From Alphaproteobacteria bacterium (GTDB lineage Bacteria > Pseudomonadota > Alphaproteobacteria > Bin65): a stretch of DNA of 64,000 nucleotides. The notes under the pieces are model-generated. The model was not told where the DNA came from. It did not search any database and worked only from the letters and a program-made list of their open reading frames with translations. Positions 1-64,000 of this stretch are shown in pieces. The position numbers were made by a program, and so were the translations under genes. Where the stretch lies: the NCBI GenBank assembly GCA_021776685.1, contig JAJFFJ010000071.1, positions 1-64,000 of the forward strand, written 5' to 3'. Numbering within the stretch: position 1 is the stretch's first letter; each line of letters begins with the position of its first letter.

Positions 1-741
1 CGGGTACGACGGCCAGCGGTGCGTGCGGCACTTCCCGTGGCGGTCGCCACCGCGCGGACCTTCTGTGCCGCACCAACCATTGCTCCGGCATAGTCCGCTT
101 TTGCGGCTTCAGCCACGGCGACGCCCGCGAAGGCCGGGGTCAGGCGTCGGCCCACAAAGTCCCAGGCCGGTGTGGTCGCCAACAGAAAGCGTGCACGGAA
201 GGGGGGTGCGAACAACGTGCCAGTGATGCGCAAGGTCTCGAAGGACTGGTCCAGCAACAGCCGCTCCAGCTGACGGTTGCTGAAGGGGCGGCCGTGACCG
301 AAGGGCGTCCTCTCGAACCGCGCCCAGAAACCGCCGCGGTGGGGGCAGACCACGATTATCCGTCCGTCGTCCTTCAACACCCGCCACAGGTCGCGCAACA
401 GGGGGCGCAGCGCCTCGCTATGCTCCAAGGCATGCACCAGCAAGATACGGTCGACCGAAAGATCGGGCAGCGGCAGATGGGCGTCGTCGCACGCGGCGAC
501 CAGGTTTGGTCCCGCACCAGGCCAGGGATCCGCCGCCGGTCCACCCGGCGACAGTGCAATTGTCCGATCAGCCTCGCCCTTCAGCAATCCCAGGTAGGGG
601 CCGGCATGCCCAACACCCACCAACGTGGAACCGCGCACTGTGGGCCAGTAGCGGCGCACCACCCGACGAATATAGCGACGTGCCACCACGCCGGCGGCAG
701 TGCCATAAAACCGGTCGAGTTCTTCAGGGCTGGGCCACATG
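1..741 (-). CDS. SAM-dependent methyltransferase (partial, 3' end cut by window edge)
   Basis: The reading frame is open from an ATG at 741 to the left edge (247 codons, no stop), so the C-terminus is missing. The N-terminus (MWPSPEELDRFYGTAAG) is followed by a glycine-rich loop (VGVGHAGPYLG) and, near residue 100, a motif IV/post-IV region (DRILLVHALEH, then LRDLWRVLKDDGRIIVV). This is the pattern of class I, Methyltransf_11-type SAM-dependent methyltransferases. The C-terminal part is alanine-rich and resembles the tails of alphaproteobacterial proteins of this kind. The substrate cannot be told. It is divergent from the GST genes to its right. Confidence 0.8.
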
Positions 742-853
742 TCTCAATCCCATGTCCGGCATGCCATTGGCGGCCCCGGCGGCCAATGCTACCGTCTTTG
801 ATCACATGGCATCCAGCCTCAACCGCGGCACTGCCGCGCCGGAGAACCCATTC

Positions 854-1474
854 ATGAAACTGCACTACGCGTCTGCCTCTCCCTTTGTCCGCAAAGTCAT
901 GGCCTGCGCCATCGAGCTTGGCCTTGATGACCGCATTGAAAAGATCGAAACCATCCCGGTCCCGACCGACCTGAATGAGGGGCTCGCGGCCGACAACCCG
1001 CTCGCCAAAATTCCAGCGCTGATCACCGATGATGGCTCGGTGCTGTACGATTCCCGGGTCATCACCGCCTACCTCAACGACATGGCGGTCGCGGGCGGAC
1101 ATGCGGGCCTCGTCCCGGCAGACGGCATGGCGCGTTGGCGGGTGTTGCGGCATGAGGCCCTGTGCGACGGCATCCTCGATGCGCTGGTGGTAACCCGCTA
1201 CGAGAACGCCATGCGGCCCGAGGAAAAGCGTTGGGATGAGTGGATCGATGCGCAGTTGGGCCGGGCGACGCGCGGCCTGGCATGGCTGGAGGCGACCCTG
1301 CCTTACTGGCGCGACGGTGTGGGCCTGGCGACCATCTCCACCGGCTGCGTCCTTGGCTATCTCGACTTCCGGTATGGGGATATGGACTGGCGCGCCGGCC
1401 AACCGGGCCTGGCCGCCTGGTACGCGGACTTCAGCCAGCAGCCCGCAATGCTGGCAACGGCGCCCGGCGCGTAG
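854..1474 (+). CDS. Glutathione S-transferase family protein
   Basis: 206 aa. The N-terminal thioredoxin-like domain (about 1-80) begins MKLHYASASPFVRKVMACAI, with the S/C-P-x-V-R-K-V signature at the start of helix 1 and the SNAIL-like turn as YDSRVITAYL. An all-helical C-terminal domain follows. The open frame extends upstream to 506, but homology only begins at the ATG at 854, so that start was chosen. The next gene, 15 bases downstream, is a second GST of the same layout; the pair probably arose by duplication and is probably co-transcribed. Substrate unknown. Confidence 0.88.
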   Translation: MKLHYASASPFVRKVMACAIELGLDDRIEKIETIPVPTDLNEGLAADNPLAKIPALITDDGSVLYDSRVITAYLNDMAVAGGHAGLVPADGMARWRVLRHEALCDGILDALVVTRYENAMRPEEKRWDEWIDAQLGRATRGLAWLEATLPYWRDGVGLATISTGCVLGYLDFRYGDMDWRAGQPGLAAWYADFSQQPAMLATAPGA

Positions 1475-1489
1475 GAAGGGAAACAGATC

Positions 1490-2104
1490 ATGACAAACAC
1501 GCCACAGATGACGCTCTGGTGGGCGCCTTCTTCCCCCTATGTGCGTATGGTGCTGATTGCCGCCGAGGAGCTGGGCGTCGCGGACAGATTCGAGCGGCAG
1601 GACGTGACGCCGGATACGATTGTCGATGCCTTGGCTCCGGATAACCCGCTGGCCCAGATCCCGACCCTGGTGGTGGACAGCCGGGCAATCTACGACACCC
1701 GCAGTATCCTCTATTGGCTGGATGACCAGTTTGGTCCCCGGCTAATCCCGCGCGAACAGGACGCCCATGCGGCAGTGATGACCGGCTTTGCGCTGGGCAG
1801 CGGGCTGGTCGATGCGGGCAACCTGCGCCGCAATCTGTCCCTCCATGAAGATGGTCAGCGACCCGATGGACTGATCGGCCGCCTGGCCGGCCGAATGACC
1901 CGGGCGCTAGACGGACTGGACGCCAGTGCGGGCGCATTTAGCGATGCCTTTACGGCAGATCAGATCGCGGCTGCAGCTGCGCTCGGCTATCTGGACTTTC
2001 GGTTTGGAGAGGAAGACTGGCGCGGCGCCCGGCCCACCCTGGCGGCCTGGTATGACGGCGTCAGCGGGCGGCCATCCATGACGTCGACGGTACACCCGGC
2101 TTAG
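1490..2104 (+). CDS. Glutathione S-transferase family protein (tandem paralogue)
   Basis: 204 aa, ATG at 1490 preceded by an AGGGA Shine-Dalgarno element. It has the same two-domain GST layout as the preceding gene: N-terminal APSSPYVRMVLIAAEELGV, YDTRSILYWL in the thioredoxin-like half, and an alpha-helical half ending LGYLDFRFGEEDWRGARPTLAAWYDGVSGRPS. The motif GYLDFRxGxxDWR occurs in both, supporting local duplication. Its last 4 bases overlap the 3' end of the convergent Nudix gene. Confidence 0.88.
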   Translation: MTNTPQMTLWWAPSSPYVRMVLIAAEELGVADRFERQDVTPDTIVDALAPDNPLAQIPTLVVDSRAIYDTRSILYWLDDQFGPRLIPREQDAHAAVMTGFALGSGLVDAGNLRRNLSLHEDGQRPDGLIGRLAGRMTRALDGLDASAGAFSDAFTADQIAAAAALGYLDFRFGEEDWRGARPTLAAWYDGVSGRPSMTSTVHPA

Positions 2105-2535
2105 GTACTCGCGGTTCTGCGGCTGCGCGACAGGGCGATGATGCGCACGGTCTCGCTCCAAAGGGCATAGGGCCCAAGATCATCCGCATCGGCCCAGATG
2201 GCATCGTCGGCATCGTCCCCGGCGACCAGATCGCCAGCCACCCAATCGGCATCGAAGTCGACCAGGGTGTAGTGAAAGAGATCGCCGCCGGGCTCCTGAG
2301 TGATGCTGTCGATCACATCCAGCAGGGTGCCCACCTGGATGTGGGTGCCCGTCTCTTCCGCCACCTCCCGCACTGCGGTCTCGCGGGTGGTCTCGCCCAG
2401 ATTCTGGCGGCCGCCGGGCAGGCTCCAGCTGCCTTTCCGGGGCGGCTTGCCCCGGCGGATCAGGAGGACATCGTTGCCTTTCCAGACGACGACACCAACG
2501 CCCACAACCGGCGACTTGTGCTCATCGGGCGGCAT
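2101..2535 (-). CDS. Nudix hydrolase
   Basis: 144 aa. A complete Nudix box is visible at about residues 42-63: G42, five residues, E48, seven residues, then R56-E57-V58-x-E60-E61-x-G63 (REVAEETG). This is the Mg-binding pyrophosphohydrolase motif. The protein is a single compact Nudix domain with no extra domain, of the small ADP-ribose/NADH-diphosphatase or MutT-like type; the substrate cannot be assigned. It is convergent with the GST gene and lies downstream of the phaB terminator on the same strand, so it probably has its own promoter. Confidence 0.88.
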   Translation of the reverse strand: MPPDEHKSPVVGVGVVVWKGNDVLLIRRGKPPRKGSWSLPGGRQNLGETTRETAVREVAEETGTHIQVGTLLDVIDSITQEPGGDLFHYTLVDFDADWVAGDLVAGDDADDAIWADADDLGPYALWSETVRIIALSRSRRTAST

Positions 2536-2567
2536 GGAAATGGCGGCGGCTCCTGGCTGGCGGCATC

Positions 2568-2597
2568 AAAAAAGCCCGGCTCTCGCGAACCGGGCTT
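2568..2597 (-). terminator. Rho-independent terminator of phaB
   Basis: An 8-bp perfect stem (AAGCCCGG at 2572-2579, CCGGGCTT at 2590-2597) with a 10-base loop is followed, read on the minus strand, by a run of six T (2573 down to 2568). It sits 34 bases after the phaB stop, so it should end the phaB transcript before the Nudix gene. Confidence 0.85.
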
Positions 2598-2631
2598 CCT
2601 CAATAGCGGCTTGGCGGCCCCCAGTACATGT

Positions 2632-3354
2632 CTAGTACATATGCTGACCGCCATTGATCGACAGGGTCGACCCGGTCACGAAGTCGGCGTTGTCGGCGAC
2701 CAGGAAGAGGACGCCGCGGGCGATGTCGTCGGCGTTCCCGAGACGGCCCATGGGAATGCGCTGAATAATGCGCTCCAGCACCTTTTGCGGCACGGCGCGC
2801 ACCATGTCGGTGTCCACATAGCCGGGCGCAATGGCGTTGACCGTGATGCCCTGGGCCGCACCCTCCTGCGCCAGCGCCTTGGTGAATCCATGGATACCGG
2901 ATTTGGCAGCCGCGTAGTTGACCTGGCCGTACTGGCCGCCCTGGCCATTGATCGAACCGATGTTGACGATGCGGCCAAACTTGCGCTCGCGCATACCGTC
3001 GATCACGGCGCGGCTGCAGTTGAAGCAGCTCGACAGGTTGGTCCGGATGACGTCTTCCCAGTTTTCATGGGACATCCGGTGGAGAGTGCCGTCCCGGGTG
3101 ATGCCAGCGTTGTTGACCAGCACTTCCACAGGGCCAAGCTCTTCGTCGATCTGTTTGATGGCAGCCTGCACAGCGTCAAAATCGCTAACGTCAAACTTGT
3201 AGGCCTTGATGCCGGTCTTCTCGGTGAAGGTCTGCGCCGCCTCGTCATTGCCGCCATAGTTGGCCGCGACCGTATAGCCGGCCTCCTTCAACCCGATGCT
3301 GATGGCTTCGCCGATACCGCGGGTTCCGCCCGTGACCAATGCAACCCTCGCCAT
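2632..3354 (-). CDS. phaB: Acetoacetyl-CoA reductase (NADPH), PhaB
   Basis: 240 aa short-chain dehydrogenase that reduces acetoacetyl-CoA to (R)-3-hydroxybutyryl-CoA for PHA synthesis. The protein starts MARVALVTGGTRGIGEAIS (TGxxxGIG cofactor motif), has NNAG, a catalytic Ser in NIGSINGQ, and the Y-x-x-x-K pair in NYAAAKSG, and ends SINGGQHMY, as is usual for PhaB. ATG 3354 was chosen because GGAGGA lies just upstream; a TTG at 3366 would put that ribosome site inside the gene. It is downstream of phaA but has its own promoter-operator region and a terminator. Confidence 0.96.
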   Translation of the reverse strand: MARVALVTGGTRGIGEAISIGLKEAGYTVAANYGGNDEAAQTFTEKTGIKAYKFDVSDFDAVQAAIKQIDEELGPVEVLVNNAGITRDGTLHRMSHENWEDVIRTNLSSCFNCSRAVIDGMRERKFGRIVNIGSINGQGGQYGQVNYAAAKSGIHGFTKALAQEGAAQGITVNAIAPGYVDTDMVRAVPQKVLERIIQRIPMGRLGNADDIARGVLFLVADNADFVTGSTLSINGGQHMY

Positions 3355-3438
3355 TGTTTCCTCCAATTATGTTTGTTTGTTCCGCCAGATATTCCGGCGC
3401 ACTTCGGTATGCGGGATTTCAGCCCGCTGCTGCGCCCG

Positions 3439-3467
3439 CATATAGGCAGTTATTGTGCAGTGCACAA
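3439..3467 (-). promoter_or_regulatory. phaB promoter with TGC/GCA palindrome (candidate PhaR operator)
   Basis: A perfect inverted repeat, TTGTGCA-G-TGCACAA, lies at 3453-3467. Read on the minus strand, its first half supplies a -35-like TTGTGC (3467-3462), followed after 17 bases by a -10-like TATATG (3444-3439). PhaR proteins are known to bind TGC/GCA-rich sites upstream of pha genes. The assignment to PhaR is inferred from this and from similar palindromes at the other two pha promoters. More GCAAT/GCAATT copies lie at 3471-3486. Confidence 0.6.
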
Positions 3468-3531
3468 TTGGCGCAATGCCGCAATTACCCTATTGAATTT
3501 GGGACGGCGACCACGCCCGGTCGCCCTCCGC

Positions 3532-4707
3532 TCAGTCGCGCTCGACGCACATTGCAATGCCCATGCCGCCGCCGATGCACAAGGTGGCCAAGCCCTTCTT
3601 GCCGCCTCGGCGCTTCAACTCGTAAAGCAGCGTCGTCAGGATGCGCGCGCCAGAAGCGCCGATGGGATGGCCAAGGGCAATGGCGCCACCATTCACATTC
3701 ACCTTGTCCATATCGAAGCCGAGATCCTTGGCCACCGCACAGGACTGGGCCGCGAAGGCCTCGTTGGATTCGATCAGATCCAGGTCGCCAATCGACCAAC
3801 CGGCTTTCTCCAATGCCTTGCGGCTGGCCGGGATCGGGCCGGAACCCATGACCGCCGGATCGACGCCCGCGGTCGCCCACGAAACGATACGGCCCAAAGG
3901 CTCTACGCCGCGCTTGGCGGCCTCGTCCGCGGACATCAGTACCAGCGCGGCAGCGCCGTCGTTGATGCCCGATGCGTTGCCTGCGGTCACCGTGCCTTCA
4001 CCGACAAAGGCGGGGCGCAGCTTGGACAGAGTCTCTGCCGTCGTCCCCGGGCGCGGATATTCGTCCATATCGACCACATTCTCGCCCTTGCGGGTCTTGA
4101 TCGTGACCGACGCAATCTCGTCGGCAAACTTGCCCGAGTTTTGCGCCGCCTCGGCCTTAGCCTGGCTCGATGCTGCAAATTCATCCTGCGCTTCACGGGT
4201 GATCTGCCACTGCTCGGCGACATTCTCTGCCGTGTTACCCATGTGATACCCGTGAAAGGCGTCCCACAAGCCGTCCTTGATCATCGTGTCGGTAAAGCCA
4301 AGGTCGCCCATCTTCTGCCCGTCGCGAAGGTGGGCGGCATGGGGCGATTGGCTCATGCTTTCCTGCCCACCCGCGACCACGATGGCGGCGTCGCCCGCCT
4401 GGATTGCCTGGCTGGCCATGGCCACTGCACGCAGACCGGAGCCACACACCTGATTGATCGTGAGCGCCGTCGTTTCCTGGGGCACGCCCGCGGCCATCGC
4501 AGCCTGGCGCGCCGGGTTCTGGCCCGTCGCCGCCGTCAGTACCTGTCCCAGAATGACGTCGTCAACGTCAGCGCCGGCAACCGATGCCCGGTCCAGTGCC
4601 GCCTCGATTGCAACGGTGCCGAGGGCGGAGGCAGACAGCGAACTCAGCGCACCATTGAAGGCGCCAATTGGGGTGCGGGCTGCGCTCGCAATAATCACAT
4701 CGGACAT
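3532..4707 (-). CDS. phaA: Acetyl-CoA C-acetyltransferase (beta-ketothiolase), PhaA
   Basis: 391 aa, the normal length for biosynthetic thiolases. It condenses two acetyl-CoA to acetoacetyl-CoA. The nucleophilic Cys88 is in [11 protein letters not shown], the catalytic His in [17 protein letters not shown], and the second Cys in the C-terminal CIGGGMG. The N-terminus [17 protein letters not shown] is standard. It provides the substrate for PhaB downstream. A palindrome-containing promoter lies upstream at 4775-4820, and a gap of about 177 bases with a second promoter separates it from phaB. Confidence 0.97.
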
Positions 4708-4774
4708 TGTCTATTCCTTCCATCTGCGGCCGGATTTCGACCGCACGTCACAGCGGTGATTTTACCATATTTCC

Positions 4775-4820
4775 AATATAAGCGCATCATATTGCAGTGC
4801 AACATTTTTAATGCAACGCA
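4775..4820 (-). promoter_or_regulatory. phaA promoter with TGC/GCA palindromes (candidate PhaR operator)
   Basis: The perfect repeat TTGCA-G-TGCAA (4792-4802) contains, on the minus strand, a -35-like TTGCAC (4802-4797) spaced 16 bases from a -10-like TATATT (4780-4775). A second TGCAACGCAA element lies just upstream (about 4811-4820). The arrangement copies the phaB promoter: half of the palindrome doubles as the -35 box. PhaR binding is inferred. Confidence 0.6.
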
Positions 4821-4839
4821 ACATCCACCTCGGACGGGA

Positions 4840-6084
4840 CTATGTCCTCTCCAACAACCACCGCGACAACGGCTGCCACAGGGCTTTTCGGCGACTGCCA
4901 GTGACCATGCCGATGTGGCCCGCAGACAGAGGAACCGTCGTCGCATCGGGCAAGGCCGCAGCCAGCGCGCCGGCGCTTCCCGGCGGCACGATTCGGTCAT
5001 TTGCGGGCAAGAAGGCGATCGACGGCAGGTCGAGCGCGTGCGGGTCAATCACTTCACCACCCAGCGCCCATGCGCCTTTTACGGTGGCATTGGTGGCGTA
5101 CCACTCGAGGAAGCAAGTGCGGGCCACATCCCACGCCATGGGGATGCCGTCATTCAGCCAATCCTCAAGCGCCACGAAATGCCGGGTCTCTTCGGCTTCC
5201 AGATCCATGTCGGCGAACCGGCTGAACTTGCGGTAGGCCAGATAAGGATCATTCAGGGCGAACAGAGTCTGCAGCCCCTCCACCGGCAGGAGGCCGCCTG
5301 CCGCCAGACCCGGCAACCAGGAACCCACCAGGGCTGCAAGGTGTTTAGCCTGTGCCTCACGCTCGGCATGGAAGTCCCAGGGCACTGCCAGCAGGGCCAG
5401 ACCGGCCACGTCCGCACGGCAGTGTTGGGCCAGCGCCAGGGTAAGCAAGCCCCCCATGCAATAGCCCACCAGCGGTACCGGCCCGGCGCCAAGCGCGCGC
5501 GCCACCTCAAAGGCAGGCAGCAGCCGATCCGTGAAATAGTCATCCAGAGTGAAGCGCCGCTCATCGGTGTCCGGGTCGCCCCAATCCAGGACCAGCGGGC
5601 GCAGGCCGCGGCGGGTCAGGTAGGCGGCCAGCGACCGGCCGGGCATGAGGTCGAGCACATGGCTCCGGTTCACCAGCGACGGCACCAGCAATACAGGCGG
5701 CCGCGGCGATCGGGGCTGGCGGGCGCCGTAATCGAACAGCCGGGCGGTGCCTGCCTGCCAGATTACGGGCGCACGGGTTTCAGGTCTGGCCCAGGTGAAC
5801 TCCCGATAGCGGCGAATGCCTGCCACCATGTTCCGGTACCCACTACCAGCGCGATCTTCAAGCATTGCACCGAAGGCGATGGGATCAATATTCTGTGTTG
5901 CGGCTGCGAGATCGCGAGCTACTGGCTCAAGCCCGTCCTTCCAGGCGAGCGAGCCGTTCTTCCAGCTCTGCCATGCGGCCGCGGAGCTGCTCAAGCTCGC
6001 CGCCGTCATCCACAGGTGCATCGCCGCCGGCCTTGGACCCAGCCGGCCGGTGGTCACCTCCGGTGCTGTCTGTTGCCTGGTCAT
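4840..6084 (-). CDS. phaC: PHA synthase, class III-like PhaC (alpha/beta hydrolase fold)
   Basis: About 414 aa from the ATG at 6084. It polymerises hydroxyacyl-CoA into PHA at granules. The lipase-like box is GYCMGG, with the nucleophilic Cys near residue 209. The Asp is probably in PANDRIVPP and the His in SAGHIGMVTG, forming the Cys-Asp-His triad of PHA synthases. The core (LLVPSLVNRSHVLDLMPGRSL, LVLDWGDPDTDER, FTLDDYF) matches class III-type PhaC. The start is uncertain: TTG 6093, ATG 6084, ATG 6021 and ATG 6009 are all in frame. The residues GPRPAAMHLWM look like part of the family N-terminus, which favours an early start. That start overlaps the previous gene by about 158 bases in another frame. 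Confidence 0.85.
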   Translation of the reverse strand: MTRQQTAPEVTTGRLGPRPAAMHLWMTAASLSSSAAAWQSWKNGSLAWKDGLEPVARDLAAATQNIDPIAFGAMLEDRAGSGYRNMVAGIRRYREFTWARPETRAPVIWQAGTARLFDYGARQPRSPRPPVLLVPSLVNRSHVLDLMPGRSLAAYLTRRGLRPLVLDWGDPDTDERRFTLDDYFTDRLLPAFEVARALGAGPVPLVGYCMGGLLTLALAQHCRADVAGLALLAVPWDFHAEREAQAKHLAALVGSWLPGLAAGGLLPVEGLQTLFALNDPYLAYRKFSRFADMDLEAEETRHFVALEDWLNDGIPMAWDVARTCFLEWYATNATVKGAWALGGEVIDPHALDLPSIAFLPANDRIVPPGSAGALAAALPDATTVPLSAGHIGMVTGSRRKALWQPLSRWLLERT

Positions 6085-6277
6085 TTGGGTCAAAATCCCC
6101 GCTTTCTCCGGGAGTTTCCGCCGCGGCGCCCATGGCCGCTGCGCCCGCCGAGAACATATGCGCCATCCGCATCGTGGTTTCCGCCAACGTATCGTCGGCC
6201 GCCACTGCGGCCAATTGCTGTTGCCACAGCGCGATAAACTGATCTGCCAGTTTTTCGATTTCGGTCGGCTTGCTCAT
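5927..6277 (-). CDS. Small acidic PhaE-like PHA synthase accessory protein (hypothetical)
   Basis: 116 aa. A helical N-terminus (MSKPTEIEKLADQFIALWQQ) is followed by Met/Ala-rich helices, an acidic low-complexity linker (about 55-90), and a C-terminal coiled coil (ELEQLRGRMAELEERLARLE). The heptad-like coiled coil and the position before phaC suggest a small partner subunit of the synthase, like the PhaE/PhaR-type subunits of class III/IV enzymes. I recognise no named family with certainty. A TATAAT sits only 6 bases before the ATG, so the transcript may be leaderless. The 3' half is overprinted by the phaC start. Confidence 0.65.
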   Translation of the reverse strand: MSKPTEIEKLADQFIALWQQQLAAVAADDTLAETTMRMAHMFSAGAAAMGAAAETPGESGDFDPNDQATDSTGGDHRPAGSKAGGDAPVDDGGELEQLRGRMAELEERLARLEGRA

Positions 6278-6283
6278 GGCTCA

Positions 6284-6337
6284 ATTATACGATCCCGTTT
6301 GCGTGCAAAGCAAAAAAGTTTGTTGCGCAGCGCAGCA
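6284..6337. promoter_or_regulatory. Divergent phaE-like/phaR promoter region with TGC/GCA palindromes
   Basis: Two perfect inverted repeats are visible: TTTGC-GT-GCAAA (6298-6309) and TGCGC-A-GCGCA (6324-6334). On the minus strand TATAAT (6289-6284) is paired with a -35-like TTGCTT (6313-6308), and the first repeat lies between and partly over these elements. The second repeat is placed to control phaR on the plus strand. This suggests that PhaR represses both itself and the synthase genes; PhaR autoregulation is known in other bacteria. Confidence 0.6.
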
Positions 6338-6388
6338 TTTTCGTTTCAATTCAATGAAATATCCGAAGTTTGGGAGAAGGAGCCACCA

Positions 6389-6997
6389 ATGGCCGCCAGG
6401 AAATCTGACGGTGATGGCCCGATCACGATCAAGAAATACGCCAACCGCCGCCTCTACAATACGGCGAGCAGTTCCTACGTGACTTTGGACGATCTGGCGA
6501 CAATGGTCAAAGATGAGCAGGAGTTTGTGGTCTATGACGCAAAATCCGGCAACGACATCACCCGGTCGGTGCTAACACAGATTATTGTCGAGGAAGAATC
6601 CAAGGGCCAGCACCTGTTGCCCATTGGCTTTCTGCGACAGCTCATTGCCTACTATGGCGATTCGCTGGAAACGCTCGTGCCGAAATATCTCGAACAGAGC
6701 ATGGACGCGTTCCGGCACAATCAGGACGACATGCGTCAACACCTGACCCAAGCCTTTGACGGCGTCTTTCCGTTCGGGTCGCTGGAAGATATGAGCCGGC
6801 AGAACATGGACATGATGCGCCAGGCAATGGAGGTGTTTACGCCCTTTGCCGGGCAGACAGTGGCCGCCAATGGCAGCGTCAGTGAAGATAGCAGCAAAGA
6901 CACCGGCGAGGACGACGCCTTCGGTGACCTACAGGAACAGATTGAAGCGCTGAAACGCCAGGTGGATGCCCTGTCACGGGCGAAGCGGGCGGGTTAG
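6389..6997 (+). CDS. phaR: PHA synthesis repressor PhaR
   Basis: 202 aa. The N-terminal PHB_acc_N domain is unmistakable (TIKKYANRRLYNTASSSYVTLDDLA, with DIT near residue 57). Helical repeats follow, with a C-terminal coiled coil (DLQEQIEALKRQVDALSRA). PhaR senses PHA and represses phasin, synthesis genes and itself. The ATG at 6389 follows GGAGAAGGAG; the upstream open frame to 5816 is antisense to phaC and is ignored. It is divergent from the small PhaE-like gene. No phasin gene (phaP) is seen in the window. Confidence 0.95.
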   Translation: MAARKSDGDGPITIKKYANRRLYNTASSSYVTLDDLATMVKDEQEFVVYDAKSGNDITRSVLTQIIVEEESKGQHLLPIGFLRQLIAYYGDSLETLVPKYLEQSMDAFRHNQDDMRQHLTQAFDGVFPFGSLEDMSRQNMDMMRQAMEVFTPFAGQTVAANGSVSEDSSKDTGEDDAFGDLQEQIEALKRQVDALSRAKRAG

Positions 6998-7021
6998 GCT
7001 GCCGGCAATGTTATCCGGGGG

Positions 7022-8713
7022 TCAGGCTGCCTTGGCGCCCCAGGGACGTTTGGTGTCGGGCTTGCCGAAATAGTAGCCCTGAAGAAAGTCGACACCGAAC
7101 GCCGTCAACACAGACGCGTCGTGACTCGTCTCCACGCATTCGGCTACGGTTTCCAGCTCGAAGCCATGGGCGAGTGTCACAAGCGCCTCGACGAAGAGCT
7201 GGTTGTCCCGCTCCAGAGCCACTTTCTGCACGAAGGAACCGTCGATCTTGACGACGTTAATGGGCAAGGCGCGCAGATTGCGGAAGGTGGTGTAACCGGC
7301 ACCAAAGTCATCCAGCGCTACGTTGCAGCCAAGTTCCCGCAGTGCGGCCACAAAGTCCGCGGCGACATTGACATCCTCCATGATCGCCGTCTCGGTGATC
7401 TCCACCAGCATCCGCGGCGGCAATTCCGGATTGTCCCGTGCGATCTTGACAAGCTGGTTGAGCCATTCCGCGTCGCTCGTGGTTGCGCCTGAAACATTGA
7501 GAGCCAGGCTGATCTGCGGATTGTCCCGCAATTCCTTGGCGGCCAGATTAAGGACAAGCTTGTCGATTGGGCCAATCAGGCCAAGCTCCTCGATCGCCGG
7601 CATCATTGCGCCGGCGCTGCTGATGCGACCGTCCTCGTCGATCATCCTGAGAAGGCATTCGTAGTGCTCGATCTCGGTTGAGCTGGCGCGCACGATGGGC
7701 TGGTAGGCCAGGAGCAAGCGGTTTTCGCTCATGGCCCGCTGAACGCGGTCGGCAATCGCCATCAACTCCCGGTCGGCTGCCGCCTTGTCGCGGGTTTCTT
7801 CGTAACGGAAGAAGGTATTGCGCCCGGCATCCTTTGCCTGACGCATGGCCAGCTCGGCCTTGGTCATCACATCATGGGCGCCCTCATCCTCTACGGGGAA
7901 TGTTGCGCACCCGACGGATACGGTCACATGAAGCGGCCCGGACGGAGTGTCGATGGGATGACTGCGGATTTCATCAAGTATGCGGCCCAGCAAGTCGTCG
8001 ATTTGCTCTTCTGAACATTGCGTCACGACCAGCCCGAACGTGTCGCCGCTGACCCTGCCGATCATGTCTGCTATCGCCGGGCGGGTGTCCAGGCGCGCCG
8101 CAATCTCGTGCAGTACAAGGTCGCCGGTTTCGTGACCGAACGCGTCGTTGACGACGGAAAACCGGTCGACGCCCAGTGTGATATACAGGCCATGATTGTC
8201 GAACACACGGGTGTGGCCGATGACATCTTCCAGGACAGAGGAAACCTTGGCCCGGTTATACAGACCCGTCTTGGCGTCATGCTCTGATTCATAGACCAGG
8301 CGGGCCTCTGCCTCCTTACGGGCGGTAACAATACGCATCGTGCCCACGAGTCGCGCAGGACGCCCATCAGCGTCGCACTCTACCAAGCCGCGTTCGTTGG
8401 CCCAGACGGGGGTGCCGTCTTGTATGTTGATCTGGTATTCGCAGTCGAATGCTTCGCCCGATGTCAAATGGCTGTGCAGCGCACGCCGCCGATTGATGAC
8501 ATCTTCCGGGTTCAGACGGCGCAGAAAATCGGCCCCCGGCGTATCGTTGCCGGCCATGCCACACCCCTGAAAGTGGCCCAGATCGCCAGACCAGGTCACC
8601 CGGTCGTCGATCAGATTCCATTCGTAAGCAATGTCGCCAGACGCTGCGACCGCCTGCTGGATCCTCAACAGATCCAAATCCGCCTTGTTGTCATGGTCAA
8701 TGTGTAGATCCAC
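7022..8713 (-). CDS. PAS-GGDEF-EAL protein (probable c-di-GMP phosphodiesterase)
   Basis: About 563 aa. A PAS/PAC sensor covers roughly 20-140, a GGDEF-like domain 145-310 and an EAL domain 325-560. The cyclase motif is degenerate (SGDTF instead of GGDEF), so cyclase activity is unlikely. The EAL motif reads ECL but keeps the metal-binding Glu, and the NVSG, EITET, DDFGAG, KIDGSFV and ETVAECVE segments are intact, so phosphodiesterase activity is likely. No transmembrane segment is seen. The start is uncertain: a GTG at 8713 after GCGGGA is preferred to a TTG at 8734. It is convergent with phaR. Confidence 0.9.
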   Translation of the reverse strand: MDLHIDHDNKADLDLLRIQQAVAASGDIAYEWNLIDDRVTWSGDLGHFQGCGMAGNDTPGADFLRRLNPEDVINRRRALHSHLTSGEAFDCEYQINIQDGTPVWANERGLVECDADGRPARLVGTMRIVTARKEAEARLVYESEHDAKTGLYNRAKVSSVLEDVIGHTRVFDNHGLYITLGVDRFSVVNDAFGHETGDLVLHEIAARLDTRPAIADMIGRVSGDTFGLVVTQCSEEQIDDLLGRILDEIRSHPIDTPSGPLHVTVSVGCATFPVEDEGAHDVMTKAELAMRQAKDAGRNTFFRYEETRDKAAADRELMAIADRVQRAMSENRLLLAYQPIVRASSTEIEHYECLLRMIDEDGRISSAGAMMPAIEELGLIGPIDKLVLNLAAKELRDNPQISLALNVSGATTSDAEWLNQLVKIARDNPELPPRMLVEITETAIMEDVNVAADFVAALRELGCNVALDDFGAGYTTFRNLRALPINVVKIDGSFVQKVALERDNQLFVEALVTLAHGFELETVAECVETSHDASVLTAFGVDFLQGYYFGKPDTKRPWGAKAA

Positions 8714-8895
8714 GCGTCGGTCCCGCTGAAACAAGGTTGTACAAAAGATAGGGTAATCTACCCGTTGTGCGCTTCGGGCTGCTTAAACTTTATGGTTAGC
8801 ACTTGGTAAACGTGAAAGATTTGGTCCGCGATATGGCAAAGTCCCAATCAGACCGGTATGGTGACCGAACTCTGATTAACAGTCTCTCACCGAAA

Positions 8896-10434
8896 ATGAC
8901 CTTTCCCGAAAATACCTTGAACGCCCTGCTCTCGGTTGGCGCGGTCGACGCGCCCGCGATTGAGGCCGGGGACCGCACGCCTCTGCTGCACGAGGGCCTG
9001 CGCGCCTTCATGGCCGAGGTCCGCGCACATTTGAACAGCCTGAATGTGGGCCGGAACGATCGGGTGGGAATTGTCCTGCCCAATGGGCCCGAGATGGCCG
9101 CAGCCTTCGTTTCGATTGGCGGTTGCGCCACCACGGCGCCCTTGAATCCTGGCTATCGCGCTGATGAATTCGAATTCTATCTGAATGACCTGGGCGCACG
9201 GGCGCTTGTCGTGCAGGCGGGAGATGAAACGCCGGCAAGGCAGGTGGCCGCCAAAATGGGCCTGCCGATCATCGAACTGACCCCACGGGGCAATGGTCCT
9301 GCCGGTACGTTTGATCTGTCCAGCCCGGAGATTGCTGGCACTTGCGACACCGGGCCCGCGCAGCCTGACGATATAGCCCTGGTGCTGCATACCTCCGGCA
9401 CCACGTCGCGGCCGAAGATCGTCCCTCTCAGTCATACGAATGTCTGCACATCCGCCCGCAACATCGGCGACATCCTGGCCCTGACTGCGCAGGACCGCTG
9501 CCTCAACGTCATGCCGCTGTTTCACATCCATGGTTTGATTGCCGCTGTCCTATCCAGCCTCATGTCTGGTGGCAGCGTCTGGTGTTCACCGGGATTTAAT
9601 GCACTGCGCTTTTTCGGCTGGCTCGAGGCGGCCAAACCCAGCTGGTACACTGCTGTGCCGACGATGCACCAGGCGATCGCCGGTCGCGCTGCACGCAATC
9701 CGGATGCGGCAGCAAATGCTGGCTTGCGCCTGATCCGTTCGTCATCGTCATCCCTGCCGCCACAGGTAATGGCAGAGGTGGAAGGTATCTTTGGCTGCCC
9801 GGTTATTGAAAGCTATGGCATGACAGAGGCCGCCCACCAGATGGCGTCCAACCCGCTTCCGCCGGCAGCGAGGAAGCCGGGATCGGTGGGCGTCGCAGCC
9901 GGCCCCGAGATTGCTGTTCTGACCCCCCAGAATGAGCCGGTCGACAACGGTGCCATCGGCGAAGTCTGTATCCGGGGCGCCAATGTCACGCCTGGCTATG
10001 AGAACAACCCGACAGCCAACGAAGAAGCCTTCGCCGCTGGTTGGTTCCACACGGGAGATCAAGGCCGGATCGACGATGAAGGATATCTCTATATCACCGG
10101 TCGCCTGAAGGAGATCATCAACCGCGGCGGTGAGAAAATATCGCCGCGCGAAGTTGATGAGGTTCTGCTGGACCACGCTGCCGTGGCCCAGGCCGTGACC
10201 TTTGCTATGCCCCATGACAAGCTGGGCGAAGAGATCGCGGCAGCCGTTGTGCTCAAGGACGGCCAGACCGCGGAAGAGCGCGAACTTCGGGATTTCGTCA
10301 GCACCCGGCTTGCCGACTTCAAGGTACCGCGCAAGATCATATTTCTTGAAGAGATCCCCAAAGGCGCCACTGGCAAGCTCCAGCGGATTGGTCTGCATGA
10401 AAAGTTGTCCAGCGAGCTGGGCCTGGCGAAATGA
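8896..10434 (+). CDS. Acyl-CoA synthetase (AMP-binding, oxalyl-/long-chain-like)
   Basis: 512 aa from the ATG at 8896. The ATP/AMP motif is LHTSGTTSRPKIVPLSH, followed by SYGMTEAAHQM, the hinge FHTGDQGRID and the C-terminal catalytic Lys in PKGATGKLQR. It activates a carboxylic acid to acyl-AMP and then acyl-CoA. The layout (NTLNALLS, then LPNGPEMAAAF and LNPGYRADEFEFYLNDL) resembles the oxalate-CoA ligase/AAE3 branch, but the substrate is not certain. The frame is open to a TTG at 8803 and an ATG at 8833; the chosen start matches the family N-terminus. It overlaps the next gene by 4 bases (ATGA). Confidence 0.88.
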   Translation: MTFPENTLNALLSVGAVDAPAIEAGDRTPLLHEGLRAFMAEVRAHLNSLNVGRNDRVGIVLPNGPEMAAAFVSIGGCATTAPLNPGYRADEFEFYLNDLGARALVVQAGDETPARQVAAKMGLPIIELTPRGNGPAGTFDLSSPEIAGTCDTGPAQPDDIALVLHTSGTTSRPKIVPLSHTNVCTSARNIGDILALTAQDRCLNVMPLFHIHGLIAAVLSSLMSGGSVWCSPGFNALRFFGWLEAAKPSWYTAVPTMHQAIAGRAARNPDAAANAGLRLIRSSSSSLPPQVMAEVEGIFGCPVIESYGMTEAAHQMASNPLPPAARKPGSVGVAAGPEIAVLTPQNEPVDNGAIGEVCIRGANVTPGYENNPTANEEAFAAGWFHTGDQGRIDDEGYLYITGRLKEIINRGGEKISPREVDEVLLDHAAVAQAVTFAMPHDKLGEEIAAAVVLKDGQTAEERELRDFVSTRLADFKVPRKIIFLEEIPKGATGKLQRIGLHEKLSSELGLAK

Positions 10435-11411
10435 AAATTGCCATCTACGGCGCCGGCGCTATCGGCGGTTACATGGGCTGCGAACTCGCCCGCGCTGGTG
10501 TCGACGTGACGATGATTGCCCGCGGTAAGACGCTGGAGGCAATTCGGGACCGTGGGCTGATCCTGCACATCGACGGCGAAACCCGCACTGCCCGTCCCAA
10601 CGTCACGGACGATACCGTGGCGGCTGGACCGCAGGATGCCGTCATCGTCGCTGTCAAAGCCAACGCCGCACCGCTGATCGTGGACCGCATGTTGCCGCTT
10701 CTGGGGGATGCGACCATGGTGGTGACGGCCCAGAACGGCGTCCCCTGGTGGTATTTTTATGGGTTGGGCGGTCCGCTGGACGGGACACAACTGGAAACGA
10801 TCGACCCCGGCGGCGTTCAGTGGGCCCGGTTGGGACCAGAGCGGGCGGTGGGCTGTGTCGTCTACCCGGCCACGGAGGTGGTCAGCCCCGGCGAGATCAA
10901 GCACGTGTCGCTGAACCGTTTCGCACTGGGTGAGCCCGACAATTCAAAGTCCGAGCGGGTGCAGGCCCTGGCCGATGTGCTCAAGGCGGGAGGTTTTTCC
11001 GCACCGGTACGCGCCAATATCCGCGACGAAATCTGGGTCAAGCTGTGGGGTAACCTCAGCTTTAACCCGGTCAGCACACTCACCGGCGCGACCCTGGAAG
11101 ACATGGCCGGAGACCCCGACGTCCGTCCCGTTATTCGCAACATGATGCTGGAAGCGAAGGCTGTGGGCGAAAAGCTGGGGGTCAACTTTCCGCTGGATGT
11201 GGAGAAACGTATCGACGGCGCCGGCAAGGTCGGCGCCCACCGCACCAGCATGCTGCAGGATTTCGACGCTGGCCGGACGCCGGAAATCGATGCCTTGGTG
11301 GCAGTGGTCCAGGAGCTCGGCCGCCTGACGGAAACATCGACGCCAACCATTGATGCGGTGGCGGCGCTTGTGCAGCAAAAGGCGCGGCTCGCCGGACTCT
11401 ACGGCGGCTGA
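10431..11411 (+). CDS. Ketopantoate reductase family (2-dehydropantoate 2-reductase-like)
   Basis: 326 aa. The N-terminal Rossmann fold starts MKIAIYGAGAIGGYMGCELA (GxGxxG). The C-terminal ApbA_C half contains the catalytic-type Lys in IWVKLWGNLSFNPVSTLTGAT. Family members reduce 2-dehydropantoate to pantoate with NADPH, but many paralogues act on other 2-oxo or 3-hydroxy acids. Coupling to an acyl-CoA synthetase makes a role in a catabolic module as likely as pantothenate synthesis. Confidence 0.88.
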   Translation: MKIAIYGAGAIGGYMGCELARAGVDVTMIARGKTLEAIRDRGLILHIDGETRTARPNVTDDTVAAGPQDAVIVAVKANAAPLIVDRMLPLLGDATMVVTAQNGVPWWYFYGLGGPLDGTQLETIDPGGVQWARLGPERAVGCVVYPATEVVSPGEIKHVSLNRFALGEPDNSKSERVQALADVLKAGGFSAPVRANIRDEIWVKLWGNLSFNPVSTLTGATLEDMAGDPDVRPVIRNMMLEAKAVGEKLGVNFPLDVEKRIDGAGKVGAHRTSMLQDFDAGRTPEIDALVAVVQELGRLTETSTPTIDAVAALVQQKARLAGLYGG

Positions 11412-11425
11412 CCGCCCGCTGAACC

Positions 11426-12187
11426 ATGGTGGAGCGCCCGGATCAGTTTCTTGTCTACCTGGTGCTTCTGTCACCCCTGATCCTGGCTGGATTGCTGTTG
11501 ATTCCGGTCCGCGCCTGGCAGTTTGGGCGCTGGCCTGCGGGCGCTGCATGGAGCGCCATGGGCATGACTTTGCTGGGCACCTTCCCTGTCGTCTTGCTGG
11601 AATGGCAGATTCTGCATGGGCTGATTGCCTTGGCCGGCGACATCTGGTCAGGCCTGGCCGCAAGTCTGGTGCTGCTCTCCTTTGTGGAAGAGGCGCTCAA
11701 GATCGCCGCCATTGGTCTGACGGGCCTCGCATTCCGGCGCTCGCTTATGACCAGACCCGCGTTGTTTCTGGCAATCGGCGCGGCCACCGGCATTGCTTTT
11801 GCGGCAATCGAGAACATTCTCTTTCTGCTCAGCATTAATGCGGAGGCGCCGCACCTGCTGTGGCGGGTGGCGATCCTGCGGACATTCGGTCCGGGACCCA
11901 TGCATATCGTCTGCGCAATGGTCGCCGCCTGGTTCGTGGCCCAGGCCTTTGCAGGTGGCGGCCGGAGAAACTGGCTGCGGGCCCTCATGTACGCAGGACT
12001 GCTACACGTCTTCTTCAACGGTGCGCAGATTATCGGTGACGCACTGAGCGGTACGCGAATACCCTTGGGCAGCATCGAACATATTGTTGGCTATGTGATC
12101 GCCGTGTTGGTGGTGTTTCTGGTCGGATTCATTCTTGTGCGCCTGGCGCACCGGATACCGCCGCCACTGCCCAGGGAGACTTTATGA
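11426..12187 (+). CDS. PrsW-family glutamic-type intramembrane protease
   Basis: 253 aa with about eight predicted membrane helices. The PrsW motifs are present: EExxK as E88-E89-x-x-K92 (FVEEALK), FxxxE as F125-A-A-I-E129 (followed by N130), and His residues in later helices (H160 in GPMH, H194 in GLLHVFF). Proteins of this superfamily cut membrane substrates or process other proteins in the membrane. It is co-transcribed with panE-like (14-base gap) and DUF1289 (ATGA overlap). The physiological substrate is unknown. Confidence 0.85.
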   Translation: MVERPDQFLVYLVLLSPLILAGLLLIPVRAWQFGRWPAGAAWSAMGMTLLGTFPVVLLEWQILHGLIALAGDIWSGLAASLVLLSFVEEALKIAAIGLTGLAFRRSLMTRPALFLAIGAATGIAFAAIENILFLLSINAEAPHLLWRVAILRTFGPGPMHIVCAMVAAWFVAQAFAGGGRRNWLRALMYAGLLHVFFNGAQIIGDALSGTRIPLGSIEHIVGYVIAVLVVFLVGFILVRLAHRIPPPLPRETL

Positions 12188-12426
12188 GCGACGCTGTCCC
12201 CAGCCCTTGCATTCTTGTTTGCCAGCTCGATCACAAGACGGGCTGGTGTCTGGGATGCGGCCGCACCGGTGCGGAGATCATGGCCTGGCCGTCCGCGACA
12301 AAGGCGGAGCAACGCAAGGTCCTTTCCTCCCTGCCGGAACGTATGGAAGCGATGGGCCTGCCGCCCGGCGGCGACCAGCAGATCGCCGAGACCCGGGCAA
12401 CAGCGCAACGAAACCGTAAATTTTAG
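12184..12426 (+). CDS. DUF1289 small cysteine-rich protein
   Basis: 80 aa. Four Cys are spaced as C9-x3-C13-x8-C22-x2-C25 (SPCILVCQLDHKTGWCLGCGRT), followed by EIMAWPSATKAEQRKVLSSLPERM. This is the DUF1289 (YdhL-like) pattern, a probable small metal- or Fe-S-binding protein of unknown role. The ATG overlaps the prsW-like stop (ATGA), so it is translationally coupled. Confidence 0.9.
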   Translation: MSDAVPSPCILVCQLDHKTGWCLGCGRTGAEIMAWPSATKAEQRKVLSSLPERMEAMGLPPGGDQQIAETRATAQRNRKF

Positions 12427-12438
12427 ACCTAGAGCCGC

Positions 12439-14721
12439 CTACTTCTCAGCTGAGTCGAAGCGCCAGACATAGTTGCGGTTGAGCGTATCGTATTGCTTCG
12501 GCCACTCAACCTTGCCGTAACCAACCCAGTCCAGTTCATAGGCCGCGTGCCGGGTCCAGTAAGGATCGAACAGATGCGCGCGGGCGATGACACACAGATC
12601 TGCGCGGCCACCCGCGAGGATCGAGTTGGCATCTTCGAACGAGCTGATCCCGCCCACCGCCATGGTCGGCTTGCCCAGTTCCAGGCGAATGCGTTCGCTG
12701 AAGGGTGTCTGGAACAGGCGGCCATATTCCGGCTCTTCGTCTGACACCACCTGACCTGAGGAGACATCGATGATGTCGGCGCCGGCGGCGTAGAGCATAT
12801 CCGCAATCGGCACCGCGTCGACCGGCGTGGTGCCGCCATCCTTCCAGTCGTTGGCTGAGATGCGCACAGAGATCGGTTTCCCCTCCGGCCATTTCTCGCG
12901 AACGGCACGGAAAACCTCCAGCGGGAAGCGCATGCGATTTTCCAGGCTGCCGCCATATTCATCGGTGCGCTGGTTCGTAAGTGGCGACACGAAGGTATTG
13001 AGCAGGTAGCCGTGGGCCATGTGGACTTCGAGCATGTCGAATCCAGCCGCCTCGGCGCGCTCGGTGGCGGCGGTGTAGTCTGCAACCACCTGATCCATAT
13101 CGGCCCGGTCCATCTCCTTGGGCACCTGGCTCTGGGGTTTGTAGGGCATGGGCGAGGCCGCCAGGATCGGCCAGTTGCCGTCAGGCAGTGGTTCGTCAAA
13201 GCCGTCCCACAGCAATGTGGTCGAGCCTTTGCGTCCGGCGTGCCCAAGCTGCAGTGAGATTTTCGACTTAGTATGTTCATGGACAAAGTCGGTCACGCGT
13301 TTCCAGGCGCTCACATGTTCATCGCTGTAGATGCCAGTGCAGCCGGGGCTAATACGGCCCTCTTCGCTGACATTGGTCATCTCCGCAATTATCAGGCCCG
13401 CCCCGCCCATGGCGCGGCTGCCCAGATGCACCAGATGCCAGTCGTCCGGCACACCATTGTCCGCCGAATACTGGCACATGGGGGAAACGACGATCCGGTT
13501 TTCCAGCACCATGTCGCGGAGCTTGTATGGCGTGAACATGGGCGGCGGTGGCGGGTCTTCCGGCAGGTTGACACCGGACTGGTTGGCGGCCTGGGAGGCG
13601 AACCACTTGTCGACGCTGTCAACATAGCCTTCATCCCGCAGGCGCAGATTGCCGTGGCTGATGCGCAAGCTTCGGGTCAGGACAGAGAAGCCAAACTGGA
13701 TCGGATCCAGTGTGTCGTAATAGCGCTCCGCTTCCTCAAACCACCGTTGCGAGACATTGGCAGAGCGTTGCAAGCTTTCGACCTCTGGCTTGTAGGTCGC
13801 CTCATACCGCGCCAGGCCGTCCGGCACATTCCCGGTATCAATCAACGCACCATGCAGGGCGATCGCATCTTCCATCGCCAGCTTCGTTCCCGAGCCGATG
13901 GAGAAATGGGCCGTGTGTACGGCGTCACCTGCCAGAACCACATTGTCGAAGGTCCAGGTTTCGGCGGTGATATTGGGGAATTGACGCCAATGGGAGCGAT
14001 TCTTGATGATCATTGCGTCACCGATATAGGGCCGCAACATATTGGCCACATAGTCGACAGTTGCGTCCTCGTCGGTGATCCCGATACCCGTATTCTGGAA
14101 GGTATCATCGGTGCATTCGATGATCAGGGTCGAGCGGTCTTGCTCGTAGCGATAGCAGTGGGTCCGCCACAGGCCATGCTCGCTCTCGATGAAGTGAAAG
14201 GTGAAAGCCGAGAAGTTGAAGTCAGATCCCAGCCAGACAAAGCGATTGGGGCGGAAATCGAGGTTTGGTTTGAATTCGCTCGACCATTGGTCCCGCGCGA
14301 TGGAATTTACGCCATCGGCCGCATAGAGCAGGTCGCAGTCACGCAGTTCTTCCGGGTTGTCGATGCGATGTTCAAATTTCATCTCGATGCCGAGCTCCCG
14401 GCACCGCTCCTGCATCAATATGAGCATCTTCACCCGCGACATGCCGGCGAACCCGTGGCCGGTGGATTTCAGCACCTCGCCTTTGATGTGGATGTCGATG
14501 TCATCCCAATGCTCGAAGGAGTTTGTGATGGCGTGATAGGTGGGCTCATCCGCGTCGCGGAACCCCTCCATCGTCTGATCGGAAAAGACAACGCCAAACC
14601 CGAAGGTGTCGTCATGCTTGTTTTGCTCGTAGATCGTAATCTGGGCGTCCGGGTAGGACTTCTTCATCAGGATTGCGAAATACATGCTTCCCGGGCCGCC
14701 GCCGAGGCAGTTGATCTTCAT
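12439..14721 (-). CDS. Aryl-CoA monooxygenase/reductase fusion (2-aminobenzoyl-CoA or salicylyl-CoA 5-hydroxylase type)
   Basis: 760 aa and two enzymes in one chain. Residues 1-385 are a FAD aromatic hydroxylase: [15 protein letters not shown] dinucleotide motif and [18 protein letters not shown] near residue 272. Residues 395-760 are an Old Yellow Enzyme-type FMN reductase: [46 protein letters not shown]. This architecture is that of 2-aminobenzoyl-CoA monooxygenase/reductase of Azoarcus and of proteins called salicylyl-CoA 5-hydroxylase. It would hydroxylate and then dearomatise an aryl-CoA in the cytoplasm. The neighbouring ligase, dehydrogenase and crotonase fit this route. A 119-base gap separates it from the ligase. 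Confidence 0.88.
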
Positions 14722-14840
14722 TGTTATCCTCGTTCCCTTTTCAGCACCGGGCCGGTCTCATCCGGCACTATTTGGCGCATTCTCTGTTGCTCACTCCCTG
14801 CCACCGGGCCACCAACTTGGCGCCCGGCGGGCCGTGTCCT

Positions 14841-17009
14841 CTATGATTGCGCCGCCTCTTCTTCCTGCTGGCGCAGCTTGAAGCGCTGGACCTTGCCGGT
14901 CTCCGTCCGCGGCAGGTCTTCCACGAACTCGACTGCCCGTGGGTATTTGAAGGGTGCGATCTGCTGTTTCACGAAATCCTGCAGCTCCTTGACCGTGTCG
15001 TCGCCGGCGTCGCCGGGGTCGCGCAGGATAACGAAGGCTTTCACGATGCGGCCGCGGTCCGGATCCGGCGCGCCTACCACGGCGCACTCCTTCACCTTCG
15101 GATGGTCCAGCAGTGCATCTTCCACTTCGGGGCCGCCGATGTTGTAGCCGGCCGAGATGATCATGTCGTCGGCGCGGGCCACATACCAGAAATTGCCGTC
15201 TTCATCCTGCCGGTAGCGGTCACCCGGGAGGTTCCAGCCATCGCGCACATAGCCGGCCTGACGCTCCGGATTGTCGAGATACCGGCAACCCGTCGGCCCG
15301 CGAGTTGCCAACAGCCCGTCGCACGGCGGCGACAGGATGTTGCCGTCTTCGTCCATAATGCAGGCTTCGTAGCCGGGGATCGCCCTGCCCGTCGCGCCCG
15401 GCACAATGTCGTCGCCTTCGGCGGAGACAAAGATATGAATCATCTCTGTGGAACCAAGGCCGTCGATGATCTTGATCCCCGTCGCGTCGCGAAAGGCCTC
15501 AAATGTCGGGAGTGGCAATGTCTCTCCCGCGGACACGGCCTGGGTCAGGGTGGGCAGCTCAATTTTTTCCGCCCTGATCTTGTCCGCCAACACCCGGAAC
15601 ATCGTCGGCGCGGTGTAGAGGGTGGTGCAGCCATTGTCTTTGATCAGACCCAACAACCGGTCAGGATCGGGCGGGCCGGAATAGTAGACGATTGCGGCAC
15701 CGAACCGCATAGGGAAGCAAAGCTGCGCGCCAAGGCCAAAGGTAAAGGCCATCGGCGGGGTGCCCACATATATATCGTCAGCCGAAGGCTTGTAGACATA
15801 GCGCGGAAAGCAGTCGCACATCGCCAGGATGTCCCGGTGGAAGTGCATCGTGCCTTTCGGTTGACCTGTCGTGCCCGACGTAAAGGCGATCAGCGCCATG
15901 TCGTCGGCGGCAGTGTCAACGTTGTCGAAGCCCGCAGGTTTGTCTGTGAGCGCAGCATCCAAATCAGCTTCAGGATTGGACATGTCACCCAGGGGTGTGA
16001 AATAGCGCACCTGCTTCAGGCGCGGCTCCCGCTCGACAAGCTTTCGGCCTTCTTCGGCCAGGTTGATATCGCAGAGAAAATGGTCGATCTGCGCCTTGTC
16101 GACCATGTAGGCGAGCTCACGGGCGCGCAGCAGCGGCATGGTCGCGACGATCACGCCACCAGCCTTTGCCACCGCCATCCAGCAGGCCGCCATCATTGGA
16201 TTATTGGGTCCGCGCAGCAGCACCCGGTTGCCCGTCACGAGGCCCATGTCTTCCACAAGCACGCGGGCGATAGAGTCGGCCTTGGCCTTAAGGTCGGCAT
16301 AGGTCCAGCGGGCGCCGTCATAGTAGAACACGGTGCGCTCGCCCCAGCCCCGTTCGGTGACAGCCTTGTCGAGCAGTTCGACAGCGGCGTTCATGCGGTC
16401 CGGATAGGCAGCAAGTTCCGGTAGCGTGCTGTAGTCCATGAAGGGCCAGTCTTCGCGCGGTGGCAGATTGTCCCGCGCAAAGGTGTCCACGTGAGCAGTC
16501 TGGCCATCACCGGGCAGAAACGCGCCGGCAGCCTGGTCGTCCGCAGACGACTGGTCCCCGGTGTTTTCGGCAGCAGCCTTACCGTCAATCAAATCCTGTC
16601 GAATCATCTTGATCACCGTTTTCCTGGCCATTCCGCCAAAGACGAGACCCATAACCTTCGCCATGAAGGACTGCGGCCGGCCTTCAAAGCTCATTTGCAC
16701 CCGGGTGCCGCCTGCGGCCGGCGTAAAATCGAACCGGGTGCGGTAATCCGTACCGTGGCTGAACGCGCGCAGGGAATAGGACCGGGGCGGATCGAAACTG
16801 GTTATTTCCATCTCCTCGGAGGCTTCGCGTTTGAATATTCGGCGGGTCTCGCGAAAACGCGAGCCAACACCGATTGGCCCCTCCGTCACGACCTCCGCCT
16901 TGATGATGCCGGAGATGTGCGTGGCGGAATTCGCAAAGTCAGAAAAGACGGCGAATGTGCGCTCAGGCGACGCCGCCACCGTTTCTTCCATTTCCACCCG
17001 CATCGACAT
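14841..17009 (-). CDS. SRPBCC domain fused to aryl-CoA (benzoate/2-aminobenzoate-type) ligase
   Basis: 722 aa. Residues 1-142 form an SRPBCC/START-like ligand pocket (EMEETVAASPERTFAVFSDFAN), 143-170 an acidic Ala/Gly-rich linker, and 172-722 a benzoate-CoA-ligase-type enzyme (TAHVDTFARDNLPPREDWP, FTSGTTGQPKGTMHFHRD, FTFGLGAQLCFPMRFG, GSTEMIHIFVS, catalytic Lys in RTETGKVQRFKL). Free-standing ligases start at the residue corresponding to 172, so this is a fusion within one open frame. The only in-frame internal start seen at the junction is a GTG (V174) without a ribosome site. It follows the acyl-CoA dehydrogenase by 2 bases and should supply the substrate of the monooxygenase/reductase. Confidence 0.88.
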   Translation of the reverse strand: MSMRVEMEETVAASPERTFAVFSDFANSATHISGIIKAEVVTEGPIGVGSRFRETRRIFKREASEEMEITSFDPPRSYSLRAFSHGTDYRTRFDFTPAAGGTRVQMSFEGRPQSFMAKVMGLVFGGMARKTVIKMIRQDLIDGKAAAENTGDQSSADDQAAGAFLPGDGQTAHVDTFARDNLPPREDWPFMDYSTLPELAAYPDRMNAAVELLDKAVTERGWGERTVFYYDGARWTYADLKAKADSIARVLVEDMGLVTGNRVLLRGPNNPMMAACWMAVAKAGGVIVATMPLLRARELAYMVDKAQIDHFLCDINLAEEGRKLVEREPRLKQVRYFTPLGDMSNPEADLDAALTDKPAGFDNVDTAADDMALIAFTSGTTGQPKGTMHFHRDILAMCDCFPRYVYKPSADDIYVGTPPMAFTFGLGAQLCFPMRFGAAIVYYSGPPDPDRLLGLIKDNGCTTLYTAPTMFRVLADKIRAEKIELPTLTQAVSAGETLPLPTFEAFRDATGIKIIDGLGSTEMIHIFVSAEGDDIVPGATGRAIPGYEACIMDEDGNILSPPCDGLLATRGPTGCRYLDNPERQAGYVRDGWNLPGDRYRQDEDGNFWYVARADDMIISAGYNIGGPEVEDALLDHPKVKECAVVGAPDPDRGRIVKAFVILRDPGDAGDDTVKELQDFVKQQIAPFKYPRAVEFVEDLPRTETGKVQRFKLRQQEEEAAQS

Positions 17010-17011
17010 CG

Positions 17012-18208
17012 TCAGCCCGCTTGCGCCTCAGCCGCGTGCGCGGCCATGGTTTGTCCCGCGATCACCAGCTTCTGCACTTCGCTGGTCCCTTCGTAGATGC
17101 GAAGCGCCCGTATATCCCGATAGAGCTCCTCCACTTTCTGTCCCACCCTGACGCCTTGGCCGCCAAAGATCTGCACCGCTTCGTCGACAACTTCCTGGGC
17201 GTATTCCGTGGCAAACAGCTTTGCCATGGAGCTTTCACGAGTGACGCGAACCTTCTTCACATCCTTGGTCCAGGCGGAGCGGTAGATCAGCAGCGCCATG
17301 GCATCAACTTTCACCGCCATATCCGCCAACTTGGCCTGGATCAGCTGAAAATCGCCGATCACCTGCCCAAAGGCCTTGCGCGTCTTGGCATATGCCAGTG
17401 CTTCGTCCAGTGCCCGCCGCGCCAATCCCAGAGCCGACCCGCCAACGGTGGTTCGGAAAATATCCAGGTTCGCCATGGCGATCTTGAAACCGTCGCCCGG
17501 CTCGCCCAGCAAGTGGCTCGCGGGTACCCGGCAGTCCTCGAATGAAAGCTCCGCCAGCGGGTGGGGCGCCATGACATCGATACGCTCGGCGATCTTGAGC
17601 CCGGGATTGTCGCCATCAACTACGAATGCTGACAGGCCTTTCGCACCTGGCGCCTCACCAGTCCGCGCGATCACCACATACAGATCGGCGATACCGCCGT
17701 TGGATATCCAGGTCTTGCGGCCGTTGAGCACAAAGTGATTGCCGTCGAGGGTGGCCGTTGTCTCCAGCGCGGCGACATCCGAGCCGCCCTGGGGTTCCGA
17801 CATGGCCAGCGCCGCCAGATACTCGCCGGTCGCCACCTTGGGGAGATATTGCTCGCGAATCTCGTCACTGCCAAACAGCGTAATGGCGCCCGTGCCGAGC
17901 CCCTGCATTACAAATGAGAAATCGGCCAGCCCCAGATAATAGCCAAGGATTTCGCGTCCGAGCGCAATGGAGCGCACATCAAGCTCTTCGTGGGCGCCGC
18001 CATAGGCCGCCGGTACGCACAGCTTCAGCCATCCGGCTTCCCCCAGCATCCTGGTCAGGCGAATGCAGATTTCGTCCACGTCCGTCTTACCATGGACCTC
18101 CTTCTCCATCGGCCGCACATTGGCTTCCGCCCAGGCGCGCAAATCACGCGCCAGAACACGATGGTGGTCTTCCAGAAATGGCCACTCGAGATAGCTGGCG
18201 TCTGGCAT
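17012..18208 (-). CDS. Acyl-CoA dehydrogenase
   Basis: 398 aa. Standard three-domain fold with [45 protein letters not shown] and the catalytic Glu in [11 protein letters not shown]. It oxidises an acyl- or alicyclic-CoA with FAD and electron-transferring flavoprotein. The ATG at 18208 was chosen because a GGGGG ribosome site precedes it; the frame upstream of it runs into the crotonase gene. Gene order (crotonase, this, ligase, monooxygenase) suggests it acts on the ring-derived CoA ester. Confidence 0.92.
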
Positions 18209-18212
18209 TTGC

Positions 18213-19091
18213 CTAGTCCCCCTCAAACACCGGCTTTTCCTTCGCAATGAAGGCGTGATAGGCGCGGTGGTAATCTTGGGTTTGCATGCAGATCGCCTGG
18301 GCCTGTGCCTCTGCCTCGATATACTGCTCAAGGCCCATGGTCCACTCCATGTCGAACATCTTTTTGGTCATGGCATTGCCGAAGGTAGGACCGTCCGCCA
18401 GGCGCCGCGCGAATGTCTGCGCTTCCTCCAGCAGTTGGTCGCTTTCGATCAGACGGTTGAAGAAGCCCCAACGCTCCCCTTCATCTGCCGTCATCGCGCG
18501 GCCGGTATAAAGCAGCTCCGCCGCACGGCCCTGGCCGATGATGCGGGGCAGAATTGCGCAAGCGCCCATGTCACAGCCAGCCAGACCCACCCGGTTGAAC
18601 AGATAGAGCGTCTTGCAGTCCGGCGTGCCGAAGCGAATATCGCAGGCCATGGCGATGGCGCCACCCGCGCCGGCGCAGATGCCGTCGATGGCCGCAATCA
18701 CCGGCTGCGGGCAATAGCGGATCGCCTTGACCAGGTCCCCGGTCATGCGGGTGAAGTTGAGCAACCCGGCCATGTCGAGGTCGAGGAGCGGGCCGATGAT
18801 TTCGTTGACGTCGCCGCCGGTACAGAAGTTGCCGCCGGCACCGGTAATGACCACAGCCTTGACGTCCTCCGCATAGGTCAGCGCACGGAAGGTGTCGCGC
18901 AGCTCGGCATAACTTTCAAACGTCAGCGGATTCTTTTTATCCGGCCGATTGAGGGTGATGGTCGCCAGCTTTCCCTCGACCTCCCACTTAAAATGCTCGG
19001 GCTCGTAGTCGGCGCCCAATGTCGGCGACGTATCCTTCAGAACCTGTCCAAAGGTGCGCCCATGACGGTTCAGCATGTCGGTTTCAGGCAT
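18213..19091 (-). CDS. Enoyl-CoA hydratase/crotonase family protein lacking both canonical catalytic Glu
   Basis: 292 aa crotonase fold with oxyanion-hole segments [13 protein letters not shown] and [20 protein letters not shown]. The two Glu of classical enoyl-CoA hydratase (rat E144, E164) are not present: the first site reads GAIAMACD and the second NRVGLAGCD. An Asp ([12 protein letters not shown]) lies near the active site instead. The protein is also longer at the N-terminus than usual. It probably does a specialised reaction on a ring-derived CoA thioester, for example hydrolysis or hydration, not ordinary beta-oxidation. It is 4 bases upstream of the dehydrogenase. Confidence 0.88.
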
Positions 19092-19110
19092 GCAATTCTC
19101 CCACGTATGT

Positions 19111-19635
19111 TCAGGCGCTGTCGGCGCCGTTGTTGCTATCGTTCAAACTGTCTTTCAACTGGCCAAGCATGTCGTGCAGGGCTGTCAACTGCTCCCGCTT
19201 AACGCCCGAGAAATGCGCCTTCACCAGTGCGGCATGGGCCGGAACCATATCGGCAAAGGCCTGCTTTCCCGGTTTTGTCAGGCGCACCAGCTGCGCGCGA
19301 CGGTCATGCGGAGAGGGCTCGCGCAGCACCAGTCCTTCGCCTACCAGCCGATCTACCAGACCGGTGACATTGCCATTGGACACCATCAGCCGTCGCGACA
19401 GATCCCCCATGGTCAGTCCGTCCGGCGTTCGGTCGAGCTGGGAGAGAATATCAAAGCGCGGCAGGGTGGTGCCGAACTGCTCCCGCATGGTCTGGCGGAT
19501 CGACCGCTCTATGAGGTTGGAACAAGTCAGGAGGCGCAGCCAGACCCGAAGGTCCAGGCGGTCGGTCTCGGTCAGCCCCGTTTCGTAGTCTCCATGGGCC
19601 AGGGTCTCGGTCTGCGCTTGTTTCCGATTGTCCAT
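19111..19635 (-). CDS. MarR-family transcriptional regulator
   Basis: 174 aa. A winged-helix domain is clear: [64 protein letters not shown]. The start is the ATG at 19635, which shares one base with the SDR stop (TGATG); the open frame upstream belongs to the SDR region. MarR proteins in aryl-CoA clusters usually respond to the aryl-CoA and repress the operon. A likely operator lies at 20515-20535 in front of the SDR gene. Confidence 0.92.
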
Positions 19636-20444
19636 CACATGATCTCGCCGCCAGCCACCGCGATCGACTGGCCGGTGATGGATCCTGAGTCGGCCTGCGC
19701 CAGCCAGACCACAGCCGCCGCGATTTCCGTCGGCTGGATCAGCCTCGCCTGAGGATTGGTTGCAGCGATCTGAGCTTCCGCCTCTGCCGGCGTCACGCCG
19801 GTTTTCTGGACAATATTGCGGATGGTTTCCTGTGTCATGTCCGTGTCCACGTAGCCTGGACAAACTGCGTTGACCGTAATTCCTGCCTTCGCAGTCTCCA
19901 GCGCCAGAGCGCGGGTGAGACCCACCACCGCATGCTTGGAGGCCACGTAAGCGCTGACATATCGATACCCCACAAGGCCCGCGGTGGACGCCACGTTAAT
20001 CACCCGACCATAGCCAGCATCGGTCATTGCCGGCAGCACCTGATGGGTGCAGTGGAAGACGCTCATCAGGTTTAGATCGATCATACGCTGGAGCAGCGCG
20101 CCATCTGTTCGTTTGAAGGGCGCGCTTTCCGCACCGCCTGCGTTATTCACCAGGATTGAAGGCGCCCCTTGCTTTTCAGCGGCCCCAGAGAAGGCCGCGG
20201 CGATGGACTCCGGATCGGTCACATCAGCGGTTTGCCAGGACACCTCCACATCATGATCCGCCGCGATGGCAGCCGCAGTGCCCTCCAGCGTTTCTGCCGT
20301 CCGGCCCATCAGGGTCAACTGCGCGCCCTGATCTGCCAGCGCCCGGGCAATCCCTTCGCCGATGCCCCGGCCGCCGCCGGTCACGACCGCGTGTTGGCCC
20401 GCGAGCGCACCTGATGATTTTTCCATGGCGGGTGATTGGTCCAT
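19635..20444 (-). CDS. SDR-family dehydrogenase/reductase
   Basis: 269 aa from the ATG at 20444. Cofactor motif AVVTGGGRGIGEGIA, NNAG, catalytic Ser in NVASTAG and the Y-x-x-x-K pair in YVASKHAVVG; CPGYVDTDM follows. Probably oxidises or reduces a hydroxyacyl-CoA intermediate, replacing the usual 3-hydroxyacyl-CoA dehydrogenase. It is the first gene of the leftward operon. The upstream extension to 20519 enters the AT-rich promoter and operator and is rejected. Confidence 0.9.
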   Translation of the reverse strand: MDQSPAMEKSSGALAGQHAVVTGGGRGIGEGIARALADQGAQLTLMGRTAETLEGTAAAIAADHDVEVSWQTADVTDPESIAAAFSGAAEKQGAPSILVNNAGGAESAPFKRTDGALLQRMIDLNLMSVFHCTHQVLPAMTDAGYGRVINVASTAGLVGYRYVSAYVASKHAVVGLTRALALETAKAGITVNAVCPGYVDTDMTQETIRNIVQKTGVTPAEAEAQIAATNPQARLIQPTEIAAAVVWLAQADSGSITGQSIAVAGGEIM

Positions 20445-20514
20445 GCGCGTCTGCGCCTTGCCTCGTTCCTCAACTTGTTTTAAGTATAAAATATTCAAAC
20501 CTAAAATATCAACT

Positions 20515-20535
20515 GGCAATCAGGTACCGATTGCC
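20515..20535. promoter_or_regulatory. Candidate MarR operator between SDR and RidA genes
   Basis: A perfect inverted repeat GGCAATC-N7-GATTGCC lies at 20515-20535, in the only divergent intergenic region of the cluster and next to an AT-rich stretch (20480-20512) suited to promoters in both directions. It is placed to control both the operon and ridA. Binding by the MarR protein encoded at 19111-19635 is inferred from position only. Confidence 0.5.
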
Positions 20536-20582
20536 GCGGCAGGGGCGCCGCTGCACCGGGCCCTGCGCAGACGGAGACAAAC

Positions 20583-20978
20583 ATGGAAATACTTCAGCCG
20601 CCCGACTGGCCCCGTGCCAAAGGCTATTCCAACGGCATCAAGGCCCGCGGTTCATTGCTCTTCGTTGCGGGCGAGATCGGCTGGAACCCGAAGACCGAGA
20701 AAATAGAGACCGACGACTTTGCCGGCCAGTTCAGACAAACCCTGCAAAACATCGTGGCAATTCTCGCCGAGGGTGGCGCTGGGCCTGAACATATTGTGCG
20801 GATGACCTGGTATGTGACGGACAAGCAGGAGTATCTGAGCAACCTGTCCGGGATTGGCGAGGCCTATCGGGAAATTATTGGTCGAAACTACCCCACGATG
20901 GCCGCGATCGAGATCAAGGGTCTCATGGAGCCCGGCGCCAAGATCGAGATAGAGACCACTGCCGTGGTCCCCGACTAA
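20583..20978 (+). CDS. RidA/YjgF-family protein without the catalytic Arg
   Basis: 131 aa with the chorismate-mutase-like RidA fold (GSLLFVAGEIGWNPKTEKIETDDFAGQFRQTLQNI, ending KIEIETTAVV). In RidA enamine/imine deaminases the catalytic Arg105 lies in PARS; the aligned stretch here is NYPTMAAIEI, so that Arg is a Met. It therefore belongs to Rid subfamilies whose activity differs from classical 2-aminoacrylate deaminase. Divergent from the aminobenzoyl-CoA-type operon, where an enamine intermediate would be expected. Confidence 0.88.
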   Translation: MEILQPPDWPRAKGYSNGIKARGSLLFVAGEIGWNPKTEKIETDDFAGQFRQTLQNIVAILAEGGAGPEHIVRMTWYVTDKQEYLSNLSGIGEAYREIIGRNYPTMAAIEIKGLMEPGAKIEIETTAVVPD

Positions 20979-21014
20979 CCCGTCGCCGTCCGTCCTGCCG
21001 CTTGCCTTTGCCGG

Positions 21015-21470
21015 ATGCCTGCCGCAGACTCGGGTGGCCTGACCAACCGGGTTTCAGTGACCATGCGGGAAGACGTCGAAGCAGTGCTGGCCGTAAATCG
21101 CGAATTCTATCGCGCCTTTACCGAGCGTGACCTCTTGGCGATGCACGAGCTATGGGCGACCGAATGCCCTGTCGCCTGCGTTCACCCCGGCTGGGACATG
21201 CTCGTCGACCGGGACGACGTCATGGAAAGCTGGAAGGGCATATTTTCTAACCCCGGCTCCCCGTCCGTCGCCTGCAACAACGAAATCCCCTATGTGATGG
21301 GTGATATGGCATTCGTGCTGTGTCACGAGGTTCTGGACGAGGGTACATTGGCGGCGACCAACTTCTTTCGCAGCTTCGACGGCGTCTGGCGCATGGTGCA
21401 TCACCAATCGACGCCGATGGGGGTCGCGCCAGTACAGGACCTGGGCCCGGTCTCCGGTCACGTTCACTAG
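21015..21470 (+). CDS. Nuclear transport factor 2-like (SnoaL/DUF4440) protein
   Basis: 151 aa from ATG 21015 (ATG 21063 is also possible; neither has a clear ribosome site). The sequence EAVLAVNREFYRAFTERDLLAMHELWA, then FFRSFDGVWRMVHHQSTPM, is the cone-shaped NTF2/SnoaL_3 fold. Such proteins bind small hydrophobic ligands or act as isomerases or hydratases; the role here is unknown. It may be co-transcribed with ridA (36-base gap). Confidence 0.8.
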   Translation: MPAADSGGLTNRVSVTMREDVEAVLAVNREFYRAFTERDLLAMHELWATECPVACVHPGWDMLVDRDDVMESWKGIFSNPGSPSVACNNEIPYVMGDMAFVLCHEVLDEGTLAATNFFRSFDGVWRMVHHQSTPMGVAPVQDLGPVSGHVH

Positions 21471-21485
21471 GCTGCATTCACAAAC

Positions 21486-23261
21486 ATGACCTTTGATCAA
21501 TCCGTTTCCGTCGGGCTGCTGGTTCTGACGCTCGTCTTTTTCGTCTGGGGCCGCTTCCGTTACGATCTTGTGGCGTTCACCGCACTGATCGCCGGGGTAA
21601 TCGTCGGTGTGATTCCCGCTGAGCAGGCGTTTCTCGGGTTTGGCCATCCTGCCGTCATTACCGTGGCCGCCGTCCTGATCATCAGCCGCGCCATGACCAA
21701 CGCGGGGGCGGTGGAGGTCATCGCGAGCCGGCTGTTGCCCAACACGGACAACGACCTGCTGTTTATCGCTAGCTTTGGCTGCATTGCGGCGGTCCTTTCC
21801 GGCTTCATGAACAATGTTGGCGCACTGGCGCTTTTGATGCCGGTAGCTATCCAGGCCGCGGCCAAGACCGGCCGGTCACCGGCAATGATTCTCATGCCAT
21901 TGTCGTTTGCGTCGATCCTGGGCGGGCTGTTCACCCTGATCGGGACGCCGCCGAACATCATCATCGCCAGCTTTCGGGAAAAATCTCAGGGCGAAGCCTT
22001 TTCCATGTTCGACTTCGCGCCAGTGGGCGGCGTTATTGCCATCGTCGGGGTCATTTTTGTCGCCCTCGTGGGCTGGCGCCTGATCCCAGCCGACAGGCTC
22101 AAACGGAAGAAAGATCAGGAAATCTTCGATATCGAGGACTATGTGGCGGAAGCACGTGTGCCCAAGGAGTCTGAGTATATCGGTGAGCGCCTTCGCGACG
22201 TGGAGGATGCAATCCAGAAGCACGGCGCCCAGATCGTCGGCCTGATCCGCAAGACTTACCGGATATCCCTCGACCGCCGGCGCCGGGTAGAGGCAGGCGA
22301 CGTCCTGGTGATTGAAGCTGCACCGGAGGCAATGGGAAAAATTGTTCAGGATCTCCACCTGGAGCTGGTTTCGGACGGCAAGCCCATTGAGGACATGACG
22401 TCAAAGGAGGTCACGCTGGTGGAATGCGTGGTAGCGGCTGGCAGCGACCTGATCGGGCGGAGCACCAGGGACGCGCAATTCCGCCGCCGCCATCGCGTTA
22501 GTCTGCTCGCCGCATCACGCCAGGGACATACCCAGAGTGGTGGCCTGTCCAAATTCAAGTTTCAGCCGGGCGACGTGCTTTTGCTGCATGGCGACGAGGA
22601 GCATTTTCCCGGCGTGCTGCAGCGCATGGGCTGCCTGCCGCTGGCGGCCCGCGATCTCAACATCACAAAGCCCGGCCGCGCCCTCATGTCCGTCGGGTTT
22701 TTCATCGCCGCGATTGTGGCGACGGCACTGGGTTTGGTTTCCGCGCCCGTGGCTTTCGGCGCGGCGGTCATCCTGATGATTCTGGCGCAGATTCTGACCC
22801 TGGATGAAGCTTACCGGGCGATCGACTGGCCAATCATCATTCTGCTGGCAGCGCTTATCCCTGTGGGCGGGGCGCTTGAGGCAACGGGGACCACGAAGCT
22901 GATGGCCTCCGGCATTGCCGATATCGGCGCGAGCCTGTCGCCCGTGGTGATTCTGATTCTGGTCATGGTGGTGACCATGACCTTGTCCGACATTATCAAC
23001 AATGCGGCCACTGCCGTCGTCATGGCGCCGATATCTGTGGAAATCGCCAAGCAGCTCAACGTCAATGCCGACCCGTTTCTGATGGCGGTCGCCATCGGTG
23101 CCTCCTGCGCATTTCTCACGCCCATCGGCCATCAAAATAACACCCTGGTCATGGGTCCCGGCGGCTATCGCTTTGGTGATTACTGGCGCGTTGGTCTGCC
23201 GCTTGAGATCCTGATCGTTGCAGTGTCGATACCGCTTTTGTTGCTCGTTTTCCCATTCTGA
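21486..23261 (+). CDS. SLC13-family anion/dicarboxylate transporter with RCK_C domains
   Basis: 591 aa. N-terminal membrane half (1-190) with NNVGALALLMPVA and TLIGTPPNIIIASF; two soluble RCK_C (TrkA_C) domains at about 205-390 (DVEDAIQKHGAQIVGLIRK, then RRRHRVSLLAASRQG); C-terminal membrane half (395-591) with NNAATAVVMAPI and TPIGHQNNTLVMGPGGY. The inverted-repeat transport core is that of sodium/sulfate or dicarboxylate symporters. The substrate is unknown; an organic acid is plausible given the catabolic context. Confidence 0.9.
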   Translation: MTFDQSVSVGLLVLTLVFFVWGRFRYDLVAFTALIAGVIVGVIPAEQAFLGFGHPAVITVAAVLIISRAMTNAGAVEVIASRLLPNTDNDLLFIASFGCIAAVLSGFMNNVGALALLMPVAIQAAAKTGRSPAMILMPLSFASILGGLFTLIGTPPNIIIASFREKSQGEAFSMFDFAPVGGVIAIVGVIFVALVGWRLIPADRLKRKKDQEIFDIEDYVAEARVPKESEYIGERLRDVEDAIQKHGAQIVGLIRKTYRISLDRRRRVEAGDVLVIEAAPEAMGKIVQDLHLELVSDGKPIEDMTSKEVTLVECVVAAGSDLIGRSTRDAQFRRRHRVSLLAASRQGHTQSGGLSKFKFQPGDVLLLHGDEEHFPGVLQRMGCLPLAARDLNITKPGRALMSVGFFIAAIVATALGLVSAPVAFGAAVILMILAQILTLDEAYRAIDWPIIILLAALIPVGGALEATGTTKLMASGIADIGASLSPVVILILVMVVTMTLSDIINNAATAVVMAPISVEIAKQLNVNADPFLMAVAIGASCAFLTPIGHQNNTLVMGPGGYRFGDYWRVGLPLEILIVAVSIPLLLLVFPF

Positions 23262-23443
23262 TAGGATGGACAGGCCCGGCAACCGACAGGATTTGTGCTG
23301 GCTGCCAGGGTCCACCGTCGGGGTCTGTCACCACCACATTCCCCACCAAATGCCTTGCCTCGCGGGCAAGTTGCGGTTCTGGTGAGGGACAGCAAGGCTG
23401 ACACTGGGGAATAGTGGCGCGAACGGCGCTGCGGTCGCACAAC

Positions 23444-25222
23444 ATGACATTCGACCAGGCATTCATCCTGATCCTGCTCGCAGTTACCCTGACGATGTTC
23501 ATTTCGGACCGTTGGCGGTTCGATCTTATTGCCCTGGGGTCCCTGTTCCTGGGAGTCGTAGGCGGGGTCGTTCCCGCCAATCATGCATTCGACGGATTTT
23601 CCCATCCGGCAGTCATCACAGTGGCTGCTGTCCTGGTCATCAGCCGCGCCCTGTCCGCCACCGGCGCGGTGGATCTGATCACAACGCGGCTGCTGCCAGA
23701 TACGCGCAACCTGCCTCTGATGATCACCGCCCTGTGCGGCCTTGGTGCCTTCCTGTCGGCCTTTATGAACAATGTTGGCGCGCTGGCGCTGCTGATGCCG
23801 GTCGCAATCCAGTTGGCCTATCGCATGCGCCGCCCACCCGCGGCGCTGCTGATGCCCCTGGCATTCGCCACTATACTGGGCGGCCTCGTCACGCTGATTG
23901 GAACACCGCCCAACCTGATCATCGCCGATTACCGCGCCCAGACGACTGGTGCGCCATTTGCGATGTTCGACTTCGCGCTGGTTGGCTTGGCGGTCGCTGT
24001 CGTGGGCGTTATTTTTGTCGGACTGTTCGGCTGGCGGTTGATCCCGCAGCGGCGACGGCGGCGGCGTAGCCAGAGGCAGATCTTCGATATCGAAGATTAT
24101 GTGGCGGAGGCCCAGGTTCCGCCCGGCTCACAACTCATCGGGCTGCCTTTTCAGGATGTGGAAGAGGCTATCTTTGAAGGTGGTGACATCGCGATTGTCG
24201 GTCTGGTGCGCGCCGACGAACAGATCACCCTGCTGCCCCATCGGCGCGTCGCTGAAGGCGACATCCTGATCCTGGAAGCCGAACCGGAGACGCTGACTTA
24301 CACGGCCGCCCTCTTCGGCCTGAAGATCATCAGCAGCGAGCGGGACGTGACCGGTGACCTGTCATCCGACGATGTCTCACTGGTTGAGGCCGTGGTTGGC
24401 CCGCGCTCCAGGTTGCGTGGCCAGCCGCTCGGCGCAACGCGCTTCCGGCGCCGCTATCATGTGAACGTCATCGCGGTTTCCCGTGAGGGTCGGCCCCATC
24501 GCGGACGCCTGTCCAGTCTCCGCGTGCGTGCCGGCGACGTGTTGCTGGTACAGGGCGAGCGCCCGCGGATTCAACAAGTCATCCGCTCCCTGGGAATGCT
24601 GCCATTGAGCCGTTCGCCTGAGCAGGCGAATATGCGGCTGGTCGCATTGACGGGCGGCATATTCGCGGTCGCGATCCTGGCGACGACGATCGGCTGGTTA
24701 CCGCCGGCCGTTGCCTTTGGCATCGCAGCGCTGTTGGTGATCCTGATCAAGGCCGTCCCAACGGACGAAATCTACACCTCGATCGATTGGCCGGTGATCG
24801 TGCTGTTGGGCGCGCTGATCCCTGTTGGCGCCGCGCTGGAATCGACCGGCGCCACCAACATCATCACGGCATTCATCGGCCAAGCTACAGAAGGCTCACC
24901 CGCTGCCGTCAGCCTCGGCCTGCTTATGGTCATGACAATTCTGATCTCATCGGTCATCAATAACGCTGCCGCAGCGGTGGTCATGGCCCCCATCGGAATC
25001 AAGATGGCGCAGGCTGGCGGCTACAGTGTGGACGCGTTCCTGATGGGTGTCGCGGTCGCAGCGAGTTGCGCGTTCCTGACACCGGTTGGCCACCAGAACA
25101 ACACCCTGGTTATGGGGCCAGGCGGTTACCAATTTGGTGACTATCTGCGTCTGGGACTGCCGTTGACGATTTTGATTCTGATCGTAGCGATTCCCATGAT
25201 TATCCTGGTCTGGGGATTGTAG
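23444..25222 (+). CDS. SLC13-family transporter with RCK_C domains (tandem paralogue)
   Basis: 592 aa, with the same domain order as the gene 182 bases upstream: MTFDQ N-terminus, FDGFSHPAVITVAAVLVISRAL, NNVGALALLMPVAIQ, TLIGTPPNLIIADY, two RCK_C domains, NNAAAAVVMAPI and TPVGHQNNTLVMGPGGYQFGDY. The ATG at 23444 was chosen because it aligns exactly with the paralogue's start; a GTG at 23414 is also in frame. The pair is a local duplication that has diverged in the linker domains. Confidence 0.9.
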   Translation: MTFDQAFILILLAVTLTMFISDRWRFDLIALGSLFLGVVGGVVPANHAFDGFSHPAVITVAAVLVISRALSATGAVDLITTRLLPDTRNLPLMITALCGLGAFLSAFMNNVGALALLMPVAIQLAYRMRRPPAALLMPLAFATILGGLVTLIGTPPNLIIADYRAQTTGAPFAMFDFALVGLAVAVVGVIFVGLFGWRLIPQRRRRRRSQRQIFDIEDYVAEAQVPPGSQLIGLPFQDVEEAIFEGGDIAIVGLVRADEQITLLPHRRVAEGDILILEAEPETLTYTAALFGLKIISSERDVTGDLSSDDVSLVEAVVGPRSRLRGQPLGATRFRRRYHVNVIAVSREGRPHRGRLSSLRVRAGDVLLVQGERPRIQQVIRSLGMLPLSRSPEQANMRLVALTGGIFAVAILATTIGWLPPAVAFGIAALLVILIKAVPTDEIYTSIDWPVIVLLGALIPVGAALESTGATNIITAFIGQATEGSPAAVSLGLLMVMTILISSVINNAAAAVVMAPIGIKMAQAGGYSVDAFLMGVAVAASCAFLTPVGHQNNTLVMGPGGYQFGDYLRLGLPLTILILIVAIPMIILVWGL

Positions 25223-25364
25223 GGGCGGCCAAAATATTGACACACGCGTCCCATAACCTGATCGTACCAACCAGCAAGCGGGCGGGCCGGTCGGGGCACA
25301 CCTGTTATTCGCTTGTTATTTGCTACCATCTGAATTCTTCCTTTCCGTAGACCCAAAGGCCCTC

Positions 25365-26642
25365 ATGCGCATCCTCCCTTCGGTAATCTCTGCAGCCGCG
25401 GTCGCGGCATCCCTGTCAACCGGCGATGCCAGCGCGGCCGATGTCACCTGCGCGCGCACCTCCTATTCCGGATTGATCTGTCTGTCCGCCACCGGCATCA
25501 CCAAGTATGGGCGAAAGAACAGTCCGTTGACCTTTGGCCGCGCGACTGACCTGACCGCCTGCGGCGACAAGATTGCCGTGCTGGGATATCGCAAGGTCTA
25601 TCTCTTCGATGGCAAGAGTTGGGCCAAACCGATTGATATCGTCGGTAAATTTGGCCGGCGAATTGCCTGTGGGCCCAAAGGCGAGATCTGGGTGTTGGGC
25701 CCGAAAAGCGTCTCGTCCTACAATGGCAGCGGCTGGAAGGTTCATTCGCGCGAGCAGATGTTCGGTGAGGACACGACCAAGGCGGGTTTCATGGGCTCGG
25801 TCGCGGTCGGGCCCGGCGGCAGAGCCCTGGTGTTGGGAAGCCGTATGGCCGCGATGTATGACGGCAAGACCTGGCGGGTCTACAAAGCGGGCAAGGGTTT
25901 TGCCAAGCGCACCTTTCTCAGCAAGGCCTATTTCGATGCAAAAGGCGTGCCGTGGATCGCTGGCATTCGGGGTCTCCTGACCCTCAAAGGTGACACCTGG
26001 GAGACCGTTCCTGGCCCCCGTGGCACCACGTTTCTGACCGGTGGACCTGATGGTGTGCTTTGGGTGGGCGGCGGCCGGTCGCTCTTCAAGATGGCCGACG
26101 GACGGATCAGCCGCATGCAAATTAATTCCAGCATGCGCAGCGGTTCCGTCGACAACAAAGGGCGACTGTGGCTTGCCACCAATTTCGGCCTGATGCTCCG
26201 GACCGGCGACAAATGGGACACCCGTCAGATGCATAACTCAGATCTGCCGGACAATTCGATCACCAAGGTTGTTGCGATCGGCGCCGGGGGAGCCCTGCCG
26301 CCGTCGAAGGACCAGCCCGCTGGCTCGATCACGGGACGCATGCAATGGGGCGATGGCAAGGAAATAGCCGGCGCCCGCATGGAGCTTTGCGGATCGCCCA
26401 GTTGGTTCATCCGGCGAGACAGTTCTCCCTGCGCTGGCAAGCCGCTGTCTTATCAGGCCAAGACCGATGACAAGGGCCACTTCGAGATCAAGAACGTGAA
26501 GCCGGCGATCTATCGCATCGCGATCAAGCCCAAAGGCAATACCCGGTGGGTTTTGATTTCGTTGGGCAGGCGCGGACAGGTGCTGCCGGGACAGTCCAAG
26601 GATACCGGCACCATTCGCCTGTCTGTGCGAAACAGAAAATAG
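25365..26642 (+). CDS. Secreted propeller-like protein with C-terminal carboxypeptidase-regulatory-like domain
   Basis: 425 aa. A signal peptide (MRILPSVISAAAVAASLSTG, cut after ASA) precedes ADVTC. Residues 40-310 contain repeats of the type D-G-K-x-W...GP-x-G-x-x-W (LFDGKSWAKPI, CGPKGEIWVLG, YDGKTWRVYK, GPDGVLWVGG, DNKGRLWLAT), typical of a beta-propeller of the two-component-regulator type. Residues about 325-425 are an Ig-like carboxypeptidase-regulatory-like domain (TGRMQWGDGKEIAGARMELC, KTDDKGHFEIKNVKPAIYRI). Function unknown; periplasmic or exported. ATG 25365 was chosen for the signal peptide. Confidence 0.75.
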   Translation: MRILPSVISAAAVAASLSTGDASAADVTCARTSYSGLICLSATGITKYGRKNSPLTFGRATDLTACGDKIAVLGYRKVYLFDGKSWAKPIDIVGKFGRRIACGPKGEIWVLGPKSVSSYNGSGWKVHSREQMFGEDTTKAGFMGSVAVGPGGRALVLGSRMAAMYDGKTWRVYKAGKGFAKRTFLSKAYFDAKGVPWIAGIRGLLTLKGDTWETVPGPRGTTFLTGGPDGVLWVGGGRSLFKMADGRISRMQINSSMRSGSVDNKGRLWLATNFGLMLRTGDKWDTRQMHNSDLPDNSITKVVAIGAGGALPPSKDQPAGSITGRMQWGDGKEIAGARMELCGSPSWFIRRDSSPCAGKPLSYQAKTDDKGHFEIKNVKPAIYRIAIKPKGNTRWVLISLGRRGQVLPGQSKDTGTIRLSVRNRK

Positions 26643-26672
26643 CGCCCGACACGCCGACACTCTAGGCTGTGG

Positions 26673-26700
26673 CAGCCGGCCCTTTGCGGCCGGCTGTTTT
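26673..26700 (+). terminator. Rho-independent terminator
   Basis: A perfect 8-bp stem (CAGCCGGC 26673-26680, GCCGGCTG 26689-26696) with an 8-base loop is followed by TTTTCTTT. It ends the transcript of the secreted propeller-like gene, 30 bases after its stop. Confidence 0.85.
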
Positions 26701-26745
26701 CTTTGGCATCAATCTATTGTCCCGGAAGCAAATGCGAGGAACGCT

Positions 26746-27516
26746 ATGACCGTCCATATTGGCAACGACGGCCCGGTCCGGATTGTCGAGATCGACCGGC
26801 CGGAGGTGCGGAACGCCGTCAACCCGGAAACCGCTGCTCGTTTGCGGACAGCTTTCCTGGAATTTGATCAGGACGAAGACTCCCGGGTGGCAGTGCTGAC
26901 CGGACGTGGCGGTCATTTCTGCGCCGGATACGACCTGAAATCCCTGTCAGACCAAGGCCTTGACGAAATCTACGAGCCGGAGGGCGATGGTCCCATGGGC
27001 CCAACGCGCTTCAACCTGAGCAAGCCGGTGATTGCCGCGGTTGAAGGATATGCCGTCGCCGGCGGCATCGAACTGGCCGCCTGGTGCGATATGCGCGTCG
27101 CGTCCGAGACCGCCATATTTGGCGTGTTCTGCCGCCGATGGGGCGTCCCGCTGATTGACGGTGGCACGATCAGGCTGCCGCGGATGGTTGGCATGAGCCG
27201 CGCAATGGACATGATCCTGACAGGCCGGCCAGTGGCCGCAGAAGAAGCGCATGGCTGGGGCCTTGCCAACCGCCTGGTCCCGGCAGGAGAAGCACTGGCC
27301 GCATCTGTCGAACTGGCCAATGATATGGCGCTGTTCCCCCAACTTTGCATGAATACAGACCGTGCGTCGGCCTATCATCAGTGGGATCAGCCCCTCGAAG
27401 ACGCGCTCAAATTTGAAGGGGTGGAAGGCCTGAAGCCGCTGCAGGAGGAAGCCGTCTCCGGCGCAACGCGGTTCGCTGAGGGCAAGGGACGCGCCGGCGC
27501 GTTCGACGATATCTGA
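26746..27516 (+). CDS. Crotonase/enoyl-CoA hydratase family protein
   Basis: 256 aa. GGHFCAGYDLKSL and EGYAVAGGIELAAWCDMRVA form the oxyanion hole, with the first Glu (IELAAWCD) present. The second catalytic Glu is missing: the aligned segment is FCRRWGVPLIDGGTIRLPR. This CRRWGVPLIDGG subtype is common among alphaproteobacterial crotonases of unassigned activity. ATG 26746 follows GAGG. It stands alone after a terminator. Confidence 0.88.
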   Translation: MTVHIGNDGPVRIVEIDRPEVRNAVNPETAARLRTAFLEFDQDEDSRVAVLTGRGGHFCAGYDLKSLSDQGLDEIYEPEGDGPMGPTRFNLSKPVIAAVEGYAVAGGIELAAWCDMRVASETAIFGVFCRRWGVPLIDGGTIRLPRMVGMSRAMDMILTGRPVAAEEAHGWGLANRLVPAGEALAASVELANDMALFPQLCMNTDRASAYHQWDQPLEDALKFEGVEGLKPLQEEAVSGATRFAEGKGRAGAFDDI

Positions 27517-27578
27517 TCCCCACCTAACCCCACCGGCCAACAGAGCCTCACCCGCAGCCCAAAGCATCGGACCAGCAC

Positions 27579-28298
27579 ATGGCGCGCAGCTACATTTATC
27601 AACACAACCGTCAGCTCGGGTACCCTGAATCCCCACCCGATTTTCCGCCGGCAACGCCGCGGGATGCCGCAACGCTGATCCTGACACGGCTTCGGCGGAA
27701 CCGGATCGAGGTGCTGATGGGCCGTCGGTCGCGAAAAGCCAAATTTGTGCCGGACGTGTTCGTTTTTCCAGGCGGCCGGTTGGATCCAGCCGACTGGCAG
27801 GCCCAGCCTGCAGAGAGCATGCAAATGCCCCCCGAGGCACTTGCGGTACGCGGCAGCATGCGCAAGGCCCAGGCCCTGGGGAACGCCGCTGTTCGGGAAA
27901 CCTATGAGGAAACCGGACTGCTGCTCGCCCGGCCCGGAGACGTGGGAAATACCAGAGATGAAACCTGGCAGGACCTCAGGCGACAACAGCTTGCACCGGA
28001 TCTCTCACATCTCAGCTATATGGGACGGGCGATCACCTCGCCTTACAGCCCGATCCGATTTCACGCGCGGTTCTTTTTGGCAGACGGCGATCAGACATCA
28101 GGCAAGCTGGGCGGCAGTGGCGAGCTCTCGGACCTGCACTGGACATCGATTGAGCAAGCGATCAATGAACTGCCGATCATCGACGTCACCGAATTTATGC
28201 TCAAGGAAGTGCAAAAGGTGACTGCGGACCCAAAGGCGCTGAAGAGCCGCCCGCTATACTACTACCGTCGCCTCGTCGCCTACGTCCGCTACGACTGA
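27579..28298 (+). CDS. Nudix hydrolase (NUDT19-like, interrupted Nudix box)
   Basis: 239 aa. The Nudix box is split by an insert: FVFPGGRLDPADW, then about 35 residues, then ALGNAAVRETYEETGLLL, so the G...E and REx2EE halves are far apart. This is the pattern of NUDT7/NUDT19-type CoA or acyl-CoA diphosphatases. Arg-rich strands (TRLRRNRIEVLMGRRS) precede it. CoA-thioester clean-up would fit the catabolic neighbourhood, but this is inference. Confidence 0.85.
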   Translation: MARSYIYQHNRQLGYPESPPDFPPATPRDAATLILTRLRRNRIEVLMGRRSRKAKFVPDVFVFPGGRLDPADWQAQPAESMQMPPEALAVRGSMRKAQALGNAAVRETYEETGLLLARPGDVGNTRDETWQDLRRQQLAPDLSHLSYMGRAITSPYSPIRFHARFFLADGDQTSGKLGGSGELSDLHWTSIEQAINELPIIDVTEFMLKEVQKVTADPKALKSRPLYYYRRLVAYVRYD

Positions 28299-28340
28299 CG
28301 CCCCAGGGGTTCCCTTTCCATCTTGATTTGCGTGTGATTT

Positions 28341-28362
28341 TATGTAACTATATGGTTACATA
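28341..28362. promoter_or_regulatory. ArsR-type operator abutting the ArsR-AHSA1 gene
   Basis: A perfect 8-bp inverted repeat, TATGTAAC (28341-28348) and GTTACATA (28355-28362) with a 6-base centre, ends 2 bases before the ATG at 28365. It is the classical dyad of ArsR/SmtB-family regulators and should give tight autorepression. The transcript must start within or beside it, so the leader is very short or absent. Confidence 0.8.
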
Positions 28363-28364
28363 TT

Positions 28365-29183
28365 ATGAACACCAAGACCGATGAAACAGATCAGGCATGG
28401 CGCGCGCTGGGCGACCCGACCCGAAGGGCCATTCTCGATCTGTTGGCCGAAGGGCCTGCCACAACGGGTGACATTGAATCACGGTTTCCCATCTCCCGCA
28501 TCGCCGTGATGAAACATCTGCGCCTGTTGGCGGACGCCGGCCTGGTCACCGCGCGCAAAGCGGGACGCCAACGCTGGCACTATCTGAACGGACACGCGCT
28601 TGACAATCTTGCTGCGCGCTGGCTGACCCCGCTAAGCCGACGATGGGCCTCACGTCTCAGCCGCCTCCAAAAACTCTCTGAAGGATTGTCTGAACCCATG
28701 TCAGCAAAACCGGACATCGACATCGCCCAGGATGTTTCCATTGCCGCGCCACCGGCGAAGGTTTTCAAAGCTCTAACCGACGATATCGGCGCCTGGTGGG
28801 GAGCGCCCTACCTGTCCCGCGACGCCGTCGACATGTCACTGGACGGGGTGCTTGGCGGCCCCTTCCAGGAAATCTGGACAAATGGTGGCGGGCGCCTCTT
28901 AGGGAGCGTGACTGCCATTGATAGTCCTGGACTGATCGAAATCAGCGGCCCGTTTCATTTCGGATTAGTTCACGGCATTGCCGAGTTTCGACTGAATGCC
29001 GTCGGTAAAGGAACGCTTCTCAACTTCACCCATCGGGCCATTGGTGTTGTCGAAGAAAAGTTCGCGGAAGCAGCGAAGGGCGGCTGGGGGGACCTTTTGG
29101 GAGAGCGGCTCCGTCGATACGCCGAAACTGGCGTGGGTCAGGGCATCTCGGCCAATATCCAGGGAGAAGGAAACAAGCCATGA
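28365..29183 (+). CDS. ArsR-family regulator fused to AHSA1/SRPBCC domain
   Basis: 272 aa. Residues 1-105 are an ArsR winged helix (ALGDPTRRAILDLLAEGPATTGDIESRFPISRIAVMKHLRLLADAGLVTARKAGRQRWHYL). Residues 118-265 are an AHSA1-type SRPBCC ligand-binding domain (DVSIAAPPAKVFKALTDDIGAWWGAPYL). No metal-binding Cys cluster is seen, so the SRPBCC part probably senses a small hydrophobic ligand. Usually ArsR and AHSA1 proteins are separate adjacent genes; here they are one chain. Coupled by an ATGA overlap to the next gene. Confidence 0.9.
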   Translation: MNTKTDETDQAWRALGDPTRRAILDLLAEGPATTGDIESRFPISRIAVMKHLRLLADAGLVTARKAGRQRWHYLNGHALDNLAARWLTPLSRRWASRLSRLQKLSEGLSEPMSAKPDIDIAQDVSIAAPPAKVFKALTDDIGAWWGAPYLSRDAVDMSLDGVLGGPFQEIWTNGGGRLLGSVTAIDSPGLIEISGPFHFGLVHGIAEFRLNAVGKGTLLNFTHRAIGVVEEKFAEAAKGGWGDLLGERLRRYAETGVGQGISANIQGEGNKP

Positions 29184-29578
29184 AGGTTGCAGAGAATACC
29201 TATTACGTCATGACCGTCACCAAGGGCGTATTGGATTTCGGCTGGCTAGCGACCACTGAATCGATCGATATGGACGCGTTCAAGGAGGCGTTGCAGGTCT
29301 ATTCGGATAAAGCCGTAGAAAACGGCATCCGGGCCTGTCGGGTGGACCTGCGAAATTTCAGAGGTCAGCCAAGCGCAGAGATTGAACCCTGGCGGCGGCG
29401 GGAAATCATCCCGAAATACAATCAAGCTGGTGTCACCAGATTTGCCTACCTGATGCTCCCGGACGCCGAGCTTCCCCCCATGTCCACGGGCGGAGACGAC
29501 AACGCCGCTGGCGAGCAATTTGACACCCGTTTTTTCAGTTCAGAGCAAGATTGTATGGCATGGCTGGCTGGGGCCTGA
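29180..29578 (+). CDS. STAS/SpoIIAA-like protein (hypothetical)
   Basis: 132 aa. The sequence has a beta-alpha pattern with RACRVDLRNFRG and ends RFFSSEQDCMAWLAG, which matches the end of SpoIIAA-like STAS proteins. I assign only the fold. It is the second gene of the ArsR-AHSA1 operon (ATGA overlap), so it is probably regulated by that protein. Confidence 0.65.
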   Translation: MKVAENTYYVMTVTKGVLDFGWLATTESIDMDAFKEALQVYSDKAVENGIRACRVDLRNFRGQPSAEIEPWRRREIIPKYNQAGVTRFAYLMLPDAELPPMSTGGDDNAAGEQFDTRFFSSEQDCMAWLAGA

Positions 29579-29585
29579 AAACGAC

Positions 29586-30137
29586 TCAGTCCGGGCGAAC
29601 CAACAAGGTAAGGGTATCGGAATAGGTGCCAGCGGGTGCCGCTGCCAGCCACTGGCTGCGGACGCGGATGCGGATGCGGGTGTTAGTAGCGCCATTGCAG
29701 GTGATTGCTGTCGCGTCGGTGAAAAACTGCACCGATTCCTGGCTATGGCGCAGCCGCCTCTGAAAATTGTTCGAATCGCGCCAATGCACCAGGTAGCGGA
29801 GGAAGGTGCCGCTGCCATTTGACAGTCGGTGCCACTGGCCAGCACCATTGGCGCTGGTCGCTGTCACCCGATATTGGGTTGTCGAGCTAAATGTGCAGGC
29901 GAACTCGAACGACGTCATGTTGCCGGCGCCGGTCCACGTCCCCATGTTGACGTCATTCAACCCGGTCAGCATCACAATCTCATTGACCTGCAGGTCAAGA
30001 TTGATCGACCCGGTGGACGTCGCGCCAAACGCGCCATCTGCGGCGCGCACCGGTGACCCCGCCAGCGCGAGTGCCGTCAAGAAAATGCCGACAGCGCCAA
30101 TCAGGTGCGCCCGGCCACGTGTGAGACATCCATTCAT
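29586..30137 (-). CDS. Secreted spore-coat-U/pilin-like protein
   Basis: 183 aa. A signal peptide (AHLIGAVGIFLTALALAGSPVRA) precedes ADGAFGATSTGSINLDLQVN. The mature part is beta-rich with C-x-x-T-x-S...C and ends PAGTYSDTLTLLVRPD, the typical C-terminal strand of spore coat protein U-type (Csu) subunits. No chaperone or usher gene is adjacent, so it may be a stand-alone secreted protein. It is convergent with the STAS-like gene, 7 bases apart. Confidence 0.7.
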   Translation of the reverse strand: MNGCLTRGRAHLIGAVGIFLTALALAGSPVRAADGAFGATSTGSINLDLQVNEIVMLTGLNDVNMGTWTGAGNMTSFEFACTFSSTTQYRVTATSANGAGQWHRLSNGSGTFLRYLVHWRDSNNFQRRLRHSQESVQFFTDATAITCNGATNTRIRIRVRSQWLAAAPAGTYSDTLTLLVRPD

Positions 30138-30298
30138 GGGAACAAGGTTAACAGGCAGCGGTTCAAACAGTCTTAACCGGTAGCGTTAGCAAACCAGGTT
30201 AAGAATGCATGAACGCCCAACGACGCCGCACCCGGCTCAATCCGTGACAAATCCAGGGCTAAACCGGCTGCCATTTCACCAAGAACAAGGGTTAACGT

Positions 30299-31204
30299 TC
30301 AGGCCAGACTGTATGCCGCGCGCACAGCTGGCTCGCCATCGACTGCCGCTTCGCCACGCTCAATCAGCCAGATCAGAGTCGAGAAGACGGATCTGGCAGC
30401 AGCTGGATACATGGCCTGAGGCACATCACCTGCATACATGCGCGGCACCATTTCGACGACTTTGGTAAGGCCGTCGCGCAGGCAGGACAGCACCTGCTGG
30501 GCGCGCTCCTCCCGGTGCGCCTTGAGCGCCGTCACATATGTATGGGGGTCTTCAATTGCGGCGCCGTGGGTGGGCCAGTAGACCCTGTCATCCCGTTCCA
30601 GCAGCAAATCGAGACTGTCTACATATTCCTGCATGTCACCGTCTGGCGGCGAGACGATGGTGGTCGACCACCCCATTACATGATCACCGGAGAACAGTGC
30701 GCGCTCTTCGCGGAGCGCGAAGCAGATGTGGTTGGACGTATGCCCCGGCGTATACACGCACTCGACCGACCAGCCGTCACCTTCGATGACATCGCCATGC
30801 CTGACGTGCTCGTCAGGGGTAAAATCCATGTCGCCGCCCTCCTCGACCACAACGCCCTGCTCATACTTGCCGGCGCCGTGTGGTCCATAGGCATAGGTCG
30901 GCGCGCCATGCTTTTCTTTCATCGGCGCGGCCAGGGGCGAGTGATCCAGGTGAGTGTGTGTAATCAACAGGTGGGTGATTGTTTCACCCGCCACCGCCGC
31001 CTCCAGCGCTTTCAGATGTGCGTCGTCCATTGGTCCCGGATCAACCACCGCCACATTGCCCTTCCCGATGATGTAGGTGCCGGTGCCCCAGGCGGTGAAG
31101 GACGACGGGTTGTCGGCGATGACACGTCGAATGAGGGGCGAGACCTGGTCGACGCGGCCATAGTCCACATCAAGTTCACGCACAAAGGGGATGTCTGCAG
31201 GCAT
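30299..31204 (-). CDS. MBL-fold metallo-hydrolase (LACTB2/glyoxalase II-like)
   Basis: 301 aa. The zinc motif is H-x-H-x-D-H in LLITHTHLDHSPLA; further ligands are in YTPGHTSNHICFAL, LFSGDHVMGWSTT and YWPTHGAAI. A winged-helix-like C-terminal part follows, as in LACTB2-type proteins. It probably hydrolyses a thioester or phosphodiester; the substrate is unknown. Single gene between the coat-like gene and metH. Confidence 0.9.
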   Translation of the reverse strand: MPADIPFVRELDVDYGRVDQVSPLIRRVIADNPSSFTAWGTGTYIIGKGNVAVVDPGPMDDAHLKALEAAVAGETITHLLITHTHLDHSPLAAPMKEKHGAPTYAYGPHGAGKYEQGVVVEEGGDMDFTPDEHVRHGDVIEGDGWSVECVYTPGHTSNHICFALREERALFSGDHVMGWSTTIVSPPDGDMQEYVDSLDLLLERDDRVYWPTHGAAIEDPHTYVTALKAHREERAQQVLSCLRDGLTKVVEMVPRMYAGDVPQAMYPAAARSVFSTLIWLIERGEAAVDGEPAVRAAYSLA

Positions 31205-31285
31205 AGGTGGCTCGGCTGAATAATTGGATTACAGGGTGGCCCAGACTATCGCCTTCCGGCGCGTCCGTCATCCCTGCGCAGCCGG

Positions 31286-33946
31286 TTACGCGGCCTCCGC
31301 CGCCTGCCCTGGCGCGTAATTCAGGTTGGGCGCCAGCCAGCGTTCGGCGTCCTGCAGCGACCAGCCCTTGCGCACGGCATAGTCCGCCACCTGATCCTGC
31401 TCGATGCGTCCAACGCCGAAATAGCGTGCGTCGGGGTGGGCAATATACCAACCGCTGACACTCGACGCCGGGGTCATGGCGAAGCTTTCGGTCAGCGACA
31501 CGCCCACATTGGCTTCCGCGTCGAGCAGGCGGAACAGGCTCCCTTTCTCCGTATGATCGGGACAAGCGGGATATCCTGGCGCCGGCCGAATGCCGCGGTA
31601 GGCCTCGGCGACCAGCTCGGTATTTGAACTCGCCTCATCAGGGGCATAGCCCCACAGGTCCTGTCGCACCCGCTCATGCATCCTCTCAGCAAACGCCTCC
31701 GCCAACCGGTCGCCCAGGGCCTTGATCATGATTGCTGTATAGTCGTCACCGGCTTCTTCAAACTCCCGGGAGGCCACCTCAATGCCTCCGCCGGCGGTCA
31801 CGGCAAATCCGCCCATCCAGTCGGCAATACCGGTCTCCACCGGCGCTACAAAATCCGCCAGGCTGAAATTCGGCCGCGCCGACCCGGCGCCACGGGACAT
31901 TTGCTGACGGAGCATGGGCAGACGCACATAGGCCTGATTGACCGGAACGCCCCGGATCAGCACATCGTCGCCGTCAGCGGCAGCGGGCCAAAGGCCCACC
32001 ACGCCAGATGCGACGGTCCATTTTTCCTGGATCATCCGGTCCAATGTCGCCTTGGCGTCGTCGAACAGCGCGCGCGCCGCCTCGCCCACCACCGAATCAT
32101 CTAGAATCCTGGGATAGGCGCCAGCCAGTTCCCAGGTGCGGAAGAAAGGCGTCCAGTCGATGTAGCGGACCAGTTCTGCCAGATTGTAATCTTCAAACAC
32201 CGTCAGGCCGGGACTATTTGGCTGCGGCGCGCGGTACGTTTCCCAATCTATCGGCACCCGGTTGGCCCGGGCATCTGCAAGGCTCATCCGTGCTGCCGCG
32301 CCACGTCCGGAGGCGTGACGGGTGCGCATGACGTCATATTCTGTACGTATGCCATCGGCATAGGCAGCGTTGTCAGGCCCCAGCAGTGTGCCCACTACAC
32401 CAACAGCCCGCGACGCATCCGACACATGGACGACCGCGCGACCGTATGCCGGCGCAATTTTCAGCGCTGTATGCATCTTGCTGGTGGTGGCGCCGCCAAT
32501 CAGCAGGGGCAGGTCCAGGCCGTCTTCCTCCATGCGCGCGGCCACGCGGCACATCTCATCCAGGCTGGGGGTGATCAGACCCGAAAGACCGATGATGTCC
32601 GCCTGCTCCCGTTTGGCAGTATCAAGAATTTGTTCCAGCGGCGCCATAACCCCAAGATCAATCACGTCATAGCCATTACACCGCAACACCACGCCGACAA
32701 TGTTCTTGCCGATGTCGTGAACATCGCCCTTCACAGTTGCCATCACGATTTTGCCGGCGCTTTTGCGATCACTGTGTTTCATGTCTTCTTCGATGAAGGG
32801 CGTCAGCCAGGCGACAGCCTTCTTCATGACCCGTGCGCTTTTCACGACCTGGGGCAGAAACATTTTTCCTGCCCCAAACAGGTCGCCCACCACCTTCATC
32901 CCGTCCATCAGCGGCCCTTCGATCACATCCAGCGGGCGGCCGGCAGCGAGCCGCGCCTCCTCGGCGTCCTCCGCGGCAAAGTCGGATATGCCATTGACCA
33001 GGGCGTGGACCAGCCGCTCGGTCACCGGCTTTTCCCGCCAGGAAAGGTCGGCGGTTTTCTCCCGAACTTCGCCCTGAAATGCGCTGGCCAGCGCTACCAT
33101 ATTGTCGGTGGCGTCCGGCGTCCGGTTAAGCAGTACGTCCTCGCAGGCCGTACGCAATTCATCCGGAATGTCATCGTAAACCGGCAGGGCGCCGGCGTTG
33201 ACGATGGCCATGTCCAGACCAGCCTGGATCGCGTGATACAGAAAAACTGCATGCATAGCCTGGCGCACGGGTTCGTTGCCGCGGAAGGAGAAAGAAACGT
33301 TGGAGATACCTCCTGACACCCGCGCATGCGGGAGTTCCGCTTTGATTCGCCGGGTCGCGTCGAAAAATGCCTGCGCATAGTCATTGTGTTCCTCGATGCC
33401 CGTCGCGACCGCGAAAACATTGGGATCGAAGATGATGTCATCCGGCAGAAAACCGGCGTGATCGACCAGCAGTCGATAAGCGCGGGTGCAGATTTCTACC
33501 TTCCGGTCCGCCGTGTCTGCCTGGCCCGTCTCGTCAAACGCCATCACCACCACAGCGGCGCCATATCGGCGGACACGGTGGGCCTGCTCCAGAAATGGCG
33601 CCTCGCCTTCCTTGAGGCTGATGGAATTGACGATGGGTTTGCCTTGCACGCATTTCAGACCGGCCTCGATGACCTCCCACTTGGAGCTGTCGATCATCAC
33701 AGGGACCCGGCAGATGTCAGGCTCGGCGGCAATCAGATTGAGAAATCTGGCCATGGCCTCTACCGAGTCGAGCAGGCCCTCGTCCATATTGACGTCCAGG
33801 ATCTGGGCGCCACTCTCTACCTGCTGGCGGGCGACCTGAACCGCAGCATCATAGTCATCCGCCTCGATCAACTTTCGGAAGCGTGCTGAGCCGGTCACGT
33901 TGGTGCGTTCGCCAACGATGACAAAGGAGCGGGAAGCGTCGGTCAT
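31286..33946 (-). CDS. metH: Methionine synthase, C-terminal part (folate, B12 and SAM-activation domains)
   Basis: 886 aa from ATG 33946. Pterin-binding domain ([26 protein letters not shown]), B12 cap helices, B12-binding Rossmann domain with the D-x-H-x-x-G motif in [13 protein letters not shown] near residue 410, and the activation domain from about 535 to the end ([30 protein letters not shown]). It transfers the methyl of methyl-tetrahydrofolate to homocysteine through cobalamin. The homocysteine domain is the separate gene upstream, which overlaps by 4 bases (ATGA); together they make a full MetH. Confidence 0.95.
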
Positions 33947-35010
33947 GCGGCGATCTCGAACGGCTCCAGGCCCGACAGCCGAAGGCCCGGTGAGGCGCGA
34001 AATGCCGGCCGGGGTGCTTTGCCGGCCACCGCGTCGGCAATCGCACAGATATGCGCGGGCGTGGTGCCGCAACAACCGCCAACGATATTGACCAGGGCCT
34101 TGTCCGCCCACGTGGCGATGGCCGCACCCATGGTGTCGGGCGCCTCGTCGTAACCACCAAATTCATTCGGCAAACCAGCATTGGGGTGGACGCTGACCCG
34201 CGCCTCCGCGACGGCGGAGAGATCGGCGACGAAGCGGTCCAGTTCCGCGGGCCCCAGCGCGCAATTGAGCCCGAGCGCGAAGGGCGACGCGTGCCGGACA
34301 GAGATGGCGAATGCTTCCACTGTCTGTCCGGACAGCGTGCGGCCGGAAAGGTCGGTAATGGTCGCCGAGATCATTACTGGCAGCCGCACGCCAGCGTCCA
34401 GGATGGCTTCTTCCACGGCAAAGATAGCTGCCTTGGCGTTCAGCGTGTCGAAGACCGTTTCGATCAACAGCAGGTCAGAACCGCCTTCGATCAACGCAAT
34501 GGCGGCTTCCCGATAGCAGTTCGATAATTCGTCAAACGTGACGTTGCGCGACCCGGGGTCATTTACATCCGGCGAAATCGACGCCGTTCGGTTGGTCGGG
34601 CCGATGACGCCCGCCACATAGCTGGTTTTGCCTGTTGCCTTGGTATGTGCGGCTACCGCTTCCTGCGCCAACCTTGCCCCGGCCCGATTTAGATCGCCGG
34701 CGGCCTCCTGCAGCCCATAGTCCGATTGGGCGATGTTCGTGGAACTGAAGGTATTGGTCTTGAGGATGTCAGCGCCGGCGCGAAGATAGTCGAGGTGGAT
34801 CTGGCGGACGATGTCTGGCTGGCTCAAATTAAGAGCATCGTTGTTACCGGCCAGATCCGCGCTCGCATCAGCGAACGCAGTGCCGCGGAAGTCTTTTTCA
34901 CGCAAATCGTGGGCCTGCAGCATGGTGCCCATGGCGCCGTCCAGCACCAGCACGCGTGTCTCGGCGTCGGCGGCAAGTGCGGCGGCGCTCGGCCTCTGGG
35001 CTAAGGGCAT
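33943..35010 (-). CDS. metH: Methionine synthase, N-terminal homocysteine-binding subunit
   Basis: 355 aa. Homocysteine S-methyltransferase domain: [45 protein letters not shown] and the zinc-binding [11 protein letters not shown] (with an earlier Cys in LNCALG). The ATG at 35010 has GAGGAG nine bases ahead; a GTG at 35016 would overlap the upstream stop. Split metH genes like this are usual in many alphaproteobacteria. Confidence 0.95.
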
Positions 35011-35012
35011 GG

Positions 35013-35981
35013 TCACGCGCTCCTCGCCTTTTTGGGCGCATCGGCCTTGTCATTGGCGGCGCGCTGACCGGTCCACAAGCAAACCGTCAACGGCGACCCA
35101 TCAAGCTGCACCGTTTCGCGTGCTGTGAGTCCCGCGTTGCGGAACCAGCGCCGCATCTGTGTCTCAGAAAAGCCGAGCCAGCGGTGGGCATGCTCTTCTG
35201 CCAATGTGCTCATTGAGTGAGGGGCGAAGTCGACAATCACCAGCCTGCCACCGGGGCGCAGGACCCGCGCTGCCTCGCCGATGGCGCGCTCAGGATTTTC
35301 CGCATAATGCAGCACCATATGCATGGTTGCGGCATCAAACCGGTCCGCCGTAAAGGGCAACTGGTACATGTCCGCCTGGCGCACCTGACAGTTTCGCAGG
35401 TCGGCACGGTCCAGCGCCGCCCGGGCGATGGACAGCATTTCACGGGAAAGATCGACTCCCACCGCGGAGGTTACCGAATTGCCGGTCAGTTCCAGGATAC
35501 TGCCGGTGCCCGTGCCGATATCCAGTAGATCCTCGACGACCGCTGCGCTGAGCACCTGCTGCAGCGCCTCGTCTACGTTGGTGGAATCCACATGAAGGCC
35601 GCGCATTTCCGACCATTGCGACGCATTTGTGCTGAAATACGCCTCCGCCTGTCGCGCCCGTTCCGCGCGGACGTCTTCCAGACGCTGGAGATCCAGGCTA
35701 AGGACCGGATCGCTGTCGGGCACCAGATCAACAAGCGTGCGGGCAAAATCGCCGCCGTTACCACCCTCGGCCAGCCGGTACCACGCCCAGGTTCCTTCCT
35801 GGTGTCGTTCGAGGATCCCAGCCTCAACCAACAAGCGCAGATGGCGCGAGACCCGCGGCTGGCTTTGCCCGAGGATCGTCACCAGGTCGCTGACCGTCAA
35901 CTCCGCGTGGGCGCAGAGGCCCAGAACGCGGAGGCGTGTCGGCTCGGCCGCCGCCTTCAGGGACTGAAGGAGTGTTTCCAT
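35013..35981 (-). CDS. ArsR-family regulator fused to SAM-dependent methyltransferase
   Basis: 322 aa. Residues 1-90 form an ArsR winged helix ([42 protein letters not shown]); residues about 135-260 a class I methyltransferase ([44 protein letters not shown]). This fusion is regularly found ahead of metF/metH in alphaproteobacteria, where it may sense S-adenosylmethionine or homocysteine status. Here metH follows directly and metF is not between them. Upstream motifs at 36045-36066 are candidate operators. Confidence 0.92.
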
Positions 35982-36044
35982 ATTTTTTAATCCGGATTGA
36001 AGCAGCCAATTGCGGCTTGCCGAGAATTCGAATGCTCTATAGAA

Positions 36045-36066
36045 TTACGTAACTATATAAATATAT
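36045..36066. promoter_or_regulatory. Candidate operator/promoter of the ArsR-methyltransferase-metH operon
   Basis: The 8-bp palindrome TTACGTAA (36045-36052) is followed by an AT-rich repeat ATATA-AA-TATAT (36055-36066). The decamer GTAACTATAT at 36049-36058 is identical to one inside the ArsR-AHSA1 operator at 28344-28353. The intergenic region 35982-36211 holds no other clear structure; I looked for but did not see a recognisable SAM or SAH riboswitch. Confidence 0.45.
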
Positions 36067-36211
36067 CTTTATGTTTGATCGAATGTCAATTGGGCCGGGC
36101 TCCGGACGAGGTGACCACCCGCGTCTACGCCTCGTGCAAGAGGGCACACCACCGCTCAATTCAGCAGCCGCTGTTGGTACATGACATGCGGAGAAAGAAC
36201 GTGTTCGGCGC

Positions 36212-37183
36212 CTAATTCAGGCGCGGGCTGCGCATCAGTTCCTGGCGATCGATCGAGGTGACATCGAAGGTCATGGTTTCGCCTTCACGCCAAACATTCA
36301 GCGGCACCCGCACGCCGGCGGCCCCAACTTCCCAGATGGTGCGAAACAGGTCCGGCAGATCACCAATCGGCGCGCCCCCGACCCCCAGCACAAGGTCACC
36401 CGGCTGAACCCCAGCCTTATGGGCAGGGCCGTTTTCCGCGATCCCGATAACCGCCAGTTTATCGCCAGCTTCGGCCACATAGAATCCGAGCCACGGCCTC
36501 GCGATGGGCTGCCACTGGGAGCCGCCTTCCACTGCGTCCAGCAGCGGGTCGAGCAAGTCGATGGGAACAACCATGTTGCCTTCGGCGGTGGTTTCACCGC
36601 CCCGGGCGTTCTGCACATAGAGCGAGCCGATGCCCGCAAGTGTGCCATCTTCCGCCACTAGCGCAGCGCCGCCCCAATTGGGATGGGCGGGCGTCGTGAA
36701 GATGGCTTCGTCCAGCACATATTCCCAGTAGCCCGCGAAGGTCCGCTTGCTCACAACGTTGCACTTGAGCGACCCGTCACGACCGCCGTAGCCGGCGAAG
36801 ATGGCCGAGGAGCCCACGGGCGCAGCTGACGAACTACTGATCGGGATTGCGGGGGCGTCCAAGGTTTGCAGCGCCTGCACCAGACCAAAGCCGGATTCAA
36901 AGTCATACAGCAACACGTCGGCTGGAACCGTCTGCCCCGCATTGGTGCGCAGCCAGATCTGCTCCGCCTCTGCCACCAGATAGCCAATCGTCAAGACCAG
37001 TCCGGTTTCGCGGATGACCACCGCGTGGCCGGCACGCTCGGTGCCCAGGATCTCAGCCGTAAACGTGCCTTCGGGGATGTGGGCCTGAAGGCCGACAACC
37101 GCGTTCAGCGCTGCGTCGAGATCATAGGTGACGTCGCCAGTGTTCGGCTGCAGCTTTTCAGGAATCTCTAGGTCACTCGACAT
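36212..37183 (-). CDS. Trypsin-like/PDZ protein of HtrA type without catalytic triad
   Basis: 323 aa from ATG 37183 (GGAG six bases ahead). Residues about 25-215 have the HtrA protease fold and 225-323 a PDZ domain (WLGFYVAEAGDKLAV, GVQPGDLVLGVGGAPIGDLPDLFRTIW). The triad looks lost: the His site (LTNAHVV in HtrA) reads LTIGYLV, the Asp site lacks the D of DLAVLKV (SGFGLVQAL), and the Ser site GNSGGPL reads NWGGAAL. No signal peptide is seen, so it is probably cytoplasmic. Likely a binding or chaperone protein, not an active protease. Confidence 0.8.
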   Translation of the reverse strand: MSSDLEIPEKLQPNTGDVTYDLDAALNAVVGLQAHIPEGTFTAEILGTERAGHAVVIRETGLVLTIGYLVAEAEQIWLRTNAGQTVPADVLLYDFESGFGLVQALQTLDAPAIPISSSSAAPVGSSAIFAGYGGRDGSLKCNVVSKRTFAGYWEYVLDEAIFTTPAHPNWGGAALVAEDGTLAGIGSLYVQNARGGETTAEGNMVVPIDLLDPLLDAVEGGSQWQPIARPWLGFYVAEAGDKLAVIGIAENGPAHKAGVQPGDLVLGVGGAPIGDLPDLFRTIWEVGAAGVRVPLNVWREGETMTFDVTSIDRQELMRSPRLN

Positions 37184-37486
37184 GCAGGTCTCCGTAGATG
37201 GACTCCGACTCAAACGGATCGCCCCCCGAAACACAAGAAGGGAAAGATATGGCGTTAACCATGTTCAAATTAGGGTGGCAAACGCGGTCAGCGGCGAGCG
37301 CCATCGAACAGCCTCCCGCAAGGCTTCCATCCGGGGCTGCGCCCCGGCGCCATTCGCCGCCGTCGATGTCACATAGGGTTCGCCCGGATCATCGGCAATC
37401 CGAAATATGCGATCCAACCCGCCATCAATAAGATCCGATATCCGGCGCTCGCAATCGCGGAGCAACCGGCCCTCCCAAGGGCCCAA
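37184..37486. other. 303-base gap with a weak 73-codon frame
   Basis: A minus-strand frame (37265-37486) starts at a TTG directly after the VOC gene stop and reads DCERRISDLIDGGLDRIFRIADDP, which looks amphipathic, but there is no ribosome site and no recognisable family. It could be a decayed gene tail or chance. I see no RNA gene or repeat in this gap. Confidence 0.3.
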
Positions 37487-38026
37487 CTAAGCCGCGTCGA
37501 GACGGCTCCTGAATTCCTGTTTCCAGTCAGCCGCCGGCTTAAAGGTAGGTTCTCCCTCGATCAACGCCAGAGTTGCCGCCGCGATCTCATCATCGGTCTT
37601 CGCAAGATCCAGCGGATCAACCCGCGGCTGCGCCACATACCAGGGGGTGTCGATAAAGATCTCGATTCTGTTTCCTTCAGGATCACGGAAATAGAGCGAC
37701 CAGGCGCTGCCATGGTCAACCGGATCGATATTGGTGATGTCGTTCTGGGACTCTACCGCAGATTTCACATCGCGCAGATCATCCAGGTTGCCAGCACGGA
37801 GTGATATTTGGTTGATCACCAGATTCTCATCATCATCACGGCCCTCCACCAGCACGATCTGATGGTGCTCTTCCGGATTCCGGCTGAGAAAAACGATCGG
37901 GCGGCCGCGGGCGATGCCTTCGTCCGTCACCTTGAAGCCGAGAGTTTCGGTATAGAACTCACGCATACGCTCCAGGTTCTTGACGAAAATCCCCAGATGG
38001 CTGAAATCCAGATTCTTTGGCGGCAT
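37487..38026 (-). CDS. VOC-family protein (glyoxalase/extradiol dioxygenase fold)
   Basis: 179 aa. Two beta-alpha-beta-beta-beta modules: FSHLGIFVKNLERMREFYTETLGFKV, then EHHQIVLVEGRD, and DHGSAWSLYFRDPEGNRIEIFID. The candidate metal ligands are the His in FSHLG, a His in the EHHQ stretch and the Glu in RIEIF. This resembles catechol-2,3-dioxygenase-like proteins, with a C-terminal extension after residue 130. A role in ring cleavage is possible because ring-oxidising genes lie nearby, but no substrate can be given. Confidence 0.82.
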   Translation of the reverse strand: MPPKNLDFSHLGIFVKNLERMREFYTETLGFKVTDEGIARGRPIVFLSRNPEEHHQIVLVEGRDDDENLVINQISLRAGNLDDLRDVKSAVESQNDITNIDPVDHGSAWSLYFRDPEGNRIEIFIDTPWYVAQPRVDPLDLAKTDDEIAAATLALIEGEPTFKPAADWKQEFRSRLDAA

Positions 38027-38140
38027 GGCCCTCTACCCCACTTGATCGTGTCCCGGCCCGGCTTTGTTGACGGACGGCTCGCCACAGCTTACCCCAGAGC
38101 AACCCCCGGCGTCATGCCGAAGTGAAATCAGGAGACAAAT

Positions 38141-39145
38141 GTGAGCACCCTGCCCGACACCATGAACGTCGTCGAAATCAGCGAGCCTGGCGGCCCCGAA
38201 GTCCTGAAACCGGCCTCGCGGCCCGTGCCCGTGCCCGGCCCGGGCGAGGCGCTGATCAGGGTGGCCGCCGCCGGTGTCAACCGGCCGGATTTAATGCAGC
38301 GTGCCGGCTTGTATCCGCCACCTCCCGGCGCGTCCGATCTGCCGGGACTGGAAGTGGCAGGCGAAGTTGTCGCCCTGGGTGACGGCGCCAGTGAGGTTGC
38401 CATCGGTGATCGCGTAACTGCACTCACCCCCGGCGGCGGCTATGCAGACTATTGCGTAACAGCGGCCAGCCACTGCCTGCCCTGGCCGGACGGCTTTGAC
38501 GCAGTTCAAGCAGCCGCATTACCTGAGACCTATTTCACCGTCTGGACCAATGTTTTTGAGCGGGGCGCGCTGAAGCCAGGCGAATCGATCCTGATCCACG
38601 GCGGCGCCAGCGGAATTGGCACGACGGCGATCCAGTTGGCCCATGCCCATGGCGCTACAGTCTTCGCCACTGCCGGCACCGCGGACAAATGCAAGGCGTG
38701 TGAAGATCTGGGCGCCAAGCGGGCAATCAACTACCGGGACGAAGATTTTGTCGAGGTGGTCAAGGAAGCCACCGGCGGCAAGGGCGTCGACGTCATCCTC
38801 GACATGGTTGCCGGCGACTATGTGGCACGGGATATTGAATGCCTGGCGCCGGACGGCCGGCTGGTAATTATCGCGCTGATGGGCGGCCGCGAGGGCACGG
38901 TGCCCTTTTTCCCAATTATGGCCAAACGGTTGACCTTCACCGGGTCAACGCTCAGGCCTCAAACGAACGAGGCGAAGGCGCGCATGGCCAGGGGCCTCGA
39001 AGAAACAGCATGGCCCTGGTTGAGCGCCGGGAAGATCAAACCGATCATCCAGAGCGTTTATCCGATCGAGAAAGCCGCGGAAGCCCACGCCGAGTTGGAG
39101 GCAGGCGATCATATTGGCAAGATCATGCTGACCGTGGGGTCATAA
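38141..39145 (+). CDS. NAD(P)H:quinone oxidoreductase (zinc-free MDR, Qor/PIG3-like)
   Basis: 334 aa. GTG start at 38141 after an AGGAGA ribosome site. N-terminal GroES-like half (AAAGVNRPDLMQRAGLYPPPPGASDLPGLEVAGEV) lacking the structural-zinc Cys set; Rossmann half with ILIHGGASGIGTTAIQLAHAHGA. It matches TP53I3-type quinone oxidoreductases. Downstream, 7 bases away, is a UbiD gene, so the two are likely co-transcribed. Confidence 0.92.
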   Translation: MSTLPDTMNVVEISEPGGPEVLKPASRPVPVPGPGEALIRVAAAGVNRPDLMQRAGLYPPPPGASDLPGLEVAGEVVALGDGASEVAIGDRVTALTPGGGYADYCVTAASHCLPWPDGFDAVQAAALPETYFTVWTNVFERGALKPGESILIHGGASGIGTTAIQLAHAHGATVFATAGTADKCKACEDLGAKRAINYRDEDFVEVVKEATGGKGVDVILDMVAGDYVARDIECLAPDGRLVIIALMGGREGTVPFFPIMAKRLTFTGSTLRPQTNEAKARMARGLEETAWPWLSAGKIKPIIQSVYPIEKAAEAHAELEAGDHIGKIMLTVGS

Positions 39146-39152
39146 ACGCGCC

Positions 39153-40541
39153 ATGACAGACACTCTCCGCTTCCCGTCGCTCAGAAGCTGGGTTCGCCAC
39201 CTGGTGGCGGAGGATCATGTGGCCTTCGCAAACCCGGGCGTGTCCCTGAAATATGAACTCGCCGCGATCGCCAGCCGACTGGATGGTCACAAGGCGACCC
39301 TGTTTCCGTCGCCGGCTGGCATGGATATCCCGGTGGTATCGGGCGTTGTGGGCCGGCGGGAATGGATCGCCGACGCGTTGGGCGTCAGCGAGACGGAGCT
39401 ACTCGACAGCTTCATGGCGGCGTCGAATAACCCCATCCCCTGCGCGGAGGTGACAAACGCGCCTGTCCAAACCAATGTCCAGCGCGACGTCGATATCTTC
39501 AAGCACTTGCCCCTGCCGACCCACGCGGCGGAGGACAGTGGTCCCTATATCACCGCCGGCCTGCTTATCGCGCGCAATCCGGACACGGGTGCGCAAAATG
39601 TGTCGATCAATCGCCTGCAGGCCAGCGGCCCGGACAGGCTCGGCGTGCTCATCCTGCCCCGGCACGCCCATCATTATCTGGAGCCAGTTGAGGCCCGCGG
39701 CGAAGATTTTCCTGTGGCGATTGTCATTGGCGTCGACCCCCTGACCCTGCTTGCCTCCCAGGCAATCGCGCCGCTTGACCAAGACGAACTGGAAATCGCC
39801 GGCGCCCTGCATGGCCAAGCCCTGGAGGTGGTCAAATGCGTCACCAGCGACGTGCGCGTGCCAGCGCATGCGGAGATCGTTCTGGAAGGCAGGGTGCTGG
39901 CAGGCGTGCGTGAACCGGAAGGGCCTTTCGGCGAGTTTCCGAAATATTACGGTCCCCGCTCAGACAAACATGTGATCCAGATCGACGCCGTCACCATGCG
40001 GCAAAACCCTCTGTTTCACACCATCCTGGGCGGCGGCCTGGAACATCTGCTGCTTGGATCAATCCCGCGGGAGGCAACGATCCTCGCGCATCTGCGCAGG
40101 ACCTTCACCAGCGTCCTCGATGTCCATCTCTCGCTCGGCGGCGTCGGGCGATATCATCTGTATGTTAAGATCAACAAGCGCCAACGGGGCGAAGCCAAGA
40201 ATATCATCATGGGGGCCTTCAGCGCCCACTACGACATCAAGCACGTGACCGTGGTGGACGATGACGTGGATGTGCACGACCCCGAGATGGTGGAATGGGC
40301 GCTGGCCACGCGCTTCCAGGCTGATCGTGATCTGGTGATTGTCCCGAATGCCCAGGGGTCGAAGCTCGATCCCTCAAACGACGATGGCTTCGGCGCGAAG
40401 ATGGGCATGGACGCCACCAAGCCGGTTGGCGCTGACCCCTTCACCTTTTTGCAGACGCGGATCCCAGGTGAAGACACAGTCGATTTGGGCGCGGTCCTCG
40501 CCGGCGAGCGTCCGGCCATCGCCGCACTGGACGACGACTGA
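39153..40541 (+). CDS. UbiD-family prenyl-FMN-dependent decarboxylase
   Basis: 462 aa. UbiD hallmarks: NVSINRLQ, the catalytic R-x-x-E segment EPEGPFGEFPKYYG (Glu residues that act with Arg on the prenylated FMN), and the C-terminal DVDVHDPEMVEWALATRFQADRD. These enzymes reversibly decarboxylate unsaturated or aromatic acids, using prenyl-FMN from UbiX. No ubiX is in the window. The context of aromatic dioxygenases suggests decarboxylation of an aryl carboxylate, but a ubiquinone-pathway role cannot be excluded. Confidence 0.9.
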   Translation: MTDTLRFPSLRSWVRHLVAEDHVAFANPGVSLKYELAAIASRLDGHKATLFPSPAGMDIPVVSGVVGRREWIADALGVSETELLDSFMAASNNPIPCAEVTNAPVQTNVQRDVDIFKHLPLPTHAAEDSGPYITAGLLIARNPDTGAQNVSINRLQASGPDRLGVLILPRHAHHYLEPVEARGEDFPVAIVIGVDPLTLLASQAIAPLDQDELEIAGALHGQALEVVKCVTSDVRVPAHAEIVLEGRVLAGVREPEGPFGEFPKYYGPRSDKHVIQIDAVTMRQNPLFHTILGGGLEHLLLGSIPREATILAHLRRTFTSVLDVHLSLGGVGRYHLYVKINKRQRGEAKNIIMGAFSAHYDIKHVTVVDDDVDVHDPEMVEWALATRFQADRDLVIVPNAQGSKLDPSNDDGFGAKMGMDATKPVGADPFTFLQTRIPGEDTVDLGAVLAGERPAIAALDDD

Positions 40542-40588
40542 AACCTGCCATCCGGCCAGCCAGCTGAATCGAGCGCGGTGCCTGCTTC

Positions 40589-41347
40589 TTACCAGGTCAC
40601 CCCGGCCACATCGACGCCGTGCTCTTTCACCTGCTCCGGTGTCATCAGGGTGATGCCGGCACTTTCCAGCGGCGGCTTGATCTCGCCGAGCCATTTTTTC
40701 ATTTCCTCGTCGCTGTCATGCAGCTTGAGGCCATACTGGTAGGAAATCCGGTTACCTTCGCTGCCCGGCCGGCCGAGCAGTTGCAGCCCGCGCGGGAACC
40801 AGTAGTCGACGCGCTCCTGCACCTGTTCTCGATAGCCGGCGTCGCACAGGCGGATCATTTCGTCCGCGCCATCCTGTCCATGGCGGGCTTCATCCTTCAG
40901 GATCGGCCGCAGCACCTCCGCATAGGGCGCGAAGCTGGTGTTGCGCATGGACCAGAGCCAGATGCGGCCACACCGGTCGATCATGTGCTTGAAAACGGTG
41001 ACCTCGATCCAGTCCTTCACGTCTTCCTCTGAGCCCAGGAAATGGGCGCCGCCGGGTCGTCTGATGCCCAGCCATTTTTCCACATCCAGCCCTGCCCGTG
41101 TCGCGAGCTCGTGCATGGCCTCGACATGATCCGCCTCTTCATTGGCGGTATGCACCAGCTCCGCCTTGTGGATCGGGTCGGGCATGTGAAAGACAGCGCG
41201 GGAGAACATCTCGCAGGCCGCGATCTCGCCGATATATTGCTTGCCGATCAGGGTCCGGAGCATCTTCCGGTACTCCTCGGGCGTATCCTCGAGGCTGTCG
41301 AAGTCAATTTCTCCGGGGCCGTAAACCGGCTGCACTGCACCATCCAT
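40589..41347 (-). CDS. Ferritin-fold di-iron protein, PaaA/PaaC (phenylacetyl-CoA oxygenase)-like
   Basis: 252 aa. Two E-x-x-H motifs typical of di-iron four-helix bundles: NEEADHVEAMHE and KDEARHGQDGADEM, with E-rich helices IGEIAACEMFSRAV before. It belongs to the phenylacetic-acid catabolic protein family (PF05138). GGAAGA precedes the ATG. It lies 30 bases downstream of a thiolase gene on the same strand. It may epoxidise an aryl-CoA, but no companion subunits (PaaBCDE or BoxA) are present, so its electron donor is unknown. Confidence 0.82.
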   Translation of the reverse strand: MDGAVQPVYGPGEIDFDSLEDTPEEYRKMLRTLIGKQYIGEIAACEMFSRAVFHMPDPIHKAELVHTANEEADHVEAMHELATRAGLDVEKWLGIRRPGGAHFLGSEEDVKDWIEVTVFKHMIDRCGRIWLWSMRNTSFAPYAEVLRPILKDEARHGQDGADEMIRLCDAGYREQVQERVDYWFPRGLQLLGRPGSEGNRISYQYGLKLHDSDEEMKKWLGEIKPPLESAGITLMTPEQVKEHGVDVAGVTW

Positions 41348-41377
41348 TTGATTTCTTCCGTTCGCTAAAGTGTCGTC

Positions 41378-42571
41378 TCAGGCTGTCAGCACCGTCACGC
41401 TCATTGCGGCGGCACCACTGGTGGGCTCGATGGTAACGGAACCGCCCCGGTTGTGCGCCACGCCGATGCGTGCGCCCGGGGTTTGCCGTTCACCCGCATC
41501 ACCGCGCAGATGCCAGGCCAGTTCCACCACCTGCGCCACGCCGGTTGCGCCCACCGGATGCCCCCGTGCGATAAGACCGCCACTGGGATTGACCGGGATG
41601 CGTCCTCCGACCTGGGTGTGGCCATCGGCGATCAGCTTCCAGCCGTCTCCGCGCGGTGCCAGCCCCATGTCCTCATAGGCAAAGAGCTCGCCCGCTGCGG
41701 TGGCGTCGTGGACCTCGGCAACATCGATGTCGTCGGGTGTGATCCCCGCCTTGCCATAGGCTTCCGCCGCCACGTCCGCCATCTGGGAGCTGTCGGTTTC
41801 AAAGTTGTCGCTGCGGATAACGCTGGCAGCAAGCGCCGGCCCTTCCAGGCCATTGGACTTTGCGAAGTCGGGCGTCACCAACAGCAGCGCGGCGGCGCCG
41901 TCGCTGGTCGGGGAACACATGAGCAGGCGCAAAGGATCCACCACCTCGCGCGACTCCATCACCTCGTCGACCGTTCGCGCGGTCTGGAACTGCGCATAGG
42001 GATTGCGCGCGCCATTGGTATGATTCTTCGCGCCGATGGCCGCCACGTGCCGGGCATCGCCGCCGGAGTCGGCCAGGTATTTTTTCAGCTTACGGGCATA
42101 GAGGTCCATGAAGACCGACCGGTTCTTTTCTGCGCCCTCCAGGCTGTCGCGCAACGCATCCAGTTCGGCCACGTCGGTGCAACCGTCCAGCGCCCGGAAG
42201 GTGAGCGATTTGTCGGGATGAACCATCTTTTCAAAGCCGACAACCAGCGCGGCGTGGCCGGCGCCTGCGGCAAGGTAGGCGTCCGCCAGATGCAGGGCTG
42301 AGGCGCCCGACGCACAGGCATTGTCCAAATTGAAGATTGGCAGGCCCCCGACGCCGATGCCCTTCAGCGCGATCTGGCCGCGGACGGCTTCCTGACCGGT
42401 AATCACGCCCGCGACGGAGTTGGCGGAGAACACGCAGTCGATCTGCGCCTTGTCCAATCCGGCGTCCGCAAACGCTTTTGTCGCCGCCGCGCCGGCCAGG
42501 TCGCCCAGGCTGCGGTCGGTCAACTTGCCGAACCGGGTCATACCAACGCCCGCTATAATATTCCTGGTCAT
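41378..42571 (-). CDS. Thiolase-family protein (SCP-x type acetyl-CoA acetyltransferase)
   Basis: 397 aa. The nucleophilic Cys lies in NLDNACASGASALHLA, the His in GGLIARGHPVGATGVAQVVELAWHLRG. The C-terminal Cys-Gly-Gly motif of PhaA-type thiolases is absent (GVAHNRGGSVT), as in SCP-x-like and lipid-transfer thiolases. It could cleave a 3-oxoacyl-CoA from the aromatic pathway. First gene of a two-gene operon with the PaaA-like gene; divergent from tphA2. Confidence 0.87.
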   Translation of the reverse strand: MTRNIIAGVGMTRFGKLTDRSLGDLAGAAATKAFADAGLDKAQIDCVFSANSVAGVITGQEAVRGQIALKGIGVGGLPIFNLDNACASGASALHLADAYLAAGAGHAALVVGFEKMVHPDKSLTFRALDGCTDVAELDALRDSLEGAEKNRSVFMDLYARKLKKYLADSGGDARHVAAIGAKNHTNGARNPYAQFQTARTVDEVMESREVVDPLRLLMCSPTSDGAAALLLVTPDFAKSNGLEGPALAASVIRSDNFETDSSQMADVAAEAYGKAGITPDDIDVAEVHDATAAGELFAYEDMGLAPRGDGWKLIADGHTQVGGRIPVNPSGGLIARGHPVGATGVAQVVELAWHLRGDAGERQTPGARIGVAHNRGGSVTIEPTSGAAAMSVTVLTA

Positions 42572-42702
42572 CGGTTCCCACGTCTCAGTGACAAATTCGA
42601 TATACTTCTGGTCAGCCTTGGGCTGGTGTTCGCTTCGCGCCAGTCAGGTCCGGTCAGGCATTCAGATTTGCCAGCCTTCCAATACCGTCGTATAACCGGG
42701 AT

Positions 42703-42719
42703 AGTTTCATACGAAAACT
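42703..42719. promoter_or_regulatory. Candidate operator before tphA2
   Basis: A perfect 5+7+5 inverted repeat, AGTTT-N7-AAACT, lies 53 bases before the tphA2 start in the thiolase/tphA2 divergent region. It resembles the GTTT/GAAAC-type dyads bound by IclR-family regulators of aromatic-acid operons. No regulator gene is adjacent, so the assignment is tentative. Confidence 0.35.
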
Positions 42720-42772
42720 CAGTTGGCAAGCGCCCGGCTGCGCTGGCTTTTCTGAAACCAAAGCACAGGCGC

Positions 42773-44008
42773 GTGACCACGAAAACCGACAGTGATATCT
42801 GGCCGGATCCCGGCATATCCCGCGTCCCTTATCAGGTTTACGCAGCGCCCGATATCTATGCGCAGGAGCGGGAGCGGGTCTTCATGGGCCCTGCCTGGCA
42901 TTTCCTTTGCCTGGATTGCGAGATCCCTAACCGCGGCGACTACAAAAGCACCTTTGTGGGTGACATCCCGGTGATTGTCGTGCGCGCCAGGGACGGGTCG
43001 GTCAATGGGCTGGAGAACCGCTGTTCCCACCGCGGCGCGACGCTCTGCCTTGAGAAATTCGGCAACCTTCGCAGCTTCTCCTGCGTCTACCACGGCTGGA
43101 GCTATGATCTCGATGGCAACCTGAAGGGGGTGCCTTTCGAGCGGGGCGTCAATGGCGGCGGTGGCATGCCAGAGGACTTCCGCAAGGAGGACAACGGCCT
43201 GCGCCGCCTGCGCATCGCGACCCATGCAGGCGTGGTTTTCGGCACATTCCACGACGACACACCGCCCTTGGCCGACTATCTGGAACCCGCCTTTGTGGAG
43301 AAGGTCGCTCGCGTCATGCCCCGAGCGGTGAAGGTGCTCGGCTACAATACCCAGGTCATGCACAACAACTGGAAACTCTACGCCGAGAATGTGCGGGACC
43401 CCTATCACGCCAGCATCCTGCATCTGTTCTTCACCACCTTCAAAATGAACCGACTGACCCAGCGGGGCGAAATCCTGGTGAATGACGAAGGTGGCCACCA
43501 CGTCAGCACGAACTGGCGTGATCCGGACGCCAGCATCGACACTTACAGGGAACAGGACCTGCGCGCCGTCGACGACGAGTTTGCGCTGAACGACCCCACC
43601 CTGCTCGACTATCAGGATGAGTTTGACGACAACGGCACCCTGCAGATCCTCTCGGTCTTCCCAGGCTTCGTCATGCAGCAGATTTACAATTGCCTGGCCG
43701 TGCGCCAGATCGTGCCCAAGGGGCCGGACCTGACAGAGGTCAACTGGACCTACTACGGCTTTGAAGACGACGCCGACGACCTGACCACCCTGCGGCTCAA
43801 GCAGGCCAACCTGATTGGACCCGCCGGATATATTTCCATGGAGGACGGCGCGGTTGGCGAGTTTGTGCAGCGCACTTTGCCGGGCGCCCAGTCCGAGGAA
43901 ACCATTTTGATGATGGGCGGCCACACAGCGGAGTCCCAGACCAGCCGGGCGACGGAAACCTCGATCCGTGGATTCTGGAAGGCCTGGCGCCGGTATATGG
44001 AGATCTAA
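42773..44008 (+). CDS. tphA2: Terephthalate 1,2-dioxygenase-like Rieske oxygenase, large subunit (TphA2-like)
   Basis: 411 aa from GTG 42773. Rieske cluster: C-x-H in ENRCSHRGATLCLEKFG and C-x-x-H in CVYHGWSY. Mononuclear iron region: NWKLYAENVRDPYHASILHLFFTTF. From memory, it matches TphA2 of terephthalate degraders along its length, including GGHHVS, LQILSVFPGFVMQQI, LKQANLIGPAGYISMEDGAVG and RATETSIRGFWKAWR. It would dihydroxylate an aromatic (di)carboxylate in the cytoplasm. The upstream open frame to 42626 includes the probable promoter. The small subunit follows after 3 bases. Confidence 0.82.
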   Translation: MTTKTDSDIWPDPGISRVPYQVYAAPDIYAQERERVFMGPAWHFLCLDCEIPNRGDYKSTFVGDIPVIVVRARDGSVNGLENRCSHRGATLCLEKFGNLRSFSCVYHGWSYDLDGNLKGVPFERGVNGGGGMPEDFRKEDNGLRRLRIATHAGVVFGTFHDDTPPLADYLEPAFVEKVARVMPRAVKVLGYNTQVMHNNWKLYAENVRDPYHASILHLFFTTFKMNRLTQRGEILVNDEGGHHVSTNWRDPDASIDTYREQDLRAVDDEFALNDPTLLDYQDEFDDNGTLQILSVFPGFVMQQIYNCLAVRQIVPKGPDLTEVNWTYYGFEDDADDLTTLRLKQANLIGPAGYISMEDGAVGEFVQRTLPGAQSEETILMMGGHTAESQTSRATETSIRGFWKAWRRYMEI

Positions 44009-44011
44009 CCG

Positions 44012-44491
44012 GTGCCAGACACTCTCCTGGCGGCCAACCTGACCGCCTCGCAATTGCTGGCAGATTATGCGGCCTGCATCGATGCCGATGGCCTTGAACA
44101 ATGGCCCGACTTTTTCGTCGACGATGGCCTCTACCATGTGACAACAGCCTTCAACCACAGCCGTGGTTTGCCCGCCGGCATCATCCATGCCGACGGCAAG
44201 GCGATGATGCAGGACCGCGTCACGTCGCTTCGCCGCGCCAACATTTACGAGCCCCAGCGCTATCGTCACGTGATCTCCACTGTGCGGGTCATCCAGGCGA
44301 AGGAGAACCTGATTGAGACGGAAGCCAATTTCCTGGTAGTGCGCATCATGGAGAGCGGCAAGCAAGATCTGTTCGTCTGCGGCCGGTACCTGGACCGGAT
44401 CACCACTGCCGATGGCGCAGCCCGCTATGAAAAGAAGCTAGTGGTGCTGGACAGCGAGAAGGTGGACACCCTCCTCGCAATCCCCCTGTGA
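44012..44491 (+). CDS. tphA3: Terephthalate dioxygenase-like small subunit (TphA3-like)
   Basis: 159 aa, GTG start after GGAG. The sequence DGLEQWPDFFVDDGLYHVT, ANIYEPQRYRHVIS, LVVRIMESGKQDLFVCGRYLD and the ending VDTLLAIPL align with TphA3/beta-subunit NTF2-like proteins. It is the non-catalytic subunit that stabilises the large subunit. Its stop overlaps the next start (GTGA), so the pair and tphB are translationally coupled. Confidence 0.82.
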   Translation: MPDTLLAANLTASQLLADYAACIDADGLEQWPDFFVDDGLYHVTTAFNHSRGLPAGIIHADGKAMMQDRVTSLRRANIYEPQRYRHVISTVRVIQAKENLIETEANFLVVRIMESGKQDLFVCGRYLDRITTADGAARYEKKLVVLDSEKVDTLLAIPL

Positions 44492-45483
44492 CCGTGGCCA
44501 TGACGAAGCCCCGCATCGCGCTGCCTCTCGGCGACCCGCACGGCATCGGCCCGGAGATCGCACTGAAAGCGGCCGCCGACCCGGCGGTGCAGGCGGCCTG
44601 TGAACCGGTGCTGATCGGCGACGGACACGTGATCGCCCACTATGCCGAAAGCCTGCACCTCAACCTTCCTGCAAGCGAAGATTTTGCCGCCTCGCCGTTT
44701 GCCACCGGCGGCCTGAGCCAGCCACCCGCTGCAGGTACCGTCACGGCAGAAGCCGGCCGCGCCACCGTCGCCTATGCACAGGCGGCGATCGGACTGGCGC
44801 TGGGCGGGGCAGTAGATGCCGTCGTGGCGGCCCCCCACAACGAGACCGCGGTTGCCGCCGCGGGCATCCCGTTCAGTGGCTATCCGTCTCTGGTTGCGCA
44901 GGAGACGGGCACGCCGGAGGAGGCGGTGTTCCTGATGCTGGTGAGCCCTGAGTTCCGCATCGTCCATGTAACGCTACATGTGAGCCTGCGGCAGGCCCTG
45001 GACATGATCACTGTCGACCGCGTTCTCACTGCCATTCGCGCGGCCCACACCACCTTAAACAGCCTTGGCATGGCGCACCCGCGTATTGGCGTCGCCGGCC
45101 TCAATCCCCACGCCGGCGAAGATGGCTTATTCGGCGAGGAGGACCGCCTGGTCATCGCCCCTGCGGTCGCAACCGCCCGGGAGGACGGCCTGTCGGTGGA
45201 TGGTCCTTTGGGGGCCGACCTCCTCCTCGCCGACCGCGCCCATGACGTCTATGTGGTGATGTTGCACGATCAGGGGCACATCCCGATCAAACTGGCGGGG
45301 CGGGGCAACTCGTTCGGCATCACCATCGGCGCCGGAATCCTGTTTTCCAGCGTCGCCCATGGCAGCGCCTATGACATTGCCGGCCGCGGCGTCGCAGACG
45401 CCATTCCATTCATCAACACAATCTTGCATATGGCGCGCCAACTCACCCGCGCGCCCAACCTTGTCGAGAAAGAGTCACCATGA
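44488..45483 (+). CDS. tphB: PdxA-family dihydrodiol dehydrogenase (TphB-like)
   Basis: 331 aa. PdxA-fold motifs: LPLGDPHGIGPEIALKA, PHNETAVAAAGIPFSGYPSL, RIVHVTLHVSLRQAL, LNPHAGEDGLFGEED and MLHDQGHIPIKLAGRG, with His residues that bind the metal. TphB is a PdxA-family enzyme that oxidises and decarboxylates the cis-dihydrodiol of terephthalate to protocatechuate. Order after tphA2-tphA3 argues for this over pyridoxal-phosphate synthesis. GTG start 44488 (ATG 44500 also possible). It couples by ATGA to the next Rieske gene. Confidence 0.82.
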   Translation: MTVAMTKPRIALPLGDPHGIGPEIALKAAADPAVQAACEPVLIGDGHVIAHYAESLHLNLPASEDFAASPFATGGLSQPPAAGTVTAEAGRATVAYAQAAIGLALGGAVDAVVAAPHNETAVAAAGIPFSGYPSLVAQETGTPEEAVFLMLVSPEFRIVHVTLHVSLRQALDMITVDRVLTAIRAAHTTLNSLGMAHPRIGVAGLNPHAGEDGLFGEEDRLVIAPAVATAREDGLSVDGPLGADLLLADRAHDVYVVMLHDQGHIPIKLAGRGNSFGITIGAGILFSSVAHGSAYDIAGRGVADAIPFINTILHMARQLTRAPNLVEKESP

Positions 45484-46544
45484 CGACCAAGGGAAAGGCT
45501 TCGCCCTATCTGCGGAACTGCTGGTATGTCGCCGGCTGGGCGCGCGAAGTGCAACGCCTGCACATGTTCCGCCGCATCCTGCTGGGCGAGCCTGTGGTGC
45601 TGTACCGCAAAGGCGACGGGACTCCGGTCGCCCTGGAAGATCGGTGCATGCATCGCCACGCCCCCCTGTCCCATGGGCGGCTGCAGGGCGACAATATCGA
45701 ATGCGCCTATCATGGGTTGGTGTTCGACCCCGACGGCGCCTGTATCAAGATTCCCAGCCAGGACACGATCCCGCCCAATGCCTGTGTCAGGAGCTATCCG
45801 GTCGCGGAAAAACACCGGTGGGTGTGGATTTGGATGGGCGATCCCGCCAAGGCGGACGAGTCATTGATCCCTGATTTCCACTGGATGGACCACGAAGGCT
45901 TCGCCTGGCGCGGAGAGACGCTCCATGTAGAAGGCAACTACATGCTGGTGGTCGAAAATCTGATGGACCTCAGTCACTTGCCCAGCTTGCATCTGACCAC
46001 CCTTGCGGACACGGCAGTGCCTGAGAACGAGGAATTTCCGGTTACCTTCGAGACCAAGGGCAACGACATTCATATCAATCGCTGGGTCCGGGACGTGCCG
46101 CCGCCGCCCTATTTTCGCCTGCTCGGCGATTTCAAGAAAGGTGACCGTGTCGATCGCTGGATGGACTCCCACTTCACGCCACCAAGTTTTGTGCGTATCG
46201 ACATTGGCGCCTGCCCGGCAGGTTCCGGCCAGTTGGATGGCGACCGGACCGGCGTGCAGACGGCCATGAATCTCAACGCTGTCACCCCGGAAACAGCCAC
46301 CTCCGCCCACTATTTCTGGGCACAGGCACAGAATTTCAGTGAAGGCGACGAGTCAATCAGCGAAGTGGATTTCCGCCTGGTCCATGATGCCTTCCAGGAG
46401 GATCTCAGCATCATCCGCGGCCAGCAGGAAAATATCGATCTCAGCCCCGACGCCCCACGGTTGAACCTGGCCGCCGACAAGGGCGGCCTGCAGGCGACCC
46501 GCATGGTCGAGAAACTGGTGCGGGAAGAGCAGGAAGCGGGCTAA
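45480..46544 (+). CDS. One-component-type Rieske oxygenase (VanA/phthalate dioxygenase-like)
   Basis: 354 aa. Rieske cluster: C-x-H in DRCMHRHAPLSHG and C-x-x-H in IECAYHGLVFD; mononuclear iron site ENLMDLSHLPSLH. The N-terminus (YLRNCWYVAGWAREVQ) is typical of vanillate O-demethylase/phthalate 4,5-dioxygenase-type oxygenases. It would demethylate or hydroxylate an aromatic acid that feeds the tph-like enzymes. No reductase gene follows, so a partner reductase must be encoded elsewhere. Confidence 0.88.
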   Translation: MTTKGKASPYLRNCWYVAGWAREVQRLHMFRRILLGEPVVLYRKGDGTPVALEDRCMHRHAPLSHGRLQGDNIECAYHGLVFDPDGACIKIPSQDTIPPNACVRSYPVAEKHRWVWIWMGDPAKADESLIPDFHWMDHEGFAWRGETLHVEGNYMLVVENLMDLSHLPSLHLTTLADTAVPENEEFPVTFETKGNDIHINRWVRDVPPPPYFRLLGDFKKGDRVDRWMDSHFTPPSFVRIDIGACPAGSGQLDGDRTGVQTAMNLNAVTPETATSAHYFWAQAQNFSEGDESISEVDFRLVHDAFQEDLSIIRGQQENIDLSPDAPRLNLAADKGGLQATRMVEKLVREEQEAG

Positions 46545-46580
46545 CAACGCTTCGCACCTGCTGCTCACCTGGCCGCGCGG

Positions 46581-47519
46581 CTAGGTAACAAACCCTTCGC
46601 TCTTCAGCCATCCTTCCAGCGCAGCCACGCATTCTGCCGGTCGTTCGATCTGCAGCAGATGGGACGAGTCAGGCACCAACTCATACGGGAGGCCCGTCTC
46701 CCGGGCGATTTCAGCGACGATCTTCGACACCGGCGACGGCCAGTCGCTGTCCGGATCCCCACCCAGCAGGAAAACCGGTACGGGTAGACTGGTCAGGGCC
46801 GGCCAGATTTGCGTGTGCACATTCTGCTCGTAATAGCGCGCCTCAAGCTCTTTCGGACAGCACAGGATGTATCCACCTTCCGGGTCTTCGCGGAACGTGG
46901 CGGCTGCGAACAACTCCGGTGACCCCGGCACCAACCGCCGAAACTGCGGCCGGGTGCGTAGCATTCGGATGTAGATGTCGAGGTCGTCAAATCGATCCGG
47001 CCTGCGGCGGGTCAGCTCCGCAATCCGCGCGTTGTGGGGCGCCTTGATCGCCTGCAGTGGATGTCCGTCGCGCGGATAGATCGGCGGATCGACCAGAAAC
47101 AGCAAATCCCAACGCAGCCCCTTCGCCATCACGTGCAGAAGCGCCGAGATCGCCGCTGCGGAATGAAACACCCCGGCCATCGGCTTGGCGCCGAACGCGT
47201 CATTGATGCAAGCCCAGATATGCTCGAAGTCCTCGGCGATCGTGTCCACGGGCCGGGCCGGCACACCGTCACCCTCCCCGGCCCCCTCTTTACATGGGGG
47301 GTTGCGGCCATGGCAGCGCAGGTCGAAGAGGACCACGTCGTAGCGGTCAAGAAGCGGCAGCCAGAAGGGCGCATAGAGATCGATTGCCAACCCGTTGCCA
47401 TGGCTGAGCGCCAGCCGTGGGCCTTCCAGCCGCCCCAACCGGCGAAGCAAAATCTGCGCCCCGTCGGGGAGCGTCAGCCAATGCTCGTCAGCGGCTGCAG
47501 GGATGGTTATCTGGGTCAT
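46581..47519 (-). CDS. Alpha/beta-hydrolase
   Basis: 312 aa from ATG 47519 (GGGG six bases ahead; GTG 47537 is also in frame). ALSHGNGLAIDLYAPFW (oxyanion region), LFDLRCHGRNP, and the nucleophile elbow GVFHSAAAIS, where Ser is followed by Ala instead of the usual G-x-S-x-G. The C-terminal His is in PDSSHLLQIERP. Last gene of the leftward hmf-like operon; possibly hydrolyses a lactone or thioester intermediate, but no named family was recognised. Confidence 0.8.
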   Translation of the reverse strand: MTQITIPAAADEHWLTLPDGAQILLRRLGRLEGPRLALSHGNGLAIDLYAPFWLPLLDRYDVVLFDLRCHGRNPPCKEGAGEGDGVPARPVDTIAEDFEHIWACINDAFGAKPMAGVFHSAAAISALLHVMAKGLRWDLLFLVDPPIYPRDGHPLQAIKAPHNARIAELTRRRPDRFDDLDIYIRMLRTRPQFRRLVPGSPELFAAATFREDPEGGYILCCPKELEARYYEQNVHTQIWPALTSLPVPVFLLGGDPDSDWPSPVSKIVAEIARETGLPYELVPDSSHLLQIERPAECVAALEGWLKSEGFVT

Positions 47520-47616
47520 CAACATCCCCACGCTCACCCCCGCGACGACAGCGGTCCAGCATCAAACGGCCTCTCGAATGCCGCCTTCAGGAGAACGACA
47601 TTCAAGGGCACCGGGA

Positions 47617-48426
47617 TTAGTCGCCAGTATATTCCGGCTTGCGCTTGTTAAAGAAGGCGTCCGCCCCTTCCTTGTAGTCGTGGCTGTCGCGCAGCTTCTC
47701 ATAGGCATGACCCTCCAACTCAAGGCCAACTTCCAGGCTGGTATCGTAGGCAGTGTTGAGGACCCGCTTGACCGTACGCAAGGCCAACGGCGAACTGGCT
47801 GCCAGCCGCTTGGTGTATTTTCCGATCATCTCCGTCAACGCGTCGCTATCCTCCGCCACGTCCGTCAGGATGCCCCAATCCAGCGCCTTCGGCGCAGGAA
47901 TGCGTTCACCCAGGTAGATCATGTGGTTGGCGCGCGTCAGGCCAATCAGGTTGGCGAGCCGGTGCGTGCCACCAGAGCCCGGGATTTCGCCGATGGTCAC
48001 TTCCGGAAGGCCGACCAAGGTCTCCTTCGTGGCCAGCCGGAAGTCGCAGGCCAAAGACAGCTCGAAGCCGACACCGAATGCGTATTTTTCCATGGCGCAG
48101 ATCACCGGCTTGCCGCATCTGGTGGGCGCGCCGATATTCCAGGCCAGGTGGCTCATGCCATCCCGCGGTACATCGAAAAAGCCTTTCACGTCGCCACCAG
48201 ATGTGTAGACACCATCGGCGCCGCGCACGACGATCACGCGCACGTCGTCGTCACGTCCGAATTCCTCGAAGATCGCCGATATCTGGCTCCGTGCCATGTA
48301 GCTGACGATATTGAGTGGCGGCCGGTCGAGGATCAGCCAGCCGATTTTCTTTTCGGCATCCACCTCTACGCGCAGGCCGTCCAGCTCCTCCAGGACCGAT
48401 GCGCGCCGCTTGGCGTATTTTTCCAT
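47617..48426 (-). CDS. hmfE: Crotonase-family 2-oxoglutaroyl-CoA hydrolase-like protein (HmfE-like)
   Basis: 269 aa. LILDRPPLNIVSYMARSQ, SGGDVKGFFDVPRDGMSHLAWNIGAPTRCGKPVI and FGVGFELSLACDFRLATK match the HmfE enzyme of the furoate pathway, which hydrolyses 2-oxoglutaroyl-CoA to 2-oxoglutarate. Both Glu sites of crotonases are present (FELSLACD and LPEVTIG). It follows hmfD by 78 bases. A close paralogue lies at 57180-57995. Confidence 0.72.
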   Translation of the reverse strand: MEKYAKRRASVLEELDGLRVEVDAEKKIGWLILDRPPLNIVSYMARSQISAIFEEFGRDDDVRVIVVRGADGVYTSGGDVKGFFDVPRDGMSHLAWNIGAPTRCGKPVICAMEKYAFGVGFELSLACDFRLATKETLVGLPEVTIGEIPGSGGTHRLANLIGLTRANHMIYLGERIPAPKALDWGILTDVAEDSDALTEMIGKYTKRLAASSPLALRTVKRVLNTAYDTSLEVGLELEGHAYEKLRDSHDYKEGADAFFNKRKPEYTGD

Positions 48427-48504
48427 TATGCTTCCTTTCCGTTCATACGTCTGACGGCCGGATTAGCAGGCCACTGATGTTCAATGTTGTTCAATTCAGT
48501 CGGA

Positions 48505-50052
48505 TCAGACCGTGCTCTCAAAGCCTTCGAGAAGGTCATATTCCCCATCCCGCAGCTTGCGGCGCAGCAGTTTGCCCGACGCAGTGCGCGGAATGGCGTC
48601 GATAAAGGCATAGCCGCGGGGACGCTTGAAATTGGCGAGCGCGCCGTCCTGGCAAGCTTCATCCAGAGCGCTCGGCGACGCGCCATCCTTCGGCTCGACG
48701 AAGGCGACGACTTTCTGACCCATACGTTCGTCCGGCAGGCCGATAACAACCACGCCACGGCAAAGGCCGGACCGGAGCAGCGCATCTTCGACTTCTTCCG
48801 GATGGATATTTTCGCCGCCGGAGATGATCATGTCGTCGACGCGGCCCAGCACCCAAAGGTCGCCGTCCTCATCGATCTGCCCCAGGTCGCCGGTGTAGTA
48901 CCAGCCGTCGCGGATTGATTTCTCATTGGATTCGGGTCGGTTCCAGTAGCCTTCGAAGGCATCGGGCGCCGCCATGTTGAGGATGATCTCTCCCATCTCG
49001 CCCTGGGGCACCACCTCATCGGGCATGACCCGGCGGTCAGGGTCACCTGCCACAACCCGGAGTTCCTGATAGAGGCCGGGCCGTCCGGCATTGCCCGGCT
49101 TGGCTGCCTGATGGTCAGAGACGGAAAGCGTGTAGATCTCACTCGATCCGTAGAAATTGATGAATTTGCCCTGGTTGAAGGTCTCGCAGCAGCGCTCGAT
49201 CAGCGACGGCGCCATGGACATGCCCGCAAACCCCGCGCGGATGACGCTGGAGAAATCCCGCTCACCGATGTCAGCCCGGTTGAGGATGTCGTGATACATG
49301 GTCGGCACCAGGAAAATTGCGCCGATCTTCTCCTGCTCCACGGCCTCCAGCACCATCTCGGCACTATAGTCCGGCAGACAGACCATCTTGCCGCCCAGAA
49401 GGGCGGAAGCTTCCAGCGTCCGGATTCCCATAGTGTGAAACAGCGGCATGACGCAAAGTTGCGACAGGTCCCGCGGATATTCGTTCATGGCGATATGGGA
49501 CATGGTCGCCGACCATTCCGCCCGGTGCGACCGCGGAACGCCTTTGGGCCGCCCTGTGGTCCCGGAAGTGTAGAGCATCAGGGCCGTGGCGCTGTCTGGA
49601 ACGTCGCTGGGCCCGGCAACTGGATCGGCTTCCAACAGCGCCTCAAAGCCATCTCCCGCATCCGCCGCCGCGATGCGCCGGTCGGCCGCCAGTCCCGCGG
49701 CATCGCAGGCCGCAATGACCGCGTCGCCCGCCGCACCATCGTGGAGGCAAAGGACAGCGCCGGAATCTGACAGGCAATAGGTGATCTCTTCCGCGGTACC
49801 GCGCCAGCTGATCGGCGTAAATACGGCGCCCGCCATATAGCTGGCCCAGGCCAGGGTCGCCATCTCCCAGCGATTCTTCATCACCGCGCCTACGTGGTCA
49901 CCGGGGCGAACGCCCAGTGCCTGTAAACCACCGGTCACGCGGCACACGGATTCGTACCACTCAGCATAGGTCTGGCGATGCCCACCCTCGACGACTGCAA
50001 TCTCCTGCGGTGCGCGGGTAACCGCACGCTGAAATGCCTGCCCCAGATTCAT
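48505..50052 (-). CDS. hmfD: Acyl-CoA ligase, 2-furoyl-CoA synthetase-like (HmfD-like)
   Basis: 515 aa. LYTSGTTGRPKGVPRSH, NFYGSSEIYTL, YYTGDLGQIDEDGDL and the catalytic Lys in PRTASGKLLRRKL. It activates a small aromatic acid with ATP and CoA. Its position directly after a three-subunit molybdenum hydroxylase (ATGA overlap with the 2Fe-2S gene) and before an HmfE-like hydrolase is the hmfABCDE order of 2-furoate catabolism. A different aryl acid cannot be excluded. Confidence 0.75.
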   Translation of the reverse strand: MNLGQAFQRAVTRAPQEIAVVEGGHRQTYAEWYESVCRVTGGLQALGVRPGDHVGAVMKNRWEMATLAWASYMAGAVFTPISWRGTAEEITYCLSDSGAVLCLHDGAAGDAVIAACDAAGLAADRRIAAADAGDGFEALLEADPVAGPSDVPDSATALMLYTSGTTGRPKGVPRSHRAEWSATMSHIAMNEYPRDLSQLCVMPLFHTMGIRTLEASALLGGKMVCLPDYSAEMVLEAVEQEKIGAIFLVPTMYHDILNRADIGERDFSSVIRAGFAGMSMAPSLIERCCETFNQGKFINFYGSSEIYTLSVSDHQAAKPGNAGRPGLYQELRVVAGDPDRRVMPDEVVPQGEMGEIILNMAAPDAFEGYWNRPESNEKSIRDGWYYTGDLGQIDEDGDLWVLGRVDDMIISGGENIHPEEVEDALLRSGLCRGVVVIGLPDERMGQKVVAFVEPKDGASPSALDEACQDGALANFKRPRGYAFIDAIPRTASGKLLRRKLRDGEYDLLEGFESTV

Positions 50053-50552
50053 GCGGCCTTCCCCTCCGCCTGCACGCCTGCCGCCTCCAGAATCGCCCGC
50101 ACAATGCCGTCATAGCCAGTGCAGCGGCAGATATGCCCGCTCAACATCTCCCGCACCTGAAGCTCTGTGGGTGCCGGCGTTTCCTCCAAAAATGCCGTTG
50201 CCGACATCAGGATGCCGGCCGTACAGAAGCCGCATTGCAGGGCGTGATTGTTGCGGAAGGCGGCCTGCAAGGCGTTCAAAGTATCGCCATCTGCCAGGCT
50301 TTCGACGGTTTCGATCGAAGCGCCATCGGCCTGAACCGCATATTGGGTGCAGCTCCGTGACGGCACGCCGTCGATCAGCACCGTACAGGCGCCGCAAACG
50401 CCATGCTCGCAGCCCACATGGGTGCCATAGAGGCCCAGCTCGTGGCGCAGGAAATCTGCCAGCAACATTCGCGGTTCGGCGTAACCTTCATGGGCGCGGC
50501 CGTTCACGGTCATGCGGACGGAATGTTTGCTGTTGCCGCTCAGCCTGGTCAT
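50049..50552 (-). CDS. hmfC: Molybdenum hydroxylase 2Fe-2S subunit (HmfC-like)
   Basis: 167 aa. Two iron-sulfur clusters: C48, C53, C56 and C68 in the plant-ferredoxin-type half (GCEHGVCGACTVLIDG) and C107, C110, C142, C144 in the alpha-helical half (CGFCTAG, CRCTGY). It transfers electrons from the Mo centre to FAD. Start and stop both overlap neighbours by 4 bases (ATGA), so translation is coupled. Confidence 0.88.
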   Translation of the reverse strand: MTRLSGNSKHSVRMTVNGRAHEGYAEPRMLLADFLRHELGLYGTHVGCEHGVCGACTVLIDGVPSRSCTQYAVQADGASIETVESLADGDTLNALQAAFRNNHALQCGFCTAGILMSATAFLEETPAPTELQVREMLSGHICRCTGYDGIVRAILEAAGVQAEGKAA

Positions 50553-51403
50553 GAACCTGCCTCCCCGGCGGCTTCCATCAGCGCACGTTTGCCCAGAACC
50601 CCCGCCAACTGCCGGCGATAGGCGGCGTCGGCCACATGGTCGTCCATGGGGTCGGTGCGCCCGGCAATGTCTCTGGCGACCTGCGTTGCAAGATTCTCGT
50701 CGACGGGCGCGCCCGCGAATTCTTTCAGATCAAAGGCAACCGGACGGTCTTCCACGCCACCCAGACCAAGCCTGCCACCCGCGAGGCTTCCCGTAGCATC
50801 CAGCTCAATCCATACCGCCGCCGCGGTCAGCGCAAAATCACCATGGCGCTGTGCCTCTTCAACAAAGCCGAAGCTGCCGCTTCGACGTGGCCAGTGAATC
50901 GCCGTGATCATCTCCGTCGGCTGGCGGGCGGTGGTCAGGACGCCCTCGAAAAAATCATCGGCCGCGACGCGACGCGAACCGTCTTTGCTTTGCAGCTCGA
51001 CCTCGCCGCCCAGTGTCAACAGACACAGGGGCAGTTCTGCGCTGGGATCCGCATGGGCGATGCTGCCACCCAGGGTGCCGCGGCTGCGGGTCTGGTAGTG
51101 GCCGATCGACGGCATGGCTTTAGCCAGCAGGGGCACCACCGTCATCAGGAGATCGTCGCGCATCGCCTGCGTCTGGCGCAGCATGGCGCCGGTGGTGACC
51201 GCACCGTTGGCCGTAATTCCGCCGAGACCAGCCGTCCGGTTCAGATCGATAACCAGTGAAGGTGTTGCCGCGCGCAAGTTCAGCATCGGCCCGAGCGACA
51301 TACCACCCGCCAGCAGAACCGCATCGTCACCGGCTTCCAGCAGCAGATCGAGCACCTCTTCGATACTGCTTGCGCGCACATAGTCAAAGGCGACCGGCTT
51401 CAC
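50549..51403 (-). CDS. hmfB: Molybdenum hydroxylase FAD subunit (HmfB-like)
   Basis: 284 aa from GTG 51403. FAD-binding PCMH fold: VLLAGGMSLGPMLNLR and GTLGGSIAHADPSAELP, followed by a CO-dehydrogenase-flavoprotein C-terminal domain. The GTG overlaps the stop of the large subunit (GTGA) and has AGGAG ahead; the TTG at 51424 would leave the ribosome site inside the frame. Confidence 0.88.
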   Translation of the reverse strand: MKPVAFDYVRASSIEEVLDLLLEAGDDAVLLAGGMSLGPMLNLRAATPSLVIDLNRTAGLGGITANGAVTTGAMLRQTQAMRDDLLMTVVPLLAKAMPSIGHYQTRSRGTLGGSIAHADPSAELPLCLLTLGGEVELQSKDGSRRVAADDFFEGVLTTARQPTEMITAIHWPRRSGSFGFVEEAQRHGDFALTAAAVWIELDATGSLAGGRLGLGGVEDRPVAFDLKEFAGAPVDENLATQVARDIAGRTDPMDDHVADAAYRRQLAGVLGKRALMEAAGEAGS

Positions 51404-53844
51404 GCTTTTGTCTCCTGCAGCCAACGCCAGACCTTTGGCATGGTCAGGGGCGGCGAGATATCCGCCCGACCCAACGCATCCGCCACTGCGTTGGTGAGCG
51501 CAGCAGGCGCCAGCATGGAAGAGCCATCCCCCAATCCTTTGGCGCCGAGTTTCGTCTTGGGCGAAGGCGTCGGCACATGGCCAACCTCGAAGTCCGGCAC
51601 TTCCATGGCGGTGGGACAGAGATAGTCAGCGAAAGTCCCTGAGAGGAAATTGCCATCCTCGTCATAAGTCATTTCTTCGAACATTGCGCCGCCGAGGCCG
51701 TGGACGAACCCGCCGATGATCTGCCCTTCGACGATCTTGGGATTGAGCAACTCTCCCACGTCATGAACCGAGACATATTTTTCAATGGTGATCCGGCCGG
51801 TCTCGGCATCGATCTCCACCGCCGCCAGATCGAAGATCGCGCCATAGGTGACCGAGGACGCTACGGTATCTTCCGGCGTGGGCCCGTCCAGATCGGCCGT
51901 CACCGTCGTTGTCTCATAGATGCCGGGCTCAACCCCGTCCGGCAGGTTGACCGGGTTCCAATGTGCCTGGGTCCCGACCCGTGTCAGCGATAGCGCTTTG
52001 TCGGAGCCAACAATGCGTGCTTGCCCCTCGACCAGTTCCACATCCTCAACCGCACATTCAAGCTGATCCGCGGCCATGATCTTGAGTTTTCGCGCCACCC
52101 GGTCGGCCCCTTCGACGACGGCGTCGGTCACGGCAACAGAGAAACGGTTGCCATAGTTGCCGGATCCAATGGACCAGGGGCTGGTCATGGTGTCGATTTC
52201 CGTGATCACATCCACATCGTCCGGCGTGATGCCCAGCGCGTCAGCGACAATCTGGGCTGTAACCGTTGCGTGGCCTTGCCCATTGGGCGTGCTGTCGAGC
52301 TGTACGGTCACGCCGCCGGAAGGGTCCATGGAGATGACGACGCTGGAATTCGCCCCCGATTTGGCGCCGGACTTGGCGCGTTCTTCCGGTGTCTGAGCGA
52401 GGCTGACATAGCCCATGTTGGAGCCGGATGGCTCGACCGCACATGCGATGCCAATGCCGTATAGCTTCCCTTCGGCGCGCTTCTCATCCCGGCGCTTCTT
52501 CAGCGCCTGATAGTCCGCGCGGGCCTCGAGTTCGTCGACGCATTTTTGGTAGTCGCCCGCATCCATCACTGACCCGCCGGGGGTCTCGTAAGGGAAAGCG
52601 TCTTTGTCGATGAAATTACGACGGCGAAGATCCACTGGGTCGATGTTCAGCTCCCGCGCCGCGTGATCCATGAAGCGCTCGAGTGAATAGAAGAACTGGG
52701 TGCCGCCATAGCCGCGGTTTAGCCCGACCGGCACCTTATTGGTGACGACCAGGTAGTTCTCGGTGTGGATGTTCTGCACACCGTAGCAGCCATTCAAAGT
52801 GGACTGCATGCGGTAGACGGAGGCGGGCTCGGGCGGCCGGAGAAAGGCGCCCATGTCGTTGATGTTGCGAAAGCGTAGCGCCGTCAGTTCACCGTCCGCC
52901 GCAAACGCGCCGGTCACCGTACCGCTGCGGCCGGTTGCTGCCGATGACGCCGCCAGATGTTCCAGCCGGTCCTCGGTCCATTTCACGGGTACGCCCAGGA
53001 TACGGCTGACCGCGCAAAGCAACACGATATAGGCGGCGACGCCCTGCTTAATGCCGAAACTACCGCCCGAAGCCTGTGCCGTAATCAGTCGCAACCGGTT
53101 ACCCGGCACGCCCAGCGCGCCGGCCATCAACGGCTGAATCACAAACGGGCCCTGAAAGTTCGACCACACGGTATAGCGGTCGGGCACACTTTCGAAGTTG
53201 GCGACGACGCCATAGGTTTCCATGGGAGTGGAGGAATAGCGCTGGATGTGAAAGTCCAGGCTGACCACATGGGCGGCTTCGTCAAAGGCGCTCTCAGGAT
53301 CGCCATTGATGATCGTGCGATGGCCAGCAACATTGCTGCCGGCCACGTCGTGCAGCACCGGCGCATCGTCTGCCATCGCCGCTTCGGCGTCGATCGCGGC
53401 ATCCAGCGGTTCGTACTCCACTTCAATCAGGTCGAGAGCGTCTTCGGCCAGATACCGGTCGCGGGCCACCACCACGGCCACCGGCTCGCCGACAAACCGC
53501 GCCTTGTCGATGGCGATAGGCATGAATCTGATGGGCGTTCGCACCACACTCGGGATGCCACGGAGATATTCAGCCACCTGTTCGCCGGTGACGACGCCGT
53601 AGACACCGCTCAGCGCAAGCGCGGCGGAAGCGTCGATGCTGGTGATCTTTGCGTGGGCATAGGGCGAGCGCAGGATCGCGGCATGGCGCAGGCCGGCCAC
53701 CGGCTCCATATCGTCGATGAAGCGGGCACTGCCGGTCAGCAGCGCCGCGTCTTCCTTTCGCGGCACGGACTTGCCAATCCAGCGATCTGGCCAACGACCT
53801 GGCTTGCCGGACGATCCGTCCGTCGGAACCTCTGTTTCCGCCAT
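51400..53844 (-). CDS. hmfA: Molybdenum hydroxylase large subunit, 2-furoyl-CoA dehydrogenase-like (HmfA-like)
   Basis: 814 aa. It has the two aldehyde-oxidase/xanthine-dehydrogenase domains: GKSVPRKEDAALLTGSARFIDD at the N-terminus and the molybdopterin region QASGGSFGIKQG, LNRGYGGTQ, TPNGQGHATVTAQ. It would hydroxylate the ring of 2-furoyl-CoA at C5 with water-derived oxygen. At the C-terminal catalytic Glu position (GVGE in CoxL and xanthine dehydrogenase) this protein reads GLGDGSS, an Asp. First gene of the coupled hmfABCD block; the E1-like gene is 114 bases upstream. Confidence 0.82.
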   Translation of the reverse strand: MAETEVPTDGSSGKPGRWPDRWIGKSVPRKEDAALLTGSARFIDDMEPVAGLRHAAILRSPYAHAKITSIDASAALALSGVYGVVTGEQVAEYLRGIPSVVRTPIRFMPIAIDKARFVGEPVAVVVARDRYLAEDALDLIEVEYEPLDAAIDAEAAMADDAPVLHDVAGSNVAGHRTIINGDPESAFDEAAHVVSLDFHIQRYSSTPMETYGVVANFESVPDRYTVWSNFQGPFVIQPLMAGALGVPGNRLRLITAQASGGSFGIKQGVAAYIVLLCAVSRILGVPVKWTEDRLEHLAASSAATGRSGTVTGAFAADGELTALRFRNINDMGAFLRPPEPASVYRMQSTLNGCYGVQNIHTENYLVVTNKVPVGLNRGYGGTQFFYSLERFMDHAARELNIDPVDLRRRNFIDKDAFPYETPGGSVMDAGDYQKCVDELEARADYQALKKRRDEKRAEGKLYGIGIACAVEPSGSNMGYVSLAQTPEERAKSGAKSGANSSVVISMDPSGGVTVQLDSTPNGQGHATVTAQIVADALGITPDDVDVITEIDTMTSPWSIGSGNYGNRFSVAVTDAVVEGADRVARKLKIMAADQLECAVEDVELVEGQARIVGSDKALSLTRVGTQAHWNPVNLPDGVEPGIYETTTVTADLDGPTPEDTVASSVTYGAIFDLAAVEIDAETGRITIEKYVSVHDVGELLNPKIVEGQIIGGFVHGLGGAMFEEMTYDEDGNFLSGTFADYLCPTAMEVPDFEVGHVPTPSPKTKLGAKGLGDGSSMLAPAALTNAVADALGRADISPPLTMPKVWRWLQETKA

Positions 53845-53958
53845 GTTCCCTCTACCGCGCGGACGCCGAAATCATCGCAAGCGTCGGTCTTGTTCTTGTT
53901 GGTTGCTTAAGAAAACCCACCTAACAAATCCCATGCCGCCCTGCAACCGACCGTCCTG

Positions 53959-56673
53959 TCACGCCAGCGCGGCGGCAATCGTCTTCGCCTGCGCAGCCTT
54001 GTGCCGGGCCGGGTATCCACTGGCCGACGACGGATTTGCCGCTGGCCCCACATACCGCAAGGGCGCGCCCTGAATCTCCCGCAGGCAGCGCTCCATATAA
54101 GTCCAGGGACCCATATTCATCGGCTCTTCCTGACACCATATCAGTTCTGCATCCGGATGCCGTGCCAGCTCCTGCCTCAAGGCCGCTTCCGGCAGCGGAT
54201 AGAGTTCTTCCACTCTTGTGACGGCGATGTCATCCCGGCCAGCCGCATCGCGCGCCTCCACCAAGTCATAGTAGATCCGCCCGCAGCAGAAAACATGACG
54301 CTGGGCGCGGTCCACGGACCCATCCCCCAACACCGGCGCGAAGCTTGATCCTGTCCCCAGATCCGCCAGATCCGACACCGCACGCCGGTGGCGCAGCAGT
54401 GATTTGGGCGTCATCAGCACCAGCGGCGTTCTGAAGTCGCGCAACATCTGGCGGCGCAGGACGTGGAAATAATTGGCCGGTGTGGTGCAGTTCACCACCT
54501 GAAGGTTGTCCCGGGCGCACAGTTGGAGAAACCTCTCGACCCGGGCGGAGGAATGATCGGGTCCGCCACCTTCCAGCCCATGGGGCAACAGCATGACCAG
54601 CCCTGAGAGCCGGAACCATTTCTCCTCCGCGGCGGCGATATACTGATCGATGATGATTTGGGCGCCATTCGCGAAATCGCCGAACTGCGCTTCCCAGCAG
54701 ACCAGCGTCTGGGGATCAGCCGTGCTGTAACCATACTCAAAACCGAGCACGCTCGCCTCGGCCAGGGGGCTGTCATAGAGCTCGAAACGCGCGCCGGGAT
54801 TGATGCCTCCGAGCGGCGCATGCGCCTGATCGGTGATCTGGTCGAAAAGCACACCATGACGATGGGAGAAGGTGCCGCGCCGGCTATCCTGCCCGGTCAG
54901 GCGGACGCCATGGCCGTCATCCAGCAAAGTGGCAAACGCAAGCGCCTCCGCCGTGGACCAGGCGATGCCTGCGCCCTGACTGACGCTCTCCTGCCGTTCA
55001 TCCAGTTGCCGGGCAATCTTAGGATGAACTGAAAAGCCGTCGGGCAGCATGTGCAGTTTCTTGCCCAACTCCCGGAGTCGTTCCGGTGCAACTCCGGTTT
55101 CGGGATCGGGATTGGCAGCAGACGAGCGGGTGTTGATGGCCGCCCATCGCCCCGCCCGCCAGTCTGGCGCGTTGGGCCGCCAGGTTTGCGCTGCCTCGAA
55201 ACCTTCCTCAAATCGGGCGAGATGCGGCGTCAGCAACGCCTGAGCCCCTTCCGCGTCGATCACGCCATCCGCCACCAGCCGATCCTGATATTGGCTGCGC
55301 ACCGGCGGCAATGCATCGACCTTCTGGTACATGCCCGGCTGGGTATAGCGGGGTTCGTCCATTTCGTTGTGACCGCGGCGGCGATAGCAGATCAATTCGA
55401 TTGCCACATCGACGCCAAAGGTCTCCCAGAAGTCGAAGGCCAGATCAGCAGCGCGAACGGCGGCTTCAGGGTCGTCCGCATTGACACGGAAAACAGGCGC
55501 GCCAATCAGCTTCACGATATCTGAGGCAAAACGGGAGCTGCGCTGATCTTCCGGCCGCGTCGTAAAGGCCACCCGGTTGTCGACGGTCACATGAATACTG
55601 CCGCGGGTCTGAAATCCGTCGAGGCGCGCCAGCTGCAGCGTTTCCGATACCAGCCCCTGGCCGGCAAAACCGCCATCCGTATGCATCATGATGCCCAGAA
55701 TCCGGCTGGGATCTTCCGCCATCGCCTGCTTGGCGCGAAGTTTGCCCAGGGAGACCGGGATCACCGCCTCGATATGGGAGGGGTGGCTGGCCATGGACAG
55801 TCTGATGGTTTTTCCATCGACCTCCCGGTTGCCGGAATGACCGATGTGGTAGGAAACGTCGCCAGCGGCGTCATAGTCTTCCGGGTACGGCGGCTTGCCA
55901 GCAAACTCGCCGATCACGGCCGCAAGCGGCTTGCCCATGAAGGTGGCCATGAAGGTGGTGCGACCCCGGTGCATGGGGCCGATGACGATCTCTTCGATAC
56001 CGGCGCCGACTGCCCGCTCCAGCAGCCGTTCCGACATCGGCAGCTGCGCCTCCGAGCCTTCCATCCCGAAGCGCTTGGACGTGGGATATTTCACCTGCAG
56101 GAAGTTCTCAAAGCCCTCTGCAACGGTCAGCTGTTCGAGAATCCAGCGGCGCTGGTCCGCTGCTGGCTGCCGCGCGCCCAGATCCTCCATCCGCGTGGCA
56201 ATCCATTGTCGCTGCGTGCTGTCCTCCAGATGGGCGAAGTCTGCCGAGAGAGAGCCGCAATAGCTGGCTTTGAGATGATCGATCAGGGACCGCAGGGTGG
56301 TTGCGTCGCCGCTCGTGACACCCTTTGTGACGCCGGCGAAAGCCATTTCCAGATCGGCTTCCGACAGGCCATGAAAAGCGGGATCGAGATCGGCGAGGTC
56401 AGGCTTGTCGGCCAACCCCAGAGGATCATAGTCCGCCACCAGATAGCCTCTGGCCCGGTAGGCATCAATCAGCCGCGCAACGCGTCCGTCCAACATATTC
56501 GGGACTGTAGAAGCTGTCGGCACCGCAGCGCCGTTCGTCGCAACCGGCACCGGCCGCCCTTCGAACAACGCCCGCCAGTCGGCCGGCACTGAGGCCGGAT
56601 CGCGCCGGTATTGCGCCTCCAAAGCGTCGAACCATGCCGGGTCTGCGGAAAGAAGCATCTTGCCGTCGGTCAT
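53959..56673 (-). CDS. 2-oxoglutarate dehydrogenase E1-like (SucA paralogue)
   Basis: 904 aa, slightly shorter than usual SucA. The thiamine-diphosphate site is recognisable (HTDGGFAGQG, then VTVDNRVAFTT), with IGPMHRGRTT and GHNEMDEPRYTQP. The usual SucA strand NPSHLEAV reads HPSHIEAV, and several segments diverge. No sucB (E2) or lpd (E3) follows. Position in the hmf region suggests that it uses 2-oxoglutarate or a related 2-oxo acid made by the pathway, perhaps sharing E2/E3 with the main complex. It could also be a carboligase-type paralogue. Confidence 0.85.
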   Translation of the reverse strand: MTDGKMLLSADPAWFDALEAQYRRDPASVPADWRALFEGRPVPVATNGAAVPTASTVPNMLDGRVARLIDAYRARGYLVADYDPLGLADKPDLADLDPAFHGLSEADLEMAFAGVTKGVTSGDATTLRSLIDHLKASYCGSLSADFAHLEDSTQRQWIATRMEDLGARQPAADQRRWILEQLTVAEGFENFLQVKYPTSKRFGMEGSEAQLPMSERLLERAVGAGIEEIVIGPMHRGRTTFMATFMGKPLAAVIGEFAGKPPYPEDYDAAGDVSYHIGHSGNREVDGKTIRLSMASHPSHIEAVIPVSLGKLRAKQAMAEDPSRILGIMMHTDGGFAGQGLVSETLQLARLDGFQTRGSIHVTVDNRVAFTTRPEDQRSSRFASDIVKLIGAPVFRVNADDPEAAVRAADLAFDFWETFGVDVAIELICYRRRGHNEMDEPRYTQPGMYQKVDALPPVRSQYQDRLVADGVIDAEGAQALLTPHLARFEEGFEAAQTWRPNAPDWRAGRWAAINTRSSAANPDPETGVAPERLRELGKKLHMLPDGFSVHPKIARQLDERQESVSQGAGIAWSTAEALAFATLLDDGHGVRLTGQDSRRGTFSHRHGVLFDQITDQAHAPLGGINPGARFELYDSPLAEASVLGFEYGYSTADPQTLVCWEAQFGDFANGAQIIIDQYIAAAEEKWFRLSGLVMLLPHGLEGGGPDHSSARVERFLQLCARDNLQVVNCTTPANYFHVLRRQMLRDFRTPLVLMTPKSLLRHRRAVSDLADLGTGSSFAPVLGDGSVDRAQRHVFCCGRIYYDLVEARDAAGRDDIAVTRVEELYPLPEAALRQELARHPDAELIWCQEEPMNMGPWTYMERCLREIQGAPLRYVGPAANPSSASGYPARHKAAQAKTIAAALA

Positions 56674-56696
56674 GCGTCCGCGAAGCCCGCCCCTGC

Positions 56697-57158
56697 CTAT
56701 CCGGCAATCCGGTTATAGAGTTCCAGATAACGGGTGCGAATCTGATCCTCTGAAAGCTCCGGCTGGTAGGTGTAGATCGGCGAGTTGACTGGACGGGCGC
56801 TCTCTACCCGCATCTTCACCACGTGGTTCACCGGATACATGTCGCCAGCCTTCTCCCAGAATGGTTTGGCAACGGCATCGAAATCCGGACCTTCCTCCAG
56901 CACCTCTGCCTGGCCTTTGAAGCGATAGCCCCGGCGCAGGAAGATATCGACAATATTGATCTCCATCGCCGGGTTGCGCTGCACATTGGCCACGGTCTGC
57001 GGCGACATGCAGTCAGCGAATCCGATATGGTCATCATCGATCACCGCCAGGGACGCCTTTGGCGACAGGTTGGGCGAGCCATCCTCGTTTACCGTCGCGG
57101 CAAAGCACAATCCGGTCGTGACGATCATGGCACGCATCTCGTTGGTCAATAGCGTCAT
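56697..57158 (-). CDS. Pyridoxamine 5'-phosphate oxidase-like FMN-binding protein
   Basis: 153 aa from ATG 57158, with GGAG seven bases ahead. The split-barrel fold of PNPOx-like proteins is visible: LLTNEMRAMIVTTGLCFAATVNEDGSPNLSPKASLAV, VANVQRNPAMEINIVDIFLRRGYRFKGQAEV. Members bind FMN, F420 or haem and often reduce small molecules; true PNPOx activity is unlikely in this short type. It sits between the HmfE paralogue and the E1-like gene on the same strand. Confidence 0.82.
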   Translation of the reverse strand: MTLLTNEMRAMIVTTGLCFAATVNEDGSPNLSPKASLAVIDDDHIGFADCMSPQTVANVQRNPAMEINIVDIFLRRGYRFKGQAEVLEEGPDFDAVAKPFWEKAGDMYPVNHVVKMRVESARPVNSPIYTYQPELSEDQIRTRYLELYNRIAG

Positions 57159-57179
57159 GCCGAAACTCCTTTCGCCCAC

Positions 57180-57995
57180 TCACATGTCTGAAAAGTCGGG
57201 CTTCTTCTTTCCCATGAAGGCGTCGATGCCATGCTTGAACTCTGGCCCCGGACGCAGTTTCTCGAATGCCTGGCCTTCCAATTCCATACCCACATGCAGC
57301 GGCGCATCTTCCGATGCATTCAACACCCATTTGAGTGTGGAAAGTGGCACCTGAGGTCGCGCGGCCAGGTCCTCGACCCATCGATCGATGGCCTCGTCCA
57401 GGCCGCCATCGGGCACAACTTCTGACACCAAGCCCCAGTCAAAGGCCACTTGAGCTGAAATGCGGCGGCCGCGCATGACCATTTCCTTTGCCCGTGAGAG
57501 GCCGGCGATTTTCGCAACCCGGTGGGTGCCGCCACTGCCTGGGATGATGCCCAGGTTAATTTCCGGCAGGGCGAGTTGGCTGTTTTCGGTAGCGATGCGG
57601 AAATCACAGGCCATCGCCAATTCGAAAGAAACTCCCATGGCGAATTTCTCGATACCGACAATCACAGGTTTGCGGCAGCGCTCCGGGGTCGCCACATTGA
57701 ACGCGAGATCGGACATGTGATCCCGGTCCACCTTGAGGAAGCCGGGAATTTCGCCGCCCGAGCTGTAAACCCCGTTGGCGCCCCGAATGACGATCACGCG
57801 CACGTCCGGATCCTGATCCATCTCTTCGAGCAAGGCGCGTATCTGGAACCGGTTCTTGAACGTGATGATGTTCATGGGTGGCCGGTCGAAGATTAGATAG
57901 CCGGCCCGCTTGGCCGTATCCTTCTCCACCCGGATACCGTCCAGATCCTCAAGCAGGATCGCCCTCGACCGTGCGTATTCTTCTGCTGCGTTCAT
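57180..57995 (-). CDS. Crotonase-family protein, second HmfE-like paralogue
   Basis: 271 aa from ATG 57995. LIFDRPPMNIITFKNRFQ, SSGGEIPGFLKVDRDHMSDLAFNVATPERCRKPVI and MGVSFELAMACDFRIAT align segment by segment with the hmfE-like protein at 47617-48426, and it ends GIDAFMGKKKPDF as that one ends GADAFFNKRKPEY. Both crotonase Glu are present. It may act on a related oxoacyl-CoA, or be the upstream hydratase of the route. First gene of the leftward transcription unit; divergent from the GFA gene. Confidence 0.85.
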   Translation of the reverse strand: MNAAEEYARSRAILLEDLDGIRVEKDTAKRAGYLIFDRPPMNIITFKNRFQIRALLEEMDQDPDVRVIVIRGANGVYSSGGEIPGFLKVDRDHMSDLAFNVATPERCRKPVIVGIEKFAMGVSFELAMACDFRIATENSQLALPEINLGIIPGSGGTHRVAKIAGLSRAKEMVMRGRRISAQVAFDWGLVSEVVPDGGLDEAIDRWVEDLAARPQVPLSTLKWVLNASEDAPLHVGMELEGQAFEKLRPGPEFKHGIDAFMGKKKPDFSDM

Positions 57996-58136
57996 ACCAC
58001 CCCACATAACGTCCGATGCCCGTTCCGGGCCACATTCCGGCCACCTGTACAGTACCCGTGGCCGCCGATACAATACTGCGTTGCATAGAAAAACTGACGC
58101 TATCTCTCCGCTGCAACTACAGGAAACCCGCCCTCA

Positions 58137-58571
58137 ATGGACGGTCGATTGATTAACGGAAGCTGCCACTGCGGCAACATCAGCTTCGCGTTCACCTGGA
58201 CCCGCGATGGGGCCACCATACCGGTCCGCGCCTGCAGCTGCGCCTTCTGCATGAAGCACGGCGGCGTCTACACTTCGGACCCCGGCGGTGCCGTGAAAGT
58301 CACCATCGCGGACAACGACCTTGTGGAACGCTATCGCTTCGGCACCGCCACGGCGGATTTCTTCGTCTGCCGCCGTTGCGGCGCGGTCCCTTTGGTGACC
58401 AGCGAAATCGACGGCGCGCTCTACGCGGTGGTCAACGTCAATACCTTCGACGACGTGGACCGCAACAGCTTTGACAGCGCCGTCACCGATTATGATGGCG
58501 AGGGCACAGACGACCGGCTGGCCCGCCGCGCCCGCAACTGGACGCCCCAGGTGGAGATCACCACGGGCTGA
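58137..58571 (+). CDS. GFA-family (glutathione-dependent formaldehyde-activating-like) protein
   Basis: 144 aa. Zinc Cys motifs of the GFA/CENP-V family: GSCHCGNISF, CSCAFCMKHGG, and CRRCGAVPLVT. Most members bind zinc; only some act on S-hydroxymethylglutathione. Function here unknown. Confidence 0.9.
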   Translation: MDGRLINGSCHCGNISFAFTWTRDGATIPVRACSCAFCMKHGGVYTSDPGGAVKVTIADNDLVERYRFGTATADFFVCRRCGAVPLVTSEIDGALYAVVNVNTFDDVDRNSFDSAVTDYDGEGTDDRLARRARNWTPQVEITTG

Positions 58572-58576
58572 GAACC

Positions 58577-59785
58577 CTACTCTGCCGCCGCGGCCAGGCC
58601 ACCTGACACCACGCCAGACGCTTTCAAGCCTTCAATTTCTGCAGTCGTATAGCCGGCGGCGGCCAGAATTTCGTCGGTCTGTTCGCCCAACACCGGCGCA
58701 GGTCTGGGCAGGTCAACGGGTGTTTCCGAAAAGCTGGCTGCAGCGCGGGCCTGGCGCAGCGGCCCGGCCACCGGGTGTTCCGTCTCGATTACCAGGCCGT
58801 TGGCTTCCACTTGCGGATGATGGATCATTTCCCGGCGCGTGAGCACTGGTACGCATGGCACGTCCGCCTTTTCCAGCCGCTCAAGCCACTCGGCGGAGGC
58901 GCGGGTGCGCAACACTTCCTGGGTCATGTTCAGCCGGTCATTGACGTTTTTCTGCCGGCCCGCAGGTGTCGAAAACCGGGGATCGTCGCGCCATTCCAGC
59001 CGCTCAAGCGCCTCGGTCAACCCATACCACTGCTTGTCGGTCATCGCCGCCACGGTGATATAGCCGTCGGCCGTTTCATAGATCAGGTCGATCTCGCTCT
59101 GCGCCGGCTCTGTCGCCGGCTCGTCGCCAACGAACGTGCTGCTGTTCATGTCAGACGACCACAGGAAGGCGACGATGCTGTCGAGCATCGAGAGGTGAAC
59201 ATGCTGCCCTTTTCCTGTGCGCTCGCGGGCCAGAAGGGCCGCCGTGATCGCCTGGGAGGCAGTGATACCTGTCAGCTTGTCCGGGACGATGGTGCGCACC
59301 AGCCGGGGCCGCGCCTCGTCCGAGCCCGCCTGAACCGAGGTCAGACCGGACAGCGCCTGAACCAGCGGATCGAACACGGGTTTGTGGCTGAGCGGTCCCT
59401 CGTGCCCGAAGCCGCTGATCGAGACATAGACGATGCCAGGAGCAACCGCCCGCACCGCAGCCTCGCCCACGCCCATGCGGTCGGTGACGCCGGGGCGGAA
59501 GTTCTGGATGAACACATCCGCATCCCGGCAGAGGTGCAACACAACATCGACCGCGCCGTCCGCCTTCATGTCCACGGCGATCGACGTCTTGTTGCGGTTG
59601 TTGTTGACGAAGGATGCGGACATGCCATTCCGCTGCTCCGCCGCCGTCCGCGTGTGGTCGCCAATCGACGGGTTCTCGACCTTGATGACTTCCGCCCCCT
59701 GGTCCGCCAGGATCATGGTCGCCAGCGGGCCGGAGATCTGCGAGGTCATGTCGATGATACGAAACCCGGTCAGCGGTCCGGCCAT
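58577..59785 (-). CDS. CaiB/BaiF-type class III CoA transferase
   Basis: 402 aa. FRIIDMTSQISGPLATMILADQGAEVIKVENP, NRNKTSIAVDMK, VFIQNFRPGV and SISGFGHEGPLSHKPVFDPLVQALSGL; the Asp in FDPLVQ is at the position of the catalytic Asp of formyl-CoA transferase. It would move CoA between carboxylic acids, for example from succinyl-CoA to an aromatic acid. A 27-base gap separates it from the YCII gene upstream. Confidence 0.92.
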   Translation of the reverse strand: MAGPLTGFRIIDMTSQISGPLATMILADQGAEVIKVENPSIGDHTRTAAEQRNGMSASFVNNNRNKTSIAVDMKADGAVDVVLHLCRDADVFIQNFRPGVTDRMGVGEAAVRAVAPGIVYVSISGFGHEGPLSHKPVFDPLVQALSGLTSVQAGSDEARPRLVRTIVPDKLTGITASQAITAALLARERTGKGQHVHLSMLDSIVAFLWSSDMNSSTFVGDEPATEPAQSEIDLIYETADGYITVAAMTDKQWYGLTEALERLEWRDDPRFSTPAGRQKNVNDRLNMTQEVLRTRASAEWLERLEKADVPCVPVLTRREMIHHPQVEANGLVIETEHPVAGPLRQARAAASFSETPVDLPRPAPVLGEQTDEILAAAGYTTAEIEGLKASGVVSGGLAAAAE

Positions 59786-59812
59786 GTCATTGTCTCCTTC
59801 GCGGGCGGTGGA

Positions 59813-60205
59813 TCAGATAATTTCCCGCGAGCCATCCGAGAAATTCACCTTGATGGTCAGCGAGCCTTCGTTGAGCAGCCAGGGCCGCACCACATAGTCA
59901 CGCGCGCCGGACTTGTGCATCGGGTCGGAGTCTGCAATTTCCCGCGCATGGGCCAATGAGTCGGCGCGAATGATGACCATGCCTTCGCCGCCCCACGTCT
60001 CTTCGTCATCATTCCAGTGGGGGCCTGCGCCCACCATGATGCCGTCCTTTTCCAGCTGGACCTGAAATTCCAGATGGGGGCCGACATTCTCCATCACCGG
60101 GCCCAGACCGTTGGTGGGTTTGGTGTGATAGACGTAGAGCTGTTTACTGAGCATGCCTTCGCAGGCGGCCAGGATGTCCTTGCGGGTGACGACGGGTTCA
60201 GACAT
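59813..60205 (-). CDS. YCII-related small protein
   Basis: 130 aa. ADSLAHAREIADSDPMHKSGARDYVVRPWLL is the YCII fold with the conserved His-Asp region; the first 45 residues are an extension. YCII proteins are small ferredoxin-like-fold enzymes or ligand binders, found as accessory proteins in catabolic clusters. Likely co-transcribed with the CoA transferase. Confidence 0.8.
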   Translation of the reverse strand: MSEPVVTRKDILAACEGMLSKQLYVYHTKPTNGLGPVMENVGPHLEFQVQLEKDGIMVGAGPHWNDDEETWGGEGMVIIRADSLAHAREIADSDPMHKSGARDYVVRPWLLNEGSLTIKVNFSDGSREII

Positions 60206-60348
60206 TTGGTTCTTCCCTATGTTGAGTGGCGGCCATATTCACCGGGCTGCTGCGCCCACGCAACCACGCTTTGTGCCCACAACATGCAACCGTGCTTTGC
60301 GCTTCTGGATGCTGCCGGCATGGCACGGTTTGGTGATATAGGTCGCCT

Positions 60349-61545
60349 ATGAGTGAGAGTCTTCCCATCCTGATTGCCGGCGGCGGCATCGGCGGACTGA
60401 CCGCGGCGCTGGCGCTGGCGCGGCGCGGCATTCCTGTGCGCGTGTTCGAGCAGGCGCCGGCACTGGGCGAGGTAGGTGCAGGCGTTCAGATCAGCTCCAA
60501 CGGCAACCGGGTGCTGTTCGACCTCGGCCTGGAAGACGCCCTGACAGATGTGGCCTGGGTCCCACCGGGCAAGGAGGTGCGCCTCTGGAACACCGGCGAG
60601 TCCTGGCCCCTGCACGATGTAGGCCTGGAGTCCGTGGCCCGCTATGGCGCGCCCTTCTTTATGTACCACCGGGCGGACCTGCACACGGCGCTGGTCGCCG
60701 CGCTGCGGGCGGTGGCGCCTGACGCCGTCACCCTCAACGCTACCGCGTCCGGGTTTGACCAGGACGGCGACGGGGTGACCCTGAAGCTCGCCGACGGCGA
60801 CACCATCACCGGTCGCGCGCTGGTGGGCGCCGATGGCGTGCATTCCGCGGTGCGCCGGACCTTGTTTGGGCCAGATGACCCGCAATTCACCGGCATCATG
60901 GTATGGCGCGGGCTGATCCCGGCGGACCGCCTGCCCCCGGACCGCATCCGCCAGCTGGGCACCAACTGGATGGGGCCGGGCGCCCATGTGGTGCACTACT
61001 TCCTGCGGCGGGGCGAAATGCTCAATTTCGTTGGCGCCAAGGAGCGGGATGACTGGCAGGTGGAGAGCTGGTCCACCCGGGGCACGCACGAGGAATGTCT
61101 CGCCGACTTCGCCGGCTGGCACGACGATATCCTGACCATGATCAAGCTCATCGACGTGCCCTACAAATGGGCGCTGATGATGCGCCCGGCGATGGCGGCC
61201 TGGTCGGCAGGGCGCGTCACCCTTTTGGGAGACGCCTGCCACCCCACCCTGCCTTTCATGGCCCAGGGGGCCTGCATGGCGATCGAGGATGGCCTGGTGC
61301 TGGCCCGCTGCGTCGAGGCATTTGACGATATCGAGAACGCATTTCAGCATTACGAGGCGGCCCGGCTGGACCGCACGTCGCGCATCGTCGAGGGCGCCAA
61401 CGACAACGCCAAGCGGTTTCACAACCCGGCGCTGGCAACCCGCGACGGCGCCATCGACTATCTGTCCACGCAGTTCGACCCGTCCCGCATTTCAGACCGC
61501 TATGACTGGGTTTTCGAATATGACGCGGCGGCCGTGGAAATTTGA
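60349..61545 (+). CDS. FAD-dependent aromatic monooxygenase (salicylate/3-hydroxybenzoate hydroxylase type)
   Basis: 398 aa. FAD/NAD motif LIAGGGIGGLTAALALARRGI, the DG motif ALVGADGVHSAVRRTL, and the GD motif LLGDACHPTLPFMAQGACMAIED. These are group A flavin hydroxylases. The family includes salicylate 1-hydroxylase and 3-hydroxybenzoate 6-hydroxylase; a gentisate-forming role is possible because a GST (maleylpyruvate-isomerase-like?) follows, but no gentisate dioxygenase is in view. Confidence 0.9.
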   Translation: MSESLPILIAGGGIGGLTAALALARRGIPVRVFEQAPALGEVGAGVQISSNGNRVLFDLGLEDALTDVAWVPPGKEVRLWNTGESWPLHDVGLESVARYGAPFFMYHRADLHTALVAALRAVAPDAVTLNATASGFDQDGDGVTLKLADGDTITGRALVGADGVHSAVRRTLFGPDDPQFTGIMVWRGLIPADRLPPDRIRQLGTNWMGPGAHVVHYFLRRGEMLNFVGAKERDDWQVESWSTRGTHEECLADFAGWHDDILTMIKLIDVPYKWALMMRPAMAAWSAGRVTLLGDACHPTLPFMAQGACMAIEDGLVLARCVEAFDDIENAFQHYEAARLDRTSRIVEGANDNAKRFHNPALATRDGAIDYLSTQFDPSRISDRYDWVFEYDAAAVEI

Positions 61546-61666
61546 CCGGCGCGGAAAATCCCTCAGATGTGGTGTTTTGTGGGGGAATGTGGGGGAGTCT
61601 GATATTTCACATTATTTTCAACGCCTTGTGAGCAATAAAACGACCTTATTGATATAGGAATAATAT

Positions 61667-61691
61667 CTGTATGTACAAGTTGTATAGACAG
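61667..61691. promoter_or_regulatory. Candidate operator before the GST-Ldh-dioxygenase operon
   Basis: CTGTATGTACAA (61667-61678) is a near match (about 10 of 12) to the reverse complement of GTTGTATAGACAG (61679-61691). The central TGTACAA/TTGTATA halves resemble GntR-family (FadR/VanR) operators. It lies about 40 bases before the GST start in an AT-rich intergenic stretch (61546-61729) that is otherwise featureless. No regulator gene is adjacent. Confidence 0.45.
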
Positions 61692-61729
61692 GTTAACATG
61701 GCCGTTCCAAAACCGCCGGAACACGACCG

Positions 61730-62392
61730 ATGATCCTTTATGGCCTGTCTTACAGCGCCTACAGCGCCAAGGTACGGATTGCCCTTCGCCTGAAGGGCTG
61801 CGCCTTCGAGGAAGTGTTGCCGCCGGACGGCTACCGCTCGGACGCTTACCGCGCACTGGTGGGCACCGGCACGGTTCCGGCCTTGGACACGGGCGACGCG
61901 GTGCTGGTCGATTCTAACGCAATCATTGAATATCTCGACGAGACCCATCCGGCGCCGCCCCTGTTGCCCGCGGACCCGGTGGCGCGGGCACGGGCCCGGG
62001 CCGCGGCGGGCTATCACGACACACGGGTGGAACCGGTTATCCGCCCCCTGTTCCCCCTCTTCATGGCGCCGGCGCTCGACCGTGGCGCCTTCGCCGCCGC
62101 GGCGGCATTGCTGGAGGAACGCCTGGCGCGGTTGGAGGAAACTCTGCCCACCACCCGATTCATTGCCGGGGACCGGCTTTCGGTCGGTGATCTCGGCTAT
62201 TGCTGGACGCTACCCATGTGCCAGCGGCTGCTGGCGGAAGCTGGCGTGGACCTGGGCATGAGCGACCGCATCCAGGCCTGGCAGGCAGAGCTCACCCATA
62301 TCCCGGAAGTTCAGGAAACCGTGAACGAAGCGATGGCAGGCCTGGAAGCCTGGATCGAAGAGAAACGCCAAGCAAGTGGAGCGGCGCAATGA
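61730..62392 (+). CDS. Glutathione S-transferase (zeta/maleylacetoacetate-isomerase-like)
   Basis: 220 aa. Thioredoxin-like N-terminal half with MILYGLSYSAYSAKVRIALRLKG and the Ser-Asn turn VDSNAIIEYLDETHP; helical C-terminal half. Zeta-class GSTs isomerise maleylpyruvate or maleylacetoacetate in gentisate/homogentisate routes, but the usual SSCxW motif is not seen, so this is only a possibility. ATGA overlap with the Ldh-family gene. Confidence 0.85.
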   Translation: MILYGLSYSAYSAKVRIALRLKGCAFEEVLPPDGYRSDAYRALVGTGTVPALDTGDAVLVDSNAIIEYLDETHPAPPLLPADPVARARARAAAGYHDTRVEPVIRPLFPLFMAPALDRGAFAAAAALLEERLARLEETLPTTRFIAGDRLSVGDLGYCWTLPMCQRLLAEAGVDLGMSDRIQAWQAELTHIPEVQETVNEAMAGLEAWIEEKRQASGAAQ

Positions 62393-63405
62393 ATTCAGAC
62401 CGATTGACTGTTCGCCTGGACCGGTTACGAGCGCTGAGCGAAAGGCTGGTTGAAGCGGCCGGTTTCGCGCCGGACGAAGCACGCCAGATCGTTGACGTCA
62501 TGCTCTATGCCGAACTGCGTGGCAACAACCAGGGCCTGACCAAGATCGCCGCCGGCGCCGTCGCACCCATCGATGGCGCGAGCGAGGTGACAACCTTGAT
62601 CGAGAAAGGCGCAGTGCTGCACCTGGACGGGGGCCAGCAAAACGGCATGATCGTGATTGCGGATGCGGCGCGCCAGGCAGTAGAGCGGGCCAAGAACCAT
62701 GGCATCGCCTGCGTCGCCGTCCGCAATTCTTCGGGCTCGACAGGGGCCATCGGCTACTACGTAAGGCGCATGGCGGAGGCCGGCGTCGTCGGCATCCTGA
62801 TGGGCGGCACGCCCAAGAATGTCGCTCCCGCCGGTTCCATCGATGGTGTTCTGGGCACCAACCCCATGGCCGTTGGCTTTCCCAATCCCTCGGGCGCGCC
62901 CGTTGTGCTCGATCTTGCGACCTCCGCCATCGCCTATTTTGGCCTGATCGGGGCGCGCGACCGGGGCGAGGCGATCCCCGGCGACGTGGCCATGGACGCC
63001 GATGGGAAACCAACGACCGACCCTGCTGCTGCCATCGGCGGCGCGATCCGGGCCTTCGCCGGGCACAAAGGATCCGGTCTGGCGCTGATGGTGGAGCTCC
63101 TGACCGGCGCGCTGGTTGGCGGCGGCATCACGGGCGCTCCAGACGCCAATGCCAACCGCGGCACGCTGATTGTCGCTCTGGATCCCGCGGCATTGGGAAC
63201 GGATGACGTCGCCGGCGGCACCAACGCCACCCTCGCCGCCATCAAAGGCGCACGGCCTGAAGGCGACGGCGACATTCTGCTGCCCGGCGAGCGCGGCGAC
63301 CGGCTGATGGCGCAGCAGCTTGATGCCGGAGAGATTGAGATTGACCGTCAGTTGCTCGATGCATTGGAGGCCAAGGCCGATGAGGCCGGAATTTCAGTGA
63401 ACTAA
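62389..63405 (+). CDS. Ldh-family (malate/ureidoglycolate/L-sulfolactate) dehydrogenase
   Basis: 338 aa. GVLGTNPMAVGFP, VLDLATSAIAYF and the C-terminal GHKGSGLALMVELLTGALVGGGI are the signatures of the non-Rossmann Ldh2 family (NAD(P)-dependent malate, ureidoglycolate, sulfolactate or ketoacid dehydrogenases). The conserved His of the usual active-site stretch is not obvious, so substrate cannot be set. Start ATG 62389 overlaps the GST stop. Confidence 0.88.
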   Translation: MNSDRLTVRLDRLRALSERLVEAAGFAPDEARQIVDVMLYAELRGNNQGLTKIAAGAVAPIDGASEVTTLIEKGAVLHLDGGQQNGMIVIADAARQAVERAKNHGIACVAVRNSSGSTGAIGYYVRRMAEAGVVGILMGGTPKNVAPAGSIDGVLGTNPMAVGFPNPSGAPVVLDLATSAIAYFGLIGARDRGEAIPGDVAMDADGKPTTDPAAAIGGAIRAFAGHKGSGLALMVELLTGALVGGGITGAPDANANRGTLIVALDPAALGTDDVAGGTNATLAAIKGARPEGDGDILLPGERGDRLMAQQLDAGEIEIDRQLLDALEAKADEAGISVN

Positions 63406-63472
63406 ATAATGACCATCTCTGACCAAACAGGAACAAGTATGAATGGGCGCAATGCCCACGAGAGGACCTGAA

Positions 63473-64000
63473 ATGAACTACGCCACCGCCCGCAATATCG
63501 ACCAGCAGGACATTCCGGTGATCGACCTTGCCGGCCTCACGGAAGGCGACGCGGCGCTGGAAACCGTCGCCCGCGCGCTGGTCGAGGCGGCGGAGGGCGT
63601 TGGCTTCTTCTACGTCAAGAATCACGGGGTGCCGCAGGACCTGGCCGACGAGGTACAGAAGGTCGGGCGCGCCTTCTTCGACCAGCCCGATGCCGAAAAA
63701 CAGCGGGTCGCCGTGAACTCCTACCACCGCGGCTTCATCGAGATGGGCGAGGCCAAGATGTACGAGTCCGCCAAAGCCGACCTGAAGGAGAGCTTCATCT
63801 GGGGCCTCGATATCGACGAGGACGACGCCGAATACAAAGCGGGTCACAAGCTGATCGGTCCCAACCAATGGCCTGATTTCATGCCGGAAATGCGGCCGTT
63901 GATGGTCCGCTATATGGATGCCTGCAATGCGCTTGGCGCCCGCCTGCTGCGCGCATTCGCCATCGCCATGGGCGAGCCAGCGGACCGTTTCGTCCAGCGG
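63473..64000 (+). CDS. 2-oxoglutarate/Fe(II) oxygenase, isopenicillin-N-synthase-like (partial, runs off right edge)
   Basis: At least 176 codons from ATG 63473, open to the edge. DIPVIDLAGLTEGD and EGVGFFYVKNHGVPQDLADEV are the DIOX_N domain; SYHRGFIEMGEAKMYESAKADLKESFIWG follows. The catalytic H-x-D...H lies beyond the edge. It probably belongs to the GST-Ldh operon (67-base gap) and could hydroxylate the organic acid handled there. Confidence 0.88.
   Translation, partial: MNYATARNIDQQDIPVIDLAGLTEGDAALETVARALVEAAEGVGFFYVKNHGVPQDLADEVQKVGRAFFDQPDAEKQRVAVNSYHRGFIEMGEAKMYESAKADLKESFIWGLDIDEDDAEYKAGHKLIGPNQWPDFMPEMRPLMVRYMDACNALGARLLRAFAIAMGEPADRFVQR

Follow-up and report, generated by a model that had tools for sequence, protein, structure and literature searches.

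A stand-alone 2-oxoglutarate dehydrogenase E1-type protein of an undescribed alphaproteobacterial subfamily lies in front of a predicted furoate operon

In a 64,000-nucleotide stretch of an alphaproteobacterial genome (contig JAJFFJ010000071.1; hereafter the window), a gene for an E1 of the 2-oxoglutarate dehydrogenase type precedes a predicted furoate operon. By sequence, this E1 belongs to a deeply split, scattered and undescribed subfamily of stand-alone E1s. Together with hmfE2, a second gene of the HmfE crotonase lineage, it may constitute a terminal module for catabolism, added to the furoate pathway and working like human DHTKD1, a reading that we consider evenly poised between right and wrong. 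The genes concerned are as follows.

62.2-63.4 kb: Ldh_2 (Pfam)
58577-59785: CaiB (Pfam)
57180..57995, minus strand: hmfE2, HmfE-lineage crotonase, 271 aa, ATG start (PF00378; tree)
56697..57158, minus strand: PNPOx-like FMN-binding family protein (PF01243, 1.8e-17; probable ATG start at 57158)
53959..56673, minus strand: stand-alone E1 (2-oxoglutarate dehydrogenase E1-type, ThDP-dependent), 904 aa (PF16078, PF00676, PF02779, PF16870; NF006914)
51400..53844, minus strand: hmfA-like molybdopterin subunit of furoyl-CoA dehydrogenase (MoCoBD domains; 62-65% to the hmf clusters of the family)
50549..51424, minus strand: hmfC-like FAD subunit (PF00941)
50049..50552, minus strand: hmfB-like 2Fe-2S subunit (PF01799/PF00111)
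48505..50052, minus strand: hmfD-like furoyl-CoA synthetase (PF00501; 70% to the hmf cluster of relative G002)
47617..48426, minus strand: hmfE1, the cluster's canonical HmfE (81% to the G002 hmf cluster; tree)
46581..47537, minus strand: alpha/beta hydrolase following hmfE1, weakly PcaD-like (profile match)

The E1 reading frame (53959-56673) is intact, a Pfam search finds all four OGDH-E1 domains in it, and its product scores 1062 bits against the 764-bit cut-off of the NCBIfam model NF006914. No E2 or E3 genes were found near it. The original prediction of an E1 paralogue without E2 or E3, upstream of hmf genes and on their strand, is borne out by the ORFs and Pfam matches. The window E1 is not the only sucA of its genome, because a second, canonical E1 (C62) followed by sucB is present; the two E1s are 50% identical. 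A recent sucA duplication is likewise ruled out, since the canonical sucA groups with those of its own family and the window E1 falls outside all canonical E1s, and a fused KGD is ruled out by the length of 904 residues and the lack of an acyltransferase domain (Pfam). In fold comparison the window E1 matches E1o structures with TM 0.82-0.85, the top match being Vibrio SucA 6kma; the AlphaFold monomer has a pLDDT of 75.6 overall and below 50 in the active-site loops, the active site spanning two subunits.

Thirteen members of the stand-alone subfamily were found, all in Alphaproteobacteria, and in the tree, which has long branches, a 100/100 branch parts 12 of them from every canonical E1o row. 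A contig search with exact 8-residue patterns of a single E1 returned mainly canonical sucA and one paralogue (Thalassobaculum, L025), and plasmid searches yielded no close orthologue. Gene context sets the subfamily apart as well: sucB lies within about 10 kb at 81 of 84 canonical loci and at none of the 12 subfamily loci, most of which are organic-acid catabolic clusters with neighbours that include CaiB, transporters and hydroxyacid dehydrogenases. Within the window E1, the following motifs and residues stand out.

56557..56640, minus strand: residues 12-39, PAWFDALEAQYRRDPASVPADWRALFEG, an N-terminal motif that matches the human E1o E2/E3-docking element (PF16078, 29.3 bits against a cut-off of 27)
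55972..55977, minus strand: P233-M234, subfamily signature ahead of catalytic H235 (E. coli 258-260; alignment)
55768..55785, minus strand: HPSHIE, residues 297-302, an altered NPSHLE strand with the change N319H (E. coli numbering; alignment)
55678..55680, minus strand: T332 (HTD replacing HGD), signature adjoining the Mg/ThDP aspartate (alignment)
54556..54558, minus strand: D706 (GPDHSS replacing GPEHSS), E728D, the same as human DHTKD1 Asp707 (alignment)

In E. coli numbers, used from here on, the two signatures are M259 and T356; each occurs in 12 of 12 subfamily members and in the E1 of a distant alphaproteobacterium, G074, discussed below, and in 0 of 45 canonical E1s. The HPSHIE change that had been pointed out earlier is real: it sits on the pocket strand, its first position is an invariant N in the 45 canonical E1s, and it is mostly accompanied by E728D. 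The catalytic and ThDP residues (H260, H298, D357, N390, H460, E661 and H729) are all conserved. The N-terminal motif aligns with the human docking peptide 27-LENPKSVHKSWDIF-40, from a region whose role in E2/E3 docking is described in PMC8146983, and is kept in the window E1. Both this motif and the lipoyl-transfer histidines H460 and H729, which correspond to H435 and H708 of DHTKD1 (the proposed acids), are retained throughout the subfamily.

The pocket positions typical of 2-oxoglutarate enzymes (F227, H260, Y297, H298, S302 and F394) are all unchanged in the window E1, and 2-oxoglutarate is the end product of the hmf pathway (PMC6678421). Both points would suit an ordinary 2-oxoglutarate E1 that is co-expressed with hmf as a capacity isozyme for a large influx of 2-oxoglutarate and acts on no new substrate. 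We regard this explanation as unlikely, as the 100/100 split of the subfamily and the window E1's departures at conserved or pocket-adjacent positions (F/T301H, G356T and N389D besides N319H and E728D) exceed what an isozyme needs, and the paired duplication of hmfE2 would be left unexplained.

The genes around E1 place it next to furoate catabolism. Downstream, at 53844-47617, molybdopterin, FAD and 2Fe-2S subunits, a CoA ligase and HmfE form one run, a predicted hmfABCDE furoate operon, whose Pfam domains are those of furoate clusters and whose gene order (hmfA/C/B/D/E) is that of the Cupriavidus and Dinoroseobacter clusters. A gene for lactone hydrolysis is missing from the described furoate pathway (PMC6678421), and the alpha/beta hydrolase at 46581..47537 is a candidate for this step. 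The gap between E1 and hmfA measures 114 nt, so that a separate promoter is possible; a scan for promoters and terminators gave nothing for or against one. Directly upstream of E1, on the same strand, lie the two genes foreseen in the original prediction, a PNPOx-like FMN-binding protein and a second HmfE-like crotonase. The latter proves to be of the true HmfE lineage: in the tree it groups with HmfE of furoate clusters, apart from other crotonases (fork support 90/98), and it is 47-53% identical to HmfE proteins, where HmfE1 shares about 30% with other crotonases. The PNPOx-like gene has an alternative GTG start at 57179, and the ATG at 57158 is preceded by an AAAGGAG ribosome site. In a search of 96 genomes its best relative was 53% identical. 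We dropped it as a part of the core module because its relatives adjoin unrelated genes and because hmfE2 and E1 of G074 have no such gene between them.

In this genome, which belongs to another family, orthologues of hmfE2 (78%) and E1 (52%) lie 20 nt apart, and the genome also carries hmfA and a separate canonical sucA-sucB. Fifteen residues are common to the window and G074 E1s only, with 0-4 in controls. The G074 assembly is 68% complete, and the contigs with E1 and with hmfA both end where adjacency would show. The view that relatives show no hmf linkage was overturned by this pair, found through the hmfE2 search. Linkage of E1 to hmf is, however, not general, and the expectation of such linkage holds only in part. 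The hmfE2-E1 pair is carried by two genomes only; E1 is absent from the hmf clusters of G002, G006, G008, G010, G017 and G134 and from those of Cupriavidus, Dinoroseobacter and Geobacillus plasmids, and in the first five genomes no hmfE2 orthologue was found, only the cluster's own hmfE matching. Since six relatives have hmfABCDE without E1, E1 is dispensable for furoate use. Among the other subfamily members of the class sample, hmfA gave no match at the threshold used. Their lack of hmf linkage would be expected if E1 served another organic-acid pathway, perhaps with the CaiB and Ldh_2 of the window (58.6-63.4 kb), and merely happened to lie before hmf; a CaiB CoA-transferase is found near 7 of 12 subfamily loci and 0 of 84 canonical ones. 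This account nonetheless seems doubtful to us, given that the nearest relative, G074, has hmfE2 and no CaiB beside E1 on its small contig, and that hmfE2 is of the HmfE lineage.

If hmfE2 and E1 act as a terminal module, HmfE2 would hydrolyse the 2-oxoacyl-CoA arising from ring opening and free a five-carbon (or substituted) 2-oxo-dicarboxylate. E1 would bind ThDP, decarboxylate the freed 2-oxo acid and load the resulting acyl group onto the lipoyl arm of SucB, the housekeeping E2o of the cell; E3 would then reoxidise the lipoyl with NAD+, yielding an acyl-CoA, which would be succinyl-CoA if the acid is 2-oxoglutarate. Here we infer the substrate, complex formation and expression on furoate. 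An E1 acting independently of E2, either as a 2-oxo acid decarboxylase that produces a semialdehyde or as a carboligase that couples the 2-oxo acid with glyoxylate, furfural or another aldehyde, would fit the absence of detected E2/E3 genes nearby, and E1o proteins can bind or ligate aldehydes, 6kma being a Vibrio SucA with glycolaldehyde. This we judge very improbable: the genes beside E1 include none recognisable as an aldehyde dehydrogenase, and retention of the lipoyl-transfer histidines and the docking motif across the subfamily speaks for a dehydrogenase E1 rather than a free carboligase. A bolder form of the module, which we put forward only tentatively and think rather unlikely, would serve substituted furoates as a parallel exit. 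Here HmfE2 would free a substituted 2-oxoglutarate unusable by SucA, and E1, with its pocket remodelled at H301, H319 and D728, would form a new acyl-CoA through the housekeeping E2/E3. In that case the whole HTD-type subfamily would be the bacterial answer to DHTKD1, acting on several substrates and channelling unusual 2-oxo-dicarboxylates, supplied by many different catabolic clusters, to a common E2/E3 core.

In mammals, OGDH and DHTKD1 are two E1s that share one E2/E3 core. What is new here, as the alignments and gene contexts suggest, is a catalytically intact bacterial E1 subfamily, without E2 at every locus examined and repeatedly found in catabolic clusters, which suggests that bacteria, too, supply the TCA-cycle complex with alternative E1s to handle unusual 2-oxo acids. 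Metabolic models are misled at present, since such genes carry the annotation of the TCA-cycle sucA. In furan catabolism, which concerns lignocellulose inhibitors and furan-based plastics, the module points to an unrecognised terminal step and gives candidate classes of substrate for it.

The window E1 shares domain order, fold, ThDP and catalytic residues and the N-terminal docking motif with SucA/E1o (NF006914, TIGR00239; E. coli 2jgd, Vibrio 6km9). It differs in its shorter N-terminal region, in the lack of adjacent sucB and lpd, in an identity of about 50% or less to any canonical E1, in the subfamily's fixed M259 and T356, non-M258 and non-K296, and in its own N319H and E728D. With the actinobacterial OdhA/KGD it has the E1o-type catalytic part in common, but it lacks the fused E2 domain and its signature residues differ; a KGD-like E1 from a plasmid (L208) falls in a different clade of the tree. 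Human DHTKD1, the 2-oxoadipate dehydrogenase E1a, is likewise a second E1 in its cell without an E2/E3 of its own. Its pocket set of Tyr190, Tyr370, Ser263 and Asp707 corresponds to E. coli 227, 394, 297 and 728; of these four changes the window E1 has one, D728, and keeps F227, Y297 and F394, so that orthology is ruled out. The two proteins are 36-37% identical, the window E1 being bacterial and part of a catabolic cluster. That cluster has the five genes, in the same order, of the hmfABCDE type of Cupriavidus basilensis HMF14. In comparison with the hmf clusters examined, the window adds hmfE2, PNPOx and E1 in front, the hmfE2-E1 pair occurring elsewhere only in G074.

All four features named in the original prediction were found where it had placed them, and the genes of interest read as follows, with coordinates descending along the minus strand.

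57180-57995, minus strand: crotonase (hmfE2), upstream of E1
Upstream of E1, minus strand, probable ATG start at 57158: PNPOx-family gene
53959-56673, minus strand: E1 of 904 aa whose E1o architecture is complete (N-terminal PF16078, plus PF00676, PF02779 and PF16870)

Downstream, this E1 is followed by hmfA, C, B, D and E, arranged in the same order as the Cupriavidus and Dinoroseobacter plasmid hmf clusters, with an alpha/beta hydrolase next. As predicted, the E1 is an extra copy and not the sole sucA: the assembly (98.9% complete) contains exactly one other E1, which is 50% identical and is followed by sucB on contig C62. GC content is alike (0.618 in the window versus 0.615 on C62) and the closest matches of the hmf genes, among the genomes searched, come from same-family genomes; thus, the contig shows no sign of being foreign to the assembly.

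Profile searches built on the window E1 and its stand-alone relatives in Thalassobaculum, Pseudorhizobium and Azospirillum plasmids covered a sample of 385 alphaproteobacterial genomes, of which 8, counting the genome of the window, have a second E1. No full-length relative above about 52% identity was found in Alphaproteobacteria or in a broad phylum sample. Twelve stand-alone E1s fall on one side of a 100/100 branch, with all canonical E1o proteins, including copies from the same genomes, on the other. Owing to long branches the inner branching order is uncertain; signature residues provide evidence independent of the tree. All 12 share Met at 259 and Thr at 356 (E. coli SucA numbering), a pair present in none of 45 canonical E1s, and all lack M258, K296 and G619. 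Within about 10 kb, sucB accompanies 0/12 subfamily loci versus 81/84 canonical loci, while CaiB-type CoA-transferases (7/12 versus 0/84) and GlcD-type oxidases (5/12 versus 0/84) occur near the subfamily, although these 12 loci are not all independent, several members being congeneric, and contig ends cut some of them. Neighbourhood labels in relatives derive from ORF calls and BLAST. Searches of the open-access literature turned up neither an account of this subfamily nor a report of an E1 within a furoate cluster.

Linkage of the E1 to furoate genes in relatives held only in part. E1, PNPOx and hmfE2 are all missing from the hmf clusters of six relatives (G002, G006, G008, G010 and G017, loci L131-L135; G134, locus L203) and from three plasmid hmf clusters, whereas a search with hmfE2 led to G074, which belongs to a different family: this genome has an hmfE2 orthologue at 78% identity, and an E1 starts 20 nt downstream of it and continues for its first 489-odd residues to the contig end. 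This E1 shares 52% identity with the window E1, and its identity to other subfamily members does not exceed 46%; 15 residues are common to the window and G074 E1s alone (controls, 0-4), and these two group at 100/99. G074 also carries a canonical sucA-sucB, divided between two contigs. Because its hmfA/hmfC contig ends within hmfA, direct adjacency of E1 and hmfA is possible at most. HmfE2 groups with HmfE of furoate clusters, away from other crotonases (fork 90/98), which ties the hmfE2-E1 pair to furoate chemistry apart from map position. The pair is known from two genomes, of which G074 is 68% complete.

The HPSHIE change highlighted in the original prediction corresponds to N319H. The same strand holds a serine that, by numbering, we take to be the equivalent of DHTKD1 Ser288. 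In a published model, Ser288 touches the substrate carboxylate (PMC8146983). N319H is mostly paired with E728D (full-length members: six HD, five NE and one HE). The latter matches Asp707 of DHTKD1, which is counted among four substitutions that favour 2-oxoadipate, the longer substrate (PMC7340257); a review gives Asp707 another E. coli number (PMC8146983), and we place it at 728 because its neighbour His708 is H729. The remaining three positions in the window E1 (F227, Y297 and F394) are of the 2-oxoglutarate type, which rules out a DHTKD1 orthologue. Both hmfE2-linked E1s have H301 and H319; D728 is present in the window E1, and position 728 lies past the contig break in G074.

Every ThDP and catalytic residue checked is retained in the subfamily. 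H460 and H729 are invariant and correspond to DHTKD1 H435 and H708, the proposed proton donors for transfer to the lipoyl arm (PMC8146983). The N-terminal motif RRDPASVPADWRALF aligns with human E1o peptide 27-LENPKSVHKSWDIF-40, mapped as a contact site for E2o and E3 (PMC8146983). These histidines and this motif favour an E1 that would dock on a lipoyl E2. A monomeric structure model of moderate confidence matches SucA and DHTKD1 structures throughout its fold.

The most economical account is that hmfE2-E1 forms a terminal module of the furoate pathway, in which one enzyme would release the 2-oxo acid of the pathway and its partner would pass that acid into the cell's own E2/E3. Doubling of both steps may serve either 2-oxoglutarate flux, as an isozyme, or a pair acting on a substituted substrate; the altered pocket residues H301, H319 and D728 would fit a substituted substrate.

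Several further observations concern the surroundings of these genes. The hydrolase directly after hmfE1 (46581-47537) has weak similarity to the PcaD enol-lactonase, and no counterpart was seen in relatives' hmf loci; lactone hydrolysis in the furoate pathway is without an assigned gene (PMC6678421). Positions 39153-46544 hold a catabolic cluster of aromatic type, with genes for a UbiD-like decarboxylase, a PaaA-like protein and a thiolase, together with Rieske alpha/beta, PdxA-like and VanA-like Rieske genes. Some 12 kb upstream of the first set, and beyond the window, contig C127 carries a second hmfB/C/A-like molybdenum hydroxylase set (L139:5841-10101; large subunit 45% identical).

Among stand-alone E1s elsewhere, those of three genomes of one genus adjoin a gene for a CaiB CoA-transferase, which is divergent in L196 but convergent in L197 and L198. 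A TRAP transporter and further catabolic genes lie near these E1s, and their pocket is of the HD type (H319, D728). On Azospirillum plasmids (L146, L147), E1s annotated as TCA-cycle enzymes have Glu, not Ser, at pocket position 302 and adjoin a TRAP transporter, acyl-CoA dehydrogenase, GlcD-type oxidase, SDR and CaiB. A Streptomyces sp. NBC_01558 plasmid (L208:3914-6661) encodes an E1 of 915 aa that has no fused E2 and bears the annotation multifunctional KGD. Compared with DHTKD1, it has the same Y227 and D728, and E302 in addition; it is possibly a plasmid-borne bacterial E1 of the 2-oxoadipate type.
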